A DNA stretch of 64,000 nt from Mucinivorans hirudinis (GTDB lineage Bacteria; Bacteroidota; Bacteroidia; Bacteroidales; Rikenellaceae): contig HG934468.1 of assembly GCA_000723505.1 (NCBI GenBank), positions 776,798 through 840,797 of the forward strand, in the 5' to 3' direction. The notes below the pieces were generated by a model. The model saw nothing but the letters and a program-made list of their open reading frames with translations, did no database searches and was not told the origin of the DNA. This document shows, one piece after another, positions 1 through 64,000 of this stretch (position 1 is its first letter; every line of letters begins with the position of its first letter). A program made the position numbers and the translations under genes.

Positions 1-533
1 TTCTTGGATGCCATATACTCCTGCGCGGCGAAGAGTAAATCTACCGACACCTGCCCAGTGTTTTTCTGGTGGTGATATGGATGTACCTTGTCACGCGTCG
101 AACCGTAGCCTATATAGTCGGGGGCGGCAATAACATAACCGAAGAGTGCTAAAAGTGCCTCCTTGCAAGCCAGTGCCTGAGACGGCACCTCCTTGTCTGC
201 CGCGAGGGTAAAGTGGAGTGCAAGAATTGTGCCCATTGATTGGAAGTTATTTATCGTTGTAGGGAAAGTTATAGTTCCCGAAGCTGTAATATTATTGCCA
301 AACGGGTCTTTTGTTCTGTATTTAAGCGATGCAACACGCAACTTCTTGTCGGGCATCAATCTTACCAGTGGCGACTTCGAGGGCATTCCCATAAGCGTGA
401 ATAGCTCAGTCTTACCTATCGTGCGCTCCTCTACCACCTCCACAAGGTAGTTGAAGTGCTCTAACGGCTCCTTCCTGCACGAAACGAACGCAGCGGCAAC
501 CGCCAGTATAAATAATACATTCTTTTTTATCAT
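1..533 (-). CDS. Lipase-like alpha/beta-hydrolase lipoprotein, C-terminus outside window
   Basis: About 177 N-terminal residues are visible and the gene runs off the left edge. It opens with a lipoprotein signal peptide (ATG at 533; hydrophobic stretch ending in FVSC followed by RKE), so the protein should be lipid-anchored. Further on, the stretch YVIAAPDYIGYGSTRDKVHP resembles the region before the nucleophile elbow of secreted alpha/beta-hydrolases (secretory lipase-like). The catalytic serine lies beyond the window. Its ATG overlaps the TGA of the upstream outer-membrane barrel gene as ATGA, so the two are probably cotranscribed. The substrate is unknown and could be an ester or a peptide. 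Confidence 0.72.
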   Translation of the reverse strand, partial: MIKKNVLFILAVAAAFVSCRKEPLEHFNYLVEVVEERTIGKTELFTLMGMPSKSPLVRLMPDKKLRVASLKYRTKDPFGNNITASGTITFPTTINNFQSMGTILALHFTLAADKEVPSQALACKEALLALFGYVIAAPDYIGYGSTRDKVHPYHHQKNTGQVSVDLLFAAQEYMASK

Positions 534-1147
534 CTTCTTAGAAAAAAGTAGGTTAATGATAGTTCGAATCCGCTGAGCAACAGTTTATCGAAAATTTGTT
601 TGGTGTTATTGAGACGCGTAACATTGGCGCGGTATCTACCCTGCATCTGAAAGTTCCACAAATCGAAACCCGCCCCCCCCGAAAAACTCACATTAAATTT
701 ATTAAAACTGCCAAACCCCAAACTGCCATCCGAATAAAGATTATCATTAACCTTTGTGTCAATAAGATAACAGAAACCTAAGCCTGCCGAAACGAAAGGG
801 CGGAAGATAGGGCTCAACTGGAGTCCCATTTGAAAGTTGATGGGTAGCTCGATGTCGATAAGCCGAATGTCTCCCAACGGCAAGCCTACCACGGGATGGA
901 TATAGGTCTGGCTTTGGGAATAAACAAGTTCCGGTTGGATGGCGAAGTTCAGAAAATCGCCCCACTTGTATTGAGCCGTAATGCCGGCACTAAGGCACGA
1001 ACGATACTCACATAGAGTGTATGTGCCACCTCCGTAATTATCGAGCGAAAGATAATTTATCCCTCCCTTGACTCCGAAACTCATCTTCTGAGCCAAGACA
1101 CCAAGTCCGATAACGGCAAAGATGATAATTAATAACTTTCTCTTCAT
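530..1147 (-). CDS. Small outer-membrane beta-barrel protein (porin/PorT-like)
   Basis: This 205-residue protein has a signal peptide (KRKLLIIIFAVIGLGVLAQ) and then alternating amphipathic strands with many Gly and aromatic residues. It ends with an aromatic near the C-terminus (LTYFFLRR), as outer-membrane barrels usually do. The pattern fits the Bacteroidota outer-membrane beta-barrel domain family, in which an 8-stranded barrel of about 200 residues is usual. I chose ATG 1147 over a TTG two codons upstream. It precedes and overlaps the lipase-like lipoprotein gene by 4 nt. No specific function can be read from the sequence. Confidence 0.75.
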   Translation of the reverse strand: MKRKLLIIIFAVIGLGVLAQKMSFGVKGGINYLSLDNYGGGTYTLCEYRSCLSAGITAQYKWGDFLNFAIQPELVYSQSQTYIHPVVGLPLGDIRLIDIELPINFQMGLQLSPIFRPFVSAGLGFCYLIDTKVNDNLYSDGSLGFGSFNKFNVSFSGGAGFDLWNFQMQGRYRANVTRLNNTKQIFDKLLLSGFELSLTYFFLRR

Positions 1148-1281
1148 ATTCAATTTAGATTTTTATAACAAAGATACCTAAATATTCTGAAATTGTCATA
1201 ATCTAATTTTCAGCCTACTAACCGAAGATGAGCATCTGTGCATTGTTCGCCCTCATCCCGTCTCCCGCGGCGGCAGGATGC

Positions 1282-1303
1282 CCGATTTTCCGGAGAAAAT
1301 CGG
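1282..1303 (-). terminator. Hairpin downstream of mnmA
   Basis: A perfect 9-bp stem (CCGATTTTC / GAAAATCGG) with a CGGA loop lies about 70 nt after the mnmA stop. No strong T-tract follows it on the minus strand, so termination is only suggested. It lies in the 227-nt gap between mnmA and the barrel gene. Confidence 0.4.
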
Positions 1304-1374
1304 CTCAATAAATAAAAATATAAACAATTAACAATATGACATTTACAGAAACAAACGCAGTAAAAATATCCCTT

Positions 1375-2376
1375 CTACGCCTCAATAATTATGCCTCCCC
1401 CCAACAGAGCTTCGCCCCGATAGAAGACTAGCGGCTGACCGGCAGCCACAGCAAAAGCATCGGCCGCCGCCAACTCAACCACCATCTTATCACCCACACA
1501 ACTTACACTCTTCGGGGCGGATTGCGGATTGCGCCCTAATCCCCTGATTTTAATTGATATATCACTTAACTCGCCAAGAGATTGATGTAACACCCAATCG
1601 TCAATGGTGATTCGAGAGCTTAAGAGCGGCTCTCGGGTGGTTACTACTCTATTGGCTGCAACATCTATACGCGCAACTGCCCCTGCTCCCGTGAAACCTC
1701 TCTTTTGCCCAATGGTATAAAGCTGATAACCTGCGTGTTCACCAATAACATTACCCTGCATATCCACCACCTCGCCCGCACGGCACGGTAGGTTGCTTTG
1801 CAAAAATTCTCCATAAGTTTTCGTGCCGAGAAAGCAGATACTCATACTCTCACTACCCGCCGCCAACTCCTCAAACTCTTTATGTCTAGAGAGATACTCT
1901 CTCACTTGCTTTTTCGTGAAGTCACCAAGAGGAGTTATCGCCCTTTGCAAAATGGCAGGCGGAACGCTCCAAAGGTAGTATGATTGGTCTTTTGCCGGGT
2001 CTATGCCTTTGTGAATAAGGCTATTAATAATCCTAACATAGTGTCCCGTCGCAAATTTTTCTATGCCGAGGCGGTCTGCAACCTTGCTAACTACATCCCA
2101 CTTAATCAATCTATTACACACAGTGCAGGGTGAGGGCGTTCTGCCGGCTTGGTGCTCAGCAAGGGTATGGTTGATGATTTGTTCGCGAAACAACTCCTCG
2201 ACATTTTCCACGACAAGTTCTATGCCCAACCCCCGGGCAACCCTCTGCGCAGCGCTCGCCCCGGTGCCAACCATATCTATGTATAAACCGGTGATATGAA
2301 ATCCCCTATCACGTAGCATCAGGGCTGTGGCGGCAGAGTCAATACCGCCGCTGAGTGCAACTAAGACCTGTTCCAT
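1375..2376 (-). CDS. mnmA: tRNA-specific 2-thiouridylase MnmA
   Basis: MnmA inserts sulfur at position 2 of wobble U34 in tRNA-Lys, -Glu and -Gln, using ATP and a persulfide donor in the cytoplasm. The 333-residue protein shows the PP-loop SGGIDS (residues 9-14), the first catalytic cysteine C87 in CTVCNRLIKW, and the second, C181, in MSICFLG. A TTG start three codons upstream is open, but ATG 2376 gives the normal N-terminus. At 333 residues it is a little shorter than the common 360-380. Its start lies inside the 3' end of aroE (16-nt overlap), so translation is probably coupled. Confidence 0.95.
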   Translation of the reverse strand: MEQVLVALSGGIDSAATALMLRDRGFHITGLYIDMVGTGASAAQRVARGLGIELVVENVEELFREQIINHTLAEHQAGRTPSPCTVCNRLIKWDVVSKVADRLGIEKFATGHYVRIINSLIHKGIDPAKDQSYYLWSVPPAILQRAITPLGDFTKKQVREYLSRHKEFEELAAGSESMSICFLGTKTYGEFLQSNLPCRAGEVVDMQGNVIGEHAGYQLYTIGQKRGFTGAGAVARIDVAANRVVTTREPLLSSRITIDDWVLHQSLGELSDISIKIRGLGRNPQSAPKSVSCVGDKMVVELAAADAFAVAAGQPLVFYRGEALLGGGIIIEA

Positions 2377-3056
2377 ATCTCCCAAGCTGCCTCGGCTTGC
2401 TCCACAAGCATCTCAATTCCGCTCTTGCAAAAAGCTCCACGTCGCAGCCCCTCGCTCAAGAAGAGTGTCTTTGCCGGATTATAAACCAAATCAAACATAT
2501 AGTGTTCTGCTCCAATAGCCTCGTATGGGATGGCAGGCGCGTTATCAACATCGGGGAACATACCGAGCGGTGTGGTGTTGATGATAAGTTTGCACTCACT
2601 GACCATCTCTTTGGTGAGGTTGTCGTACCGCAAATCGCCACCACGCGAGACCGTATAATAGTCTATATTCAAGTTGTCAAGAACATATTTCACTGCCAGT
2701 GAAGCTCCACCTGTACCAAGCACAAGAGCATCGGGACGAGCCTCGCCGATGAGCCCGAGCAGCGACTTTGCGAAACCTATAACATCCGTGTTGTACCCCC
2801 TGAGGTTTTTATCCACACAATTAACCGCCCCGATTTGCGCCGCTGCCTGGTCCAAAGAGTCGAGCAAGGGCATCACATTTTGTTTGTGTGGCAACGTTAC
2901 ACTGAAACCGTCAAGCCCCCGTGGTAGTGTATCCAGCGTCTCTATGGCGTAATTATTGTATTGACAATCAACACCGAGTGTCGAAAATTTTTTGTCGAAA
3001 TATGCCTTTGAAAATGAGTGCCCAAGCGGGTAGCCGATAAGTCCGTATTTTTTCAT
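2361..3056 (-). CDS. aroE: Shikimate dehydrogenase AroE
   Basis: AroE reduces 3-dehydroshikimate to shikimate with NADPH in aromatic amino acid synthesis. The 231-residue form starting at ATG 3056 gives MKKYGLIGYPLGHSFSKAYF, the family's substrate-binding N-terminus. The catalytic lysine appears in VTLPHKQNVMP, the conserved Asp in YNTDVIGF, and the dinucleotide site in VLGTGGAS. A longer frame to 3104 adds an implausible extension. The C-terminal GIEMLVEQAEAAWEIW matches the usual family ending. It overlaps mnmA by 16 nt. Confidence 0.95.
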   Translation of the reverse strand: MKKYGLIGYPLGHSFSKAYFDKKFSTLGVDCQYNNYAIETLDTLPRGLDGFSVTLPHKQNVMPLLDSLDQAAAQIGAVNCVDKNLRGYNTDVIGFAKSLLGLIGEARPDALVLGTGGASLAVKYVLDNLNIDYYTVSRGGDLRYDNLTKEMVSECKLIINTTPLGMFPDVDNAPAIPYEAIGAEHYMFDLVYNPAKTLFLSEGLRRGAFCKSGIEMLVEQAEAAWEIWNRS

Positions 3057-3212
3057 AAATGAAAGTTTTTGTGGTTCTGCAATCTTTGTAGCATACAGAT
3101 CCAAAGATCACTAATAAATGCAAAATTATCAATAATTTATATAAATAAAAAAACTTTGCGAAATTAAAGAAATATTGCTATATTCGCTGACGTATCAAAA
3201 AAAAATAATGAA

Positions 3213-3848
3213 ATGGAAATTCAAAACTCAACACAGTCGGTCACGACCGTTATTAAGGGCTTGACAATCTACATTATAGCCTCCATCGTCTCTTCTGTGG
3301 TAAAGATTATCGCAGTGCTTATGAACCTCGGTACAATAATGTGCGCAGCGTCCACTGGTGATATGGGTGGGGCGATAGCAAGTCTGGGCTTCACCGCAAT
3401 TATTACCCTGATTGTGGGGTTGGCTGTACTATATGGCATATGGCTATATTACAGCGGTTTACAACAATTCGCACCCGAGTTGGACGAGGTAGGTACAAAG
3501 GCTGTCGGCAACCTTTCCAATGCCGCACTGTTGATGCTTATTGCTCAAATTCTCACGATGGTTGGCATATTTGTGCCCATTATTGGTAGTGTCATTGCGA
3601 TGATTCTTGTGGTTATTGCCTTTGTACTCAACATTGTGGGCTACTCGGCACTGAGAAACTCCGCGTCACTCAACTCGCTGGGTCAGGATGGAGCAAAGCA
3701 GCTCTTTACAGGTTTCATATTTGCAATCATCGCAGTTTGTGTTTCGTGGATTCCTGTTCTGAGTTGGATTGCCGCCATTGTACTGAATATCCTCTACTGG
3801 GTGTACCTTTTCAAGGGCTGGGGAAAAATCAGACAGTCGCTACAATAG
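3213..3848 (+). CDS. Multi-pass membrane protein of unknown function
   Basis: This 211-residue protein has four main hydrophobic blocks (about residues 12-45, 58-85, 100-140 and 165-205), with short polar loops in between and no signal peptide. I recognise no catalytic motif. The block spacing recalls small DUF-type inner-membrane proteins common in Bacteroidota. It stands alone: aroE is divergent, and downstream come a REP-like palindrome and a terminator. Coding character is clear (no frame breaks, start ATG 3213 in an AT-rich leader). Confidence 0.7.
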   Translation: MEIQNSTQSVTTVIKGLTIYIIASIVSSVVKIIAVLMNLGTIMCAASTGDMGGAIASLGFTAIITLIVGLAVLYGIWLYYSGLQQFAPELDEVGTKAVGNLSNAALLMLIAQILTMVGIFVPIIGSVIAMILVVIAFVLNIVGYSALRNSASLNSLGQDGAKQLFTGFIFAIIAVCVSWIPVLSWIAAIVLNILYWVYLFKGWGKIRQSLQ

Positions 3849-3856
3849 AAGGTTCA

Positions 3857-3903
3857 GTGGTTGAGCCTGTCGAAACCACCTTCATTTCGACGAGCTCGAC
3901 CAC
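3857..3903. repeat. REP-like palindrome with TCGA-rich arms
   Basis: Two 19-nt arms face each other: GTGGTTGAGCCTGTCGAAA, a 9-nt spacer, then the reverse complement of GTGGTCGAGCTCGTCGAAA. They match at 16 of 19 positions. From memory, the arm contains the TTCGACAAGCTCA-type sequence found as an intergenic repeat in many unrelated bacteria. It begins a few nucleotides after the stop of the membrane-protein gene. Confidence 0.65.
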
Positions 3904-3947
3904 CGAAAATTGTTTTTTTGGAAATTCCCTCTCGATAAGTTTTTCAG

Positions 3948-3978
3948 AGTGCTGTTTGTGAAAAACAGCACTTTTTTT
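3948..3978 (+). terminator. Rho-independent terminator
   Basis: The 10-bp stem AGTGCTGTTT / AAACAGCACT has a 5-nt loop (GTGAA) and is followed directly by seven T. It ends transcription of the membrane-protein gene before the sigma-factor gene. Confidence 0.85.
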
Positions 3979-4017
3979 CACTTCCCGATGCAACGTTTTT
4001 GACTCCTCATCGTATTT

Positions 4018-4584
4018 ATGGTTGAAATGAGTTCACAAATATCAGAAAAGTTAATAGAGCAATGCCGCCGCGGAGAACACGCTGCACAGATGGAGTTTTA
4101 TTCACTCCTCTTTGGTTCGGTGTACAATGCGGCACTCCGCATAACACGCAACTCGCAAGATGCTGAAGAGATTGCTCAGGAGGCTTTTTTGAAGTTTTTT
4201 AAGCGCATTGATAAATACTACGATAAACTGCCCCATATTGTAAGAAGAATTGCAATTAACGGTTCTATTGATTTGTTACGTCGGCGCAAGAATGACTTTT
4301 TGGAATTTTCGGACAAACAATATTTGGTTGAGGATGAAGCCCCGCCACCGAACGAAGATTTTGATGCCGACATCAAGAGGATAAAAGAGGCTATCGACCG
4401 CCTGCCCACAGGTTACCGATTAGTCATTACGCTACGATTGATTGAGGATTTGAGCTTTGAGGAGGTTGCCGCCGAACTGGGCATCACAGCCTCCACCGCC
4501 CGCTCACAGTTTTTAAGGGCAAAACATAGATTAGCAGAACTATTGGGAAAGGGAGCAGGCGCAGCAGCCACAGGCAACTTATAG
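4018..4584 (+). CDS. ECF-type RNA polymerase sigma factor
   Basis: This 188-residue sigma-70-family protein carries region 2 (about 25-90, with DAEEIAQEAFLKFFKRI for core binding and -10 recognition) and region 4 (about 125-180, with LPTGYRLVITLRLIEDLSFEEVA and the helix-turn-helix GITASTARSQFLRAKHRLAE). There is no region 1 or 3, so it is an ECF factor. ATG 4018 or the ATG three codons later could be the start. The next gene encodes a small membrane-anchored protein, the usual position of an anti-sigma factor, and then a secreted DUF4097-like protein, which suggests an envelope-response unit. Confidence 0.92.
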   Translation: MVEMSSQISEKLIEQCRRGEHAAQMEFYSLLFGSVYNAALRITRNSQDAEEIAQEAFLKFFKRIDKYYDKLPHIVRRIAINGSIDLLRRRKNDFLEFSDKQYLVEDEAPPPNEDFDADIKRIKEAIDRLPTGYRLVITLRLIEDLSFEEVAAELGITASTARSQFLRAKHRLAELLGKGAGAAATGNL

Positions 4585-4648
4585 TTAATAGTTAAGGTTT
4601 TTATGATTATAAAGCGACCGCCTCCCCACATCCCACCCCCTCCCAAAA

Positions 4649-5140
4649 ATGAAAGATATAGAAAAAATAATCACCGACAACCGCTCAGGATTCGACGCCG
4701 ACCACCTCCCCGAGGGTTTTCTCGGCAGGTTCGAGCGGCGACTGACCCGCAAAAAGCGCAGCTTATCCCTCTCGGTATGCTCCGCCGTGGCGGCAGCGGC
4801 AGCAGTAGCACTCGTCTTCTTGCTCAACACCCCCCGCCAAGAGCAGACATCAACCGCCATTGAGACCGAGATTGCCGAGATGAAATTCTACTACGAGAAT
4901 CAACAGCGTATGACAATCGGCATCATCAACCGCCTCTTGGAGTGTACGCCCGACACGGTTCTCGTGGGCGAGATACGCGCTCAGTTGAAAGCAATGCAGC
5001 GAGATGATGAACGCTTTGAGGCAGGAATTAGTTCCAACATAGACAAGGAGACCTATATTGCTCAGGAGGTTGGTTACTATCGTAAGCGACAAGAGAGCTT
5101 GGAATATATACAACAAATACTACAACGATATGAAAACTAA
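4649..5140 (+). CDS. Small membrane-anchored protein, candidate anti-sigma factor
   Basis: The 163-residue protein has an acidic/basic cytoplasmic N-terminus (about 1-50, including LPEGFLGRFERRLTRKKR), one transmembrane segment (about 52-72, rich in Ala and Val) and a periplasmic, largely helical C-terminus that may form a coiled coil. I see no zinc-binding HxxxCxxC. The position right after the ECF sigma gene and the topology suggest it holds the sigma factor at the membrane, but this is inference from context. It overlaps the next gene by 11 nt. Confidence 0.6.
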   Translation: MKDIEKIITDNRSGFDADHLPEGFLGRFERRLTRKKRSLSLSVCSAVAAAAAVALVFLLNTPRQEQTSTAIETEIAEMKFYYENQQRMTIGIINRLLECTPDTVLVGEIRAQLKAMQRDDERFEAGISSNIDKETYIAQEVGYYRKRQESLEYIQQILQRYEN

Positions 5141-6221
5141 AATCCTATTTCTACTGATTTTCGCCTTAGCAATCGGAACATCTACGGCTGCCTATCGCTA
5201 CGAAAAATCTCGTACCGAAAATTACAGTTATAACGTCCGTTCGGGTTCGGCACTCTCCTTTGATGCCCGCTACTCCAACCTAATCTTCACAACCACAGAG
5301 AGCGACAAGGTAACGATAGCAATGGAGATAAAGACCCAATCCAACAACGAGCAACAGGCAACGGAGTTGCTCAGACTACCCGTGACCAATTTCTCGAACG
5401 TTACCGGCGCATTTCAAATGACCGCTGATATTGACAGTGAGATAACTAAGCGCTATCGAAACATAAGTTACACAATCAACTACTTTATATCCATTCCGCG
5501 GAAATATGCTCTTAGGGTTGATGTCAAATATGGCGATGCAAAAATCGACCGTGTGGAAGACAACGCTCTATTCAACGTAAAATATGGCAATATCACTGTG
5601 CGGGAGTCTGTAAATGCTGCCTCTAAGTTTGATATAAAGTATGGAAACATAGCCATCGCAGGAGACATCAGGGCGGCATCGGAGTTTAATATCGGCTACG
5701 GAAACTTGAGTTTCAGCGCGGCAACGGGAAAGGAAAAACATAAAATATATATCAAATACGGCAATGTAAAAGGTATGAACAATAGTGGTAAAATATATAT
5801 AGAGTCGGCATATTGCGATATTAAATTTGGTGAGGTGGAGAGTTTGAGCGGGACATCCAAATATGATAACTATACGGTGGGAGCGGTTGGAAGCATAGAC
5901 TTTGAGTCGGCAAATTACTGTAACTTCAAGATTGAGAGATTGTCAGAGAAGTTGAATTTGGATTCATTCAAATATTCCAATCTTAAAATCGGCGGGGTCT
6001 CCCCAAATTTCCGCTCCATCACTATTCCCGCGGCAGGATACTCCAACATTAAAATTGCCATACCGAGCGGCTCATTCAAGGCAGACTTACGAACTAAATA
6101 TGCTAAAGCTCAGGTCTATGACACAAAAAGCGAGGGGTCATTAGTAACCACAGTGGGGGGCAATCCACGCGCCACTATCGAAATATTTAATAGCTACGGC
6201 GATATTATAATCACCAAATAG
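5130..6221 (+). CDS. Secreted DUF4097-like beta-helix protein
   Basis: A 363-residue secreted protein begins at ATG 5130, inside the end of the previous gene (signal peptide MKTKILFLLIFALAIGTSTA). It is built of repeats of about 20 residues centred on a YGN/YGD turn: KYGDAKIDRV, KYGNITVRES, KYGNIAIAGD, GYGNLSFSAA, KYGNVKGM and later KYSNLKIGG. This is typical of DUF4097/putative-adhesin right-handed beta-helices. It is probably periplasmic or surface-exposed. Its stop codon region overlaps the convergent TonB-receptor gene by 11 nt. A target or sensor role for the upstream sigma/anti-sigma pair is plausible. Confidence 0.72.
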   Translation: MKTKILFLLIFALAIGTSTAAYRYEKSRTENYSYNVRSGSALSFDARYSNLIFTTTESDKVTIAMEIKTQSNNEQQATELLRLPVTNFSNVTGAFQMTADIDSEITKRYRNISYTINYFISIPRKYALRVDVKYGDAKIDRVEDNALFNVKYGNITVRESVNAASKFDIKYGNIAIAGDIRAASEFNIGYGNLSFSAATGKEKHKIYIKYGNVKGMNNSGKIYIESAYCDIKFGEVESLSGTSKYDNYTVGAVGSIDFESANYCNFKIERLSEKLNLDSFKYSNLKIGGVSPNFRSITIPAAGYSNIKIAIPSGSFKADLRTKYAKAQVYDTKSEGSLVTTVGGNPRATIEIFNSYGDIIITK

Positions 6222-8145
6222 AGAGCCGCGCTGTCAGGGCAAAAGAGCGGCGCGGAAGTGGGCGGCGAAGGACGGTATAATATTGGTTATTAAGAATATT
6301 GAGGCATTTTAGCTCTACGGATAATTTTCGGAGGTTCACACCGGTTGCCACGTTGTAGAGCATATATGGCGCAATGGTACTTGCCGAGGAGAGATTATTT
6401 GCCGTTGTGGTATATTTTGCGCTCTCGCCGTAACTTTGTAGCGACAACCACATTTTTTTGTATACCCCCCTCACGAACAGACCGCCCGACACTAACGGCA
6501 CATATACCAACTGTTTCCCAACGGAGTTATCACCCTCGGCGAGTGGTACTCCGTTGTTTGTTGTGCGATTGAGAGTAAAGGTCAGGTTCGTAAAAATTTT
6601 TATATCTGAGAATTGCCACTCCCCTTTTGCCGTGAGTTCAACGCCTTGGCTCAGTACATTGCGCATATTTCGCGGTGTCCAATATTGCTGGTGGGTGGGC
6701 AGCCAAACAATCCAGTCTTTGACCCAAGAATTGAAGAGGTTTATATCCACATTAATATTGCGTTGCTTGTAACTTGCTCCTGCTTCGGCTGTTAGCTGCC
6801 GTTCGGCTTTCAGGTCGGGATTGCCGCCGGGGACAAAGTAGAGGTCGGCAATGGTTGGGTAGTGGATATTATAGCCCAAGCGTGCTTTTATTGAAATGGG
6901 CGAGGAGAGTCTATATGACATCGAGGCGAATGGTGCTGCAAAGAGTTGAGAGTGAATATATAACCATCCAAGGTTGAAAGTGGTAAATAGCCGCTCACTC
7001 CACGCCGAGTGAAACCCCGTGCCGAAGTTACTCTCAAAGCGTCCCTTTTCAAAACCCTGATTACGAACGCTTTCGTGGGAATCAACATAATCGTAAGTCG
7101 ATATGGATTTTATGTCAAAAGTGTGCATTGGAGATAGTTTGAAGGTCGAGAGGGTTACCATTCCGAAGGAGCGGGTCAGCCCCTTGGAATCTATGATTGT
7201 CTGATAACCATTCGACACTTTGTTCTCTTGAAAGAAATTCATAGACTGAATATCCATTGTCAGGCGAATCATAAAATCCGACCTCTTGTTATAGACATTG
7301 TAAGTGAGCGCTCCGCTCAAAGAACTTTCGCGGCGATTGGTGAGGTTTTGGTTTTCATCTCCCTCATAGGTGGTCAGTTGAGGAATATTGCGATCGCTCG
7401 TCAAACTCCACACCACTGCGTTGAGGGTTTTATTTGCCGCAAGGCGCGAAAAAATCTCCTGCATAAAACCGCTGCGATGCCACGAACCGTTTTTGTTGTG
7501 CTCCGTAGGACGATAGTCGGGGCGCGAGGGGTCTATAATATCGCGATTCACGAATGGGAAATCGTTTTTTGAATAGCTGTAAAAGGCTTTGGTGGAGCTG
7601 ATTATATTGCTATTTCCGATTCGGACATTGGCGTAACTGTCCGATGTTGCAAAGCTGCCGACACTTTGCAAAATTTCAAATCCACGCGGCTTTGCCCACT
7701 CTGCCACGCTCTCCATCGTCACCGCTCCGCCCAATGCTCCGTTTGTGGTCTCCATTGCCGACACTCCGGCATCGACCGAAACTCTATCTACGAAAAATAG
7801 CGGTATCAACGAGAAATCGACAGCCCCCACCATCGGCGAGTTTATCCGCACTCCGTTCCAGAAAACGGCTGTGTGTGAGGGTGCTGTGCCGCGAAAGGTG
7901 GCGGTTTGAGTGTCGCCCCTCCCATAGGATTTTATGTTGATTGGCGAGTTCTGCAAGAGCAAATCACCCAGAGAACAGGTGCGGTTGGATTGCAACAGAT
8001 TGGTGTCAATATCAACCTTTTGAAGCGTGAGTCGGCTTGCCCTTGTTCGTGCAATGACTTCAACTTTATCAATATTATAGCTCCTCTCCTGAGCCGCTAC
8101 GGCACAGGAAACGAGCAAAAGCGATATGGCAATAATTTTCAGCAC
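6211..8145 (-). CDS. TonB-dependent outer-membrane receptor
   Basis: A 644-residue receptor has a signal peptide (LLLVSCAVAAQ), a plug domain (about 45-160: VDIDTNLLQSNRTCSLGDLL, TFRGTAPSHTAVFWNGVRINSP) and a 22-strand-type barrel ending in TARLSIW with a C-terminal aromatic. It looks like the BtuB/CirA group rather than SusC, because it lacks the N-terminal carboxypeptidase-like domain and no SusD is nearby. The start must be GTG 8145: a TGA lies two codons upstream and there is no in-frame ATG. The substrate is unknown. No riboswitch or ferric-uptake context is visible. Confidence 0.85.
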   Translation of the reverse strand: MLKIIAISLLLVSCAVAAQERSYNIDKVEVIARTRASRLTLQKVDIDTNLLQSNRTCSLGDLLLQNSPINIKSYGRGDTQTATFRGTAPSHTAVFWNGVRINSPMVGAVDFSLIPLFFVDRVSVDAGVSAMETTNGALGGAVTMESVAEWAKPRGFEILQSVGSFATSDSYANVRIGNSNIISSTKAFYSYSKNDFPFVNRDIIDPSRPDYRPTEHNKNGSWHRSGFMQEIFSRLAANKTLNAVVWSLTSDRNIPQLTTYEGDENQNLTNRRESSLSGALTYNVYNKRSDFMIRLTMDIQSMNFFQENKVSNGYQTIIDSKGLTRSFGMVTLSTFKLSPMHTFDIKSISTYDYVDSHESVRNQGFEKGRFESNFGTGFHSAWSERLFTTFNLGWLYIHSQLFAAPFASMSYRLSSPISIKARLGYNIHYPTIADLYFVPGGNPDLKAERQLTAEAGASYKQRNINVDINLFNSWVKDWIVWLPTHQQYWTPRNMRNVLSQGVELTAKGEWQFSDIKIFTNLTFTLNRTTNNGVPLAEGDNSVGKQLVYVPLVSGGLFVRGVYKKMWLSLQSYGESAKYTTTANNLSSASTIAPYMLYNVATGVNLRKLSVELKCLNILNNQYYTVLRRPLPRRSFALTARLSIW

Positions 8146-8151
8146 AAGTCA

Positions 8152-8182
8152 CAAAAGTATACAAAAATTGAAAATTTATCAA
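8152..8182 (-). promoter_or_regulatory. Candidate promoter of the TonB receptor
   Basis: On the minus strand a TTG (8180-8182) is followed by 20 nt and TACTTTTG (8152-8159), matching the Bacteroidota TTTG / TAnnTTTG pattern. The -7 box ends 6 nt before the GTG start, so a transcript from it would have almost no leader. Confidence 0.45.
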
Positions 8183-8219
8183 TAAATTTGTCCCAAAAGA
8201 CCCAAGTGTCCCACAAATT

Positions 8220-11000
8220 ATGCAAAAACTCTTCCTCATAGATGCCTATGCCCTGATTTTCAGGTTTCATTACGCCTTTGTCTCGCGCCCGATGCACTCG
8301 CCGGACGGGCAAAACATATCGGCTGTGTTCGGCTTTGTCAAGTTTCTCAACGAACTAATTGACAGAGAAAAACCTCACCACCTCGGCGTAGCTTTCGACC
8401 CGCGCGGCGGAAATTTCCGCCACCAACTCTACCCATTGTATAAGGCAAACCGAGAGGAGACACCCGAGGATATTCGACGCGCTGTGCCGCTCATCAAAGA
8501 GATTTTGGAGGCTATGAAGATTCCCATTCTCGAGGTGGCGGGATACGAGGCGGACGATGTCATCGGCACGCTCTCCCATAAGGCATCTCAGCGGGGTGAA
8601 TATGAAACATATATGGTTACTCCGGACAAGGACTACGGACAACTTATTCGTCCGAATGTCTTTATGTATAAACCTGCAAAGGAGGGTGTCGAGATTGTCG
8701 GGTGCGACGATTTGTGTGGTGTTTATGGCATTGCTAATCCGAGGCAAATCATTGATATATTGGCGATTTGGGGTGATGCCTCGGACAATATTCCCGGCGT
8801 GCCAGGAATTGGTGAAAAGGGGGCGAGCAAACTGGTGGCACAGTGGGGAACTGTCGAAAATATTTTGCAAAATTTAGATAAACTTACCCCAAAACAGGCA
8901 AAGTCCATAGAGGAAAACAGGGAACAGTTAGAATTAGCTAAACGCCTTGCTACTATTTCATTAGATGTCCCCATTGAGTTCGACCCCGAGAGGTTGGTTA
9001 TGGAGCAACCCAACGTGGAACAACTCAGAGAGATATATGTAAGGCTCAATTTTCAAATGTTTTTGAGGCAACTCAAAAGCATTGATTTTCATAATAACCA
9101 CTCGGTGCAGACCGACCTTTTTGGCAATGTGGTTGAGCAGCCGACCTCCGTGAAGCCATATTCCCAAATCAAGGAGGAGGAGGATATACCTACCGTAAAA
9201 GAAATTGGTTTCGAGGATATTACAACCGTAAAACATAGCTATACGACTGTAACGGCAGAGAACGAAATTGAGGAGTTGGTCAGCTATATGATGCGCCAGC
9301 GGCAGATTTGTTTCGACACGGAGACAACTTCCCTTGACCCCTATGCGGCAAAATTGGTGGGGGTCTCGCTTGCAGTAGAACCACACACGGCATATTGGAT
9401 ACCGGCTAATCATCAATCTATTGAACTGCTAAAACCCCTCTTAGAGAACCCCGAAATCGACAAAATAGGACAGAACCTTAAATTCGATATCGAGATATTA
9501 CGTTGTACTCATAACATTGATGTTCAGGGTATTCTATACGATACAATGATTGAACACTACCTGCTAAAGTCTGAGGAGCGTCATTCGATGGATTTTCTAG
9601 CGCGTAACTACTTAAATTACAACCCAATATCTTATGAAGATTTGGTTGGCAAGGGGGCGAAGCAGATAACTATCGACCGAGTCGATCCTCAGTTGGTTTC
9701 CGAGTATGCTGCCGAGGATGCGGATATTACGCTGCAACTGCACCAAAAACTATGGCAAGAGATTGAAAAAGAAAATCTTACAGAGCTTTATCATAAAATT
9801 GAAGAACCACTTATCAGGTGTTTGGTAACAACCGAGTTGAAAGGTGTAAAGATTGATATTCATACACTTGGCTATTCCGCCAAGGAGCTTAACCGCGAAA
9901 TGCTGAGATTGGAGTCCGAGATACGGGAAATTGCCGAAACTCCATACCTTAACATAAACTCACCCAAACAGTTAGGGGAGATATTGTATGAAAAACTCAA
10001 AGTCATCGACAATCCCAAACTGACTAAGACCAAGCAATATAAGACCGACGAGGAGAGTTTGCAACAGATTGCGGATAAGCACCCGATTGTCGGAAAGATT
10101 TTGGAGTATCGAGGCATAAAAAAGCTGCTCTCCACCTACATCGAGGCATTGCCCAAGCTGATTAATCCGCGCACTGGACGGATACACACATCTTTTAATC
10201 AAGCTGTTACCTCGACAGGTCGTCTAAGTTCCACAAACCCGAATCTGCAAAATATCCCCATTCGCGATGCAGCGGGGCGCGAGATTCGCAAGGCGTTTGT
10301 GGCGGAAAAGGGTAGCGTACTCATCTCTGCCGACTATTCGCAAGTGGAACTCAGAATTATGGCGCACCTAAGCCAAGACCCCGCCCTGATTGAGGCTTTC
10401 AAGAATGGCGAAGACATACACACTACGACAGCGGCAAAGATATACAATGTTGCAGCAGAGGATGTTACCAAGGAGCAGCGCCGTCGGGCAAAGACTGCAA
10501 ACTTCGGCATAATATACGGAATATCGGTTTTTGGGCTTTCTCAGCGACTAAATATTCCACGTGGTGAGGCTAAGGAGTTGATAGACGGTTATTTCTCCCT
10601 CTATCCAGGAGTTCGTCGCTATATGGAGGAGTGCAAAATCGAGGCGCGCGAAAGGGGATTTGTAGAGACAATTTTCGCACGCCGTCGCTACCTGCCTGAG
10701 ATTACCTCTAAAAATGCCGTAATGCGCTCATATGCAGAGCGAAATGCAATAAATGCACCTATTCAGGGTTCGGCAGCCGACATTATGAAGTTGGCAATGA
10801 TAGAGGTTGCGGCGGCGATTGCCCCCCTGAGCGCGACCATCGTTTTACAGGTTCACGACGAATTGGTGGTGGAGTGCCCCGCCGCCCAAGCCGCCCAAGT
10901 GATGGAAATTATGAGAGAAAAGATGATGAATTGTACCAAAATTTTAGTACCTTTGGCAGTGGATGCCGCCGCGGCAGAAGATTGGTTGGCAGCGCACTAA
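8220..11000 (+). CDS. polA: DNA polymerase I
   Basis: The 926-residue protein has all three domains: a 5' nuclease (about 1-290: LFLIDAYALIFRFHYAF, EADDVIGTL, WGDASDNIPGVPGIGEKGA), a 3'-5' exonuclease (about 355-540: FDTETTSLDP, IGQNLKFDIEIL, YAAEDADITL) and a family A polymerase (about 560-926: SADYSQVELRIMAHLS, RRAKTANFGIIYGIS, QVHDELVVE). All three exonuclease motifs are intact, unlike in many polA genes whose proofreading site is dead, so proofreading should be active. It repairs DNA and removes RNA primers in the cytoplasm. Start ATG 8220 gives the expected N-terminus. Confidence 0.97.
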   Translation: MQKLFLIDAYALIFRFHYAFVSRPMHSPDGQNISAVFGFVKFLNELIDREKPHHLGVAFDPRGGNFRHQLYPLYKANREETPEDIRRAVPLIKEILEAMKIPILEVAGYEADDVIGTLSHKASQRGEYETYMVTPDKDYGQLIRPNVFMYKPAKEGVEIVGCDDLCGVYGIANPRQIIDILAIWGDASDNIPGVPGIGEKGASKLVAQWGTVENILQNLDKLTPKQAKSIEENREQLELAKRLATISLDVPIEFDPERLVMEQPNVEQLREIYVRLNFQMFLRQLKSIDFHNNHSVQTDLFGNVVEQPTSVKPYSQIKEEEDIPTVKEIGFEDITTVKHSYTTVTAENEIEELVSYMMRQRQICFDTETTSLDPYAAKLVGVSLAVEPHTAYWIPANHQSIELLKPLLENPEIDKIGQNLKFDIEILRCTHNIDVQGILYDTMIEHYLLKSEERHSMDFLARNYLNYNPISYEDLVGKGAKQITIDRVDPQLVSEYAAEDADITLQLHQKLWQEIEKENLTELYHKIEEPLIRCLVTTELKGVKIDIHTLGYSAKELNREMLRLESEIREIAETPYLNINSPKQLGEILYEKLKVIDNPKLTKTKQYKTDEESLQQIADKHPIVGKILEYRGIKKLLSTYIEALPKLINPRTGRIHTSFNQAVTSTGRLSSTNPNLQNIPIRDAAGREIRKAFVAEKGSVLISADYSQVELRIMAHLSQDPALIEAFKNGEDIHTTTAAKIYNVAAEDVTKEQRRRAKTANFGIIYGISVFGLSQRLNIPRGEAKELIDGYFSLYPGVRRYMEECKIEARERGFVETIFARRRYLPEITSKNAVMRSYAERNAINAPIQGSAADIMKLAMIEVAAAIAPLSATIVLQVHDELVVECPAAQAAQVMEIMREKMMNCTKILVPLAVDAAAAEDWLAAH

Positions 11001-11013
11001 AATAACCTTCGAT

Positions 11014-11796
11014 ATGTACAGCGAATTTCTTGATTTTGCCATAAATTTGGCACGAGAGGTTGGTAAAATCCAACTATCATACTTTAGGAGTGGCAACTTA
11101 GATATTACCACCAAAACAAACGTTTCGGACATTGTAACCCGTGCCGACAAAGAGTGCGAAGAGTATATTGTCAAGGAGATTTTTGCAACTTATGCCGACC
11201 ACAAAATCCTTGGCGAAGAGGGTGGTTTTCGCGGAAATGAAGCGAGTGAATATATGTGGGTGGTAGACCCATTGGACGGCACTACAAATTACAGTCAGGG
11301 ATTACCCATTTTTGCTGTCTCCATCGGATTGGTACACAAGGAACAAACCATCCTCGGGGTGGTGTATGCCCCCTATCTCAAAGAGCTGTTTTATGCGGTA
11401 AAAGGTGGCGGTGCTTATATGCAATGCGGAGATAATGAAGCTCTTGATATAAGAGTTGCCGATAAACGCTCTCTGGATTGTTCGGTCATAGGAACAGGTT
11501 TCCCATATGATAAAGGTGTGAATGCTGACAATAATAGTGATAATGTAGCCCGCATTGTGCCCTATGTACGTGATTTGCGGCGTATGGGTTCGGCGGCTTA
11601 TGACCTTTGTGCTGTTGCAGCAGGAATGTTGGACGGATATTGGGAGATGACCCTCAATCTTTGGGACGTATGCGCCGGGAATCTTATTGTGCAGGAGGCT
11701 GGAGGTGTGATATTTAATTATCGACTTGATAGAAAAATTTCGATAATTGCCGGCAATGGCACGATTATTGAAGAGATTAAACGATATATTCAATAG
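11014..11796 (+). CDS. Inositol monophosphatase family protein (SuhB-like)
   Basis: This 260-residue Mg-dependent phosphatase shows the family metal site: GEEGG (E68/E69), DPLDGTTNY (D85, D88) and WDVCAGNLIVQEAGG near the C-terminus. Family members hydrolyse inositol phosphates, fructose bisphosphate or 3'-phosphoadenosine-5'-phosphate, and the sequence alone does not decide the substrate. ATG 11014 is preferred to an upstream in-frame start that overlaps the polA end. It sits 13 nt after polA and 9 nt before the amylase gene, so a polA operon is possible. Confidence 0.88.
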   Translation: MYSEFLDFAINLAREVGKIQLSYFRSGNLDITTKTNVSDIVTRADKECEEYIVKEIFATYADHKILGEEGGFRGNEASEYMWVVDPLDGTTNYSQGLPIFAVSIGLVHKEQTILGVVYAPYLKELFYAVKGGGAYMQCGDNEALDIRVADKRSLDCSVIGTGFPYDKGVNADNNSDNVARIVPYVRDLRRMGSAAYDLCAVAAGMLDGYWEMTLNLWDVCAGNLIVQEAGGVIFNYRLDRKISIIAGNGTIIEEIKRYIQ

Positions 11797-11805
11797 ACAT
11801 TATAT

Positions 11806-13110
11806 ATGCAATTACTTTATCCCTGTAAGAAAATCCACGGAAAGCAACACCCCGAGTGGGCGTATGATGCGGTACTCTATGAACTCAATATGAGACAGTT
11901 TACTACCGAAGGAACTTTTGTGGCGGCGGCAAAGGAGCTACCAAGGCTCAAAAAACTTGGTGTAGATGTCATTTGGCTTATGCCTATTTTTCCTATTGGC
12001 GAACAGAGGCGTAAAGGGTCGCTCGGAAGTTATTATTCGATAAGAGATTACAGAGCCGTAAACCCCGAGTTCGGGACTATGGACGATTTTCGTGCATTTT
12101 TACAACAGGCTCAAAATGAGGGGGTAAAAGTTATTCTGGACTGGGTGCCCAACCACACGTCGCGCGATGCGGTTTGGACGATTGAACACCCTGATTGGTA
12201 CGAGTTTGACACAGAGAAGAACGAGATTGCAACCCCATTCGACTGGACGGATACCGCAAAGTTGGACTATTCTCAACAAGCGATGAGGGAGGAGATGGTT
12301 GCCGCGATGAAGTTCTGGCTCTCGCAAGGGATTGATGGCTTTCGCTGCGATATGGCGATGCTCCAACCTATCGACTTTTGGGATTGGGCAACGCCTGAAT
12401 TAGAACAAGTTAAACCCGACATATTTATGCTTGCCGAAGCCGAAGGTGTGGAGTTCCACAGGCGCGCTTTCGATGCAACCTATGCGTGGGATATGCACCA
12501 TTTGTTGGTGAAAATAGCTCAGGGGCAGGCAAATGCCGATTCGCTACGCGAGCGGTTGAAGTGGGAGGCGTTCCACTATCCCGAGCAGGCGATACGAATG
12601 CAGTTCACCAGCAACCACGACGAAAATTCGTGGAGCGACACAGAGTTTGTCCGATTCGGGGCGGCAGCTAAGGCAATGGCGGCATTAACCTACATTTTGC
12701 CTGGTATACCTCTGATTTACAACGGACAAGAGGTGGCGCAACCGCGACGGTTGGCTTTCTTCGACAAAGACGCTATCGAGTGGGGCGCGCCGAATGATTT
12801 TAGTGATTTATACGAAAAGCTATCCTCGTTGAAACACGCCCACCCTGCACTCAGAGCAGGCGAACAGGGTGGTGATTTATACTCGATTGACAACTCGGAG
12901 CAGTGGCGAATCTTTGCAGTAAAGCGAAAAATAGGTGAGCAAACGGTTATAGCCCTCTTCAATTTCAGCGGCGCGGATGCGTGGGTGAAATTTTGGGATG
13001 AGGATTTCAACGGAGAGTATAATCAGCTGCTTTCCAATGATAAAGCGCAATTAACATCGGATAGCGACTTTTTGCTTGCTCCTTGGGGGTGGTTTGTTTA
13101 TTGGCGGTAG
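11806..13110 (+). CDS. GH13 alpha-amylase family enzyme
   Basis: The 434-residue protein has no signal peptide, so it probably acts in the cytoplasm on maltodextrins or glycogen. The (beta/alpha)8 barrel carries the four GH13 regions: VILDWVPNHT, GFRCDMAM with nucleophile D182, MLAEAEG with acid E211, and FTSNHDENS with D272. A short C-terminal beta domain follows (about 350-434). The protein is compact, without an N-terminal extension. It sits between the SuhB-like gene and gltX on the same strand. Confidence 0.92.
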   Translation: MQLLYPCKKIHGKQHPEWAYDAVLYELNMRQFTTEGTFVAAAKELPRLKKLGVDVIWLMPIFPIGEQRRKGSLGSYYSIRDYRAVNPEFGTMDDFRAFLQQAQNEGVKVILDWVPNHTSRDAVWTIEHPDWYEFDTEKNEIATPFDWTDTAKLDYSQQAMREEMVAAMKFWLSQGIDGFRCDMAMLQPIDFWDWATPELEQVKPDIFMLAEAEGVEFHRRAFDATYAWDMHHLLVKIAQGQANADSLRERLKWEAFHYPEQAIRMQFTSNHDENSWSDTEFVRFGAAAKAMAALTYILPGIPLIYNGQEVAQPRRLAFFDKDAIEWGAPNDFSDLYEKLSSLKHAHPALRAGEQGGDLYSIDNSEQWRIFAVKRKIGEQTVIALFNFSGADAWVKFWDEDFNGEYNQLLSNDKAQLTSDSDFLLAPWGWFVYWR

Positions 13111-13167
13111 AGGTGGTGACTATAAGTTTTATAATGCCGACTATTAGCGAAAAAAGATTAACGAAAT

Positions 13168-14679
13168 ATGGTAAGAGTAAGATTTGCACCAAGTCCCACG
13201 GGGGCTTTACATATTGGGGGCGTGCGCACTGCCCTCTACAACTACTTTTTTGCACGCCAAAATGGCGGCAAATTTATCCTCCGTATAGAGGATACCGATT
13301 CTGCACGCTTTGTTCCCGGGGCTGAGGCTTATATTATCGAGTCTCTGAAATGGGCTGGTATTGAGATTGATGAGGGGGTTTCGGTGGGTGGACCTCACGC
13401 GCCATATCGCCAGTCGGAACGCCGCGAGATATACCTGAAATATGCGTTGGAGTTGGTCGAAAAGGGGTGGGCATACTACGCTTTCGACACGCCCGAGGAG
13501 CTGGATGCTATCCGTGCAGAAAATGGAGAGACATTTTCGTATAACTATACTGTCCGTGAGAAACTTGCAACATCTCTCAACCTCTCTGCCGAGGAGGTAG
13601 AGGAGCGTTTGGCAAGGGGCGACCAGTGGGTTATCCGATTCAAAATGCCCGAGGGCGAAACCATTGAGATGGATGACCTTGTTCGGGGACATATTTCGGT
13701 AAACAGTTCAACGTTAGACGACAAGGTTCTCTATAAATCTTCAGACAAATTACCTACCTACCACTTGGCGAATATTGTGGATGACCGTCTGATGGAAATC
13801 ACGCACGTAATCCGCGGCGAGGAGTGGTTACCCTCTCTGCCGTTGCACTATATGCTCTATCGCGCTTTCGGTTGGAGCAGTGAGCAGCCTCTGTTTGCCC
13901 ACCTGCCGCTGTTGCTAAAACCTACGGGCAGCGGAAAACTCAGCAAACGGGATGGCGATAAGTTGGGCTTCCCCGTATTCCCTCTACAGTGGCAACCCAC
14001 GGACGGCTCGGAGGGCGCACGCGGCTACCGCGAAGATGGCTATCTGCCTGAGGCCTTTGTGAATATGTTGGCTTTATTGGGATGGAATCCCGGCAACGAC
14101 CATTCAGAAATTATGACAATGGAGGAGATGATTTCGCTATTTTCCATTGACAAAGTGGGCAAATCCGGCTCGCGTTTCGACCCCGAAAAGGCGAAATGGT
14201 TCAACGCCCAATATCTCCACACAACCTCTAATGAGGTCTTAGTAAAAATGTTCCGCCCCGTATTGGAGGAAAAAAACATAAAAGTAACAGACGAAAAGTT
14301 AGAAAAAATCGTTGGCATTGTTAAGGAGAGAGCCACCTTTGTTAGTGACCTATGGGAACTTTCAAAATATTTCTTTGAAGCCCCCCAAAGCTATGACGAA
14401 AAGGTTGTTGCGAAATTTTGGACGGGAGATAATCCCGCACACCTTGTGGAGCTAAAGCGCCGATTGATTATGGTTGAGGATTTCACCGCCGAGAAGCTCG
14501 AAAGCGTTGCCAAAGAGTGGATTCACATCAAGGAGTTGCCTATGGGTAAGATTATGAACACTCTACGACTGGCACTTGTTGGTACAAATGCGGGCGCAAA
14601 CCTCTTCGAGATTGCACAAATAATCGGCAGAGAAGAGTTTAACAGACGTATTGAACGAGCACACAATCTTTTAGGGTAA
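13168..14679 (+). CDS. gltX: Glutamyl-tRNA synthetase
   Basis: GltX charges tRNA-Glu. The 503-residue class I synthetase begins MVRVRFAPSPTGALHIGG, with the HIGH-type motif at residues 15-18. The KMSKS equivalent is GKLSKRDG (around residue 257), and the C-terminal anticodon-binding helical domain is complete. Length is normal. It follows the amylase gene by 57 nt. Confidence 0.96.
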   Translation: MVRVRFAPSPTGALHIGGVRTALYNYFFARQNGGKFILRIEDTDSARFVPGAEAYIIESLKWAGIEIDEGVSVGGPHAPYRQSERREIYLKYALELVEKGWAYYAFDTPEELDAIRAENGETFSYNYTVREKLATSLNLSAEEVEERLARGDQWVIRFKMPEGETIEMDDLVRGHISVNSSTLDDKVLYKSSDKLPTYHLANIVDDRLMEITHVIRGEEWLPSLPLHYMLYRAFGWSSEQPLFAHLPLLLKPTGSGKLSKRDGDKLGFPVFPLQWQPTDGSEGARGYREDGYLPEAFVNMLALLGWNPGNDHSEIMTMEEMISLFSIDKVGKSGSRFDPEKAKWFNAQYLHTTSNEVLVKMFRPVLEEKNIKVTDEKLEKIVGIVKERATFVSDLWELSKYFFEAPQSYDEKVVAKFWTGDNPAHLVELKRRLIMVEDFTAEKLESVAKEWIHIKELPMGKIMNTLRLALVGTNAGANLFEIAQIIGREEFNRRIERAHNLLG

Positions 14680-14765
14680 TTTGCACGCAAAATAAACACT
14701 AAAAACCAACCACTCGTTTGTAACTTTTTGCTCTTTCTCACGTCTAATATATAACAAGGAAAATT

Positions 14766-14782
14766 AGGAGGACAAAATAATG
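14766..14782 (+). promoter_or_regulatory. Strong Shine-Dalgarno before the Trp/Tyr-repeat gene
   Basis: AGGAGG (14766-14771) lies 8 nt before ATG 14780. Bacteroidota genes seldom carry such a complete anti-16S match, and the neighbours here do not, so this gene may be highly translated. Confidence 0.6.
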
Positions 14783-15961
14783 AAAAACGCAATTTTAATA
14801 TTTGTTTTTGCACTGATAGCCACAGCGGCATCGGCGCAAGGTGGTTACTTTGATGACGACCTGTATGGAACTGCAAAAAAAAGGGTTACGCCCACTGTTA
14901 AACAACCCGCCCAACAGAAAAAATATTACTCCACCGTAAGGAGCGGTGAAGACAAAATGGGAGAGTATGTTGATAACTACGAGGATGCTCTTCGCAACCG
15001 AGTTGAGGGGTTTACCTCAGACAGGCAATACCCTAGGGAGTATTGGCAGATGCAGGATAAGTTTGTGGAGATGCTGTCCAAGAAATATGACCGCGCGTTT
15101 TATAACGTAATAGTTATAAACGATAAAGTTTGGGTTGAGCCTAACTATGTCACTACCTTGTTCGATGATGGCGACCCTACGTTGGCTTTGGCTGAGTATG
15201 TGGACGGGGTGAAAAAAGGACTTAATTCAAACAATGTAAGCATCACCGTAAACGTGGTAGACCCTTGGCGCACCTCTTGGGGTATGTCCTATTTTGGGTT
15301 ATCATACGCTTGGGGACGTCCGTGGTATGGCTCTGCGTGGTATTCACCTTGGTATAATCCGTGGTATGACCCGTGGTACTCATCTTGGTATGACCCGTGG
15401 TATAACCCTTGGTATGGCTCTTGGTACTCGTGGCATTCGCCTTGGTACAATTCGTGGCATAATCATTGGTGGGGTGGGGGCTACTATCCGGGTGGCGGAC
15501 ACCATCCCGGTGGGTCGGGAGGAAGCTGGTATCCGGACAAGAACCGCCCATCTCGATACTATGGCAACACGGCTTCTGGCGGACGCCCCAGCGGCAACAA
15601 CCGCAATGGAGACTACCGCACGGGTAGCGGTTTCGGAGGCGGCGGAGTTGCCGAAAACAGACCTAATGTGAAGGTTTACGATAACTCTAACCGCAATGAA
15701 ACGCCTACGCGCAGACCGGGCGCAGGTTCAACCATTTCGGGCAGTCAAGAACGCGGAACATCCACACGTCGTCCGTACATTGAGACAGACAACCGCACCA
15801 CAACAACTCGCAACGAACGACCAACAACCGAACGTAACAACTACACACCACCCGCTCAGAACCGCCAGACGGTAACCACACCACCAGCACAGACACGCTC
15901 CACCTACACCCCACCCGCCGGCAATAGAGACGGTGGCGGCACAGTTACAAGACGCAGGTAG
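14780..15961 (+). CDS. Secreted low-complexity protein with Trp-Tyr tetrapeptide repeats
   Basis: A 393-residue exported protein has a signal peptide (to about residue 20, SASAQ). A folded-looking region follows (about 25-150, with DNYEDALRNRVEGF and KKYDRAFYNVIVINDKVWVE), then a stretch at about 170-235 in which W-Y recurs every four residues (PWYDPWYSSWYDPWYNPWYG), a Gly/His segment, and a Thr/Arg/Pro-rich disordered tail ending TRRR. I recognise no enzyme motif. Similar aromatic-repeat tails occur in Bacteroidales envelope proteins of unknown function. The strong SD suggests abundant product. Confidence 0.7.
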   Translation: MKNAILIFVFALIATAASAQGGYFDDDLYGTAKKRVTPTVKQPAQQKKYYSTVRSGEDKMGEYVDNYEDALRNRVEGFTSDRQYPREYWQMQDKFVEMLSKKYDRAFYNVIVINDKVWVEPNYVTTLFDDGDPTLALAEYVDGVKKGLNSNNVSITVNVVDPWRTSWGMSYFGLSYAWGRPWYGSAWYSPWYNPWYDPWYSSWYDPWYNPWYGSWYSWHSPWYNSWHNHWWGGGYYPGGGHHPGGSGGSWYPDKNRPSRYYGNTASGGRPSGNNRNGDYRTGSGFGGGGVAENRPNVKVYDNSNRNETPTRRPGAGSTISGSQERGTSTRRPYIETDNRTTTTRNERPTTERNNYTPPAQNRQTVTTPPAQTRSTYTPPAGNRDGGGTVTRRR

Positions 15962-15968
15962 CATATAT

Positions 15969-16020
15969 CAGCCTGTGTCATTGTACACAGGAAAGCGCAC
16001 TGTGGAGGTGACGCAGGCTG
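15969..16020. repeat. Inverted repeat after the Trp/Tyr-repeat gene
   Basis: CAGCCTGTGTCA (15969-15980) pairs with TGACGCAGGCTG (16009-16020), 11 of 12 positions, across a 28-nt loop. No T-tract follows. It could be a terminator-like or RNA structural element. Confidence 0.5.
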
Positions 16021-16223
16021 AATACTTTTTAGAAACGACAGAGATAAAACTTATAACCCCACAAAGGGGGCATACTAATATCATTGGTACTGCATATTAA
16101 ATAATTATTATATTTATGCAATCACTCATAATGGAACTTTTTTGCGCTAGATAATGAGTAAACAAATGGCATTTATAATTGAATAACTGAAATATAGAAC
16201 AAAATGCGATTCGCTAAAAAATT

Positions 16224-17828
16224 ATGAAAAAGTTTATACTATCACTATTTGCAGCATCCTTTGTTGGTGTGGCTTGGGCACAGAGCACGGCAGAGTTGCT
16301 TGGTTTCTCGCAGCACAATTTTACATTCGCCACAGCCCGTTCTGCAGCTATGGGTGGAGCTTTCACATCGCTGGGGGCAGATGCTGTGTCAATGAACCTC
16401 AATCCGGCAGGGTTGGCAATGTATCGCCGTAGCGAAATCATAATAACACCCTACCTAAATCTAGGAAACACAAGTAATAGCTATGCGGTTCCACTCTCAT
16501 CGAAACTTCAAAACTCACCCAGCAATAACGAAAAGTACAATAAGTTTGGTTTAGGGAATATAGCAGGCGTCTATGCCAATGGTAATTACACGATTGGGTT
16601 TGGATTTTCGCGAGTAGCCGACTTTTACTCAAATTCGCTTAGCACCGGATTTGACGAAGGATTATCAATAACCGATATGTTTGCCGCACAATTGGCAGGC
16701 ATAGACAAAAAGAATATCGGAGTGCCGCCCGGCGACATTTATCGCGCCTTTTACGACTACCCACCGGTGCTGTGGGGTGCGATTCTGGGATACCAAACAG
16801 GCGGTGTGATTCCGGCAGATGGGAATGCAACACAGTACTATTCGCTCCTCTATGGCGGAGACAAGGTGGCACCGTATCTACTAAGCAAAAAAAGCGGAGC
16901 AATAGATGAGTTTACTCTCAGCGGCGCTTACAACTTTGAGGATAAAATCTACTTTGGCGCCACGATGGGATTCCAAGACATTCGCTATTCGCGTTGGGAC
17001 AACTACCAAGAGTACGGCGAAAAAGGTAATAAGGGTGATTTGGATATGGTAGATTACAATCGCCGATTGGCAACCACGGGTTCGGGCTTCAACTTCAAGG
17101 TGGGTGTGACGGCTCGTCCGGTGAGCTGGATGCGTATCGGTGTTAGCTACCACTCACCCACGTGGATGTCGCTCAGAGAGAGCTACTACGAGGATATGAC
17201 AACATTCAACCGTCTGGATAACGGCAAAAGCTACTATTCGGACACCCCTGAGTTTCTTAATGACTACAACGCCTACACCCCCTCGCGCCTTCTGAGCGGT
17301 GTTTCGATAAGCCTGAGCAATCGTCTCATATTATCGTTTGATTATCACCGTTGTTGGTATGGCAATATGGGATTTTCTAAGAGTTTCAAAGAGTATGCCT
17401 ACCGCCCGACGGTGCTCTCAGACGCGGTGGATAACTATGCCAACATTCAGGCAAATATGGACAAAAGAAACGGAAATATAAATCTGAATGGAATTATAAG
17501 CAATAACTATGAGGCTACCAACACATTCAGTCTTGGGCTTGAGGCACAGGTGCTTCCTGGATTCTTTGCGCGGGCGGGAGCCTTGGTACAGGATTCGCCC
17601 TACAAAAACAAGAATTTGAAAGACTACGGACGCATAGAACAAGGGTCATTCGGCATCGGATGGCGCAACAGCAACTTCAACATAGATATAGCTTGGCTGA
17701 ACTCCACAACCAAACAACTACCATATCAATACTTCAACCTCAATAAAGACAACATCTCGTCAGCGGGATGGAATAGTGCAACCCACACGACAGACCGAAT
17801 AATGATGACCTTCGGACTAAGGTTCTGA
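16224..17828 (+). CDS. OmpP1/FadL-family outer-membrane transport protein
   Basis: The 534-residue barrel has a signal peptide (MKKFILSLFAASFVGVAWAQ) and the FadL-family opening, with RSAAMGGAFTSLGADAVSMNLNPAGLA showing the conserved Asn-Pro-Ala-Gly segment. It ends MMTFGLRF with a terminal Phe. FadL relatives carry hydrophobic molecules across the outer membrane. In Bacteroidota such proteins are usually unassigned and may be ligand channels. It is single-gene, followed by a strong bidirectional hairpin shared with the convergent aldo/keto reductase gene. Confidence 0.85.
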   Translation: MKKFILSLFAASFVGVAWAQSTAELLGFSQHNFTFATARSAAMGGAFTSLGADAVSMNLNPAGLAMYRRSEIIITPYLNLGNTSNSYAVPLSSKLQNSPSNNEKYNKFGLGNIAGVYANGNYTIGFGFSRVADFYSNSLSTGFDEGLSITDMFAAQLAGIDKKNIGVPPGDIYRAFYDYPPVLWGAILGYQTGGVIPADGNATQYYSLLYGGDKVAPYLLSKKSGAIDEFTLSGAYNFEDKIYFGATMGFQDIRYSRWDNYQEYGEKGNKGDLDMVDYNRRLATTGSGFNFKVGVTARPVSWMRIGVSYHSPTWMSLRESYYEDMTTFNRLDNGKSYYSDTPEFLNDYNAYTPSRLLSGVSISLSNRLILSFDYHRCWYGNMGFSKSFKEYAYRPTVLSDAVDNYANIQANMDKRNGNINLNGIISNNYEATNTFSLGLEAQVLPGFFARAGALVQDSPYKNKNLKDYGRIEQGSFGIGWRNSNFNIDIAWLNSTTKQLPYQYFNLNKDNISSAGWNSATHTTDRIMMTFGLRF

Positions 17829-17858
17829 CGCAGGAGGGAGTAGTGTGAAAGAAAGTAG

Positions 17859-17892
17859 GTTGCGCGGTGTAAATTGATTTATACCGCGCAAC
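17859..17892. terminator. Bidirectional terminator hairpin
   Basis: The stem GTTGCGCGGT...ACCGCGCAAC extends inward through AAAT/ATTT to a tiny loop, about 16 bp in all. It lies in the 76-nt gap between convergent genes and can serve both strands. Confidence 0.75.
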
Positions 17893-17904
17893 TTGTTCTA
17901 TAAA

Positions 17905-18837
17905 TCAGCATAACTCATCCTCGCGGAAATTTGTATTCTCAGCAGCCGCAAGATTTTCTCGAAGCTGCTCCACCGAACTCACGCCGACAATAACGGACGT
18001 GATGGCAGGATTAGCCAACTGCCACGCTATAGCCATCTGCGAGAGCGACTGCCCGCGGTTATCGGCAATTTTTTTGAGATTTCTAACCTTTTCTATGTTC
18101 TCCAAAACCTGCTCTACCTGCAAAAATCCGTGAGCCTTAGCCGCACGCGAATCTGCAGGTATTCCCCTGAGGTACTTTTCGCTGAGCTGACCTTGTGCCA
18201 AGGGCGAGAAGCTCACGCAGCCCAAACCATACTCCCGATGCAGCGCGAAGTGCTCCTGCTCAGCCTCCCTATCCAAGAGCGAATATCTGAGCTGGTCTAC
18301 AATCACGGGAGTTTTCAACTCGCGAAGAATATCGAGTGCCTCGCGCATCTTTGATGCCGGATATTTCGAGAGACCCACATAGAGTGCCCGCCCGCTACGC
18401 ACGATGGTATCTAGAGCACTCATAGTCTCCTCTAGCGGAGTTTGGGGGTCGTAACGGTGGCTGTAAAAAATATCTACATAATCGACACCCATACGCACAA
18501 GACTCTCATCACAACTGGTAATCAAGTGTTTACGCGAACCCCAATCACCATAAACCCCCTCCCACATCAAGTGCCCTGCTTTGGTGGTGATTACGATTTT
18601 ATTGCGATGGGCAGCCAAATCTTCTTTAAGAATCCTGCCGAAAGTAAGCTCGGCAGCACCGGGGGGAGGTCCGTAATTATTCGCCAAGTCGAATTGTGTA
18701 ATGCCGTTTTCGTAGGCTTCAAGCACTATTTTGCGTGCATTTTCATAAGAATCAATCTCATTAGAAAAATTGTGCCACAGTCCGAGTGATATTTCCGGCA
18801 GTAGCAGTCCGCTCCGCCCGCAGCGATTGTATTTCAT
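17905..18837 (-). CDS. Aldo/keto reductase (YghZ/MgrA-like)
   Basis: A 310-residue cytoplasmic NADPH-dependent oxidoreductase. Family features are the catalytic Asp/Tyr in FDLANNYGPPPGAAE, the Lys in KIVITTKAG and the His in FYSHRYDPQTPLEETM, with the C-terminal VIVGVSSVEQLRENL nucleotide-binding end. The PPPGAAE segment matches the subgroup that reduces L-glyceraldehyde 3-phosphate and methylglyoxal. ATG 18837 gives the normal N-terminus, and a longer frame to 18867 is unlikely. It lies 59 nt after the transglutaminase-like gene on the same strand. Confidence 0.9.
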   Translation of the reverse strand: MKYNRCGRSGLLLPEISLGLWHNFSNEIDSYENARKIVLEAYENGITQFDLANNYGPPPGAAELTFGRILKEDLAAHRNKIVITTKAGHLMWEGVYGDWGSRKHLITSCDESLVRMGVDYVDIFYSHRYDPQTPLEETMSALDTIVRSGRALYVGLSKYPASKMREALDILRELKTPVIVDQLRYSLLDREAEQEHFALHREYGLGCVSFSPLAQGQLSEKYLRGIPADSRAAKAHGFLQVEQVLENIEKVRNLKKIADNRGQSLSQMAIAWQLANPAITSVIVGVSSVEQLRENLAAAENTNFREDELC

Positions 18838-18896
18838 ATCATTATTTTTAACGTAGAGACGGGGCATTCCCCATCTCTACAAACGGATTATATTAT

Positions 18897-21470
18897 TTAC
18901 AAATTATCAATGACCCTCTTCATCTGCTCGCCAAGACCGATTTGGTAACCCTGCGAGAAGAAGACCACTCGACCGAAGGTGTCGGCGATAATGAATATCG
19001 GCAGATTGTTGATATTCTGAATTTTCATCATATCCTTCAGTATTGCAGCCGTCTGCCCTTCATTGTCGTAACCAGCAACTACCGTATTGGGTAATATGCC
19101 AAATTCTTGCGCATCAAATTTCGAAAACTGTTCGGCATCCTTGAATACAAGCACTATGGAACGCCCCCACTTTTCATAAAAATCTTTCAGAGCAGTCAAG
19201 TCTCTCATAGCGTGATTGGTAGGCTCTTGCTTTGCACCGACCAATGCCAATATAAAATACCCGCGCCCCGTTGTTGCCAATAGTGAACCAACATTGCCAT
19301 CGCGTACATAGAGCGACTCGGGATTCATCTCGCCAATAACTTTTACCTTTGCATCATCCTGTCTCATAATAAGTTCCACCTTACTCTCTCTGCCCGCCTC
19401 CACATCAAAAATAACGTCATTGACCAGCACCGCGCCGCTTGCCAAGCGAGTACCCGAAACGAGCATATACCTACCCTGCTCCAACTCTAAAGGGCTATTA
19501 AACAAACTACCCCTCACCTTTTCGCCACCCATATCAACATTCGAGCGCGACGAACGTAGATTTACCGTGTTGAATACACCATCCGTAAGTTTAGCCAACG
19601 TAAAGTGTGTCATAAGCTTAGGCTCTTCCTTGCCCTTGAACTCAATCACCACCTTGCCCTTTTCTGGCACTGCCGCCGTGGTAATGTTCACCCACTTTGC
19701 CGACGCCGTGTCATAGTATTGCAAATTCTCAGTAACAGGTTCTAAACGTGCTGCATAACCCTTGCTACGAAGCAGCGTGATTACATATCTTTCGTATGCT
19801 GCCTTGTCCGCCATTCGCGAGTCGTGCACCGCGAGTGGGGTGATGTGGAAATTGCCGGGGTTCAATTCGGGAACTAACTTAACACTCTTTGTGGTGGCAA
19901 TCAACTCCTGAGCAGTTGCGCAACCTCCCACCTGGGCAAAGCGTGTACGAAAGGGGGTGAGTAGCTCATAACCAACACGCGGATTGAGGATGTACTCCTC
20001 GAAAAAGGGTTCATTACAGTATTGATACGCAACCGTGAGATGGTCGCGGAGAACATCGGCAGGAGTGTCGCGCAAATCCTTTGCCGATACCACATTGAGC
20101 AACATAAGGGCAACGGACAACTGCTCCTTGGGGGTCTCTTTCAAGAATTTAGCTATCTGGTCGTGGTTGCCGCGCGAGGCAGACAAGAGCTGTTCGACAT
20201 CAGCCGCTTGCGCGCCAATCTGGACAGCCAAAGCTGCGGCACTCTCTGCTGTAGCGAATGTAGAGGTGTAGCAATTTCTTATGGAGTCCTCCACCGCCAG
20301 ACGGAGGTTATTCTCGGCACGCTGAGCGGGAGTAATCTCGCGAGAGACGCTTTTCCCCGCGGGAGGTACAATATCAAATGCCGTTACCCCGACAGGGTTA
20401 TTCAGAACTACTCGAATCAAACTATCTTGACCAAAATTTAATTGACTGAAACCATAGTTTGATCCGTCGTTCGCCCAAACCACCATCGAACCCAAACCGG
20501 CTGAAAGCGAGGTGCGCCCTACCGAATCGGCTTTTTTGCGTGCTGCGGGGTAGAACTGCGCATAGTTGTATATACCGAAATCGACATTTGCGCCGGCAAC
20601 TGCTTTTCCCTGATTATCAACAACCTCAACCACGGCAGAGGCAACATCGGCATAATTTTTGGTGACGTTTATCTCCACAAAGCAATCATTCTCAGAGATT
20701 ACCTCCTCCGTACCATAATGTTTGCCAAAAACCTTCGTGTGCATCAGAAGTGCACGTGCTGCCGGAGCATCAAACCATCCGGTATTTACCACAGGTTCAG
20801 GCTCGCACGCACCGATATAGACCCACTCTCCGTCTGCCCAAGCCTCCACCCAAGCGTGGTTATCGTCCGAGTGCGCCCAGCGCGGTGTGTAGACCTGACG
20901 CGAGGGAATACCCACCGCCCGCAAAGCCGCCACCGTAAATGTGCTCTCCTCGCCACAACGCCCATAGGCACTGCGAACCGAAGCCGAGGGGGCAGAGGTA
21001 CGCGCATCCGAAGGGGTGTATACCACCTTTTCGTGACACCAGTGGTTCACCTCGAGGATTGCATCTCGCATCGAAAGCCCCTTTACTCTATCCTTCAACT
21101 CATTATAGAAGGTCACGCGCGAGGTGTCCAAATTCTCGTTATTGACCCTCACGGGAAGGACGTAGCTCAGAAAAATCTCTTCGGGAACATTCCAACCTAA
21201 TGAATCTTTAGCTTTTAGTGTTGTGCGAACGTTGGTCAAATAGAGCTCCTGCGAGAAGTCCCACGCGTCGCCCACGGGCATATAGGCATACAAAAATTTC
21301 AAAGCGTCCTGCTCTTCAGCACTAATATCAGCAGGTATGGCAGGTATCCACCCCTTGCGAGACTCCAATTTTTGTTCGATTTCAGCTTTGCGCGCCTTGT
21401 CCGAAATGAGCCCACCGCCTGAGCAAGATGCTAATAAAGAGGCGATTACAAAGATTAATGTTTTTTTCAT
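18897..21470 (-). CDS. Transglutaminase-like lipoprotein with C-terminal thioredoxin-like fold
   Basis: The 857-residue lipoprotein (signal MKKTLIFVIASLLASC, lipobox Cys16) carries a transglutaminase-core domain (about 120-250). Its Cys is in YGRCGEESTFTVAALRAVGIPSR and its His in DDNHAWVEAWADGEWVYIGACEPEP. A beta-sandwich middle follows, then a thioredoxin-like end (about 730-857: LFRVV-type strands, LPIFIIADTFGRVVFFSQG) with no CxxC. It is probably anchored in the envelope and acts on peptides or glycans, but the substrate is unknown. ATG 21470 was chosen over an upstream start because it gives a clean signal peptide. Confidence 0.85.
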   Translation of the reverse strand: MKKTLIFVIASLLASCSGGGLISDKARKAEIEQKLESRKGWIPAIPADISAEEQDALKFLYAYMPVGDAWDFSQELYLTNVRTTLKAKDSLGWNVPEEIFLSYVLPVRVNNENLDTSRVTFYNELKDRVKGLSMRDAILEVNHWCHEKVVYTPSDARTSAPSASVRSAYGRCGEESTFTVAALRAVGIPSRQVYTPRWAHSDDNHAWVEAWADGEWVYIGACEPEPVVNTGWFDAPAARALLMHTKVFGKHYGTEEVISENDCFVEINVTKNYADVASAVVEVVDNQGKAVAGANVDFGIYNYAQFYPAARKKADSVGRTSLSAGLGSMVVWANDGSNYGFSQLNFGQDSLIRVVLNNPVGVTAFDIVPPAGKSVSREITPAQRAENNLRLAVEDSIRNCYTSTFATAESAAALAVQIGAQAADVEQLLSASRGNHDQIAKFLKETPKEQLSVALMLLNVVSAKDLRDTPADVLRDHLTVAYQYCNEPFFEEYILNPRVGYELLTPFRTRFAQVGGCATAQELIATTKSVKLVPELNPGNFHITPLAVHDSRMADKAAYERYVITLLRSKGYAARLEPVTENLQYYDTASAKWVNITTAAVPEKGKVVIEFKGKEEPKLMTHFTLAKLTDGVFNTVNLRSSRSNVDMGGEKVRGSLFNSPLELEQGRYMLVSGTRLASGAVLVNDVIFDVEAGRESKVELIMRQDDAKVKVIGEMNPESLYVRDGNVGSLLATTGRGYFILALVGAKQEPTNHAMRDLTALKDFYEKWGRSIVLVFKDAEQFSKFDAQEFGILPNTVVAGYDNEGQTAAILKDMMKIQNINNLPIFIIADTFGRVVFFSQGYQIGLGEQMKRVIDNL

Positions 21471-21505
21471 TATGGTCGAATGTTTTTTTTTGATAAAGAT
21501 ATGCA

Positions 21506-21513
21506 CAAAGTTA
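21506..21513 (-). promoter_or_regulatory. -7 box upstream of the transglutaminase-like gene
   Basis: TAACTTTG on the minus strand fits TAnnTTTG and lies 36 nt upstream of ATG 21470. A matching -33 TTG is not obvious. Confidence 0.4.
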
Positions 21514-21592
21514 ATATTTTTTTCCTAATTTTGAGGGGTTTGGGGTGGAACTAGTGAGAGTTTTGGATTGACACTAAATCACTAAGCAATAT

Positions 21593-23797
21593 ATGAACGT
21601 TCCTCTGATTTTTTGGCTTGTGCCCATTGCAGCAATTGTGGCATTAGTTTTTGCACGCTATTTCTTCGTGCAGATGAAGGCTCAGTCCGAGGGGACTGAG
21701 CGGATGAAAGAGATTGCATCCCACGTGCGCAAGGGGGCAATGGCTTACCTGAAACAACAATATCGAGTTGTTACAGTAGTATTTATTGTTCTCGCAGCCT
21801 TCTTCGCACTGCTCGCCTACGGCTTTGGAGTGCAGAACCCTTGGGTACCATTTGCATTCCTCACGGGTGGGCTCTTTTCGGGCATTGCCGGCTTTATCGG
21901 TATGAAGACCGCAACATACGCCTCGGCACGCACGGCTCAGGCGGCTTCGGAATCGCTCAATCGCGGTCTGAGGGTTGCCTTTCGCTCGGGTGCGGTGATG
22001 GGTCTTGCGGTGGTAGGTTTGGGGCTTTTGGACATCTCGATTTGGTATTTGGTGCTCGACTATTTCGAACCCGCCGACGGAGGGCAAAAACTTGTTGTCA
22101 TTACAACCACGATGCTGACCTTCGGAATGGGCGCTTCTACTCAGGCTCTCTTTGCGCGTGTGGGTGGGGGTATATACACGAAAGCTGCTGATGTGGGGGC
22201 TGACCTCGTGGGTAAGGTGGAGGCAGGCATACCCGAAGATGACCCGCGCAACCCGGCAACCATTGCCGACAATGTGGGTGATAATGTGGGCGATGTGGCA
22301 GGTATGGGGGCTGACCTCTATGAGAGCTACTGCGGCTCGGTGTTGGCAACGGCGGCGTTGGGTGCGGCTGCCTTTTCGAGCGTAGGCGGCACGGTGCAGA
22401 TGAATGCCGTTTTTGCACCGATGTTGATTGCAGCAGTGGGCATATTGTTGTCTGTCATAGGTATATTTTTGGTAAGAACCAAGGAGGGTGCTACAATGAA
22501 ACAACTTCTCGGCTCACTCGGAATGGGAGTTAATGTAAGCTCACTACTTATTGCCGGAGCCACCTTTGCAATACTGTTCTTACTGGGAATCGAAAATTGG
22601 CTCGGATTGTCATTCTCCGTTATAACAGGTTTGGTTGCGGGTATAATTATAGGTCAGGCAACAGAATACTACACATCACACTCCTACAAACCCACCCAAA
22701 AGGTGGCACAGAGCGGACAGACCGGTCCGGCAACGGTGATTATTTCGGGTTTGGGGCTTGGTATGCTCTCCACGGCGATTCCCGTGATAACCATTGCCGC
22801 TGCCATAATTTTTGCATATCTCTTTGCCAATGGTTTCGATATGTCGATTTCGGCAACCTCTCTCTCGCAGGGGCTGTATGGTATCGGAATTGCCGCCGTT
22901 GGTATGCTCTCGACTTTAGGCATAACCCTTGCCACGGATGCTTACGGACCCATTGCCGACAATGCGGGAGGTAATGCCGAGATGAGTGGTCTGCCCAAAG
23001 AGGTGCGCCGACGCACAGATGCACTCGATGCACTGGGCAACACAACAGCCGCTACGGGCAAAGGCTTCGCCATTGGTTCGGCAGCGCTCACCGCACTTGC
23101 TCTGATGGCTTCGTATATAGAAGAGGTAAAAATCGGACTGCTGCATATCGGACAAACAGCCATTGATATTGCCGGGCGTACCGTCAATGTTGTTGATGCC
23201 ACAATACCCGACTTTATGGAGTACTACCAAGTTACGTTGATGAATCCCAAGGTGCTCATTGGCATTTTTATAGGCTCGATGATGGCATTCGTATTCTGTG
23301 GACTGACGATGAATGCCGTAGGGCGTGCCGCTCAATCAATGGTAGAGGAAGTACGCCGTCAGTTCCGCGAAATCAAGGGTATCCTAACGGGTGAAGGTAC
23401 TCCCGATTATGCACGTTGCGTCGAGATTTCGACTAAAGGTGCTCAGAAAGAGATGTTATTCCCATCGCTTCTGGCAATTATTGTGCCCATCGCGGTAGGT
23501 GTAGTTTTCGGAGTTGCAGGAGTACTTGGGCTATTAGTGGGCGGACTTGGTACGGGCTTCGTGTTGGCTATCTTTATGGCAAACTCGGGTGGCGCGTGGG
23601 ACAATGCCAAGAAATATGTGGAAGAGGGTCACTATGGCGGAAAAGGCTCAGACACCCACAAGGCTACAGTGGTGGGGGACACCGTGGGCGACCCGTTCAA
23701 GGATACCTCGGGTCCATCACTCAATATATTGATAAAACTGATGAGTATGGTCTCTATCGTTATGGCGGGGCTTACTGTGGCATTCTCGGTGCTGTAG
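21593..23797 (+). CDS. hppA: Membrane pyrophosphatase (pyrophosphate-driven Na+/H+ pump)
   Basis: A 734-residue, roughly 16-helix inner-membrane pump that couples PPi hydrolysis to cation export. Substrate-site motifs are DNVGDNVGDVAGMGADLYES, DAYGPIADNAGGNAEM and GDTVGDPFKDTSGPSLNILI. The GNTTAATGKG segment has Ala where K+-independent enzymes carry Lys, which indicates a K+-dependent type. Bacteroidota members of this type generally pump Na+, but the ion is not proven here. It is monocistronic. Start ATG 21593. Confidence 0.95.
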   Translation: MNVPLIFWLVPIAAIVALVFARYFFVQMKAQSEGTERMKEIASHVRKGAMAYLKQQYRVVTVVFIVLAAFFALLAYGFGVQNPWVPFAFLTGGLFSGIAGFIGMKTATYASARTAQAASESLNRGLRVAFRSGAVMGLAVVGLGLLDISIWYLVLDYFEPADGGQKLVVITTTMLTFGMGASTQALFARVGGGIYTKAADVGADLVGKVEAGIPEDDPRNPATIADNVGDNVGDVAGMGADLYESYCGSVLATAALGAAAFSSVGGTVQMNAVFAPMLIAAVGILLSVIGIFLVRTKEGATMKQLLGSLGMGVNVSSLLIAGATFAILFLLGIENWLGLSFSVITGLVAGIIIGQATEYYTSHSYKPTQKVAQSGQTGPATVIISGLGLGMLSTAIPVITIAAAIIFAYLFANGFDMSISATSLSQGLYGIGIAAVGMLSTLGITLATDAYGPIADNAGGNAEMSGLPKEVRRRTDALDALGNTTAATGKGFAIGSAALTALALMASYIEEVKIGLLHIGQTAIDIAGRTVNVVDATIPDFMEYYQVTLMNPKVLIGIFIGSMMAFVFCGLTMNAVGRAAQSMVEEVRRQFREIKGILTGEGTPDYARCVEISTKGAQKEMLFPSLLAIIVPIAVGVVFGVAGVLGLLVGGLGTGFVLAIFMANSGGAWDNAKKYVEEGHYGGKGSDTHKATVVGDTVGDPFKDTSGPSLNILIKLMSMVSIVMAGLTVAFSVL

Positions 23798-23957
23798 GGG
23801 GTGCTTGTTTTAGGACTTGTGTTAAATAACAATATATGCCGATGATGAATTAGATATCTTTCGTATGTTTAGTTGCAGTGATAATCTATTTTATCGCAAA
23901 GGCTGCTGAACTCCGCAAAGATAGATAATCATTATTGAATGGATAAAATTTTGTACC

Positions 23958-23974
23958 ATTAACTCGGCATTAAA
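23958..23974. repeat. ATTAACTCGGC interspersed repeat, copy 1
   Basis: ATTAACTCGGCATTAAA occurs 9 nt before ATG 23983. Near-identical copies lie at 50086, 51018 and 56630. Confidence 0.6.
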
Positions 23975-23982
23975 GACGAATT

Positions 23983-24597
23983 ATGAAAAATTTACTATTA
24001 ATATTGATTTTCGCAATTTTACCGATTTCCATAAAGGCACAAACGACAGTGAAGTTGAACTCGTTATATGCCCTTGTGGGGGTAATCAACCCCGCTATCG
24101 AGATACCAATATCCGACAAGGTATCCTTTCAGAGCGAACTCGTAATTTCGCCTTGGAAATCAATTAGCTGGAAAGGAAAGGAACACCCTATGTTGTTTGG
24201 ATTCCTCATCAATGAGTTCCGCTATTATTTCCGAGAAAAACAGAACGGATGGTATGCTGCCGGCAACTTCGGACTTGGCATTATCCATATGTCCAAGCCG
24301 AAGATATTGGAGACCGGGAAATTCGAGTTTGATAATAGATATAGCAAAGGTTGGAGTATGATGGTGGGTTTTGGTGGCGGATATCAGACTTCTATCGGAG
24401 GACGATGGAGGATGGATATTTACGCCGCACTGGGTTGGATGCTCAGCTATTACAATGGCTACAGCCTTGACGGAGAGATTCAAATGCACCCGCCACGCCC
24501 CGTTCCACCGAAATATCCCGACCCGTGGAACGCCTCGGGTGAATGGATGCCATATAAGCTCGGTGTATCGTTCGGATACAAACTGTTTGACAAATGA
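23983..24597 (+). CDS. DUF3575-like outer-membrane beta-barrel protein
   Basis: The 204-residue exported protein (signal MKNLLLILIFAILPISIKAQ) has the small-barrel pattern NPAIEIPISDKVSFQSEL...WYAAGNFGLG, typical of DUF3575, and ends GVSFGYKLF. The DUF3575 assignment is from memory of that pattern. No function is known. The next gene starts 40 nt after its stop, so the two may be cotranscribed. An interspersed ATTAACTCGGC repeat lies just upstream (23958-23974). Confidence 0.7.
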   Translation: MKNLLLILIFAILPISIKAQTTVKLNSLYALVGVINPAIEIPISDKVSFQSELVISPWKSISWKGKEHPMLFGFLINEFRYYFREKQNGWYAAGNFGLGIIHMSKPKILETGKFEFDNRYSKGWSMMVGFGGGYQTSIGGRWRMDIYAALGWMLSYYNGYSLDGEIQMHPPRPVPPKYPDPWNASGEWMPYKLGVSFGYKLFDK

Positions 24598-24637
24598 GAC
24601 CGTGCAATTTTCATCCCCTATCCCCCTTAAAGCAACA

Positions 24638-25828
24638 ATGAAGACAAAACTAACAACACTACTTATGATTGTCGCTCTGGCATTATCGTGTGGCGATGGT
24701 GGGCGTGTCGATGTTCCGCAAGCGGCGGTTATCGGCTCACGCGAAGGTGACCTTGTAACAGTAAATATTCGCGAGGTAAGCGACACGGTGGATATGCCTC
24801 TATCGGCGTGGGTCGAGGATTTAGAGATTGTGCAACTGGATGGCAGTAGCGACGATGCTTTCACAAATGGTTACAAAATTTGTCTGTCGGACAACTACAT
24901 TCTAATATTTGGCAATATCACCAACGCCACAAAGCTCTACGAACGGAAAACGGGTAAGTTCGTGGGCAACATAGGTAATGTGGGGCGCGGACCGGGCGAA
25001 TACTTTGCCATCTACTCGGCACAGATTGACGAGCCAAACGGGCTTATCTACTCCCAACCGTGGCAGATGAGAGAGATTTTGGTACACAACCTGCGCGGCG
25101 AGTTCACCGGGAGAATACCCCTTGCCAACGTGGCGGAGAAGGGCAATATCAGGGTCGATGTGCCCAATAGAGTTATTACGGTGAGCGTTATCCCCTTCAA
25201 GGGGGGTAGCAATAGTGCGGTGTGGGTGCAGGATTTCGAGGGGAATGTGATTGACAGCGTAGCGGCAGGGCGGTTTGCCGTTAATCCGGACTACTCGAAC
25301 GAGGTGGATTATAATGGCAACACCGATGCTTTCGACTTCTCGCTGCTACGCTGGAGCAATCAGCCCGACACGCTCTACCACTACGAAAACAAGGTGCTCA
25401 AGCCAGTCTTTACCGTTACAATCGACGGGCTTGAACCCTCTAAGGGCTATGCGGATGCGGTAACGCGTACCTACAATGAATTGCCGGGCTACTTCCTTGG
25501 CGGCGTGGGGCAGAATAGAAAGGTAGAAAAGAGAGGGAATAGTGAATCTACGACAGTGATACCCGTGTGGATGTATGTGGATAAAAAAGAGTTGCGTGGA
25601 GCGTGGTTCAGACTCCGCAATGATTTTGTCGGGGGACGGGTGGAGTATCCCACCTTCACGGGCGGATATTTCGTGAGCAACGTGAGCGACCCGTTTAAGT
25701 TTGTCGAGCAGTTGGAGGCGGCACGGGGCAAAGCCTCAGCAGCTGTGCGCGAACGCATTGACGGGCTCCTGAAAAGCATTGACCCCGAAGGAAATAACGT
25801 TTTGATGCTGGGGCGGGTGAAACAGTGA
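24638..25828 (+). CDS. Six-bladed beta-propeller lipoprotein
   Basis: A 396-residue lipoprotein (MKTKLTTLLMIVALALSC) whose VEDLEIVQLD...GNIGNVGRGPGEYFAI region matches the 6-bladed beta-propeller (NHL-like) family common next to Bacteroidota envelope genes. The GRGPGEY motif after the first blade is the most telling. It is probably surface or periplasmic, and its ligand is unknown. A longer frame reaching back to 24371 would overlap the barrel gene and lacks a signal peptide, so I reject it. Another propeller-like lipoprotein lies at 28710. Confidence 0.8.
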   Translation: MKTKLTTLLMIVALALSCGDGGRVDVPQAAVIGSREGDLVTVNIREVSDTVDMPLSAWVEDLEIVQLDGSSDDAFTNGYKICLSDNYILIFGNITNATKLYERKTGKFVGNIGNVGRGPGEYFAIYSAQIDEPNGLIYSQPWQMREILVHNLRGEFTGRIPLANVAEKGNIRVDVPNRVITVSVIPFKGGSNSAVWVQDFEGNVIDSVAAGRFAVNPDYSNEVDYNGNTDAFDFSLLRWSNQPDTLYHYENKVLKPVFTVTIDGLEPSKGYADAVTRTYNELPGYFLGGVGQNRKVEKRGNSESTTVIPVWMYVDKKELRGAWFRLRNDFVGGRVEYPTFTGGYFVSNVSDPFKFVEQLEAARGKASAAVRERIDGLLKSIDPEGNNVLMLGRVKQ

Positions 25829-25878
25829 TATTTATTGAATGAGGGACAGAGTAAACTTGGTTAAATAACAACCCCTAA

Positions 25879-25977
25879 ATGAGACTACTATTCATAACAG
25901 CAATCCTGCTTACTTCGTGCGACCCGGCACCAAAACCTCAACCGGTCACCCTTAAATTCAATGAAGGGGAGTTCTAA
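25879..25977 (+). pseudogene. Truncated copy of the 5' end of the lipoprotein gene at 28710
   Basis: A 32-codon frame starts with the same signal peptide as the gene at 28710 (ILLTSCDPAPKPQP). The first 71 nt match 28710-28780 with about 7 mismatches, then similarity stops and the frame ends in VTLKFNEGEF. The end lies inside a 36-nt palindrome (25965-26000). It is best read as a broken duplicate. Confidence 0.75.
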
Positions 25978-26000
25978 AAATCAATGATTAGAACTCCCCT
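25965..26000. repeat. Perfect 13-bp palindrome with TTCTAA core
   Basis: AGGGGAGTTCTAA, a 10-nt loop, then its exact complement. The arm belongs to the GGGGAGTTCTAAAAATTA repeat family also seen at 45208, 49000, 50064, 57860 and 59049. It could also act as a terminator. Confidence 0.6.
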
Positions 26001-26043
26001 ATAGTAAATCGCAATCGATTCATTGCATTTTTTTAAGGATGTA

Positions 26044-26355
26044 TTAGTCACTGAAAGGTCTTCTCACTTGAATTGATTCTATATTAGATAGCGCATAATT
26101 AATCAAAGCAAAGCTATACAAAACCACTAACAGTTCAATATTTAGGATTACCATCAACCATATTGCTGCTAATGCTGACACTGCAATTTTTTTGATGCAA
26201 CTCTTCTTTCCAACTGTAATCGAAAACAATAACGAACATAGCAATAATAGTCCGCATAACAGAACTTGTAAGTAGTGAGTACCATCTGGTACTATGAACA
26301 GCAATGCAAATGCGAGTGTGAGGATGTAAATAATAATCTCTAAAAGTAGTTTCAT
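26044..26355 (-). CDS. Small multi-pass membrane protein
   Basis: A 103-residue, AT-rich gene. The protein has four hydrophobic segments (about 3-22, 28-48, 56-78 and 80-95) separated by a Lys-rich turn (GKKSCIKK). ATG 26355 lies 5 nt after the stop of the lipoprotein gene upstream, so they form an operon. A longer frame would overlap that gene. I recognise no family. The small size and tight pairing would suit a partner, chaperone or immunity role, but that is speculation. Confidence 0.6.
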   Translation of the reverse strand: MKLLLEIIIYILTLAFALLFIVPDGTHYLQVLLCGLLLLCSLLFSITVGKKSCIKKIAVSALAAIWLMVILNIELLVVLYSFALINYALSNIESIQVRRPFSD

Positions 26356-26359
26356 TGTA

Positions 26360-27058
26360 TCACATATCTTTAGGGGTATAAACTTTACCATCAAATACAG
26401 GCGAAGAACCATCGCCATTCTCCGCCTCATTAGCCACTAAGGATGCAATAGTTGCGGCAATAGCACTCCCTCCAGGACCCAAAAACAGCCCCCACGCAGC
26501 ACCGACTCCGTCAGCAAGAATTGTAGCCGAACCTTTCGACTTAGTTATATCCTTGGAATTTGTAAACTCTGAAGTTGTCCAAAAATCTGTAGAAGCAGCA
26601 ATTACACTATTATACACATCTCTTTGAAAAGCTGATAAATCAGCAAGTTCCAAAGATTCAATATTGGAATTCGTTGCGACCTTCGTTGCATCGCAATTTT
26701 GAAGAATGTATTCAACGAGAGCTTCGGCTGTTGTCTTTCCGGTAACTTTCCTTGAATCAAAGTTAGTGAAAAAATTTTTAATTTCCAAAATTATAGTTTT
26801 ATCAACATCTCCCAATTGAGGTTGAGCAGCAATAAAATCAATAACATCAGCAATTATTAAATCATTCTGATTTTTTGATTTAGTACGAACTTCAGGTAGA
26901 TATTCAGTATAAATCTTCTGAAGCAAAATGTTATGCAATTCTGCAATTTGTGCTGCGGTCTCTATTCGAGGTGGCAGCTCTTCTTTCTTTTTACAAGATG
27001 TAAATACGAATGTGGCACTAAGTACCAATAAAAACGAAATTAATTTTAAAGTTTTCAT
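26360..27058 (-). CDS. AT-rich lipoprotein with Gly/Ala-rich hydrophobic C-terminal helix
   Basis: A 232-residue lipoprotein (MKTLKLISFLLVLSATFVFTSC, lipobox Cys22, then KKKEELPP). The middle is helical and polar (about 30-190). Near the end a Gly/Ala-rich hydrophobic stretch (GVGAAWGLFLGPGGSAIAAT, about 185-210) resembles a glycine-zipper or bacteriocin-like helix, followed by an acidic tail. No enzyme motif is seen. Base composition is more AT-rich than the flanking chromosome, and an IS lies 110 nt upstream, which suggests acquisition by transfer. Confidence 0.65.
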   Translation of the reverse strand: MKTLKLISFLLVLSATFVFTSCKKKEELPPRIETAAQIAELHNILLQKIYTEYLPEVRTKSKNQNDLIIADVIDFIAAQPQLGDVDKTIILEIKNFFTNFDSRKVTGKTTAEALVEYILQNCDATKVATNSNIESLELADLSAFQRDVYNSVIAASTDFWTTSEFTNSKDITKSKGSATILADGVGAAWGLFLGPGGSAIAATIASLVANEAENGDGSSPVFDGKVYTPKDM

Positions 27059-27209
27059 GTTCGTTAATTTTAATTTATTAATATTGATTTGTAGATCTAC
27101 TTTGTAAAGCTAAAAAAAAAAAACGATAGTACAAAATTATTTCTTGATTCAGGTTCAATAAATAATTAGGTTCTACAGGATTTCGTGTGAGAATAGTTAT
27201 CTTTGCCGA

Positions 27210-27536
27210 ATGACAGCAACCGAAGTATTGAGTAAATTATTATTGCCTATGAGTAGTGATTGGTCGATAGGCAGTGTAGACATCGACGAGCAAAACGAGG
27301 AAGTTCGTATTGAGCTTGTCTATAACAATGAAGTGGTAATTATTGATGGCGTAAGTTATCCTATCTATGACTATCGTTCAGTTCGAGAGTGGCGACACTT
27401 GGATTTGTGGCAATATAAGAGTTACCTTGTTGCCCGTATTCCGCGTTATATTGTTGGAGATAAGGTAATAAGCTTGGGCGTACCGTGGTCAGCGCCATTG
27501 GAACGTATGACCACTTTGCTCGAAAAAAAACGATAA
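27210..27536 (+). CDS. ISL3 transposase, N-terminal part (frame 0)
   Basis: 108 residues beginning MTATEVLSKLLLP, as ISL3-type transposase N-termini do, with DYRSVREWRHLDLWQYKSYL. The frame stops at TAA 27534 just after an A8 run. The second frame begins before this point, so the full enzyme probably needs a -1 shift on A AAA AAA (27524-27530). A TATCTTTG -7-like box sits at 27198-27205, only 4 nt before the ATG. Confidence 0.8.
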   Translation: MTATEVLSKLLLPMSSDWSIGSVDIDEQNEEVRIELVYNNEVVIIDGVSYPIYDYRSVREWRHLDLWQYKSYLVARIPRYIVGDKVISLGVPWSAPLERMTTLLEKKR

Positions 27537-28426
27537 AGACTTTGCAAGTAACCAAGAGTCAGAGTGGTACTGCAAGGTTATTGCGTATAAGTTTTGACCA
27601 AGTACATCGTGTGATGCACCGAGCAGTAGAGCGCGGTATGGCATTGCGAGATAGTGATGAGCTATATAAATATGTTAGCATTGACGAGAAAGCTATAAGT
27701 CGTGGTCACGAGTACGCATCAATTTTATCGGATGAGTTGAGCGGAATTGTGATAGAGGTTAGTAAAGGCAGGACAAAGGAAAGTGTTGATAATTTGTGTA
27801 TTAAAGGTTTATCTGAGGAGCAGCGAGGGGCAGTAGAGCGAATATGCACCGATATGTGGGATCCTTATATTTACGCAGCAAAGGAGTATTTTGGGCAAGC
27901 ATTGCACTGCCACGATAATTTTCATTTGGTCGGTTATTTGAATAAGGCTGTTGATAAGGTACGTCGCCGAGAGGTTAAGTTACACGAAGATTTGAAACGA
28001 ACTAAGTATTTGTGGCTCAAGGACACAAATAATTTTACAGATAAGCAGTATGCGACTTTCGAGGCTATACGGGGAGCAAATTACGAGGTATCTCGGGCTT
28101 GGCAAGTGAAGGAGAATTTTAGAGATATTCAGTTTCGGCAAGAAAACTATCAAAGTGCATTATCAATATATATGCTTTGGAAACAGAACGCATTAAGGGT
28201 AAATATACCTGAGATAAACCAAGTAGTAGAAATGTTTGACAGGCATAAAAAAGGAATTGTAAATGCGATACTAACTGGCGCAAGTAATGCAAGGGCAGAG
28301 AGGTTAAACAGCTCTATCGAAGAGATAAAAAGAATAGGCAGAGGATACCATAAATTTGAAAACTTCAGAACCGCAATACTATTCTTCAATGCAAACCTCA
28401 AACTTTACCCACACGAAAACCAGTAG
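27485..28426 (+). CDS. ISL3 transposase, catalytic part (-1 frame)
   Basis: The catalytic region of an ISL3 DDE transposase, read after a -1 shift near 27524. Asp candidates are in VSIDEKAISRGHEYAS and CTDMWDPYIYAAKEYF, and the terminal Glu is in ASNARAERLNSSIEEIKR followed by GYHKFENFRTAILFFN. The frame is open from 27485, but translation more likely enters from the upstream frame than from an internal GTG. The stop (28424-28426) lies within the right inverted repeat. Confidence 0.85.
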   Translation: MVSAIGTYDHFARKKTIKTLQVTKSQSGTARLLRISFDQVHRVMHRAVERGMALRDSDELYKYVSIDEKAISRGHEYASILSDELSGIVIEVSKGRTKESVDNLCIKGLSEEQRGAVERICTDMWDPYIYAAKEYFGQALHCHDNFHLVGYLNKAVDKVRRREVKLHEDLKRTKYLWLKDTNNFTDKQYATFEAIRGANYEVSRAWQVKENFRDIQFRQENYQSALSIYMLWKQNALRVNIPEINQVVEMFDRHKKGIVNAILTGASNARAERLNSSIEEIKRIGRGYHKFENFRTAILFFNANLKLYPHENQ

Positions 28427-28493
28427 AACCAATAATTATATTTACTTGATAATTATCAGTAGTTCGCTAAAAATTTTTAGCTCCAGACACCCC

Positions 28494-28548
28494 CGCGGGG
28501 TCTGTTCAGTATTGAATCACAGATCGTTATCTCTGAGGAGACCCCGCG
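28494..28548. repeat. GC-rich inverted repeat after the IS
   Basis: CGCGGGGTCT (28494-28503) and AGACCCCGCG (28539-28548) are perfect complements separated by 35 nt. A second GC-rich stretch, CCCCGCGCCCCTGCGCGGG, follows at once. This is the main feature of the 271-nt gap before the lipoprotein gene, and it contrasts with the AT-rich surroundings. Confidence 0.5.
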
Positions 28549-28709
28549 CCCCTGCGCGGGATGGCAACCCTAGGGTAATATGCTAATTAACAAGGTGTTA
28601 AATGAATTATTAACGAACTATTGTCAAAAGGTAAATCGTGAATTATTTATATCGGAGCGGGGGCAAGCCCTACCTTAAATAGAAAAGCACCATAACTTAA
28701 CTCATTAAA

Positions 28710-30110
28710 ATGAAACTATTATTCTTAGCAGCAACCCTGCTTACTTCGTGCGACCCGGCACCAAAACCTCAACCAGCCACTCAAACTCAAGAGGCACATC
28801 AAACCGTAATTGTGGACACCTCCTACCGTCCCAAAAACTTTGTAAAAGAGTACGGTTCAACCGCAAAAAGCTCCTCGCCCAAAATAATAGACCTATCCGA
28901 CAGAAATATCACATATGCTCCATTCGACCTTGCCGACCACTTCAAATCGGCAAAAGTACTTATATTGGAAGCTCCCGAGGGTGATTTTACCTACGTAAAA
29001 GACACCTCGGTATGCTACAAATATCCGAAAGGCAATATGGCTATTCAGATGGGTGGATTGTTTCCATTTGCGTACAGCGAAGGTAGCCATATAATTTTGC
29101 GCGACAACAACATAGGAATTCTACACTATGACAGCAACGGCAAATTTGTCGAAACAATCGCTCGCAACCTTATGCCCGCGATGAAGTATGACAGGCGCGC
29201 GAAACACTATGAGGTAGATATGAGTAAGGTAATAGAGAGCAATGTAGTGAAAATCACGGGCAACGAACTCATCTACCTCACAATGGATAGCACCGGAATC
29301 GGGACGAAGTATTGGTATGACCTTGAAAATAAGAGGGTGGACAAAATCGAACACTTCGGCACCGGACGACGAGGAATCTACCATACACCTACACCTCTGA
29401 ACGATTCGGTCTCTTTCACCTTCGTCCCATCGCTCGCCACAGCGAACCGCCCGCTGCTACATATGTTCAACCCCAAGGGCGACACCATAGCAACCTTTAT
29501 GAACTACCTGAAATATCCCGACGAGAAATTCAGTGCCTATGCGCAAAATATGATGCAGGTATATACCTACACATTAGAGGGCAAGAACTACTTCAAACAG
29601 ATGCTCAACGACACGATTTTCTCTATCACCTCCCCCACGGAGATTAGTGCGGAGTATCTGATGAAGCTGGGTAGATATAAGCAGGACGACAAGTCGGCAT
29701 TTTGGGGTACGGGTGATGACTTCATCGGTGTGGGCAGTGTTTTGGAGACCCCTACCCTACTCTATATCAACTACGGATTCGGCAAAGATTATGAGAATTG
29801 GGACTATAAAAAACCTTTCTATGCCGTTTGGGACAAACGCAGCGATAAGCTCATCCATATTGATGCAAAAAATAAGACGGGAAATAAAGCATTCGTTCCC
29901 AATACTATGCCTCAATCACTACCTCTACTATTCGACAAGTTTAGAGTTTCGCCACAGGGCAAAATTTTTGTATGCTACCACCGTCACACATTAGAAAAAT
30001 TGATGGAGCTACCTGCATTCAAGGCACTGCCCGCCGCACAGCAAGAGTTCACCCAAAAAATCGCCGCACAACTCGGCAACAAAAAACTTGCGGTGATGGT
30101 TATCCAATAG
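28710..30110 (+). CDS. Large propeller-like lipoprotein of unknown function
   Basis: A 466-residue lipoprotein (MKLLFLAATLLTSC, lipobox Cys14, then DPAPKPQP). Repeated beta-rich segments of the kind FKSAKVLILEAPEGDFTYV and IILRDNNIGILHYDSNGKFVETI suggest a 6-bladed beta-propeller related to the gene at 24638. The first 71 nt are duplicated at 25879. It is probably outer-membrane or periplasm anchored. I cannot name a substrate. Confidence 0.72.
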   Translation: MKLLFLAATLLTSCDPAPKPQPATQTQEAHQTVIVDTSYRPKNFVKEYGSTAKSSSPKIIDLSDRNITYAPFDLADHFKSAKVLILEAPEGDFTYVKDTSVCYKYPKGNMAIQMGGLFPFAYSEGSHIILRDNNIGILHYDSNGKFVETIARNLMPAMKYDRRAKHYEVDMSKVIESNVVKITGNELIYLTMDSTGIGTKYWYDLENKRVDKIEHFGTGRRGIYHTPTPLNDSVSFTFVPSLATANRPLLHMFNPKGDTIATFMNYLKYPDEKFSAYAQNMMQVYTYTLEGKNYFKQMLNDTIFSITSPTEISAEYLMKLGRYKQDDKSAFWGTGDDFIGVGSVLETPTLLYINYGFGKDYENWDYKKPFYAVWDKRSDKLIHIDAKNKTGNKAFVPNTMPQSLPLLFDKFRVSPQGKIFVCYHRHTLEKLMELPAFKALPAAQQEFTQKIAAQLGNKKLAVMVIQ

Positions 30111-30148
30111 ATAGTCATCATCGCCCATACTGCATTACGCGTACCTCC

Positions 30149-31396
30149 CTACCGTATCTTGAGAGTAGCAATGGCGATTGCCGCCAATAGCAGCTGAATA
30201 ATCCAAAATCGTATCACAATTTTGGTCTCAAAAAAGCCGCGTTTCTGGTAGTGGTGGTGCAGGGGAGCCATCGCAAATATGCGCCTACCTTCTCCGAACC
30301 TCTTTTTAGTATATTTGAAGTAACCCACTTGCAGAGTCACCGAGAGAGCCTCCACAAGGAATATTCCACAGAGAATAGGTAACAACAACTCTTTGCGAAT
30401 CAGTAGTGCCATAACCGCTATGATACCTCCAATGGCAAGCGACCCCGTATCGCCCATAAAGACCTGTGCCGGATATGTGTTATACCACAAAAACCCTATC
30501 AAAGCTCCGGCAAAAGCCGCCGCAAAGATAAATAGCTCGCCGCTACCGGGAATATATGGAATCTTGAGATATTCGGCAAAGATAATATTACCCGAGAAGT
30601 ATGCCATCAACCCCAAAACAACCCCAATGGGGACGGAGACTCCCGTTGCTAATCCATCGAGTCCGTCCGTAAGATTGGCTCCGTTACTCACAGCAGCTAT
30701 GACAAATACAGCCACTAATATATAAAGTAGCCAACCCAAAACATCACCTACTCTCCCATCAACAGGAATCAGAGAACGGTAATTCAATTTGGCATTCTTG
30801 AAGAACGGAATAGTCGTCGTTGTGCTCTTGGCGGGGGGAGAGAGGCGCACGGCTTGTCGATTATTGTTTATATCCTGTGTTATTACCACCTCACCCACCT
30901 GTCTGCTTGCCACCCGTTCACGAATTACGATATCGGGATTAGCCCACATCACCGTACCAACAATGATACCAAGCCCCACCTGACCAACAATTTTAACCCT
31001 TCCGCTCAGCCCCTCTTTCTTCTTGCGGAAAACCTTTATGAAGTCATCCGCAAAGCCTATCAATCCCAACCAGACTGTGGTCAGAATCATAAGCTGAACA
31101 TAGATATTTGTCAAATCGGAAAAGAGCAGAACGGGAACAAGAATGGATATAAGTATGATTACTCCACCCATTGTCGGGGTGCCACGCTTGGATAGTTGCC
31201 CCTCGAGCCCGAGATTACGAATCTCCTCACCAATCTGTTTGCGCTGCAAGAGACGAATAATACTTTTACCGAAGACAATGGCAACCAAGAGCGAGAGTAT
31301 GATAGCAGCCGCTGCTCTAAAAGAGATATTGCCGAACATTGTGGCGCCCGGGATATCTATGACGCCCCTACAAAAATCCACAAAATGATATAACAT
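30149..31396 (-). CDS. mraY: Phospho-N-acetylmuramoyl-pentapeptide transferase MraY
   Basis: MraY makes lipid I from UDP-MurNAc-pentapeptide and undecaprenyl phosphate in the inner membrane. The 415-residue, about 10-helix protein shows KRGTPTMGGVIIL, the Asp pair in GLIGFADDFIKVFRKKKEGL, NLTDGLDGLATG and FMGDTGSLAIGG, then MAPLHHHYQKRGF. It carries a long loop (about 155-205), usual in Bacteroidota. It lies apart from other peptidoglycan genes: neither mur nor fts genes are adjacent. Confidence 0.95.
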   Translation of the reverse strand: MLYHFVDFCRGVIDIPGATMFGNISFRAAAAIILSLLVAIVFGKSIIRLLQRKQIGEEIRNLGLEGQLSKRGTPTMGGVIILISILVPVLLFSDLTNIYVQLMILTTVWLGLIGFADDFIKVFRKKKEGLSGRVKIVGQVGLGIIVGTVMWANPDIVIRERVASRQVGEVVITQDINNNRQAVRLSPPAKSTTTTIPFFKNAKLNYRSLIPVDGRVGDVLGWLLYILVAVFVIAAVSNGANLTDGLDGLATGVSVPIGVVLGLMAYFSGNIIFAEYLKIPYIPGSGELFIFAAAFAGALIGFLWYNTYPAQVFMGDTGSLAIGGIIAVMALLIRKELLLPILCGIFLVEALSVTLQVGYFKYTKKRFGEGRRIFAMAPLHHHYQKRGFFETKIVIRFWIIQLLLAAIAIATLKIR

Positions 31397-31475
31397 ATTT
31401 AATTGATTACAATCTGGTTATTTTGTCGTGAATCGGAGTACAAGGAGATGAATTTGGTTCTCTCCACTCCCTCAT

Positions 31476-32726
31476 CTATTTTTTATCTATCAAAGCTGCA
31501 ACTGTTGTGTCACCGGTGACATTCACCACCGTGCGAAGCATATCCAGTGGGCGGTCTATCCCCATAATCAGAGCCAACCCTTCGGCAGGGATGCCCACCG
31601 AGCCGAGTACCATCACCAATATGACAACGCTGCCGCCCGGCACACCCGGAGTTCCGATAGATGATAGTGTCGTAGTGCCGACAATGACCAGCATCTGCAA
31701 CCAGCTAAGCTCTATACCAAGCACTTGCGCAATAAAGAGTGCCGCTATCGCCTGATAACACGCCGTGCCCTCCATATTTATCGTAACCCCCACCGGAAGT
31801 ACAAAGGATGCCGTCTTTTCCGACACTCCAAGTCTCTTGATTGCAGACTCCATCGTAACGGGCAGTGTTGCAGCACTCGACGATGTAGAGAAAGCCAACA
31901 ACTGAACAGGCATCATACCTTTGAAAAAATCTGAAAGCGGTATTTTGGTAAATAATTTGATAAGCAGCGGATAGACAACCAAAATCATAATTGCCAGCCC
32001 AAGAATAACAGTCAGCCCGTACATACCCAACGCCGAAAGCAGAGAGACATCACCTGCCGAAACAACAATCATCCCAGCAATAAGAGCAAGAACCCCAATG
32101 GGTGAATAGGCCATCACCAACTCCACTATCTTCATTATTATCGCATCAAGAGACTCTATGAAATCCATAAACGGTTTGCAACGCTCTCTGCCAACGAGAA
32201 GTATCGATATGCCAAAGATTATCGAAATGAATATCACCTGCAACATAACTCCGTTATTTGCAAGTGCAGCGAAGGCATTTTCCGGAAATATATCTACAAT
32301 CGGTTGCAGTGGCGACCCGTGAGCAAGAGCCTGCGAAAGGTCTGCTTTTGCCGAAATCGACGCTCCATAGGTTTGCTGCATTGATGATACACTCTCAGCA
32401 GAGACCATCTCGCCGGGCGATATGAAATGAGCCAATGCCAAGCCTATAACGATGGCTGTGACGGTAGTGAAAACAAAGAGCAATACGGTCTTAAGACCCA
32501 TACTCGATAAGGTCTGTATAGTACCTATATTCGCCACCCCCTTGATGAGGGATACCGTGACCAAAGGGATAGCAATAAATTTGAGCAGACGCATAAATAT
32601 ATCACCCAAGGGTTTGACCCAATCCATAACCACACCGGTAAAACCAAAATTGACGGCAGCAATCCCCAGAACAATGCCCACAACCATCCCAATAAGGATT
32701 TTTAAGTAGAGTGGCAAATTTTTCAT
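31476..32726 (-). CDS. Dicarboxylate/amino acid:cation symporter (DAACS family)
   Basis: A 416-residue inner-membrane sodium or proton symporter for glutamate, aspartate or C4-dicarboxylates. Family hallmarks are FSTSSSAATLPVTMES, INMEGTACYQAIAALFIAQ, SIGTPGVPGGSV and MGIDRPLDMLRTVVNVTGD, in hairpins HP1/HP2 and helices 7-8. Length is normal. It sits 79 nt upstream of mraY on the same strand and may share its transcript. Confidence 0.93.
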   Translation of the reverse strand: MKNLPLYLKILIGMVVGIVLGIAAVNFGFTGVVMDWVKPLGDIFMRLLKFIAIPLVTVSLIKGVANIGTIQTLSSMGLKTVLLFVFTTVTAIVIGLALAHFISPGEMVSAESVSSMQQTYGASISAKADLSQALAHGSPLQPIVDIFPENAFAALANNGVMLQVIFISIIFGISILLVGRERCKPFMDFIESLDAIIMKIVELVMAYSPIGVLALIAGMIVVSAGDVSLLSALGMYGLTVILGLAIMILVVYPLLIKLFTKIPLSDFFKGMMPVQLLAFSTSSSAATLPVTMESAIKRLGVSEKTASFVLPVGVTINMEGTACYQAIAALFIAQVLGIELSWLQMLVIVGTTTLSSIGTPGVPGGSVVILVMVLGSVGIPAEGLALIMGIDRPLDMLRTVVNVTGDTTVAALIDKK

Positions 32727-32767
32727 ATATATCTATTATTAAATGAGTTTTTTTTGGGGGGTATAAA

Positions 32768-33385
32768 TTAGTAACTCATCATCTTAACTATTACTATCTT
32801 TTTTGTTTCAAAAAATTCTTCTTGGAAAAAGTCCGCAATATCTATTACGCCGCATATCTTTTTGCTCTCCTCAATCTCGCGGCTCAGGTCTCCACCCTTG
32901 AGTGCTATAATTCCGTTTGCCGTTTTGCCCCAACTCCACTCAATCAACTTGCCAAGTGGAGCAACGGCACGGCTCACCACCCAATCATACTTTCCCTCTA
33001 TTTTCCCGGGCACATCCTCAGCACGCCCACATACGGCAACCACATTTTTCAACCCCAAAGCCTGCGAAACCTCCCCGACAACTTTTATCTTCTTGCCTAT
33101 CGAATCACATAGAGTAAACTCCACTTGGGGCAACATTATAGCAAGCGGTATACCCGGAAATCCCCCGCCGCACCCCACATCCAGAACACTCCCACTGCCG
33201 TCAATCAACCCCGTACGGATGATTGCAAGCGAGTGGAGCACGTGCCTGATATAGAGTTCATCAATATCCTTGCGCGAGATGACGTTAATCTGCGCGTTCC
33301 AATGTCTGTATAGCGGCAAGAGTTCCCCAAACTGCTCCCGTTGGTGAGTGGAAAGCTCGGGAAAATATTTTATTAATTGCTCCAT
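32768..33385 (-). CDS. rsmG: 16S rRNA (guanine-N7)-methyltransferase RsmG
   Basis: RsmG methylates G527 of 16S rRNA with S-adenosylmethionine. The 205-residue protein shows the SAM site VLDVGCGGGFPGIPLAI, the acidic loop FTLCDSIGKKIKVV and the conserved DWVVSRAVAPLGKLIEW. ATG 33385 is preferred to a start ten codons upstream because it gives the family N-terminus MEQLIKYFPELS. It is divergent from the isomerase operon. Confidence 0.95.
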   Translation of the reverse strand: MEQLIKYFPELSTHQREQFGELLPLYRHWNAQINVISRKDIDELYIRHVLHSLAIIRTGLIDGSGSVLDVGCGGGFPGIPLAIMLPQVEFTLCDSIGKKIKVVGEVSQALGLKNVVAVCGRAEDVPGKIEGKYDWVVSRAVAPLGKLIEWSWGKTANGIIALKGGDLSREIEESKKICGVIDIADFFQEEFFETKKIVIVKMMSY

Positions 33386-33476
33386 AAGGTACGAACTATA
33401 GTGCAAATCGAGCAAAATAAAAATTCGTTTTTATCCCCCGTCTGCCGTTTAGATTACGCAAAAATAGTCTAAAAAT

Positions 33477-33506
33477 TTGAAATTGTAAAAGAAAAGAGTA
33501 ACTTTG
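33477..33506 (+). promoter_or_regulatory. Bacteroidota-type promoter for the envelope operon
   Basis: TTTG (-33 element, ending 33479-33480) and TAACTTTG (33499-33506) are about 19 nt apart, matching the sigma-ABfr consensus. It lies in the divergent gap and fires toward the isomerase genes. Since the box overlaps a possible TTG start at 33504, translation must begin later, at GTG 33534. Confidence 0.7.
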
Positions 33507-33533
33507 TCCGTTAATATTTTCAAAATTGTTATT

Positions 33534-34394
33534 GTGAGGGTACGGCTACTTTTATCGCTAATCTGCCTTGCGGCGGCTGTGAGCTGCGGCAAGTTTGGGC
33601 TTTACACACCCCATACCGAGAAACCTATTGCAAAGGTAGGGGAAAATGAGCTCTATATGAGAGATTTGGAAAATATTTTCAACACAGAGATGACAGCCGA
33701 GGATAGCGCCAAACTCATCGACAGCTACATCAACAACTGGGTACGCTCGCAAGTGAAAAAAGAGGCAGCACAAAAGGCTCTCTCCTCTCAGCGCGCCCAT
33801 ATAGAGGAGCTTGTGGAGCAATATCGTACCTCTCTGACCACCTATATGTTCGAGAACGACTATGTCGCCTCCCACTTGGATACCACACTCACTACCGAGC
33901 AAATTCAGACATACTACAACAAAAATCGGGACAACTTCCTCTTAGCGGGCCCGATAGTAAAGGCTGCCGTGGTGCGCATTCCGGCAAAAAACAGCAGCCG
34001 TCGTATCGAAGATATGTTCAAAAAGAACACGGAAAAGGATTGGGACGAATTTGTGGCGGTGGCACAAAAAAATGGCTATAAGCTGGACGACTACTCGCGC
34101 GAGTGGGTGGATTTCAGCACTGTGATTGGTCATATACCGTTCTACAACAGCAACTTCGACGAATTTCTCAAATCGAAAAAGAACTACGAGGTTGCCGATG
34201 AGCAGTATAAATATTTGATGAAAATACTCAGTTTCCGTCTCGCAGGTGACTATATGCCTGCCGAGCGCGCCACAGATAACATTCGTAAAATCCTGCTTGC
34301 CGCCCGCCGCAGCGAGTTGGTCAGAACAATGGAGGATAGTTTGGTGAAGGTGGAGACTGACAATGACCGAGTTACAATCAACAACAATCAGTAG
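33534..34394 (+). CDS. SurA/PrsA-like peptidyl-prolyl isomerase lipoprotein
   Basis: This 286-residue lipoprotein (GTG start, MRVRLLLSLICLAAAVSC) has a SurA-N-like helical segment (about 30-110: VGENELYMRDLENIFN, SYINNWVRSQVKKEAAQKAL) and a weak central region with no clear parvulin GGxxG motif. It therefore looks like a chaperone relative rather than an active isomerase. It is probably periplasmic-facing. It starts the operon-like run with the second SurA-type gene (52 nt downstream), ostA and the phosphatase-like gene. Confidence 0.75.
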   Translation: MRVRLLLSLICLAAAVSCGKFGLYTPHTEKPIAKVGENELYMRDLENIFNTEMTAEDSAKLIDSYINNWVRSQVKKEAAQKALSSQRAHIEELVEQYRTSLTTYMFENDYVASHLDTTLTTEQIQTYYNKNRDNFLLAGPIVKAAVVRIPAKNSSRRIEDMFKKNTEKDWDEFVAVAQKNGYKLDDYSREWVDFSTVIGHIPFYNSNFDEFLKSKKNYEVADEQYKYLMKILSFRLAGDYMPAERATDNIRKILLAARRSELVRTMEDSLVKVETDNDRVTINNNQ

Positions 34395-34445
34395 CGCGGC
34401 GACAGATGTGCCCAAACGAAACAGATAACACATACTTTGTAGATA

Positions 34446-35879
34446 ATGAGAAGATTTATTACAGCCTTTATCGTGATTTTCGCCGCCTTGGGCGGCAGTA
34501 ACTTGTGTGCCCAACAAAAGCAGATTGCCGAGGAGGTGGTTGCCATTGTGGGCAATCGTCAAGTCTCGATGTCTGAGCTACACGAAACAACGGAACGTAT
34601 CATCAACTTCCGCCGTGCCAATGGCGTGACATCCGATTTGCAACCTGCAGAAGAGGCTCTTGAGATGCTTCTGAATCAGAAACTTTACGCCTGCTACGGA
34701 CAAACTGACTCTTTGGACAAAGATTTGAAGGTGGACGAGACCGATATTCAAAATAGAATAGACGAAATGGTGGAGAGAGCCGGGTCTCTACGCGAACTCG
34801 AAAGGGTTACGGGTAAAGCCATTTTCCAGCTGCGCGAAGATTACAAACGCGACTTGCAGGAGGCACAACTTGCAAACAGTATGGAGATGAAGCTAAAAAG
34901 AGCTATCAGAATCAACTACCGCGATGTGGCAGACTTCTACGAACAACTTAATCTAGACTCCCTACCGATGATGCCGCCGATGATAGCCTATTCACAGATT
35001 GTGATGGTGCCTCCGGCGACAGATGAGCGTCGCTTTGCCGTTCGTCAAGAGCTTTTGGCACTACGTGAACGCATTCTTGCCGGCGAGAAGATGGCAGTGT
35101 TGGCACGCCTCTATTCGGAGGATCTTTCGAGGATGCAGGGAGGAGAGATTAGTGCAAAGTGGGGAGGCGAAAACGTTGCAGCATTCGAGGATGCCGTTCG
35201 ACAGCTCAACGAGGGGCAGATTTCGGAAATTATCGAGACCGAGTATGGTTTCCACATAATCGAGGTGGTCTCCAAGGGAAAGGACGATTACGTTGCACGG
35301 CACATTCTGAGAAAACCACAATTCACCGAAGAAGAGAAGGTTAAAGTGACTAGATTCCTTGATAGTGTTGCCAATTTGGTTCGCACAAATGAATTGAACT
35401 TTGCGCAAGCTGCCTTGCGCTTTTCCGAGGATGTAGAGACTCGCAACAATGGTGGTATAGCTTTTAACATTATGGGATACAAGCAAACGGGAGATATTAA
35501 CTATGCCTCACGTATGTTCATACTCGACCAAATTGCCAGCCCCATAGAGAGCCGAATGCTCAACCGACTGAAGATAGGCGAGGTGTCGGCACCTTTCGAG
35601 AGTATGGATAACAAAGGAAACCGTGTATACAAAATAGTGAAGCTCGACGAACAGATTCCAACACACAAGGTTAGTATGGAGTATGACTATAACCTCATCC
35701 GAGGTGAGGCGTTGAACGAAAAGCAAAATAAAGTTCTGGGGAAATGGATAAGCGATTCAATTAAAAAGATTTACGTATACATAGCCCCAGAATATCTCAA
35801 CTACAGGCTCAAAAACGACGGGTGGTACACCCAAAATAGCCTGAGTGCGCAACGGGCTCAGCAGAGAAGCGACAAGTGA
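34446..35879 (+). CDS. SurA-like periplasmic chaperone / peptidyl-prolyl isomerase
   Basis: The 477-residue protein (signal MRRFITAFIVIFAALGGSNLCAQ) has a SurA N-domain (about 24-165: EEVVAIVGNRQVSMSELHET) and two parvulin-type modules (about 170-280 with YSEDLSRMQGGEISAKWG, and about 285-390 with RFSEDVETRNNGGIAF). In other bacteria SurA escorts outer-membrane proteins, and here it lies among envelope genes. A long C-terminal helical tail follows. No catalytic assay can be inferred, but the first parvulin module looks intact. Confidence 0.88.
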   Translation: MRRFITAFIVIFAALGGSNLCAQQKQIAEEVVAIVGNRQVSMSELHETTERIINFRRANGVTSDLQPAEEALEMLLNQKLYACYGQTDSLDKDLKVDETDIQNRIDEMVERAGSLRELERVTGKAIFQLREDYKRDLQEAQLANSMEMKLKRAIRINYRDVADFYEQLNLDSLPMMPPMIAYSQIVMVPPATDERRFAVRQELLALRERILAGEKMAVLARLYSEDLSRMQGGEISAKWGGENVAAFEDAVRQLNEGQISEIIETEYGFHIIEVVSKGKDDYVARHILRKPQFTEEEKVKVTRFLDSVANLVRTNELNFAQAALRFSEDVETRNNGGIAFNIMGYKQTGDINYASRMFILDQIASPIESRMLNRLKIGEVSAPFESMDNKGNRVYKIVKLDEQIPTHKVSMEYDYNLIRGEALNEKQNKVLGKWISDSIKKIYVYIAPEYLNYRLKNDGWYTQNSLSAQRAQQRSDK

Positions 35880-36055
35880 AAAACAAACTTCCATAGAAGT
35901 TGGTTTTTGGGCGCTGTCATTGCCGGAGTTATACGGGATTTTGGATGGGAATATGTTGCACCACATTGGTTTACAAAAAAACCAGAGCGGTTGCCATTGC
36001 AGCTAAAGATATTTCACTAAATATCAATAAATTAACAAGTCAATAACGGAGTACT

Positions 36056-38050
36056 GTGAAAAAGATAGCAGCAATATTTATATGTGTTTTACTCTTATCT
36101 GGCTTTGTTTCAGCCCGAATTTCTTTGTTTGATACCATTGAAGACGACACGCAGCAACAGAAGAAAAAATCAACAGTCGAGTATGAGGCAGACGTAATGA
36201 AGCAAGTAGGTGATACGATTGTGCGCTTTGTGGGTAATGTTGTTTTCCACCACAACGGAGCTATCATACAGTGTGACAGCGCATTTCGCTACAACAACCG
36301 TAAGTTCGACTGTTTTGGCAACGTAATCATCAACCAAGACTCTACCTATATATATGGTGACAAGGTGGTCTATGACGAAGATTTGAACCGAGCGCAGGTC
36401 TTTGCCCCACTCATCAAACTCACCAACGGAGCGCAAACGGTGATGTATACATACTTCCTAATCTTCGACACCAAAACCAAAGTGGGCGAGTATTGGGGAG
36501 GGGGCGTGGTCACAAATCGTGATAACGTTATGGAGTCGCAGTTTGGCACGTTTTATAGCGAGACCAACGATGTAAAACTCTCGGGTTCTGTCTCTATGCG
36601 TAGTGTGGATTACAGGGTGAAGACCGACTCGCTCAAATTTAACCTAGACACCGAGATAACAACTTTCCTCGCACGAACCTACATTTGGGACAACCAAGAA
36701 GATTTTATCACAAGCCAAAGCGGCAGATACGACAACAGAGTCCGCACCTATACCTTCACCGATAACGCTTACATAATGACCAAAGAGCAAGAGAGTTGGG
36801 CAGATAGTATCATCTATGTGAGCAGCACGCGCGAGGCATTTATGCAGGGCAATATTCAACTTTTAGACACAGCACAAAAGACCCTGGCTTTCGGTGATTG
36901 GGGCTACCACAGCGACAGTACAAAGCTGACAATCCTCGCCGCACGCCCCTCAATTCGCAGTTGGGAGGAGAAGGGTGACACCGCGTTTATGCGTGCCGAC
37001 TCCATCTACATTGAGACTCTACCCTTGGGCAGCTCCAAACCGGGTGTGAGCAAACGCGTCAAAAGAAAACACAACACCGACACTACTCAGTTGGCAACCA
37101 ATAATTTATCCGTACCGGATTCACTCAATACTCCGATAGCGGACTCAACCTCAACTCCGGATTCACTCCAAATATCACCTGCGGTGCTAGAACGTAGAGA
37201 TACCTTCCCGCAAGATAACTTGCCCAAGGTAGAAGCAGTCCCCGATTCGTTAAATCAGCAGAACGCGGATACAACAGACCGTCGCATCCGCGCTTTTGCC
37301 AATGTGATGATATATCGCAAGGATGTGCAGGCGGCGTGCGACTCACTGGTGAGTTACACGATTGACTCCTCGATGACAATGTTTGTAAAGCCGGTGCTCT
37401 GGAGCGGAGACAACCAAATTACGGCAGAGCAAATTGATGCCTACATAACTAATGAGGAGTTGGACTGGGCTGACTTCACGGGCAACCCCATTGTAGCACA
37501 ACGTGTCGATAGTACCCGTTTCAATCAGGCGAAAGGAAAGATGCTCAAAACTCTCTTTCGCAATAATGAACTCTACCACTCCATACTCAGCGGCAATGTC
37601 CTCAACTACTACTACTTTGAGGAGGGGACGGAGGTTGTCTCCTTCGATAAGTTAGAGGGGGCGGAGCTTGATATAACCTATGCCGACCGCGAGCCTGAGA
37701 TTATGAAATGGATAGGGAGCAGCGAGTGGGTGATGTACCCCATCGACGCCATCCCTGCCGACCAGCAACAACTACTCGAAGGATTTGAATGGCGAACAGA
37801 GGGGAGAGCCACCTCGGGAGCTCAGGTAAGTGACCGCGTGGTGCGGGCTTCGCAACGCGCCCTGTATAGCGGCATTAAAAAGCCGACCTTTCCCATCGAG
37901 GAGCAGATAAACGACTACAAGAAAAAACTCTTGGAGAGTGGCGAGTGGTACGACCGCACTGACCTACCCACGCGCACGGCAGACTATTTCAAAGAGCAGC
38001 AGCAGAGTGGCGAATGGGAAAAAATGAATAAAAAAACAGATGTGCCATAA
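36056..38050 (+). CDS. OstA/LptA-domain lipopolysaccharide-transport-like protein
   Basis: A 664-residue exported protein starting at GTG 36056 (signal KKIAAIFICVLLLSGFVSA). It has an OstA/LptA-like beta-jellyroll region (about 40-270: TIVRFVGNVVFHHNGAIIQCDSAF, YIYGDKVVYDEDLNRAQVF), then a Ser/Thr/Pro/Asp-rich linker (about 340-410) and a second OstA-like part (about 415-600: RAFANVMIYRKDVQAACDSLVSY). It probably helps carry LPS or another amphiphile across the periplasm. It sits between surA and a phosphatase-like gene, supporting an outer-membrane assembly role. Confidence 0.82.
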   Translation: MKKIAAIFICVLLLSGFVSARISLFDTIEDDTQQQKKKSTVEYEADVMKQVGDTIVRFVGNVVFHHNGAIIQCDSAFRYNNRKFDCFGNVIINQDSTYIYGDKVVYDEDLNRAQVFAPLIKLTNGAQTVMYTYFLIFDTKTKVGEYWGGGVVTNRDNVMESQFGTFYSETNDVKLSGSVSMRSVDYRVKTDSLKFNLDTEITTFLARTYIWDNQEDFITSQSGRYDNRVRTYTFTDNAYIMTKEQESWADSIIYVSSTREAFMQGNIQLLDTAQKTLAFGDWGYHSDSTKLTILAARPSIRSWEEKGDTAFMRADSIYIETLPLGSSKPGVSKRVKRKHNTDTTQLATNNLSVPDSLNTPIADSTSTPDSLQISPAVLERRDTFPQDNLPKVEAVPDSLNQQNADTTDRRIRAFANVMIYRKDVQAACDSLVSYTIDSSMTMFVKPVLWSGDNQITAEQIDAYITNEELDWADFTGNPIVAQRVDSTRFNQAKGKMLKTLFRNNELYHSILSGNVLNYYYFEEGTEVVSFDKLEGAELDITYADREPEIMKWIGSSEWVMYPIDAIPADQQQLLEGFEWRTEGRATSGAQVSDRVVRASQRALYSGIKKPTFPIEEQINDYKKKLLESGEWYDRTDLPTRTADYFKEQQQSGEWEKMNKKTDVP

Positions 38051-38059
38051 CCTATATAT

Positions 38060-39655
38060 ATGAAAATAAGCCGATTTCTAATACTACTGACCCTATTTAT
38101 CGCACTGCCGGCAACGGCACAGGAAAAGCCCAAACTGGTTGTAAATATCGTCGTAGGACAGATGCGTTACGATTATATGCTCCGTTTTCGCGATAATTTT
38201 TCGCAGAACGGTTTTCGTAAACTTATAACCGAGGGGGTATCGTGCGACAGGGCGATGTATGACTATCTGACAACCTCGACCCCGACGGGTCTGGCAACAA
38301 TATCCACCGGCGCAAATCCCTCCACACACGGCATCACCGGCTCGCGCTGGTATAACTACCTCACTCTGGAGAAGATTGAACCCGTCACGGATTATATGGC
38401 ACGCACAGTGGGCAGCGACGAGTTGGATGCCACCGTATCGCCCCGTAATCTTGTTGCCGCCACTTTGGGTGACTGCCTCAAATCCATCACCCCGCAATCC
38501 AAGGTCTTTTCGGTGGCTTATGAGCCTCTCTCGGCAGTGGTTATGGGTGGACACACGCAGGATGCCGCATATTGGATAAGCCCGCGCGAGGGCAATGTGG
38601 TTACCAGTAACTACTATATGGCAAAATTGCCAGACTGGGTGCGTAAATTTAACGATGGAAAATTTGCGGAAAACTACTCCTCACAGCGATGGCAGATTTT
38701 TTTGGAGCGCGATAAATATTTTAATATCTTCCGCAAGGACGTGCAGTTGGAGGCGGATAACGGCGTGAACTTCGACTTTCTAACCCGCAAGAAGTACGAC
38801 TATGAGCGGCTCGGAGCATCACCTTTCGGCAATATGTTGCTGATAGATTTTGCAAAACAGCTGCTTATATACGAATCATTGGGCAAGAACAATAACACCG
38901 ATTTGCTGAACATAGTCTTTGACCCTATGCGCCTTATAGGTGAGCGTTACGGCACACAATCGATGGAGGTGGAGGATGCGTACTATCGCTTCGACAGCTA
39001 CCTGAGCGACTTTGTATCGTTTCTAGAAAGCCAAGTGGGCAAGGATAATTTGTTGGTTGTCATCACATCCGACCACGGAGCAGTAGACCCGATGATTGAG
39101 AGCAGCAAACTTCCCGGTGGACGATTCAACCGAGAACAGTTGATTATGCTGCTCAACGGTTTCCTTGGTGCAACATATGGTTCGGGCGAGCGTTGGGTGT
39201 TAGATTATACCGATAATCAGCTGTTTCTCAATCGGAATCTCTTCCGCGAAAAGGAGATAAATTTGGGTGAGGTGCAGGATAAAATAGCTATATTTATGAC
39301 CCAATTTCGCGGCATTGCCCACGCCATCACCGCGCACTCTCTTGCCGGCTCTTACTTTAGCGGTGGCATAATGAACAAAGCACAAAACAGCTACTATCAG
39401 CGTCATTCGGGCGATGTGATTGTCAATTTCCTGCCCGGATGGAACGAGGAGAATAAAAAAATATCGGACAGCGGCACTTCGTATAACTATGACACTCACG
39501 TACCTTTGATTTGGTATGGAGGCGTGGTGGGCACTCAAAACATAGCGCGAGATGTATCTATGTCGGACATCGCCCCCACTATTGCCCACATAATGCAGAT
39601 TGCCCCTCCCTTTGCCTCCACGGGAACACCCATTATTGAGATTTATCATAAGTAG
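38060..39655 (+). CDS. Alkaline phosphatase superfamily protein, apparently metal-site deficient
   Basis: A 531-residue exported protein (signal ISRFLILLTLFIALPATAQ) with the PafA/nucleotide-pyrophosphatase fold. In active members the first motif is VVxDQMRxDY, but here it reads VVGQMRYDY (Gly33 for Asp). The ligands of TDxxGH read MRLIGE (Arg291, Glu295). TSDHG (Asp338, His339) and a Thr near the nucleophile position (SGTP-like TTSTPTG) remain. It could be a pseudoenzyme or use altered chemistry. It ends the envelope operon, 9 nt after ostA. Confidence 0.78.
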   Translation: MKISRFLILLTLFIALPATAQEKPKLVVNIVVGQMRYDYMLRFRDNFSQNGFRKLITEGVSCDRAMYDYLTTSTPTGLATISTGANPSTHGITGSRWYNYLTLEKIEPVTDYMARTVGSDELDATVSPRNLVAATLGDCLKSITPQSKVFSVAYEPLSAVVMGGHTQDAAYWISPREGNVVTSNYYMAKLPDWVRKFNDGKFAENYSSQRWQIFLERDKYFNIFRKDVQLEADNGVNFDFLTRKKYDYERLGASPFGNMLLIDFAKQLLIYESLGKNNNTDLLNIVFDPMRLIGERYGTQSMEVEDAYYRFDSYLSDFVSFLESQVGKDNLLVVITSDHGAVDPMIESSKLPGGRFNREQLIMLLNGFLGATYGSGERWVLDYTDNQLFLNRNLFREKEINLGEVQDKIAIFMTQFRGIAHAITAHSLAGSYFSGGIMNKAQNSYYQRHSGDVIVNFLPGWNEENKKISDSGTSYNYDTHVPLIWYGGVVGTQNIARDVSMSDIAPTIAHIMQIAPPFASTGTPIIEIYHK

Positions 39656-39770
39656 GATAAATCATCATCTTGGGGTTTTGCAGAGGAATGTTCCGTTGTT
39701 ATTTGTAAATTTCGGAAACCCTCATAACTAACAGCACACCCCCCGAGCAACACGACTGCAAAGCACAACT

Positions 39771-39801
39771 TTTGTCACCACAAAATAAATTACTAACTTT
39801 G
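39771..39801 (+). promoter_or_regulatory. Promoter of fabG
   Basis: TTTG (39771-39774), a 19-nt spacer and TAACTTTG (39794-39801) match the Bacteroidota housekeeping promoter. The fabG ATG follows 80 nt later. Confidence 0.8.
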
Positions 39802-39881
39802 CATCGGCAAATGGTTGCCAAGGTTGTTGTTGTTTTTCGTGAGCAACCCTTACAGCTATAAACTATAAAAAATATAGAAAA

Positions 39882-40628
39882 ATGAAACTATTAGCAGGAA
39901 AAGTAGCAATCATCACCGGTGCGGCACGCGGCATTGGCAAGGCTATTGCGATGGAATACGCGGCGGCGGGCGCAGACGTAGCATTCACTGACTTAGCCTC
40001 ACAGGAGGTTATGGAGGCAACCGAAGCCGAAATAGCAGCTCTTGGCGTCCGTGCGAAAGGCTACATCAGCAATGCGAGCCTCTATGAAGAATCTATTAAA
40101 ACGGTAGACCGGATAGTTGAAGATTTTGGCAAGGTCGATATTTTGGTCAATAACGCAGGAATTACGCGTGATGGTCTGTTGATGCGTATGAGCGAGGAGC
40201 AGTGGGATTTGGTTCTCACAGTAAACCTCAAGTCAGCATTCAACCTCACAAAAGGCGTTATTCGCTATATGATGAAACAACAGTCGGGCTCTATTATAAA
40301 TATGAGCTCGGTGGTAGGTGTTTCCGGTAATGCCGGTCAGGCAAACTATGCGGCATCAAAAGCCGGTATGATTGGATTCACAAAGTCTGTGGCTCAGGAA
40401 CTTGGTTCACGCAATATTCGTTGTAATGCAGTTGCACCCGGCTTCATAATAACAGAGATGACCGACAAGTTGCCGGCAGAGGTCAAGGAGGGCTGGGCGG
40501 CAAAGATACCGCTTCGCCGCGGGGGCACACCAAAAGATGTTGCAGGCGTGTGTGTATTCCTCGCCTCAGACCTCTCGGCTTACGTAAGCGGTCAGGTTAT
40601 CAACTGTTGCGGGGGAATGAACTGTTAA
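39882..40628 (+). CDS. fabG: 3-oxoacyl-[acyl-carrier-protein] reductase FabG
   Basis: FabG reduces 3-oxoacyl-ACP with NADPH in fatty acid synthesis. This 248-residue short-chain dehydrogenase has TGAARGIGKAIA for NADP binding (residues 12-23), NNAG, the catalytic Ser in NMSSVVG, Tyr156 and Lys160 in ANYAASKAG, and the FabG-typical end SGQVINCCGGMNC. It is transcribed alone from a good promoter and followed by a hairpin at 40688. Confidence 0.95.
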   Translation: MKLLAGKVAIITGAARGIGKAIAMEYAAAGADVAFTDLASQEVMEATEAEIAALGVRAKGYISNASLYEESIKTVDRIVEDFGKVDILVNNAGITRDGLLMRMSEEQWDLVLTVNLKSAFNLTKGVIRYMMKQQSGSIINMSSVVGVSGNAGQANYAASKAGMIGFTKSVAQELGSRNIRCNAVAPGFIITEMTDKLPAEVKEGWAAKIPLRRGGTPKDVAGVCVFLASDLSAYVSGQVINCCGGMNC

Positions 40629-40687
40629 AACGCGGGGATAGATAACACCTGATTGGAGAAATACCCGAGATATGGAAATTTAATGTA

Positions 40688-40723
40688 CAATGCAAAGTGC
40701 TTACGGTCTAGCGCTTTGCATTG
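40688..40723 (+). terminator. Hairpin after fabG
   Basis: CAATGCAAAG and CTTTGCATTG form a perfect 10-bp stem extended by G-C pairs toward the loop. There is no T-tract, so intrinsic termination is only moderately likely. Confidence 0.45.
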
Positions 40724-40830
40724 CTACTTATGACACCCCCCCTTATTCTCAATTATGATGCCAACTCTAAAAATTATGTTATAAACTTTTTTGAACTGCT
40801 GAATACCATTCAGTCATACATTTATGACCT

Positions 40831-41427
40831 ATGTGGTATACGCGGTTTACCGACCGGGATATGCGGCAATTTTTTCCTCTTATTTTCATCACCGCGGCTG
40901 TGGTTGCAATAGCCGCCATTGTGCGCTATATGCCCGCCAGTACCATCGTTATAGAGAGAGTCGAGCAAAAGATGTGCAGAGACACCGTTCGCATTTTTCA
41001 AACACTTGAAGGTGAGCAGATAACTCTCAAAAAGATAGAACTCAACAGTGCCGACTCGACAGCTCTTCGTAGGGTTTATGGCATAGGAGCTAAATTCTCC
41101 TCTCGCATTGTGAAGTACCGCAATCTGCTGGGGGGTTACCATCAGAGGGAACAATTACGTGAGGTTTACGGCATCACCGAGGAGGTTTATCAAAAAATTG
41201 TAGGAAATTTTTGGGTAGACACACTTGCTATTAGCAAAATAAATATTAACTTTGCCACCCAAAGCGAGCTCAAGGCTCATCCCTATATTGATGCGAATCT
41301 TGCGGGACGGTTGGCGCGAGCTGTCAAATTGAAAGGAGGTTACAGTAAATTATCAGAGTTAATCGAAGATAAAATAATCACACAACAGGAGGCGGAAAAA
41401 ATCGCCCCCTACCTCTCGTTAAAGTAG
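40831..41427 (+). CDS. Membrane-anchored helix-hairpin-helix (ComEA-like) protein
   Basis: A 198-residue protein with an N-terminal transmembrane segment (about 13-34) and two helix-hairpin-helix units (about 65-110: IELNSADSTALRRVYGIGAKFSSRIVKYRNLLGGY; about 130-190). These resemble the DNA-binding region of ComEA. In Bacteroidota such proteins are common and their link to DNA uptake is unproven. No comEC or other competence genes are nearby. Confidence 0.78.
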   Translation: MWYTRFTDRDMRQFFPLIFITAAVVAIAAIVRYMPASTIVIERVEQKMCRDTVRIFQTLEGEQITLKKIELNSADSTALRRVYGIGAKFSSRIVKYRNLLGGYHQREQLREVYGITEEVYQKIVGNFWVDTLAISKININFATQSELKAHPYIDANLAGRLARAVKLKGGYSKLSELIEDKIITQQEAEKIAPYLSLK

Positions 41428-41513
41428 TGTGAAAGGCGATAATAAGTGGGGAAAAATAATTAATTATTCTACACTACTTAATTAATAATCAAAAGAATTA
41501 AAAAATTAAAACT

Positions 41514-41711
41514 ATGTTGATAATGCCGGTGAAAGAGGGCGAAAATATCGAACGCGCTCTTAAAAAATTCAAACGTAAATACGAAAAAACAGGTGTGTTG
41601 AAGGAGTTGCGTGCGCGCCAATACTTTACAAAGCCTTCGGTTGAGAAACGCAAAGCCCACATCAAGGCTGTGTATGTACAGGATCTTCAGCGCAAAGAGG
41701 AGGATTTGTAG
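41514..41711 (+). CDS. rpsU: 30S ribosomal protein S21
   Basis: A 65-residue basic protein of the small subunit, with the S21 core VKEGENIERALKKFKRKYEK and RKAHIKAVY. The opening MLIMPVKEGEN is the Bacteroidota form. Start ATG 41514. It is followed by a 26-bp perfect stem that also ends the convergent cobalamin operon. Confidence 0.95.
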   Translation: MLIMPVKEGENIERALKKFKRKYEKTGVLKELRARQYFTKPSVEKRKAHIKAVYVQDLQRKEEDL

Positions 41712-41720
41712 CATTACACG

Positions 41721-41786
41721 ATTTGGATAAACAGAGAGAGAGTCCGCCCCCTTGTTGGGACGGACTCTCTCTCTGTTTATCCAAAT
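41721..41786. terminator. Bidirectional terminator between rpsU and the cobalamin operon
   Basis: Perfect 26-bp arms at 41721-41746 and 41761-41786, with core ACAGAGAGAGAGTCCG, enclose a 14-nt loop. It ends 9 nt before the stop of the minus-strand lipoprotein gene (41796) and 10 nt after the rpsU stop, so it serves both directions. Confidence 0.9.
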
Positions 41787-41795
41787 TACAAGTAA

Positions 41796-43361
41796 TCACG
41801 TCTCGAATCTCACTGCAACATCATCGTAGGCAAAATATGCCGGCTGGCTGAATCCGTGACCATTATCATTGCTTCCGGTCACCTTAAATTCTATGCGCGA
41901 AACCTTGCCCAAGGAAGATAAATTCCATCTCTTCCAATTTTTCATTACCTGACCGACCACCGAGGTGGTCAGAGTAAATTCCAGACTTTTGTCCGTCATT
42001 TTATTGCCGAGTGCATCGTATCCGGTCGCCACTATTTTTACGAAGTCATTAGGGCCTGCGGCTTGAGTGAAAGAGTTCCCATTAATAAGGCAATTTGCCA
42101 AATAGGTGGTTATCATCACATACATATGGTCCACCACACGTGGCTTTCCATCCTTAAAGTAAAAAGATGGCAAGATTCCGGTATCTGCCTTGGGCACATA
42201 TCCATAATGCACACAAAAGTTTTTTGACCCCTTATTTCCCCCGTATCCGCTCGTTTGGTCTTTGTAGAAAACTGCCAACTGAGATTCGTGATTACCCTTT
42301 TTCAAATCAAGCTCCACATAATTGGACACGGCGTGCCCGCCGCTCCAATATACACCTCCGTTTTCGCTGGCAAGAAAGGTGTTGTTGTCGTCAAACCATT
42401 TATAATCACTGCTTTTATACAGAAGCTGACCCCCAAACTGTGGTTTATCAATGAGCGATGACCAGTAGGAAGAGTTTGACGCTCCTTTGTAGTCTGAATC
42501 CTCAAATGTCAGAATGCGCAAGTCATACTCCGGCTCACTCGAATTCTCTGACGCCATTGCACCTTTGTTACTCCAACTCTTCATTTCGCCACCCATACTT
42601 GCAACAAGTTGTTCACCAGCTATTTCGGTATTAATTGTGTACTGCCCGCCACCTAATAACTTTGCATATGACAATTCCGTGGTGTAGCTCTTTCCTTGAG
42701 TAGTATTGACCACCAAAACCAGAGAGACGGTTTGAGGCACGACAATGGCACGGTACAGTGAATTGGGCGTTACGGCTTGGGCAGTAATGTCTGCCACAGC
42801 CGCCTTCTGATCCACGGTGGCTGTAAGCTTTGTCCAGTCTATGGTTGCTGTCGGTATGGAATTTTTAATGACAACCGAACTTATCTCCGCATCACTTTTC
42901 TTGATATTAACAACTATTTTAGAGAGTAAATGCTTGAATGTCATACTCACAGCGTCATTTGTCGGTTCAATTTCTGCTTTTGTGGCACCCATCAGGTCGG
43001 AGGAATTCCACTCTTTTGTCTGGTCTCGCCCAACAGAGAAGGTCGCCGGCATACCGGATGGCGAGTAGGGGTAGTATGCAGTAAGCAGTGAGGAGGTATT
43101 GGTTTGCTCGTACCAAATGACCTCTCCGGTGAACGCTCCGTCCGCATAGGTCATCAACGCATTGTCGGCGTGTTTGATTTTATCCTCCTTGAGGATTGTC
43201 AATCCAACTCTATCCCCCTTTTCAAAGGAGAGTTCGGTTGCTTTGGCTATTACCGGTGTGATGGTCACACGTTTGGGAGTGGGCTCGGGTTGGTTTTGCT
43301 GACCCTTCTGGCAGCCGGTAAATAGCGATACTAAAGCTATAATTGTTACTATCTTTTTCAT
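41796..43361 (-). CDS. Lipoprotein: fimbrillin-like N-domain plus DUF4465-like C-domain
   Basis: A 521-residue lipoprotein (MKKIVTIIALVSLFTGC, lipobox Cys17). Residues about 30-270 are an Mfa/fimbrillin-like domain (FEKGDRVGLTI, TAYYPYSPSG, SMTFKHLLSKIVVNI). Residues about 280-520 match what I recall as DUF4465 (LTFEDSDYKG, YWSSLIDKPQFGG, VYWSGGHAVSNY). It is the last gene of the riboswitch-led operon. The paralogous N-half in the gene before it shares roughly 60% identity by eye, while the C-halves are unrelated. It probably binds or displays a ligand on the cell surface. Confidence 0.75.
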   Translation of the reverse strand: MKKIVTIIALVSLFTGCQKGQQNQPEPTPKRVTITPVIAKATELSFEKGDRVGLTILKEDKIKHADNALMTYADGAFTGEVIWYEQTNTSSLLTAYYPYSPSGMPATFSVGRDQTKEWNSSDLMGATKAEIEPTNDAVSMTFKHLLSKIVVNIKKSDAEISSVVIKNSIPTATIDWTKLTATVDQKAAVADITAQAVTPNSLYRAIVVPQTVSLVLVVNTTQGKSYTTELSYAKLLGGGQYTINTEIAGEQLVASMGGEMKSWSNKGAMASENSSEPEYDLRILTFEDSDYKGASNSSYWSSLIDKPQFGGQLLYKSSDYKWFDDNNTFLASENGGVYWSGGHAVSNYVELDLKKGNHESQLAVFYKDQTSGYGGNKGSKNFCVHYGYVPKADTGILPSFYFKDGKPRVVDHMYVMITTYLANCLINGNSFTQAAGPNDFVKIVATGYDALGNKMTDKSLEFTLTTSVVGQVMKNWKRWNLSSLGKVSRIEFKVTGSNDNGHGFSQPAYFAYDDVAVRFET

Positions 43362-43412
43362 TACTTTTCTATGATTTGTTATATATTACCTCAAACAGGA
43401 CATCACATACCA

Positions 43413-45185
43413 TCACTTGCGAGTATCTATGCTGACTCCCAGAATATGAAGATCCTCAATACTCATAATCTTGGTAGCGCATTCGCCGAGCCAACCATTC
43501 TCTTGGTTTATACCCGTGTATATTTTAATAAAATCTACCCCCGGCAGATGTACCCTCTCTCCCTTTTTATTCACCGCCCAACTTATGTCTATGGCTGAAT
43601 CGTCTCTTACATTGAGCTCATTGCCGGCGTATCCGTATCGAAATTTGTAGAGGACATAATATCGCCCCACACCACTCTCGTCTACGCCGTTTTGGGGGAG
43701 TCGAGTGCCTTTGAAAGTTAATTTATCGCCCTTAGCCCACAAAGGATAGTAGGGTTGTTTGTGAAATTGATTCTTTACCTTGTGTCCCGACCACCCTTTG
43801 TTATCTTCCCAGGGGATATAAGTGGCCCACTCGTCCTGTGAAGTTGGCTCCTTTTTGGGTTTGTGGTAGGTTATTTCATAGTCGTAAATAATGTCTACGT
43901 CGTTGTTTGCATCATATGCTTTTTGATACCATAGCTCTTTTTTGGGGTCTTCGTGTGCACTACCCGCAATTTCGTACCACTCGCACAGTTCGGGCACACC
44001 TTTTTTGTCGGCATCATATGCAACCATAATAACTCCCGGTTGGCAACTGCCCCCCTCGGGAGCATTGACATCGGGATTGGCATTGGCATAGAAAACATTG
44101 CCCAGCACCCTGAAATCGCGTTTGCCCTCAACGTTGGCAATAGTGTGGTCGAATCCTACGACTACGTACCCGCCAAAGCCTCCCAGATTTATCAGTCCCC
44201 TTTTATTGTTACCTATGGCTGCCAGCACCTTCTGATTCATTATCTCTTGTGTGTCACCCTCTTCGTACAGAGGTAGTTTGTTGGTAAATTGCCCAACAGC
44301 AGGCATATAGTCAAACACCTTTGTAATGTATGCGGTTGCACCCTCGGGAGTGGGGTCTACGACCACCTTCTTTTTGATTTCTCCCTGGTCACTCCAATTC
44401 TCAATCTCACTGCTCATACTCACCACAAGGCGCTCTTTGTCGAGCTGTGCATCGACTTTGTATTGTCCGCCACCCACTATTGTTGCAGACCCAAGCTTTG
44501 TGGCGTAGGTTTTGCCTTGAGTAGTGGTGACCATCACGGTCAGGGAGACTGTTTGCGGTACGACAATGGCACGATAGAGTGAATTATCCGTCACGGTTTG
44601 TGCTATGATGTCCGCCGCTGCAACCTTTGTGTCTACCGTTGCTGTCAGATTTGTCCAATCGACAGTTGCGGTGGGTATAGAATTTTGAATGACGATAGAA
44701 TTTATATCCGCATCGCTCTTATTAACATTAACAACAATCCTAGATAGTAGGCGGTTAAATTCCATATCAACAGCATCATTTGTCGGCGTGACACTCTCCT
44801 TGACGGCAATCATCAAGTCGGACGAGTCATACTCTTTTGTCTGGTCTGTGCTGACAGAGAAGGTTGCCGGCATACCGGTTGTCGAATATGGGTAATATGC
44901 CATAAACTGTGACTTGGTACTTGCTTGCTCATACCAAACAACCTCCGAGGTAAACATACCGTCTCGGTAGGTCATCGGTGCATTATCGGCGTGCTTGGTT
45001 TTATCATCCTTGATGATTGCCAACCCCACTTTATCTCCCTGTTCAAAGGATAGTTCGGTTGCCTTGCTAATCACGGGTTTGATAGTCACGCTTTGTGGAG
45101 TGACGACTTCGGGTGGATTCTGCGAACCCTTCTGGCAGCAGACAAATAACGCCGCCAGGGTCAGAACCGTTAAGAATTTTTTCAT
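43413..45185 (-). CDS. Lipoprotein: fimbrillin-like N-domain plus distinct C-terminal surface module
   Basis: A 590-residue lipoprotein (MKKFLTVLTLAALFVCC). The N-terminal ~265 residues are the same fimbrillin-like domain as in the next gene. The C-terminal module (about 285-590: FDYMPAVGQFTNKLP, LGGFGGYVVVGFDHTI, DFRVLGNVFYANANPD, WYEIAGSAH) is a type I often associate with Bacteroidales BtuB/BtuG neighbourhoods. It lies 80 nt after btuG and 52 nt before the DUF4465-like gene. A cobalamin-binding or retention role is inferred from the operon. Confidence 0.75.
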   Translation of the reverse strand: MKKFLTVLTLAALFVCCQKGSQNPPEVVTPQSVTIKPVISKATELSFEQGDKVGLAIIKDDKTKHADNAPMTYRDGMFTSEVVWYEQASTKSQFMAYYPYSTTGMPATFSVSTDQTKEYDSSDLMIAVKESVTPTNDAVDMEFNRLLSRIVVNVNKSDADINSIVIQNSIPTATVDWTNLTATVDTKVAAADIIAQTVTDNSLYRAIVVPQTVSLTVMVTTTQGKTYATKLGSATIVGGGQYKVDAQLDKERLVVSMSSEIENWSDQGEIKKKVVVDPTPEGATAYITKVFDYMPAVGQFTNKLPLYEEGDTQEIMNQKVLAAIGNNKRGLINLGGFGGYVVVGFDHTIANVEGKRDFRVLGNVFYANANPDVNAPEGGSCQPGVIMVAYDADKKGVPELCEWYEIAGSAHEDPKKELWYQKAYDANNDVDIIYDYEITYHKPKKEPTSQDEWATYIPWEDNKGWSGHKVKNQFHKQPYYPLWAKGDKLTFKGTRLPQNGVDESGVGRYYVLYKFRYGYAGNELNVRDDSAIDISWAVNKKGERVHLPGVDFIKIYTGINQENGWLGECATKIMSIEDLHILGVSIDTRK

Positions 45186-45207
45186 TTCAATATAATTTGT
45201 TGGTTAT

Positions 45208-45227
45208 GGGGAGTTCTAAAAATTAGC
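45208..45227. repeat. TTCTAAAAATTA-family repeat, operon-internal copy
   Basis: GGGGAGTTCTAAAAATTAGC lies in the 80-nt gap between btuG and the first fimbrillin-like gene. Confidence 0.5.
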
Positions 45228-45264
45228 AAATGAACATCTTGGTATTGTTGGAAGGAGTATTCCG

Positions 45265-46473
45265 TCATTCTTTTAGTTTTTTACCGGCATCTTTCAATTT
45301 TTTGTGTGAGAAGACAATATGTGCCGGTATATCTCCCGTGGTAACCGACCATTTCTTTGTGCCGTCTTCTCCAAAGCAATAGAGCGTACCGGGCGAGACA
45401 TAATCCTTAGCATCGGTGACAAAGAACTCTCGTGTCTGGGAATTGACTGCTATACCGTATGGGATTGTTATCTTTTCGTGCGTGCCGTCCTTTATGAAGT
45501 TGCGGGTGACAATCTTTTTCGTGCGGGTATCTACAATGGCATAGGTGACACTGCTTTCGCCCTTGTTGTAGTTCCATTCGGTGCTGTATACATACAGAGA
45601 GTCGCCACATAGTGCCATATTACTGTTGGGTAGGTCTTCCAGACAGTCGGTGACCACATCCGTACGTGTGTCGATGATGTAGGTCTTGGATGACGTTTTG
45701 TAGTAGTCCCCGCGCGAGGAGACATAGATATTGCCATAATTGTCCGGCTCTATTCGGTGGAGATTGATAGCCACATCTATCTTCTTTATTTCGGTGAAGC
45801 TCTCCAAATCAATCACCGACACAGTCCTGTCGTAATTGGGAACGCGGTAGCCTCCCGAATTGGCAACATAGAGGCGATTTTCCACAACCGCCATCTCCTC
45901 GGGTTGGTAGCCTACGGTACACTCACCAACTACCTTCAGAGTAGCTGTATCGATTTTTGCAACATACCCTATTCTGGCATTTTTGTTGATTTGCACAGCA
46001 CCGGCATATGCACTCACATATGCATATCTACCACTGAAAACGACATATCGACAGTTGGGGATAGCAATTTTCGTGATATGTTCAGCCGTAGCTACATCCA
46101 TCACTTCTAGATAGTTGGAGCAGTTGATTACCGCATACAGTTTGTCGCCGTAGATTTGAATATCGTTGCCCACATCGCCCAAATCCTTTATCTCCTTCGG
46201 GTTGCGCTCACCGTATATGTTACGATGATAGATTCCCGTGGTATAGTCATAGTAGTCCAAAGAAGCCTTATTGCTACCCATATTCCCTTCGTTGAGCAGG
46301 TAGAATCCGTATATCTGCCCTGTGGTGCTCTGCTTTGGCGCCACCTCCACCTCTGTGGAGGTGGTGCTCTGCTTTGGCGCCACCCTCACAGCTGTGGACG
46401 GCAGCACAGGATCGCCCTTGCGGCAAGCAGCAAGCGTTGCCACGCAAAGAAGTGTTAATAAAAAATTTTTCAT
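45265..46473 (-). CDS. btuG: BtuG-like beta-propeller surface lipoprotein
   Basis: A 402-residue lipoprotein (MKNFLLTLLCVATLAAC) with YncE/7-bladed-propeller repeats (YGFYLLNEGNMGSNKASLDY, VGYQPEEMAVVENRLYVANS, NLHRIEPDNYGNIYVSSRGD). It is the BtuG type, which caps BtuB and hands over vitamin B12 in gut Bacteroidales. It starts 1 nt into the btuB stop (TGATG), so the two are translationally coupled. An 11-residue VAPKQSTT motif is repeated (VRVAPKQSTTSTEVEVAPKQSTT) just after the signal peptide. BtuG identity rests on fold and operon, not on measured binding. Confidence 0.82.
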   Translation of the reverse strand: MKNFLLTLLCVATLAACRKGDPVLPSTAVRVAPKQSTTSTEVEVAPKQSTTGQIYGFYLLNEGNMGSNKASLDYYDYTTGIYHRNIYGERNPKEIKDLGDVGNDIQIYGDKLYAVINCSNYLEVMDVATAEHITKIAIPNCRYVVFSGRYAYVSAYAGAVQINKNARIGYVAKIDTATLKVVGECTVGYQPEEMAVVENRLYVANSGGYRVPNYDRTVSVIDLESFTEIKKIDVAINLHRIEPDNYGNIYVSSRGDYYKTSSKTYIIDTRTDVVTDCLEDLPNSNMALCGDSLYVYSTEWNYNKGESSVTYAIVDTRTKKIVTRNFIKDGTHEKITIPYGIAVNSQTREFFVTDAKDYVSPGTLYCFGEDGTKKWSVTTGDIPAHIVFSHKKLKDAGKKLKE

Positions 46474-48566
46474 CACATCATAATTGTTACATTGATTTTG
46501 AAATTAGTACCAGGCATCGGATACCACTTGACGACCTCATACTGTTGGTTGAAAATATTATTTAGCTCTCCCGTAACCCTCATTCTCTGCTTGGCGAGTT
46601 TAAAGTTTTTGGTCAATGACATATCGTGCGTATACCAGGGCTGAATGTAGTTTTCCGGAATATTACCGCCCAACATATACCGCTCACCCGTGTAGATGAA
46701 GCTGTAATTGAGGTCCCATCCACGAAAAGAGAGCCCCAAAACGACAGAGCCGCTATGACGGGGAACGTAAGGAATCTGATGCCCGTAGACGTTGATTGTG
46801 TGGTCGGAGTCGTCGCTGGGCGGGTTGTTCTTTTCGGGGGTGAGATCTAGTGCCTGCTGAAAGGTGTAGCTGATTCTACCATCGACACAGAGCTCGCCAA
46901 AGCTAAAGCAAGGGGTTATGCTCACATCCGCACCTTTAATATCGACAAATCCCAAGTTCAACATCGTCCACACCAACTGATTCGATGTTGGTGTGGCTAT
47001 AATCTTGTCCATCACCTGATTTCGGTATGCGTCCACCTGAACCCCGATACTGCTCAATGGAGCTCCATCGAAAGATTTGTTGTAGACAAAGCCCAGATTA
47101 TATTGTGTGGTGTATTCGGGTTTAAGCAGGCGGTTTCCGATTTGTACGTAGTAGAGGTCGTTGAAGGTGGGCATACGAAATATCTTTTTGAAGAAAGCTC
47201 GCACATCAAAATTCACATCTTGGAACGGTTGCCACCAGGCAAGTATAGTGGGAGTGGCAATGCTTTTGTCGGGCGCAACCGCCATTGTACGTGCGCTGAC
47301 ATCTTTGGTGTAGGTATAAAGAAGGCTACCCGAAATGGTGAACCTATCAATATGCACGGAGGTGGCAGCAGCCACAAGCGCAGTATAGCGACGCGGGCGC
47401 ACGAAGTTGGCATTAAACATATCCGTACCCGTGGCATCCAGACGATTGTATTGCAGGTCGGTGGCGAGATTGGCACTCCATACGGGGGTGATACAAAAGA
47501 GGTTTGTTGCGGTCAGGTAAAACTCCTGCTGATAGTAGTGGTTATCCATTGGCTCGAGCGTTGTCTGGGGCGGCATAACGTAGTTCATATAGTCGTTCGC
47601 ATATTTAGCCTGTATTTTCAGGCTATACAGCGGTGTGAAGTTCTTACGAAAGAGGGACTGGACGAAGAAGTTTCTATCTGTCTGCCTATCCTCATTGAGC
47701 AGTGAGATGCCATAATCTTTCTTGACGGCAGCCCCGGGGTATCCTCTCTGTGAGCCATATAGGTAAGCTTTAGCCATCCACTCCCCGCCATCGACTTTTG
47801 AAAACAGAGCAAGTTCTGCTCTGAGCGAACGGAGGTCTCCGTTACGACGAATCTCGGTGGTGTCGTATCCGTCATCCTTTTTATATCGGAACTTATAGCG
47901 CCCCGAAGTATACAGCAATTCGGCGTTTGCCGAAAACAACAGCCTCCCGGACAGTTTCCTCTCCCACAGCGCTGATGCGTTGGCTAGGTCGAACGAGCCT
48001 GCCTTTAGTTTGATTGTCAGATTATCTGTGCGACCACCCTCGAATAACGGGCGGCGGGTGACCATATAGAGAGAACTTGAACTCGCATAATCTTTTGCCG
48101 ATTGAAAGAGTTCGCTCTTCTGACCGTTATAGAGTGCAATAGCCTCCATATTATCGAGCGAAAATTTGCCAAGGTCTACCGTTCCGTTCTGTGCATTGGT
48201 GATTTGTATGCCGTCGAAGAAAACGCCTACGTGATGGCTTCCCATACTGCGTACATTGATAGTCTTCAACCCTCCGATACCGCCGTAGTCCTTGATTTGC
48301 ACTCCCGAAAAGTAACGTAGAGCGTCGGCAACAGATACGACATTGAGCCGTCGCAACTGCTCGCCGGCGAGTAACTGTGCCGGCACTACCTCCTGACGTT
48401 TGCCATAGACCACCACTTTGCCTATCGATAATACCTTCGTGGTATCACCCATAGGACTCCTAGTCAATATCGTTCGGGCTTCGACTGAGGGGGCAAAAGC
48501 CCATATTGCCACCCAAAAGAGCAAACCTCCCCCTACCCGTAAACGCCTCTGTTCACAGAAAAACAT
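46473..48566 (-). CDS. btuB: BtuB-like TonB-dependent cobalamin receptor
   Basis: A 697-residue outer-membrane receptor. The plug (about 50-165) has VADALRYFSGVQIKDYGGIGGLKTINVRSMGSHHVGVFFDGI, and the barrel ends NIFNQQYEVVKWYPMPGTNFKINVTIMM. The N-terminus is signal-like (LLFWVAIWAFAPSVEA). The cobalamin riboswitch upstream and the downstream btuG-like gene identify vitamin B12 or analogues as the likely cargo. It is distinct from the orphan TonB receptor at 6211. Confidence 0.88.
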   Translation of the reverse strand: MFFCEQRRLRVGGGLLFWVAIWAFAPSVEARTILTRSPMGDTTKVLSIGKVVVYGKRQEVVPAQLLAGEQLRRLNVVSVADALRYFSGVQIKDYGGIGGLKTINVRSMGSHHVGVFFDGIQITNAQNGTVDLGKFSLDNMEAIALYNGQKSELFQSAKDYASSSSLYMVTRRPLFEGGRTDNLTIKLKAGSFDLANASALWERKLSGRLLFSANAELLYTSGRYKFRYKKDDGYDTTEIRRNGDLRSLRAELALFSKVDGGEWMAKAYLYGSQRGYPGAAVKKDYGISLLNEDRQTDRNFFVQSLFRKNFTPLYSLKIQAKYANDYMNYVMPPQTTLEPMDNHYYQQEFYLTATNLFCITPVWSANLATDLQYNRLDATGTDMFNANFVRPRRYTALVAAATSVHIDRFTISGSLLYTYTKDVSARTMAVAPDKSIATPTILAWWQPFQDVNFDVRAFFKKIFRMPTFNDLYYVQIGNRLLKPEYTTQYNLGFVYNKSFDGAPLSSIGVQVDAYRNQVMDKIIATPTSNQLVWTMLNLGFVDIKGADVSITPCFSFGELCVDGRISYTFQQALDLTPEKNNPPSDDSDHTINVYGHQIPYVPRHSGSVVLGLSFRGWDLNYSFIYTGERYMLGGNIPENYIQPWYTHDMSLTKNFKLAKQRMRVTGELNNIFNQQYEVVKWYPMPGTNFKINVTIMM

Positions 48567-48575
48567 AGTTAAAAA

Positions 48576-48645
48576 CTATTTGTTCGGAGTCGTAGTGGTT
48601 TCAGCATACGCAAAACACACCTACTTGCTCCCGTTAAACAAATAG
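48576..48645 (-). promoter_or_regulatory. Possible expression-platform stem before btuB
   Basis: CTATTTGTT (48576-48584) is complementary to AACAAATAG (48637-48645), with CGG/CCG pairs adding to the stem. The start-proximal arm ends 9 nt from the btuB ATG, so the stem could mask the ribosome entry site. Confidence 0.45.
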
Positions 48646-48733
48646 CTTCTTGGAAAAAGTGAAATCAAACGTAATTATGCAGATTCGCATTTGTTTTCAA
48701 AGCTCTGTTCCGCGAAAGCCTTAAATTTTATAA

Positions 48734-48920
48734 AGCAATTGGTAGGTCTCCTGACTTATCCCCGTTTCGAGCAGCCTTCCCACACCTTCCAAGAGAATGT
48801 GCAGTGGCATAATTGATGTTGCCCAAACGTTGCATAGGATTTACAGTAGCGGGTCTGTTCAGGATTTTCACCTGATTCCCTCTTAGTCAGACATACCAAA
48901 GGTATATCCGAACCAATGCT
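48734..48920 (-). ncRNA. Cobalamin riboswitch
   Basis: The minus-strand RNA contains the family core: GGGAATCAGGTGAAAATCC, CCCGCTACTGTAA and, near the 3' end, AAGTCAGGAGACCTACC. The terminal stem pairs AGCATTGGT (48912-48920) with ACCAATTGCT (48734-48743). It lies in the btuB leader, about 168 nt before the ATG, and should repress the operon when adenosylcobalamin or a related form is bound. Together with its promoter it fills most of the 527-nt gap between btuB and the kinase gene. Confidence 0.93.
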
Positions 48921-48924
48921 CAGA

Positions 48925-48956
48925 CAAAGGTACTAAAATTATTTCACAATGAACAA
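48925..48956 (-). promoter_or_regulatory. Promoter of the btu operon
   Basis: Minus strand: TTG about 21 nt before TACCTTTG (48925-48932). The predicted start of transcription (about 48918-48920) coincides with the first base of the riboswitch stem. Confidence 0.65.
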
Positions 48957-48999
48957 TGATCTGTTGTAAAAATCGTCAATAATCAATCAATAGGAAAGA

Positions 49000-49041
49000 C
49001 TTCTAAAAATTATCCAATAGCTGTTTTGGAGTTTTTAGAAG
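49000..49041. repeat. Palindromic TTCTAAAAA element
   Basis: CTTCTAAAAA (49000-49009) and TTTTTAGAAG (49032-49041) form a perfect 10-bp stem downstream of the kinase gene. It belongs to the repeat family at 25965, 45208, 50064, 57860 and 59049 and may also terminate transcription. Confidence 0.55.
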
Positions 49042-49093
49042 CCCTCTCAAATAAATTTTGTGTGATTTTCTACCCACATAGACAGGTCTCACC

Positions 49094-50056
49094 CTACTTA
49101 ATCTTTCTCATAGGCAGATATATGGTTATATGCGTTCCTTCGTCAATGCCACTCCTAATATCTATTTTGCCGCCAACAGCACCCACACGCGAGGTGACAT
49201 TGGATAGTCCCATACCGTCGTGAGGCTCACTCGTATCAAAACCCGTACCATCATCACGCAACTCGATTGCCATCTCGTGGTTGTTGTAGTCCAAGCGTAT
49301 GATGAGAATACTGGCATCTGCGTGCTTTAACGTATTATTGACAAGCTCGCTAACAATACGAAAGACCATCAGCTCCGATTTGGTATCGAAACGCTTTGTT
49401 CCCAGATTACTATCTATCGTTATTTTGGTTATCGTGACCGGATTGAGGCGGTTGATAAAGCTGGTGAGAGCTCGTTCGATTCCAAAGCTACCGAGCACGT
49501 GTGGTGTAAGGTCGTTGGAAATCTCCTTGATACTCTTGATGGATAGCGTTATGGCTTGGTCGATATTATACGCTATCTCTTTCGACAGGTCACCCTCCAC
49601 CCTCTGCGAAAGTGCGCTTATAGACATCTTCGCCGATGATAGCAGCGGGCCTAAGCCATCGTGTAGCTCCTTGGCGAACTTCTGCCTCTGATTCTCCTCC
49701 GCTTGTATAATGGCATTCATCATACGCTCATCCTCGCGACGGCGGCGCTCAGCCTGTAAATTGATATATTTCAATATCTTTTGTATAAGCAATACACCGA
49801 TAGCAAAACATAGAGATATTATCATTATCACCCACGTTATCACGGCTTCGTCAATGTGAAATGTGAATATGTTGGGGAAAAAGCGAGTAAGTTTACCCAG
49901 CAGATTATTCACCATAATGAAGCAAAGCAGAGCCAATGCTATGGTTATCAGTATCCACGAAGCATTATACTTGGTGGCACGCATCAGACGTATTGCTACA
50001 AATGCCGCGATACACTGAGAAATGATAGCTACGGCTAAAAGGATAATTAAAAACAT
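49094..50056 (-). CDS. Sensor histidine kinase (HisKA_3 type)
   Basis: The 320-residue membrane kinase has two or three transmembrane segments (about 1-22, 32-52, 72-92), a short coiled linker (RRRREDERMMNAIIQAEENQRQKFAKELHDG), phosphoacceptor His132 in KELHDGLGPLLSS and a HATPase_c domain (about 220-318, DDGTGFD, GMGLSNV). This is the NarX/DesK-type dimerisation domain, usually partnered with a LuxR-type regulator. No regulator gene is adjacent. It lies 25 nt after lysO, on the same strand. Confidence 0.88.
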   Translation of the reverse strand: MFLIILLAVAIISQCIAAFVAIRLMRATKYNASWILITIALALLCFIMVNNLLGKLTRFFPNIFTFHIDEAVITWVIMIISLCFAIGVLLIQKILKYINLQAERRRREDERMMNAIIQAEENQRQKFAKELHDGLGPLLSSAKMSISALSQRVEGDLSKEIAYNIDQAITLSIKSIKEISNDLTPHVLGSFGIERALTSFINRLNPVTITKITIDSNLGTKRFDTKSELMVFRIVSELVNNTLKHADASILIIRLDYNNHEMAIELRDDGTGFDTSEPHDGMGLSNVTSRVGAVGGKIDIRSGIDEGTHITIYLPMRKIK

Positions 50057-50063
50057 TGTCCGG

Positions 50064-50080
50064 TAATTTTAGAAGTCCAC
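50064..50080. repeat. TTCTAAAATTA-family repeat (inverted copy)
   Basis: On the minus strand GTGGACTTCTAAAATTA. It lies between lysO and the kinase gene and is directly followed by an ATTAACTCGGC copy (50086). Confidence 0.45.
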
Positions 50081-50081
50081 T

Positions 50082-50984
50082 TTATATTAACTCGGCAAAA
50101 AAAGTTACCAAAAAAGGCACGGAGAAATCCACAACAACCCCTTGAAAAAGTGCCATAGCCATAAATCTACTCCCGCAATTAGAGATAATCACCGGAAGTG
50201 TCACATCCATCGTTGTCGCTCCGCCACAACAAATGAGTGCCAGCGGAGAAAATTTTCGCACCAATAGGGGGGCAAATACCACTGTGAGTAACTCTCGAGT
50301 GACATTGACAATCAGGGCAACAACTCCTATCTGAGCCGTCCGCAGTTCGCCAAGAATAACCGAACTCAAGGAGTAGTATCCAAACCCCGAACCGATGGCT
50401 AGTTGGTCGGCAAGGCGCATATCAACAAAAAAGGAGAATAGCAACACACCGCCCAGCGAACCCGCGATTGTGGTCACCGGCAACCATATTAGTTTTCGAT
50501 TTTGACTCCCTAGAGCCCGCAAAGCACTTCGGTCGCTACCCAAAGAAAAGCCGACCAACGCCATAAGCAGGTATAGAGCCGACATAGACAAGTGGTCTAA
50601 ACCACCATCTGTTTTGATGAAAAGCCCGCATAGGAAGCCTGCTAAGAATGCGCCTAAGATTGCAAAGCTGAATAGGTGGCTTCTATTTTTGCTGGTAGTC
50701 GATGCAGGCTCGGCGCTCAATTTCATCACATACTTATTTACAGCCCAAGCCATCGTTATCGTACCCGACATAACGGCAACAACCAATAAAAGAGCATCTT
50801 GAAAGATACAGCCAAGTGCACCAAGCATATCCCGACCACTACCCATCTCCAAACCGATGAGTAACATCATAACCAATATCACCACCCCCGTAGCCGAAGA
50901 TAAAAACCTTCGCGGAACTCTCTTTTTGCTAAAGACTAATCCGGCAAGGGCTGACAAAACCATTATCAGGAATATATGCAACAT
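50082..50984 (-). CDS. LysO-family lysine exporter
   Basis: A 300-residue inner-membrane protein with about 8 transmembrane segments. Family signature stretches include FGYYSLSSVILGELRTAQIG and CCGGATTMDVTLPV. LysO-type proteins export lysine or toxic analogues. Here both family halves (N-terminal ~90 and C-terminal ~200 residues) are fused, while some Bacteroidota carry them as two genes. It sits between an amino-acid permease and a histidine kinase, all minus strand. Start ATG 50984. Confidence 0.85.
   Translation of the reverse strand: MLHIFLIMVLSALAGLVFSKKRVPRRFLSSATGVVILVMMLLIGLEMGSGRDMLGALGCIFQDALLLVVAVMSGTITMAWAVNKYVMKLSAEPASTTSKNRSHLFSFAILGAFLAGFLCGLFIKTDGGLDHLSMSALYLLMALVGFSLGSDRSALRALGSQNRKLIWLPVTTIAGSLGGVLLFSFFVDMRLADQLAIGSGFGYYSLSSVILGELRTAQIGVVALIVNVTRELLTVVFAPLLVRKFSPLALICCGGATTMDVTLPVIISNCGSRFMAMALFQGVVVDFSVPFLVTFFAELI
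50086..50097. repeat. ATTAACTCGGC interspersed repeat, copy 2
   Basis: ATTAACTCGGCA overlaps the end of lysO. Other copies are at 23958, 51018 and 56630. Confidence 0.5.
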
Positions 50985-50991
50985 ACTCAGA

Positions 50992-50999
50992 CAAAGGTA
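50992..50999 (-). promoter_or_regulatory. -7 box directly before lysO
   Basis: TACCTTTG ends 7 nt before ATG 50984. The 14-mer CTCAGACAAAGGTA here is identical to that at the btu promoter (48919-48932). No clear -33 element is seen. Confidence 0.35.
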
Positions 51000-51017
51000 G
51001 CTATTTTTCGTCTGAAT

Positions 51018-51034
51018 ATTAACTCGGCTTTAAA
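51018..51034. repeat. ATTAACTCGGC interspersed repeat, copy 3
   Basis: ATTAACTCGGCTTTAAA, followed at once by a partial second TATTAACTC. It lies between the permease and lysO genes. Confidence 0.55.
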
Positions 51035-51041
51035 TATTAAC

Positions 51042-52421
51042 TCACCAGCTTCCATCTCTCCACATCGACAAGTTCGAGAGGTGGTTACGCCACGATGGTT
51101 TGCGCAGTGAATATATCACCAGCGGAGCCACAGTCAATACAACCAATGCAATCACAACAAATAGATACCACATCAAGGGGGACACGCCATCGACAGCTCT
51201 CAAAGACCAAACCAACGCCCCCATCGTAGTACCCCCTCCCGTCAATGCAATCACCCAGCTTAGAGTCGTTCGATTTGTCGCCACCGAAGAGGCAAAAATC
51301 AAAAGATACATCATCAGGTAGAGACCTATTGCAAGTGCCACAATCAGAGAAAATAAAAAGTGTACCGATGGTACGATGACAAACAGTATGCAGGTGAATG
51401 TGACCACGCCCGCCTGCACGAGCAGAACATTGGTGTGAACCCCTCGTTTATTGCATTTTTGTAGAAATGGGGGGAGGTATCCTCTCTTTGCAGCCTGGTA
51501 GATTCCCAACGACGGAGCATTCGACCAACTTAGCACTACGGCAAAAACACCTCCCACCACCGCAATACTAACCAAGGGCATCAACATTGGTATATGAGCA
51601 TAGCCAAGATAGGTATAGAATCCGGTGAAGAGTGCCGAAGGGCTCGCTACTGTGTCCACGGCAAGCACGCCGGCGAGCGCAAATGAGACGATGCAGAAAA
51701 TGAGCAGCACAATCAACCCGCTGGGCAAGAGAGATTTTCGATATCCTTTCGTAGCCGGCGATAATGTGCTGCTGAATTCTATACCCATAAAGAAAATAAC
51801 CGATTGGAGCGAGACAGTAACAAGCTCATAGTTGGTAAGTGCGGCGCGCTCGGGTATGAGCTCAACCGAAGTTGTAAAGTACACCACCACAAGCCCGGCA
51901 AGAAGTATAGTAGGCACTACCAGACCAACAATGGCTGAAATTTTTATTGCCTTGGTCACCGTCTCCAAACCCCGCATAGAAATTAGCACCGCAGCCCAAT
52001 ATATGATTAAAACAATTATTATTACCGACATTTTGTTTTCGCACACCCACTTCATAGGCTCTATCCACGAGGCAGCATATGCTACCGCAATAACGCCGAA
52101 GAGTAGAACGGAGGGCAGCCTCAAAGCGGCGTATGTCCATTGCAGAAATTGGGCAAGCAACCCCCAACGCCACCCCAAAGCCTGTCCCACCCAACAAAAA
52201 ACGCTTGTCGGATGACCATTTGCATATATTCTACATAATTGCAATGTTGCCATAGTAGCCGGCAACAAAAAGAGCAATGCTGCAATGATGTAACAAAATA
52301 TCACACCCATCCCGTAATTAACTAACTTCGGTAACTCCATCAACAGAACCATAGCCGCGATGTTCGTGAGAACAATCGAGGCGGGTTTGGCTTTATGTGA
52401 TATTTTGTTGTTTACGGACAT
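51042..52421 (-). CDS. Amino-acid permease (APC superfamily)
   Basis: A 459-residue inner-membrane transporter with about 12 transmembrane segments (IVLTNIAAMVLLMELPKLVN, FFMGIEFSSTLSPATKGYRK). It is related to glutamate/GABA-antiporter-type APC proteins. ATG 52421 (MSVNNKISHK) was chosen. Extra N-terminal sequence is open up to 52541 but is basic and unlike a transporter start. It precedes lysO by 57 nt on the same strand. Confidence 0.82.
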   Translation of the reverse strand: MSVNNKISHKAKPASIVLTNIAAMVLLMELPKLVNYGMGVIFCYIIAALLFLLPATMATLQLCRIYANGHPTSVFCWVGQALGWRWGLLAQFLQWTYAALRLPSVLLFGVIAVAYAASWIEPMKWVCENKMSVIIIVLIIYWAAVLISMRGLETVTKAIKISAIVGLVVPTILLAGLVVVYFTTSVELIPERAALTNYELVTVSLQSVIFFMGIEFSSTLSPATKGYRKSLLPSGLIVLLIFCIVSFALAGVLAVDTVASPSALFTGFYTYLGYAHIPMLMPLVSIAVVGGVFAVVLSWSNAPSLGIYQAAKRGYLPPFLQKCNKRGVHTNVLLVQAGVVTFTCILFVIVPSVHFLFSLIVALAIGLYLMMYLLIFASSVATNRTTLSWVIALTGGGTTMGALVWSLRAVDGVSPLMWYLFVVIALVVLTVAPLVIYSLRKPSWRNHLSNLSMWRDGSW

Positions 52422-52710
52422 ACGCTTTCGTGCTCGATTACTACGCTGCAAAAAGTTTGCCAAACTTTTAGTAGAACGCGGAAAATTGGATGTAAATTTT
52501 GCTTTAGCAGCAAAAAAGATTCTGCAGCTAGGGTAAATCATCCTAATCGTTCAAAGCCGTGTTAATAAAATAATAGATATATACCTAAATAATTGCGATT
52601 GATTACCAGATATATAAATCTATTTCTTAATTGTTGAGAGTGAAATTTTTATAATTATTTACTATTGTGGGAAAAAATTATTATTTTTGAAGTTTACAAA
52701 CAGACCAGTG

Positions 52711-54927
52711 ATGCCACAAAATATACCTGTCCAAGACCAATACGAACAACTTGTTCAAAAACTTTTTGACGAGCTGATGGAGCTTGTGCTGCCCGTGTGC
52801 AAAAATGAGCAGGATGCAGAAAAGGTGCGTCAGGCTTTCTACTTTGCCCGCGATGCTCACAAGGGTGTAAAACGCAAGTCAGGCGAGCCATATATCACTC
52901 ACCCATTGGCTGTTGCTAAAATTGTGGTTGGCGAGATAGGTCTTGGTGTCAAATCGGTAATTGCCGCATTGGTACACGATGTGGTGGAGGATACGGAGTA
53001 TACCGTGGAGGATATCGAGCACCTCTTCGGCGCGAAAATTGCATCAATGGTGGACGGACTCACAAAACTGAGCAGCGCTACGGCAACATCCGAAACTTCG
53101 GAACAGGCAGAAAATTTCAAAAAAATGCTGCTCACCCTCTCGGATGATGTGCGGGTGATTATCATTAAGATAGCCGACCGCCTGCACAATATGCGTACGC
53201 TGGGAGCAATGCCCGCACCCAAGCAGATGAAGATTGCAGGCGAGACCATCTACCTCTTCGTTCCACTAGCCTATCGCCTTGGTTTATATGCCATTAAGAC
53301 CGAGTTGGAGAACCTAAGCCTCAAATACCGCTTCCCTGAGGAGTACAACGAAATTGCCGAAAAACTGAACCGTACCAATGCCGAGAGGATAATTTTTATC
53401 GACCAATTTATTGAGCCCATCCGCGAGAAGTTGCGAGAGAGCGACATCGACGCCCATATTTACGGACGCGTGAAGAACGTCTATTCCATATGGAAGAAGA
53501 TGAAGAGCAAGAATCTAACCTTCGAGGAGATTTACGACCTGTGTGCAATAAGGATAATCTTCAAACCGACTTCGCTCGTACCCGAAAAAACGCAGTGTTG
53601 GCATATATATTCTTTGATTACAGACATTTACAAATCCAACACTGAACGCATTCGCGACTGGGTAAACATTCCCAAGGCTAACGGTTACGAGGCGTTGCAC
53701 TGCACGGTGATGAGCCGCAGCGGAATATGGATAGAGGTGCAGATCCGCTCCGAGAGGATGGATGCCATAGCAGAACGTGGGTTTGCCGCCCACTGGAGAT
53801 ATAAGTCTCAGGAACAAAATTCGGGCAGTTTCGATGAAGTTCTTGAGCCGTGGCTTAGGAAGTTGCGCGAGGTGTTGAACAATCCGCAGGAGGATGCTGT
53901 CGAGTTTTTGGACAATTTCAAGATGAATTTAGCTGTGGACGAGGTCGTGGTTTTCACCCCTAAGGGCGAATCGCGGACGATGCCCAAGGGGGCTACCGTG
54001 CTCGATTTTGCATACAACATCCACTCCAAGATAGGCAGCTGCGCGCTGGGGGCGAAGGTCAATTACAAGTTGGTGCCACTATCCACCAAGATTCATTCGG
54101 GCGACCAAATAGAGATTATTACCTCCGCCACGGTTAAACCCAAAGTTGAGTGGCTCGAATTTGTAACCACGGGTACGGCTCGCAACTTCATCAAAAAATT
54201 CCTCAAAAGCGAGAGTGAAGATGCCGTCAAACAAGGGCAGGAACTTTTTGAGCAAAAGATGAAAGATTTGGGTATAACCCAGATGGGGAGAGTCCTCTCT
54301 AAGGTTATTCCAGAATATAAGTGCGCCAATAAAGACCAGTTTTACAACAAATTAGGCTTGGGGCAGATTAGCTTGGATGGTGTCGAAAAGATTTTACGCC
54401 AGAATGCGGCATCGAAATTAGTTAAATATTGGACGCTGCAAATAGCCAAGCCTTTCAAGGGGAAAAAACGACAAAAGGGGGCTGAGAGAGAGAATCAGGA
54501 AAAGTTTGTGGTGGCTGAGTGCTGCCACCCAATTCCGGGCGATACAATCATTGGCTTCAATGAGGATGACGGCACCATTGATATTCACAAGAAGAGCTGT
54601 TTGATTGCCGTAGAGAAGGCAGCGCAACACGGAAACAAAATTGTTGATGCGACGTGGTCGCAAGAGAAGGTCGAATCATACCTGACTATCATAGATCTGC
54701 GGGGAATAGACCGCAAAGGTATGGTGCTCGACTTGATGAAAATCATCAGCGAGGAGATGGGGGTGAATATCCGAACGCTCAACTTCACCAGCCACGATGG
54801 GGTATTCGAGGGTGAAATCAGCCTCTATGTGCGCAGCGACGACGATATGAAGATGGTTCTGGAGAAGGTGAGCAAGGTGAAGGGTGTGGATAAAATTCAC
54901 CGACGCGAAAGCACAAAGATAAATTAA
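52711..54927 (+). CDS. Bifunctional (p)ppGpp synthetase/hydrolase RelA/SpoT
   Basis: A 738-residue stringent-response enzyme. The HD hydrolase domain (about 45-190) has ITHPLAV and ALVHDVVEDT with H89/D90. The synthetase domain (about 240-370) has GRVKNVYSIWKKM and EVQIRSERM, then TGS (about 395-455) and ACT (about 660-735). Both activities look intact. ATG 52711 was chosen because a TTG at 52687 lies in a -7-like box (TATTTTTG, 52682-52689). Confidence 0.95.
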   Translation: MPQNIPVQDQYEQLVQKLFDELMELVLPVCKNEQDAEKVRQAFYFARDAHKGVKRKSGEPYITHPLAVAKIVVGEIGLGVKSVIAALVHDVVEDTEYTVEDIEHLFGAKIASMVDGLTKLSSATATSETSEQAENFKKMLLTLSDDVRVIIIKIADRLHNMRTLGAMPAPKQMKIAGETIYLFVPLAYRLGLYAIKTELENLSLKYRFPEEYNEIAEKLNRTNAERIIFIDQFIEPIREKLRESDIDAHIYGRVKNVYSIWKKMKSKNLTFEEIYDLCAIRIIFKPTSLVPEKTQCWHIYSLITDIYKSNTERIRDWVNIPKANGYEALHCTVMSRSGIWIEVQIRSERMDAIAERGFAAHWRYKSQEQNSGSFDEVLEPWLRKLREVLNNPQEDAVEFLDNFKMNLAVDEVVVFTPKGESRTMPKGATVLDFAYNIHSKIGSCALGAKVNYKLVPLSTKIHSGDQIEIITSATVKPKVEWLEFVTTGTARNFIKKFLKSESEDAVKQGQELFEQKMKDLGITQMGRVLSKVIPEYKCANKDQFYNKLGLGQISLDGVEKILRQNAASKLVKYWTLQIAKPFKGKKRQKGAERENQEKFVVAECCHPIPGDTIIGFNEDDGTIDIHKKSCLIAVEKAAQHGNKIVDATWSQEKVESYLTIIDLRGIDRKGMVLDLMKIISEEMGVNIRTLNFTSHDGVFEGEISLYVRSDDDMKMVLEKVSKVKGVDKIHRRESTKIN

Positions 54928-55167
54928 AGTAGGTAAAAAGAATGATTGATATATTTTTCACTGCTTCATTACGAGGGGATGACTAACCTGAGTTCGGGAT
55001 AACTTTTGTGAAACAGCAATATATCCCACAGTAGGTTTGACCGGCGCAGAGGTCGGATTTGAAGGGTATTCGACACACCTCAAACTTCAAAATTAGAGTA
55101 CAATCCAAGATATAATGCCAGATTTTGATACTGTAGAAAGTTATCCAAATTGTTTAATGGCGGGTTA

Positions 55168-56607
55168 CTAACTAAATATCAAATTTTGAATTATATAGAC
55201 CCCCGCCCCGGCTAAGTATCCTATGAGGGCGATAAGCGAGATGTTTTTTAGATACCACACAAAATTCATCCGCTCCAACCCCATAACCACCACCCCTGCT
55301 GCCGAACCAATTATCAACATAGAACCGCCCACTCCGGCGCAATATGCCAAAAACTCCCAAAATACCCCATCCTTCAAGAATGCAGCCGCATAGGCGGGGT
55401 CGGTAGCTGCCGCCACCGACGAGGGGTCGGGTAAGGGATATGTTGCAATGGAACCTGCCACCAACGGCACATTGTCCACAACGGACGACAGAGAGCCAAT
55501 CATCAGGTTTATAGCATAAACATTATGCACCCTCGTGTCTAACCACTGCGAGAGGTCAGCCAGAATCCCACTCATCTGCAATGCTGAAACTGCAAGCAAT
55601 ATTCCCAAAAAGAAAAGCACCGTAGGGGTATCTATTCGTTTAAGAACCACCGGAATACGCCCCTGCCGTGATTCGGGAACTCCTATTTTCTTGCCATATA
55701 GAATCTCCGTATAGAACCACATCGCACCCAATGCCAACAGGATGCCCATAAATGGTGGCAGGTGCGTGAGAGTCTTAAATATCGGCACAAATAACAGACA
55801 TACGATGCCTAGAATCAGGATAGATAATCGCTCCTTGTTGGTGACACTGCAATAGTAGTCCACGTGGTTGCCGTGAGCTGAAACTCGCGCCACCGGCGCG
55901 GGAGTAACATCACCCTTGAGCCAGCGTGCGGCAATCATCGTAGGTAGTGCAAAGGCAACGATACAGGGCAAAATAAGTGTGGGAACAAGTTGAGCAGTCG
56001 TGACATTACCCCGCACCCAAAGCATAATCGTTGTAACATCCCCAATGGGTGACCACGCACCGCCGGCATTGGCGGCGATGATGATTATGCCCGCAAAGAG
56101 CCATCGCTCCTTGAAGTTGGCAATGAGTTTGCCGAGTAAGGCGGTCATCACGATGGCGGTGGTGAGGTTGTCGAGAGTTGCCGACATAAAGAAAGTTATG
56201 CCGCCCAATATCCACAGCAATTTGCGTTTGTTACGAGTTGTGATTCTGTTAGTTATAATATTGAATCCACCGTGGAGGTCAATCAATTCGACGATGGTCA
56301 TCGCTCCGATGAGAAAGAATAGTATCTCTGAAATCTCGCCCAGCGCGGTGATTATCTGATTCTCTTCCAAGAACATAGACACCTGCTTGGTGATTGACTC
56401 GGATGATAGCGAGGGATTTTCTGCAAGAAATGCTGCAAAATGTTCGTGATAGAGGTGCGGAACTATCGAAGGCGCGGCAAAGGCATATAGCATCCATACC
56501 AAAATACCGGTAAGGAGTGCCGTAGCAGCCTTATCCACTTTTATCACGTGCTCAAGAGCTATAAATAGATAGCCCAAAAGGAATATTACAATAATGGCGG
56601 TTATCAT
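55168..56607 (-). CDS. nhaD: NhaD-type Na+/H+ antiporter
   Basis: A 479-residue inner-membrane antiporter with about 13 transmembrane segments. Characteristic stretches include FFLIGAMTIVELIDLHGGF, TFFMSATLDNLTTAIVMTALLG and AANAGGAWSPIGDVTTIMLW. It removes sodium or lithium in exchange for protons, useful at alkaline or salty conditions. The 240-nt gap before it (54928-55167), after relA, holds nothing that I recognise. Confidence 0.92.
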   Translation of the reverse strand: MITAIIVIFLLGYLFIALEHVIKVDKAATALLTGILVWMLYAFAAPSIVPHLYHEHFAAFLAENPSLSSESITKQVSMFLEENQIITALGEISEILFFLIGAMTIVELIDLHGGFNIITNRITTRNKRKLLWILGGITFFMSATLDNLTTAIVMTALLGKLIANFKERWLFAGIIIIAANAGGAWSPIGDVTTIMLWVRGNVTTAQLVPTLILPCIVAFALPTMIAARWLKGDVTPAPVARVSAHGNHVDYYCSVTNKERLSILILGIVCLLFVPIFKTLTHLPPFMGILLALGAMWFYTEILYGKKIGVPESRQGRIPVVLKRIDTPTVLFFLGILLAVSALQMSGILADLSQWLDTRVHNVYAINLMIGSLSSVVDNVPLVAGSIATYPLPDPSSVAAATDPAYAAAFLKDGVFWEFLAYCAGVGGSMLIIGSAAGVVVMGLERMNFVWYLKNISLIALIGYLAGAGVYIIQNLIFS

Positions 56608-56629
56608 TTTTGTGTTTTTTCAAAAATCT

Positions 56630-56646
56630 ATTAACTCGGCATCAAA
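56630..56646. repeat. ATTAACTCGGC interspersed repeat, copy 4
   Basis: ATTAACTCGGCATCAAA lies 23 nt before the nhaD ATG on the minus strand. Confidence 0.55.
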
Positions 56647-56674
56647 CAATTTAATAATAAAATTCAAAGAGTCC

Positions 56675-57838
56675 CTAAGCCTTTTTAATCATTATTCTGA
56701 AAGTCGTCCCCTTGCCCACTTCAGACTCCTTAACAAAAATCTTGCCATTGTGATAATCCACCACAATTCTTCGCGAGAGAGACAAGCCAAGCCCCCAGCC
56801 GCGGGTCTTTGTTGTGAATCCGGGGCGAAATATTTTATTGTACATCGACTTGGTCATCCCCTTGCCCGTATCCTTGACATCGACCACAGCCCACTTATCT
56901 CGAACCCCTATCCACACCAATATATCTCCCTTACCCTGCAAGGCATCCAGTGCATTTTTCAGTAGATTCTCCATCACCCACTCGAATAGTGACGGGTTAA
57001 TCATCGCATCCAATTCACCGGTACAAGATTTTTCTATTCTCAGAGTTACATTTTTTGGAATCCGGGTCTGGAAGTAATCTACCGTTCGAGAGACCTCCTG
57101 CAGAACATCCACCCTGGAGAGCTGTGTTGTAGAACCTATCTTGCCGAAGCGATTTGCCACCTTCATCAACCGTTGGATATCCTTGCTCATCTCATCGGTC
57201 GCCTCGGGCGCGATATCCATACTTTTTAGATATTCAATCCACCCCAACAGCGAACTTGTAGGCGTGCCCAACTGGTGTGCCGTCTCCTTAGCCATACCCA
57301 CCCATACGCGGTTCTGCTCATTTTGTTTACTGCTTCGGAAGGTGATGAAGGCGAAACTTATGAAGATACCGATAAGCCCTAACTGTATGTAAGGAAAGAA
57401 GATAATGCTTTTCAAAAGGCTCGAGTCATCGTAGTATACGGTGAGCTCTACGCCCTCGGGAGTGATTATTTTTATGGGTTGTCTATCCGGACTGTTGCAC
57501 ATATGTTCGATTGTGGAGCGTAACTTGGCGGGGTTGTCAATAATCTCCTTGGGAACATTCATATACTCGATAACCCTCAAATAATCGTCCGTCATAATTG
57601 CCGGTATCGTAGTCACATTATTTGCTATGCTCAGGTTTATCTCCCGCTCGGTATTGCTTCTCGGGTCGATATAGTTCCACAGGGCTATGCCTCGTGCCCA
57701 AAGGTCAATCTCGAATTGCTCCTTACGCATCAGTTCACGCGCCAAATAGTTGGTATATAGGAGTGAAATCACCCCTATAACCGAACCGATAAATATGTAT
57801 GCCACCTTGGAACGGTAGCCGAACGAATATTTGAACAT
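56675..57838 (-). CDS. Sensor histidine kinase (HisKA type)
   Basis: The 387-residue protein has two membrane segments (about 12-32 and 148-168) flanking a periplasmic domain of roughly 115 residues, a HisKA phosphoacceptor His188 in GMAKETAHQLGTPTSSLLGW and a HATPase_c domain (about 275-385, DTGKGM, RGWGLGLSLSRRIV). The HQLGTP motif is a recognised subgroup of Bacteroidota kinases. No response regulator is adjacent. It lies 67 nt before nhaD. Confidence 0.9.
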   Translation of the reverse strand: MFKYSFGYRSKVAYIFIGSVIGVISLLYTNYLARELMRKEQFEIDLWARGIALWNYIDPRSNTEREINLSIANNVTTIPAIMTDDYLRVIEYMNVPKEIIDNPAKLRSTIEHMCNSPDRQPIKIITPEGVELTVYYDDSSLLKSIIFFPYIQLGLIGIFISFAFITFRSSKQNEQNRVWVGMAKETAHQLGTPTSSLLGWIEYLKSMDIAPEATDEMSKDIQRLMKVANRFGKIGSTTQLSRVDVLQEVSRTVDYFQTRIPKNVTLRIEKSCTGELDAMINPSLFEWVMENLLKNALDALQGKGDILVWIGVRDKWAVVDVKDTGKGMTKSMYNKIFRPGFTTKTRGWGLGLSLSRRIVVDYHNGKIFVKESEVGKGTTFRIMIKKA

Positions 57839-57859
57839 AATGCTTGATGGTTATATCTA

Positions 57860-57890
57860 GGGGGCTTCCAAAAATTAGCCGTTGGTTATT
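57860..57890. repeat. TTCTAAAAATTA-family repeat, extended copy
   Basis: GGGGGCTTCCAAAAATTAGC continues into CGTTGGTTATT. The same extension occurs at 59049-59078, so these two are the longest matching members. Confidence 0.6.
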
Positions 57891-58030
57891 GTTCCTGTCG
57901 CTCCGCGCTTGACGCTAAGTCTCATTGCCTCTTAATATCAACGCATTAACCGACTCATCGACGAACTATTGATAATTGAAATGACCATACACCCACATAC
58001 ACTCGCCTGCCCCATCTTGCCGCAAGAGAA

Positions 58031-58951
58031 CTAATGGGACAAAAATCTCTCTGCCTCCAGCGCTGCCATACAGCCCGAACCTGCCGCCGTGATTGCCTGA
58101 CGGTAATACGGGTCTTGGACATCGCCTGCCGCAAATACGCCGGGGATATTAGTGCGGGGAGTGCCCGGTTGAGTTTTTATATAGCCCTGCCCGTCGAGCT
58201 CTATCTGACCATTAAACAGCTCTGTATTGGGATGGTGCCCGATTGCAAGGAAGAAGCCGTCAATGTTGATTGTGTGGATATGACCATCGCCCCGTTTGAG
58301 CATTACGCCCGTTACGCCGCTTTCATCGCCCAGCACCTCAACGGTGTTGTGTTCAAACAATACCTCTATATTTTCGGCTTTGAAGACACGCTCCTGCATT
58401 GCCTTACTTGCTCTCAGATGGTTTTTACGAACAATCATATAGACCTTTTTACAGAGCCCCGCAAGGTAGGTCGCCTCCTCGCACGCCGTGTCGCCACCAC
58501 CGACAACCGCCACAACCTTCTTGCGATAGAAGAAGCCGTCACAAGTTGCACAAGCTGAAACACCGCTACCGCGGAATTTCTCTTCACTCTCCAATCCCAA
58601 ATATTTTGCCGTCGCACCCGTTGAAATAATTACGGTTTCGGCAGCAATTTGGTGCTCATCATCGACTGTAATTACGAATGGTCTTGCCGAGAAATCGGCT
58701 TTTGTGATAACTCCGAATCTGATCATCGCGCCAAATCTCTCTGCCTGACGTCTCAAGTCAGCCATCATCTCCGTGCCCGTTATCCCCTCGGGATAACCCG
58801 GAAAGTTTTCAATCTCGGTGGTAGTGGTGAGCTGTCCTCCGGGTTGAATACCCTCGTAGAGGATTGGCGAGAGGTTGGCACGCGAAGCGTAGATTGCGGC
58901 AGTGTATCCTGCAGGTCCGCTACCGATGATAAGGCATTTTGTTGTTTCCAT
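58031..58951 (-). CDS. trxB: Thioredoxin reductase
   Basis: TrxB reduces thioredoxin with NADPH through FAD. The 306-residue enzyme has GSGPAGYTAAIYASRA near the N-terminus (FAD), the redox pair in ACATCDG (C134, C137), VVGGGDTACEEA for NADPH and GVFAAGDVQDPYYRQAITAAG at the end. Length and motifs are normal. It is flanked by copies of the TTCTAAAAATTA repeat on both sides. Confidence 0.96.
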   Translation of the reverse strand: METTKCLIIGSGPAGYTAAIYASRANLSPILYEGIQPGGQLTTTTEIENFPGYPEGITGTEMMADLRRQAERFGAMIRFGVITKADFSARPFVITVDDEHQIAAETVIISTGATAKYLGLESEEKFRGSGVSACATCDGFFYRKKVVAVVGGGDTACEEATYLAGLCKKVYMIVRKNHLRASKAMQERVFKAENIEVLFEHNTVEVLGDESGVTGVMLKRGDGHIHTINIDGFFLAIGHHPNTELFNGQIELDGQGYIKTQPGTPRTNIPGVFAAGDVQDPYYRQAITAAGSGCMAALEAERFLSH

Positions 58952-59272
58952 TATTTATTTTTTTTCAATTTCCGGAACTTAAGTAGTGAAAAAGAATTGC
59001 TGCGATGTTTTTCTTGTTCTTTTTTTCCCCTACTTATTTTGGCTTTTAGGGGGCTTCTAAAATAAGCCGTTGGTTATTTGGGAATTTTTATTGAGCAGTT
59101 TTTGTTTGAAACTTGCGATTTTATTGGAATAAATTGAGTGTTTTTCACAAAAAAGGTGTGCCGAAATTCTTAGAAACAAGCCCAATCAAACCTTTGGTTT
59201 GAGATGCCTAATGACGACAGAATTTATGTAAAAGTAAACGAAAAAATGTGTCAGTAATTATTCCTCACTCCT
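58952..59272. other. 321-nt gap between trxB and mrp
   Basis: No gene is visible. The gap holds the trxB leader and one long copy of the TTCTAAAATAAGC repeat. The rest is AT-rich, with no terminator or promoter that I can defend. Confidence 0.5.
59049..59078. repeat. TTCTAAAAATTA-family repeat, extended copy
   Basis: GGGGGCTTCTAAAATAAGCC then GTTGGTTATT, matching 57860-57890 almost base for base. Confidence 0.6.
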
Positions 59273-60307
59273 TCAGAAGGTGTTTTCATTACCGTCAGCG
59301 GATATTTTTTTCGCCAGACCCATAAAAACATCCTCCGTAATACCGTCCGCAAGAGGCTTGCCACTATCGCCATTCTCGGCAATAGATTGTACAAGGGGTA
59401 TCTCCGCCAAGACCTCTACTCTCATCTCTTGCGCAACTTTTTCCAACTCACCTCTACCGAAAATATAGTATTTATTATCAGGAAGTTCGGCAGGGGTGAA
59501 ATATGCCATATTATTGATAATGCCGATAATAGGGATATTTACATTCTTGCTGCGCAACATTCCGATTCCCCGCACAACGTCTAATAGAGCAACCTTTCCC
59601 GGCGTACTCACCACAATGGCGCCGTCTATTTTCAGCGCACCCACCGCCGTAAGGTGTACGTCACCTGTGCCGGGCGGTAAGTCTATCAGCAGATAATCCA
59701 ACTCGCCCCACGCAGTTTGGTTGATAAGTTGTTTGAGGGCGTTGGTCGCCATCGGACCTCGCCACACCAAAGCATCCTCAGCCTTGATGAAAAAGCCGAT
59801 GGACATAACCTTCACTCCGTGGCTCTGGGCGGGTATAATTTCTTGCGAATTTTCGTCCTCAGTAACAGGCATATATCCTTCAACTCCAAACATCTTGGGC
59901 ATTGAAGGTCCATAAATATCCGCATCAATCACACCGACTCGATATCCCAACCGTGCCAATGCCACCGCCAAATTTGCCGTTACCGTGCTTTTGCCTACTC
60001 CGCCTTTGCCACTGGCTATGGCGATTGTTTTCTGCAATGGGAGTTTGGGTGGTTTTGGAACATTCGGCAACCTCTTTCGCACATTAGGCTCGGCTATGAT
60101 TATCGTTGGTGCTATGCCTGTAGCCTCGATAATGGCTGCCTCTGCAGAGCGCTTGATAGATTGAGCCATAGGGTCGTGCGCCTTGGTTAATTGTAGTGTG
60201 AACCGAATTTTACCATCCTGCTCGGTAAAATTCTGTACCATTCCCAACGAAACAATATCCTTATCCTGCTCCGGATGAATTACTGTTTTTAATATATCCG
60301 ATATCAT
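59273..60307 (-). CDS. Mrp/ApbC-family ATPase, cysteine-free
   Basis: A 344-residue cytoplasmic P-loop ATPase of the Mrp/NBP35 family, thought to carry iron-sulfur clusters. It has a DUF59-like N-terminal part (about 1-75), Walker A SGKGGVGKST (99-108), VIDADIYGPSMP and DYLLIDLPPGTGD. The C-terminal CxxC that holds a bridging cluster in E. coli ApbC is absent, and I find no cysteine anywhere in the protein. A -7 box and palindrome lie just upstream. Confidence 0.9.
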   Translation of the reverse strand: MISDILKTVIHPEQDKDIVSLGMVQNFTEQDGKIRFTLQLTKAHDPMAQSIKRSAEAAIIEATGIAPTIIIAEPNVRKRLPNVPKPPKLPLQKTIAIASGKGGVGKSTVTANLAVALARLGYRVGVIDADIYGPSMPKMFGVEGYMPVTEDENSQEIIPAQSHGVKVMSIGFFIKAEDALVWRGPMATNALKQLINQTAWGELDYLLIDLPPGTGDVHLTAVGALKIDGAIVVSTPGKVALLDVVRGIGMLRSKNVNIPIIGIINNMAYFTPAELPDNKYYIFGRGELEKVAQEMRVEVLAEIPLVQSIAENGDSGKPLADGITEDVFMGLAKKISADGNENTF

Positions 60308-60327
60308 CTGTCTCTAATTTAAGCCAA

Positions 60328-60354
60328 TGTACCAACCAAATTGGTACAAAGGTA
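60328..60354 (-). promoter_or_regulatory. -7 box and operator-like palindrome before mrp
   Basis: TACCTTTG (60347-60354, minus strand) is followed by the palindrome TGTACCAA-N5-TTGGTACA (60328-60348), 20 nt upstream of the ATG. The palindrome would overlap the transcription start, a classic repressor site position. Confidence 0.45.
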
Positions 60355-60369
60355 AGGAACATTTTTTAA

Positions 60370-60783
60370 TTATCCCTCGCTACTCGCGCAAAAACACAAT
60401 CTAAATGGGGGCTGGTAGCAGTGGTCGTGTATGTGGAATGGGGGTAAAAGAGAGGAAGACGTGAGAGCAAGAAAAGGTGGTTTTGGGGTATGCTTTTTGC
60501 CTTTCAGGAATTCGATTAATTGCGTAACAGACCACTCAGAAATATCAATGAGGAGCACTTTTTTTTGGTACTCCATTTTTCGCTTTTCGAGTTCAAAATT
60601 TAGAAAATCGGCATTAGGATGCGTTTTTCGCACTTTGCCGGTTTTTTCGTTAAAAAGCTTCGGCTCGATGTAATAACCGCTTGACATATCGTTATGCTTC
60701 GCGTTGTGGACTACGCGAAATTTAATCGACACCGTCCCATCCTCGCGAATTTGATTTTTGCGTATACATATAATAATATTCAT
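60370..60783 (-). pseudogene. Remnant of a tyrosine-type integrase (N-terminal domain)
   Basis: 137 residues. The first ~100 match the arm-type DNA-binding N-terminus of Bacteroidota tyrosine recombinases (MNIIICIRKNQIREDG, IKFRVVHNAKHNDMSSGYYI, SEWSVTQLIEFL). After that the frame reads an unrelated Pro/Phe/Cys-rich tail and stops. The catalytic domain with RHRY is missing. It lies 130 nt from tRNA-Pro, a usual attachment site, so it is probably the leftover of an excised or degraded island. ATG 60783 is the likely start. Confidence 0.75.
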
Positions 60784-60863
60784 TTTCACGCTATTTTCAC
60801 GCAAATATAGCAAAAGAAAACAAAATAGCGTGTTTTCTTTGCAAAAAACGCGCCTATTTCGCA

Positions 60864-60897
60864 TAAAAAAGAGGTTAGCCACAATGGCTAACCTCTT
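60864..60897 (-). terminator. Terminator downstream of tRNA-Pro
   Basis: AAGAGGTTAGCC pairs with GGCTAACCTCTT (12 bp, 5-nt loop), followed by six T on the minus strand. Confidence 0.88.
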
Positions 60898-60910
60898 GAT
60901 TTTGAGAAAG

Positions 60911-60985
60911 TCGGGGTGATACGATTCGAACGTACGACCACACGCCCCCCAGACGTGTACTCTAACCGGGCTGAGCTACACCCCG
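60911..60985 (-). tRNA. tRNA-Pro (anticodon GGG)
   Basis: A 75-nt cloverleaf: acceptor CGGGGTG/CACCCCG with discriminator A, D-arm GCTCAGCCCGGTTAGAGT, anticodon stem CACGT/GCGTG around loop CTGGGGG (anticodon GGG) and T-arm GTTCGAATC. The CCA end is not encoded. It reads CCC/CCU proline codons. The neighbouring integrase remnant suggests it was once an insertion site. Confidence 0.92.
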
Positions 60986-61044
60986 TAGACTTCCAGCGCA
61001 GATCCCTTGTGGGAAATCCGCCACAAAAGTATAAAAAATTATTG

Positions 61045-61977
61045 TTACTGCAAAATATTTTCCGAAATATTACGAGCTATCACCCAAACCAACTCCTTGC
61101 GAGCCTCTGCCGAAGACCACGCACAATGAGGCGCAACTATCAATCGATCGGGATGCTTCAGCCTCAACAAAGGATTATCCTCGTTTATAGGCTCATATTC
61201 AAACACATCCAACCCTGCACCCGCAATCAAGCCTTCGTCCAGTGCCTTCGCCAAAGCCTCCTCGTTGATAATCTTGCCACGCCCCACATTTACCAAAATT
61301 GCCGACCGTTTCATCTTTTGTAGCTGATACATATCAAGCAGATTTTCAGTCTGTTCATTCAGCGGCGAGTGTATCGAGACAATATCAGACTCCTCCAATA
61401 GTTCATCCAGACTCACCGATGTATATTCCGTAGAATTATTTTTACCGCTTGTTGAGTAATAAATAACATCTGCACCGAAAGCTGTGGCAAACTCCGCAAC
61501 GCGTCTGCCGATATTTCCCAATCCGATGACACCCCAACGTTTACCACTTATTTGGCTTATCGGATAGTGCAAATTAAAACATCTGCCCGAAACAGCATAA
61601 CTGCCACCTTTCACGTAATTGTCATAAAAAATCGTTCCGCGGAGCAGTGCTAAAACCAGCGAAAAGGTAGCCTCAGCCACACTCTGAGTAGAATATGCCG
61701 GCACATTTTTCACCAAAATTCCCTTCGATACAGCATATGCAGAATCAACATTATTTGTACCGGTTGCAGCAACGCAAATCAATCTCAGCTTGGGCAAGGA
61801 ATCAATCTGGGCACGAAAAATTCTGACCTTGTTGGTTATCACAACATCGGCATCGGCGCACCGCGCCACAACGTCCTCGGGTTGGGTGTTTTCGTATTCG
61901 GTATAGTCACCCAACTGCTTAATCGGGGTTAGGTCGGCGTCGCCAACAGAGTAGCTGTCAAGAAAAACAATTTTCAT
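61045..61977 (-). CDS. D-2-hydroxyacid dehydrogenase (glycerate dehydrogenase-like)
   Basis: The 310-residue NAD-dependent enzyme has the nucleotide fold GVIGLGNIGRRVAEFATAFG and the catalytic set Arg (NVGRGKIINEEAL), Glu (GLDVFEYEPI) and His (IVAPHCAWSS). Substrate could be hydroxypyruvate/glycerate or a related 2-ketoacid. It lies 22 nt after the glycosyltransferase gene and 59 nt before tRNA-Pro, so a shared transcript is possible. Confidence 0.9.
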   Translation of the reverse strand: MKIVFLDSYSVGDADLTPIKQLGDYTEYENTQPEDVVARCADADVVITNKVRIFRAQIDSLPKLRLICVAATGTNNVDSAYAVSKGILVKNVPAYSTQSVAEATFSLVLALLRGTIFYDNYVKGGSYAVSGRCFNLHYPISQISGKRWGVIGLGNIGRRVAEFATAFGADVIYYSTSGKNNSTEYTSVSLDELLEESDIVSIHSPLNEQTENLLDMYQLQKMKRSAILVNVGRGKIINEEALAKALDEGLIAGAGLDVFEYEPINEDNPLLRLKHPDRLIVAPHCAWSSAEARKELVWVIARNISENILQ

Positions 61978-61999
61978 CAGAGGAAGTTTTTGGAAATAT

Positions 62000-62713
62000 T
62001 CAACAGGGACGGATTTTGCGGAATTTCATTTTGAGAACACCCCAAAAAGCCTCGCCGAATATGCCGCTGCTCATCTTTGATGTTCCCATTGTACGGTCGG
62101 TAAATATAATTGGTATCTCCTTTATCTCGAAACCAAGTTTATACGCCGAATACTTCATCTCAATCTGAAATCCGTAGCCCTTCATCCGTATATCATCCAA
62201 ATTAATTGTGCGCAGTGTTTCACCGCGAAAACACACAAATCCCGCCGTGCAATCCCTCACCGGTATTCCAAGCACTCGACGCACATATGCCGATGCATAA
62301 TAGGACATTATCACTCGTCCGATAGGCCAATTCACCACATTAACACCCGTGACATAGCGCGAGCCGACTGCCACACCCGCCCCCTGCTCACAGGCATCAT
62401 AGAGTTTGACAAGGTCGTCGGGATTGTGCGAAAAGTCGCAATCCATCTCACAAATCAAGCCGTACCCACGCTCCAACGCCCAACGAAAACCGCAGATATA
62501 CGCAGTTCCAAGCCCCAATTTCCCGCGACGCTCCACAATATGCAACCCATCAAATTCACTTTGCAAACGCTTCACAGCATCGGCTGTACCATCGGGTGAA
62601 CCATCGTCAATTACCAGCATATCGAGCTGATAGGGAAGCGAAAATATCTTGCGCACCATAGCCTCAATATTTTCGATTTCGTTGTAGGTGGGTATAATTA
62701 CAATTCGTCTCAT
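62000..62713 (-). CDS. Dolichol-phosphate-mannose-synthase-type GT2 glycosyltransferase
   Basis: A 237-residue GT2 enzyme. Key stretches are IIPTYNEIENIEAMV, MLVIDDGSPDGTADAV, CEMDCDFSHNPDDL and RYVTGVNVVNWPIGR, the polyprenyl-phosphate mannosyltransferase signature. It makes polyprenyl-phosphate-mannose or a similar lipid-linked sugar at the inner membrane. There is no C-terminal membrane domain. Start ATG 62713. Confidence 0.9.
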   Translation of the reverse strand: MRRIVIIPTYNEIENIEAMVRKIFSLPYQLDMLVIDDGSPDGTADAVKRLQSEFDGLHIVERRGKLGLGTAYICGFRWALERGYGLICEMDCDFSHNPDDLVKLYDACEQGAGVAVGSRYVTGVNVVNWPIGRVIMSYYASAYVRRVLGIPVRDCTAGFVCFRGETLRTINLDDIRMKGYGFQIEMKYSAYKLGFEIKEIPIIFTDRTMGTSKMSSGIFGEAFWGVLKMKFRKIRPC

Positions 62714-62727
62714 TTTCGTTATTTGAG

Positions 62728-62758
62728 TTGATAAAGATAGTTATTTTATTTAACTTTG
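62728..62758 (+). promoter_or_regulatory. Promoter of the GH20-like gene
   Basis: TTG (62728-62730), 20 nt, TAACTTTG (62751-62758). The ATG follows 16 nt later. Confidence 0.72.
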
Positions 62759-62774
62759 AAAAATTTTTGTAAAA

Positions 62775-63662
62775 ATGAGACGCGCAATTCAAATCCTATT
62801 TTTGGCACTATTGGTTTCCACATCCCTCGCTCAGCCCAAACAGCAGAGGCGCGTGGATGATTTCTTGATTAAAAATGATGTTATTGTTGTGGACAAAAAC
62901 AGCACGATGCAAAATTGCAACGATATTGCTTCGATACTCACCAACAATGGCATAGGCTGTAAAGTTGCCTCCCCTTTTATATCTTTCAAACAGAAAATCG
63001 TTCCCGAGAAGGTCATCACAATCGCCGGTGTGGCTTATGCAGATGCGTTGCAAATAACGGTTACACCCAGAAAAATCACAATCAAGTACACATCGGACAA
63101 AGCATTCAATAATGCACTTAACTACCTCCGCGAGATGATTAGCGGCAGGAGGATTGAGGGTCGCAACATTACCGACTGGAGCGAGACGATGGGGCTAAAA
63201 GGTGGTTTTTTTGATGCAAGCTCTGAGTTGCTCCCTATGGAACAGGTGGAAAGAGCTATTAACAAAAACAAGGATAATGATTTATACATCAGAGTTGTAG
63301 ACAATAACAATTGGAGGTTGTGGTGCGAAACTTTCGAGATGGCTAATCCCGCCGTTAAACCTATTGCCGCCTCAAGCGTCTATGATAGAGAGATTTTAAG
63401 AGACCTGCTTGTAAAGAATCGGCGCGCCGTACTGATGGTAGATTTGATTACACCCAACAAAATTTTCGAGCAGACTACCGGTCATTCGCAATTTTCGGTC
63501 GAGGGGATGCGTTTTGTTAGGGCGATAGTGGAGGAGTATGTGGATAAACTGAAAATCAAGCGTATCTGTCTGGGAGCAACAAGCGATAAGATTGATAAAC
63601 GCTTTGCAGACTTTCTTAAATTTCTCGAGAGAGAGAATTCAATTGAAATTATTATTTTATGA
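62775..63662 (+). CDS. Shortened GH20-like exported protein
   Basis: The 295-residue exported protein (signal MRRAIQILFLALLVSTSLAQ) has a GH20b-like domain (about 60-125: ITVTPRKITIKYTSDKAFNNALNYLREM) followed by what looks like the first barrel strands of a hexosaminidase (MGLKGGFFDASSELLPMEQVERAI, NDLYIRVVDNNNWRL). The GH20 catalytic Asp-Glu pair, normally in HxGGDE, is absent and the protein is far shorter than the usual 500+ residues. It may bind rather than cut aminosugars. The next gene overlaps as ATGA. Confidence 0.62.
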   Translation: MRRAIQILFLALLVSTSLAQPKQQRRVDDFLIKNDVIVVDKNSTMQNCNDIASILTNNGIGCKVASPFISFKQKIVPEKVITIAGVAYADALQITVTPRKITIKYTSDKAFNNALNYLREMISGRRIEGRNITDWSETMGLKGGFFDASSELLPMEQVERAINKNKDNDLYIRVVDNNNWRLWCETFEMANPAVKPIAASSVYDREILRDLLVKNRRAVLMVDLITPNKIFEQTTGHSQFSVEGMRFVRAIVEEYVDKLKIKRICLGATSDKIDKRFADFLKFLERENSIEIIIL

Positions 63663-64000
63663 CGATTATGAAAAAACTACTTCTTGTTGCCGCAGCAGTT
63701 TTAATGACCACGGCAGCCCAATCGCAGACCCGCCGCTCGAAAGAGGAGCAGCAAAAAGAGACGAGCTCAACACGCCAAGGCACAAGACGAGAGGATAATA
63801 ACGCTAAGCAACAACAAACTCGTCCTCAGCATCAACCTGAGCGTCCGCAACCACCGCGACCACCGCAACCACCGCAACCACCGCAACCACCGCAACCACA
63901 GCAACCACCGCAACCACCGCGACCACCGCGACCACCGCAACCACCGCGACCACCCCGACCACCGCAACCACCGCAACCACCGCAACCACCGCAACCACCG
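63659..64000 (+). CDS. Proline-rich repeat protein, 3' end outside window
   Basis: An exported protein (MKKLLLVAAAVLMTTAAQSQ from ATG 63668, or ATG 63659) with a charged Gln/Arg-rich stretch (about 25-60) and then a run of PPQ/PPR triplets encoded by 9-bp tandem repeats CCACCGCAA/CCACCGCGA from about 63846 to the window end. Its first ATG overlaps the stop of the GH20-like gene. Poly-proline tails need EF-P for translation and often form wall-spanning rods. The function is unknown. Confidence 0.72.
   Translation, partial: MTIMKKLLLVAAAVLMTTAAQSQTRRSKEEQQKETSSTRQGTRREDNNAKQQQTRPQHQPERPQPPRPPQPPQPPQPPQPQQPPQPPRPPRPPQPPRPPRPPQPPQPPQPPQPP

Follow-up and report, generated by a model that had tools for sequence, protein, structure and literature searches.

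We describe here two adjacent lipoprotein genes of Mucinivorans hirudinis, called H and J below, that close a riboswitch-led btuB-btuG operon and encode two known B12-binding heads on copies of one fimbrillin-like stem, a domain architecture that appears to be new in a BtuBG operon that is otherwise ordinary. It is likely, in our judgement, that H and J are both accessory B12 scavengers of this operon and have been re-mounted on copies of a single fimbrillin-like stem that was captured and duplicated. The reading builds on what the sequences show about the operon, the heads and their pocket residues, the family and sister relationship of the stems, and the absence of the fusion from the genomes examined.

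The operon lies on the minus strand of the window (the whole stretch of 64,000 nucleotides analysed here) and is headed by a cobalamin riboswitch (RF00174, 48724..48932; 103.3 bits against a gathering threshold of 31.5), the sole Rfam match in the window. There follow, on the same strand, btuB (46473..48566), encoding a TonB-dependent B12 transporter whose nearest solved chain is BtuB1 of locus 1 in B. theta (8blw_A, E 6e-134), and btuG (45265..46476), encoding a BtuG1-like beta-propeller lipoprotein of the DUF5074 family (8blw_B, E 1e-38). Since riboswitch, btuB and btuG are in line with H, the BtuH head is encoded in a btuB locus, and the first-pass annotation was right to place the two lipoproteins in a B12 operon. 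Genes H (43413..45185, minus strand, 590 aa) and J (41796..43361, minus strand, 521 aa) are neighbours and the last genes of the operon, and a 30-pair hairpin directly past the J stop codon (41721..41786; -59.8 kcal/mol, z -13.0) is probably the operon terminator. Among the matches listed this architecture comes from one genome only, as might be expected if it were an artefact of assembly or gene calling. However, the host genome is a single contig of 3.15 Mb (completeness 99.96%, contamination 0.95%), both open reading frames are intact and start with lipoprotein leaders, and the stem/head junctions fall at domain ends, so that an artefact is hardly credible.

The head of H (residues 279-590; 43416..44351, minus strand) matches no Pfam family above its cut-off. 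It does match the BtuH domains in solved structures, namely 8blw_B (BtuG1; E 7e-59) and 7biz (BtuH2; E 8.5e-27), and seven of the eight B12-contact residues of BtuH2, taken from the portion of PMC8941943 consulted, are identical in H, the exception being Trp511, which corresponds to Tyr510. A maximum-likelihood tree of 79 heads places it with those of loci L038, L064 and L065 (support 100/93), to which it is 73-74% identical. H is thus predicted to be a B12-scavenging lipoprotein of the BtuH type. With BtuH1, BtuH2 and the BtuGH fusion of B. theta it shares the B12-binding C-terminal domain, the lipoprotein leader and the riboswitch-led btuB/btuG locus, but in the known BtuH proteins, according to the parts of PMC8941943 and PMC12751083 consulted, the head either stands alone or is joined to PKD repeats or to a BtuG propeller, whereas that of H is carried on a fimbrillin-like stem.

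The head of J (residues 278-521; 41799..42530, minus strand) belongs by Pfam to DUF4465 (E 4.7e-35; 122 bits against a cut-off of 25), and its fold matches BtuJ2 (9i2l, E 1.7e-13) and BtuJ1 (9fct, E 4.9e-11), the model of J being of moderate quality (pTM 0.52). Tyr420 and Tyr509 of J align with Tyr146 and Tyr245 of BtuJ1, given as its B12 tyrosines in the portion of PMC13398666 consulted, and both columns are invariant in 26 heads. The HI-loop motif, GTPAYF or NTPAY, reads SQPAYF in J, with PAYF retained and the two leading residues changed. Domain, fold and both tyrosines are shared with the BtuJ1/BtuJ2 (DUF4465) family, and J would be a B12-scavenging lipoprotein of the BtuJ/DUF4465 type. 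By tree the head of J stands beside a group of six (L038, L065, L126, L108, L109 and L156; support 98/89), and it is 53-55% identical to the heads of L038, L065 and L126. This lower identity in comparison with the head of H, together with the fact that J comes last in its operon where the related ones have it first, makes a separate history of J possible. The two C-terminal halves indeed differ, as the annotation had noted, and are unrelated to one another; that they might be new modules was rejected on the basis of the Pfam and structure matches and the contact residues, which identify both as already known B12-binding domains.

The examined relatives of the two heads carry other N-terminal halves, which are PKD-like or BtuG in the H type and DUF4988 in the J type (14 of the 15 J relatives aligned), or carry none. 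A btuB gene is encoded in the same fetched stretch for 63 of 78 BtuH-head and 41 of 55 BtuJ-head proteins, and the C-terminal modules are thus not found mainly outside cobalamin loci; the opposite distribution would have spoken against the earlier interpretation. The operons of L038, L064, L065 and L126 are riboswitch-led and have the order J, B, G, H; there the gene of the BtuJ-type protein is upstream of btuB, whereas J of M. hirudinis, which carries the fimbrillin-like stem, is the last gene of its operon.

The stems of H (residues 1-268; 44382..45185, minus strand) and J (residues 1-267; 42561..43361, minus strand) are both assigned to Mfa_like_1 by Pfam, above its cut-off (E 3e-35 and 1.2e-32, respectively). 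The annotation had given a shared half of about 265 residues at roughly 60% identity, which was accurate: 175 of 278 residues are identical (63%; blastp E 9e-122), with 73.6% identity across 694 nt at the DNA level. Taken in blocks of 20 residues, identity is 55-80% through residue 240 and drops to 40% at 241-260 and to 22% at 261-280, and the C-terminal halves show no alignment past chance pieces. In a tree of 21 stems those of H and J are sisters (support 100/99), and the nearest kin of the heads sit on other N-terminal halves in riboswitch-led btuB operons; together these results support the tandem duplication with module swapping proposed earlier.

Because the stem is fimbrillin-like by Pfam, the two proteins might instead belong to a type V pilus, as accessory or tip subunits bearing B12 heads on a filament assembled by protease-triggered strand exchange. 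The stem shares domain and fold with type V (FimA/Mfa) pilins: its AF2 model (pLDDT 84.5) gives a best VIA Z score of 20.4, to 4k4k over 224 residues, and matches among pilin-fold structures the Mfa3 tip protein (Z 13.2) and the FimA prepilin (Z 11.9). Unlike in those pilins, lysine replaces arginine at the presumed processing site, a column after the first strand that holds Arg in 17 of the 21 aligned stems and Lys in H and J. Polymerisation of P. gingivalis Mfa1 requires the Arg-gingipains and not the Lys-gingipain, according to the part of PMC5954841 consulted. The lysine is nonetheless a weak argument, since Arg is also found in eight of the ten stems linked to TonB-dependent transporters (TBDT) and is therefore by itself no mark of a pilus subunit. 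Seven further genes were scanned at 39.9-52.5 kb, and no fimbrillin, pilus anchor or shaft gene is among them; the nearest stems sit in transporter operons. A fimbrillin-like array at 2.20 Mb in the same genome, weakly similar to the H and J stems, could supply a pilus partner. On balance a pilus role seems quite improbable, and we retain the view that H and J are scavengers of the BtuBG operon.

The annotation had suggested a search for the same domain pairing in other cobalamin loci, and this gave none among the loci examined. The H/J-type stem was found on 0 of 78 BtuH-head and 0 of 55 BtuJ-head proteins in the fetched loci, which are best matches, many of them closely related, rather than a random sample. 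Nor did any of the 20 best stem relatives bear a BtuH or BtuJ head. That H/J pairs commonly have twin N-terminal halves was ruled out, as in none of the 37 same-locus pairs of relatives whose heads begin beyond residue 100 is the N-terminal half shared. Borderline matches whose alignment starts inside the stem end or runs beyond it (including L108-L111, L114, L130, L139, L143-L145, L150, L151, L164, L179, L180 and L181-L187) were checked in the fetched stretches for a second fusion and yielded 0; a few whose reading frames could not hold a complete stem were left out, for example G577:C2 (337 aa) and G068, G077, G049 and G108 (420-433 aa). A scan of the genome contigs returned six loci, all through the BtuH head. 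The survey scored up to five or up to three first-look candidates per genome, depending on the search, with overlapping family and order samples, and the stem HMM, built from these stems, is weak on distant fimbrillins, so that a strongly divergent fimbrillin attached to a different head may escape it. The three congeners have incomplete genomes (65-84%); among the matches listed J has none in any of the three, and the BtuH-head reading frame of one (G214) is 309 aa long and thus lacks a stem. The pairing was likewise not found in openly licensed papers.

The fimbrillin-like half, and not the heads, is the part that lives outside cobalamin loci elsewhere: BtuB or BtuG was encoded in the fetched stretch of none of the 20 best stem relatives. 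Nineteen of these 20 carry a Fib_succ_major head, and ten have DUF4876 and DUF6850 genes beside them, nine of the ten also having a TonB receptor in the fetched stretch. Exactly those ten stems, joined by the stems of H and J, make up one side of the tree (12 rows, support 97/96). In this unrooted tree the two stems count as a single lineage on the TBDT-linked side, which may lie inside the other ten or beside them. Mfa_like_1-Fib_succ_major lipoproteins from such TonB receptor-DUF4876-DUF6850 sets are thus the nearest stem kin of H and J, which they resemble in being lipoproteins and from which they differ in their head and in lacking BtuB or BtuG nearby. The stem would accordingly derive from a lipoprotein of this kind or share a common ancestor with one. 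Among the matches listed the closest stems are 42-49% identical to those of H and J, a distance at which none can be named as donor. A donor inside the same genome was considered and rejected, as no other close stem was found there (one search counted three own-genome matches, of which two were examined); DUF6850 is absent from that genome.

According to the model we propose, a single capture of the stem was followed by tandem duplication, after which the copies came to bear the BtuH and BtuJ heads and so replaced the PKD-like and DUF4988 N-terminal halves of related operons; this direction and order of exchange we infer. The lipid anchor would fix H and J on the cell surface and the stem would keep the head off the membrane, while the heads would bind corrinoid tightly and pass it to BtuG and BtuB, J perhaps delivering to H first.

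Whether the stem contributes anything beyond distance is a separate matter. It may be a neutral spacer for which any surface lipoprotein stem would suffice, its similarity in H and J reflecting descent or gene conversion. This appears possible, if somewhat doubtful. In its favour, BtuH heads occur on PKD, on a propeller or on nothing (in the part of PMC8941943 consulted), and heads starting at or before residue 100 in 14 of 78 BtuH-head and 7 of 55 BtuJ-head proteins, some of them clipped by contig ends, indicate that a long stem can generally be done without. Against it, the two copies are still 63% identical, 18 columns are invariant across the 21 aligned stems, and stems can persist with their heads for long, as both parts of seven J relatives align over their full length at 28-95% identity (H relatives being more variable).

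A platform role of the stem around BtuB/BtuG, as first suggested, is plausible. A stronger proposal, which we think unlikely, casts the stem as a docking or sorting module that can be passed between TonB-dependent uptake systems of Bacteroidales; having moved from an iron-type to a B12 system, it would co-locate both scavengers beside the transporter, in vesicles or joined by stem-stem strand exchange, such that B12 passes from BtuJ to BtuH to BtuG in one assembly. The B12 literature, in the portions consulted, gave no answer on the role of the BtuH and BtuJ N-terminal halves; the H/J pair, with both operon heads on one foreign stem, is a natural domain-swap experiment that would let this role be tested if the stem sets the location or partner of a scavenger. 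It also ties a 'fimbrillin' annotation to nutrient uptake, and Mfa_like_1 lipoproteins near TonB receptors should not be taken for pilins by name alone. The TonB receptor-DUF4876-DUF6850 operon type is probably iron related: BT3630, by annotation the counterpart of its Mfa_like_1-Fib_succ_major lipoproteins, lies in the B. theta locus BT3625-BT3633, for which the part of PMC10434189 consulted gives a 37- to 128-fold induction upon iron depletion.

Genes H (43413-45185, a 590 aa ORF) and J (41796-43361, 521 aa), adjacent on the minus strand and predicted to encode lipoproteins, close an operon that is headed on the same strand by a cobalamin riboswitch identified with Rfam (48724-48932) and continues with btuB (46473-48566) and btuG (45265-46476). 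The nearest match of the encoded BtuB is B. theta BtuB1 (8blw_A, E 6e-134), and BtuG matches BtuG1 (8blw_B) and two other YncE-family chains, 8ptd_A and 8ptf_A, all at E ~1e-38. Folding of a 101-base stretch (-59.8 kcal/mol, z -13.0; 0/200 shuffles equally stable) revealed a hairpin with an uninterrupted run of 30 pairs just past the J stop (41721-41786), which occurs once in the genome and is probably a bidirectional terminator facing convergent plus-strand genes. The genome itself (one contig, 3.149 Mb, completeness 99.96%) has six cobalamin riboswitches, and two further BtuG-like genes (L174 1707-3473 and L176 11235-12392) lie near other such riboswitches. We also noted that the N-terminal linker of the operon's BtuG carries, past its lipoprotein cysteine, a repeated stretch (VRVAPKQSTTS..., VEVAPKQSTTG...).

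The N-halves of H and J, hereafter stems, are both Mfa_like_1 domains and are identical at 175 of 278 positions (63%, residues 1-278), with 73.6% identity at the DNA level across 694 nt. Identity falls past residue 240, and the C-halves, hereafter heads, cannot be aligned. The switch from stem to head lies in H between ...NWSDQGEIKKK and VVDPTPEGATAYITKVFDYMP, the latter being similar to the linker of its relatives, IDPPAEGANPYITKVFDYMP, and in J between ...SWSNKGAMASEN and EYDLRILTFEDSDYKG, where relatives have SYELRYLTFEDEDYRG. Since both stems stop at about the same position, right past a W-x-x-x-G motif, the junctions fit fusions at domain ends.

Both heads are already known domains. That of H matches the BtuH domain of BtuG1 (8blw_B) at E 7e-59 and BtuH2 (7biz) at 8.5e-27, and of the eight B12-contact residues of BtuH2 named in a section of PMC8941943, seven are identical in H and the other is changed from Trp to Tyr. 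The head of J is a DUF4465 domain, the J head model matching BtuJ2 (9i2l) at E 1.7e-13 and BtuJ1 (9fct) at 4.9e-11, and it keeps, as Tyr420 and Tyr509, both of the B12 tyrosines highlighted for the BtuJ family in part of PMC13398666. H and J are inferred to bind B12 as well. Passages of PMC12751083 describe cobamide binding by BtuJ as very tight and propose that BtuJ hands the cofactor to BtuH and BtuH to BtuBG, given that BtuJ and BtuH hold it from opposite sides.

The closest relatives of the heads come from operons of the same kind. A tree of 79 BtuH heads, that of H included, unites the H head with its counterparts in L038 (Bacteroidales bacterium UBA5287), L064 and L065 (branch support 100/93), and one of 56 BtuJ heads places the J head beside a six-row group (L038, L065, L126, L108, L109 and L156; 98/89 for the seven rows). 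The operons of L038, L064, L065 and L126 are each headed by a cobalamin riboswitch and run in the order J, BtuB, BtuG, H, with the H of L126 cut at the contig end; identity to their proteins is 65-67% for BtuB and 69-71% for BtuG. The history of J is less clear than that of H, because the J head shares 53-55% identity with its L038, L065 and L126 counterparts and 29% with that of L064, whereas the H head is 73-74% identical to those of L038, L064 and L065. L064 and L065 have equal operon layouts and H proteins that are 95% identical, yet the J proteins in the same slot share 33%; the J gene may be replaceable on its own.

These relatives carry other N-terminal parts. Among seven H relatives scanned with Pfam, PKD-type domains scored above cut-off in L064, L066, L041 and L083 and only below it in L038, L081 and L082; DUF4988 was present in all three J relatives scanned alongside (L038, L064 and L065). 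An alignment of 24 proteins gave DUF4988 in 14 of 15 J relatives and in none of J, H and seven stem relatives. Seven J relatives that were compared align end to end at 28-95% identity, so that in them stem and head travel together. BtuH heads are more variable: 5/78 sit on BtuG and 14/78 start at or before residue 100.

A search for the same architecture elsewhere returned many matches to one half or the other. With the genome of H and J always counted, H matched 242 of 268 genomes of the same family and 72 of 393 of the order (at 1e-20), and J matched 217 of 268 and 11 of 393 (at 1e-20); the single match of J among 395 genomes of the phylum at 1e-15 was its own genome. These overlapping samples were scored with at most five candidates per genome for the family and three for the order and phylum. 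None of the matches listed from other genomes spanned stem and head, and those reaching briefly into the other half whose loci were inspected proved not to be fusions. HMMs were built from sequences in neighbourhoods fetched for the best matches (not a random sample) and for six named loci. At the fetched loci they placed the stem on 0/78 BtuH-head and 0/55 BtuJ-head proteins, and neither head occurred on the 20 stem proteins; separate inspection of borderline matches (six BtuH heads, three BtuJ heads and three stems) gave no fusion. No like N-halves were found in 37 same-locus H/J pairs in which both heads start past residue 100 (best E 0.009, 16 residues). Among the matches listed for the three congeners, all incomplete genomes, is a 309 aa BtuH-head ORF in one of them, and J is matched in none.

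PMC8941943 and PMC12751083 describe BtuH heads that are borne by PKD repeats or a propeller or occur without a partner domain, as well as a BtuGH fusion. In the openly licensed literature we found no paper that mentions a fimbrillin-like stem for a BtuH or BtuJ head, nor one pairing fimbrillin-like with DUF4465 or PF13149 with PF14717; 'fimbrillin' and 'Mfa' are absent from the main texts of PMC13398666, PMC12751083 and PMC8941943, and 'Mfa' from PMC10404256. As judged from sequence, what appears new is the fimbrillin-like stem on both heads, the heads and the BtuBG operon being known already. We propose that a single stem was captured and duplicated in tandem, its copies now bearing both scavenger heads of the BtuBG operon. 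The heads would most likely capture cobamide at the cell surface and supply it to BtuG/BtuB, and the stem would most likely keep them off the membrane and might also set their position or partner.

The stem's relatives point to another setting. Nineteen of the 20 best bear a Fib_succ_major head, the exception (L056) being only 336 residues long, and 10 of the 20 adjoin DUF4876 and DUF6850 genes, families that Pfam assigned in L045 and L052. A TonB receptor lies in the stretch for nine of these ten, the contig of L047 beginning past the receptor position. An unrooted tree of 21 stems, from which L053 was omitted, pairs the H and J stems as sisters (100/99), and a 12-row side (97/96) comprises these two and exactly the ten DUF4876/DUF6850-linked stems, with the nine others apart. 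No cobalamin riboswitch was found at the 16 of 20 stem-relative loci scanned against Rfam (all except L060-L063), and neither DUF6850 nor another close stem was found in the genome of H and J. The set of TonB receptor, DUF4876, DUF6850 and Mfa_like_1-Fib_succ_major protein recurs and resembles a second uptake system assisted by a lipoprotein, whose substrate class is probably iron related. As reported in part of PMC10434189, B. theta BT3625-BT3633, annotated as including a TonB receptor, DUF4876, the 'fimbrillin family protein' BT3630, PepSY and an ABC transporter, is up 37- to 128-fold on iron depletion. We liken BT3630 to the stem family by annotation and gene order; a table of PMC10470040 includes one P. 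gingivalis DUF4876 gene among hemin-dependent expression changes. ABC and PepSY genes are often near the DUF4876-DUF6850 set (L044-L047, L051, L052, L054, L055, L061 and L062).

An AlphaFold2 model of the H stem (21 stems as input; pLDDT 84.5, pTM 0.77) has as its best solved match 4k4k (Z 20.4, rmsd 2.8, 224 residues), followed by 3ufi (Z 19.6), the Mfa3 tip protein (Z 13.2) and the FimA prepilin (Z 11.9). Foldseek was concordant with this set of 'cell adhesion' and fimbrial proteins from Bacteroidales. Because of these matches and a profile match to 3ufi (5e-20), the modelled stem is assigned a type V pilin fold. All 21 aligned stems keep Cys17, presumed to be the cysteine of the lipoprotein signal. 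The column after the first strand (32-39 in the H model, with lower confidence at 41-50) is Arg in 17/21, Lys in H and J and Gly in two others, and may be a processing site; normal Mfa1 polymerisation needs Arg-gingipains, Lys-gingipain being uninvolved, according to part of PMC5954841. The Lys of H and J speaks against a pilus role weakly, because Arg is present in 8/10 transporter-linked stems. Elsewhere in the genome (L178, G000:C1:2196500-2216000, 4201-16644) lie nine lipoprotein-like ORFs in tandem, each 301-327 aa long and a weak match to the stem HMM (from 7e-11 at best to 0.006 at worst), with near-identical leaders in eight of the nine and diverging bodies.
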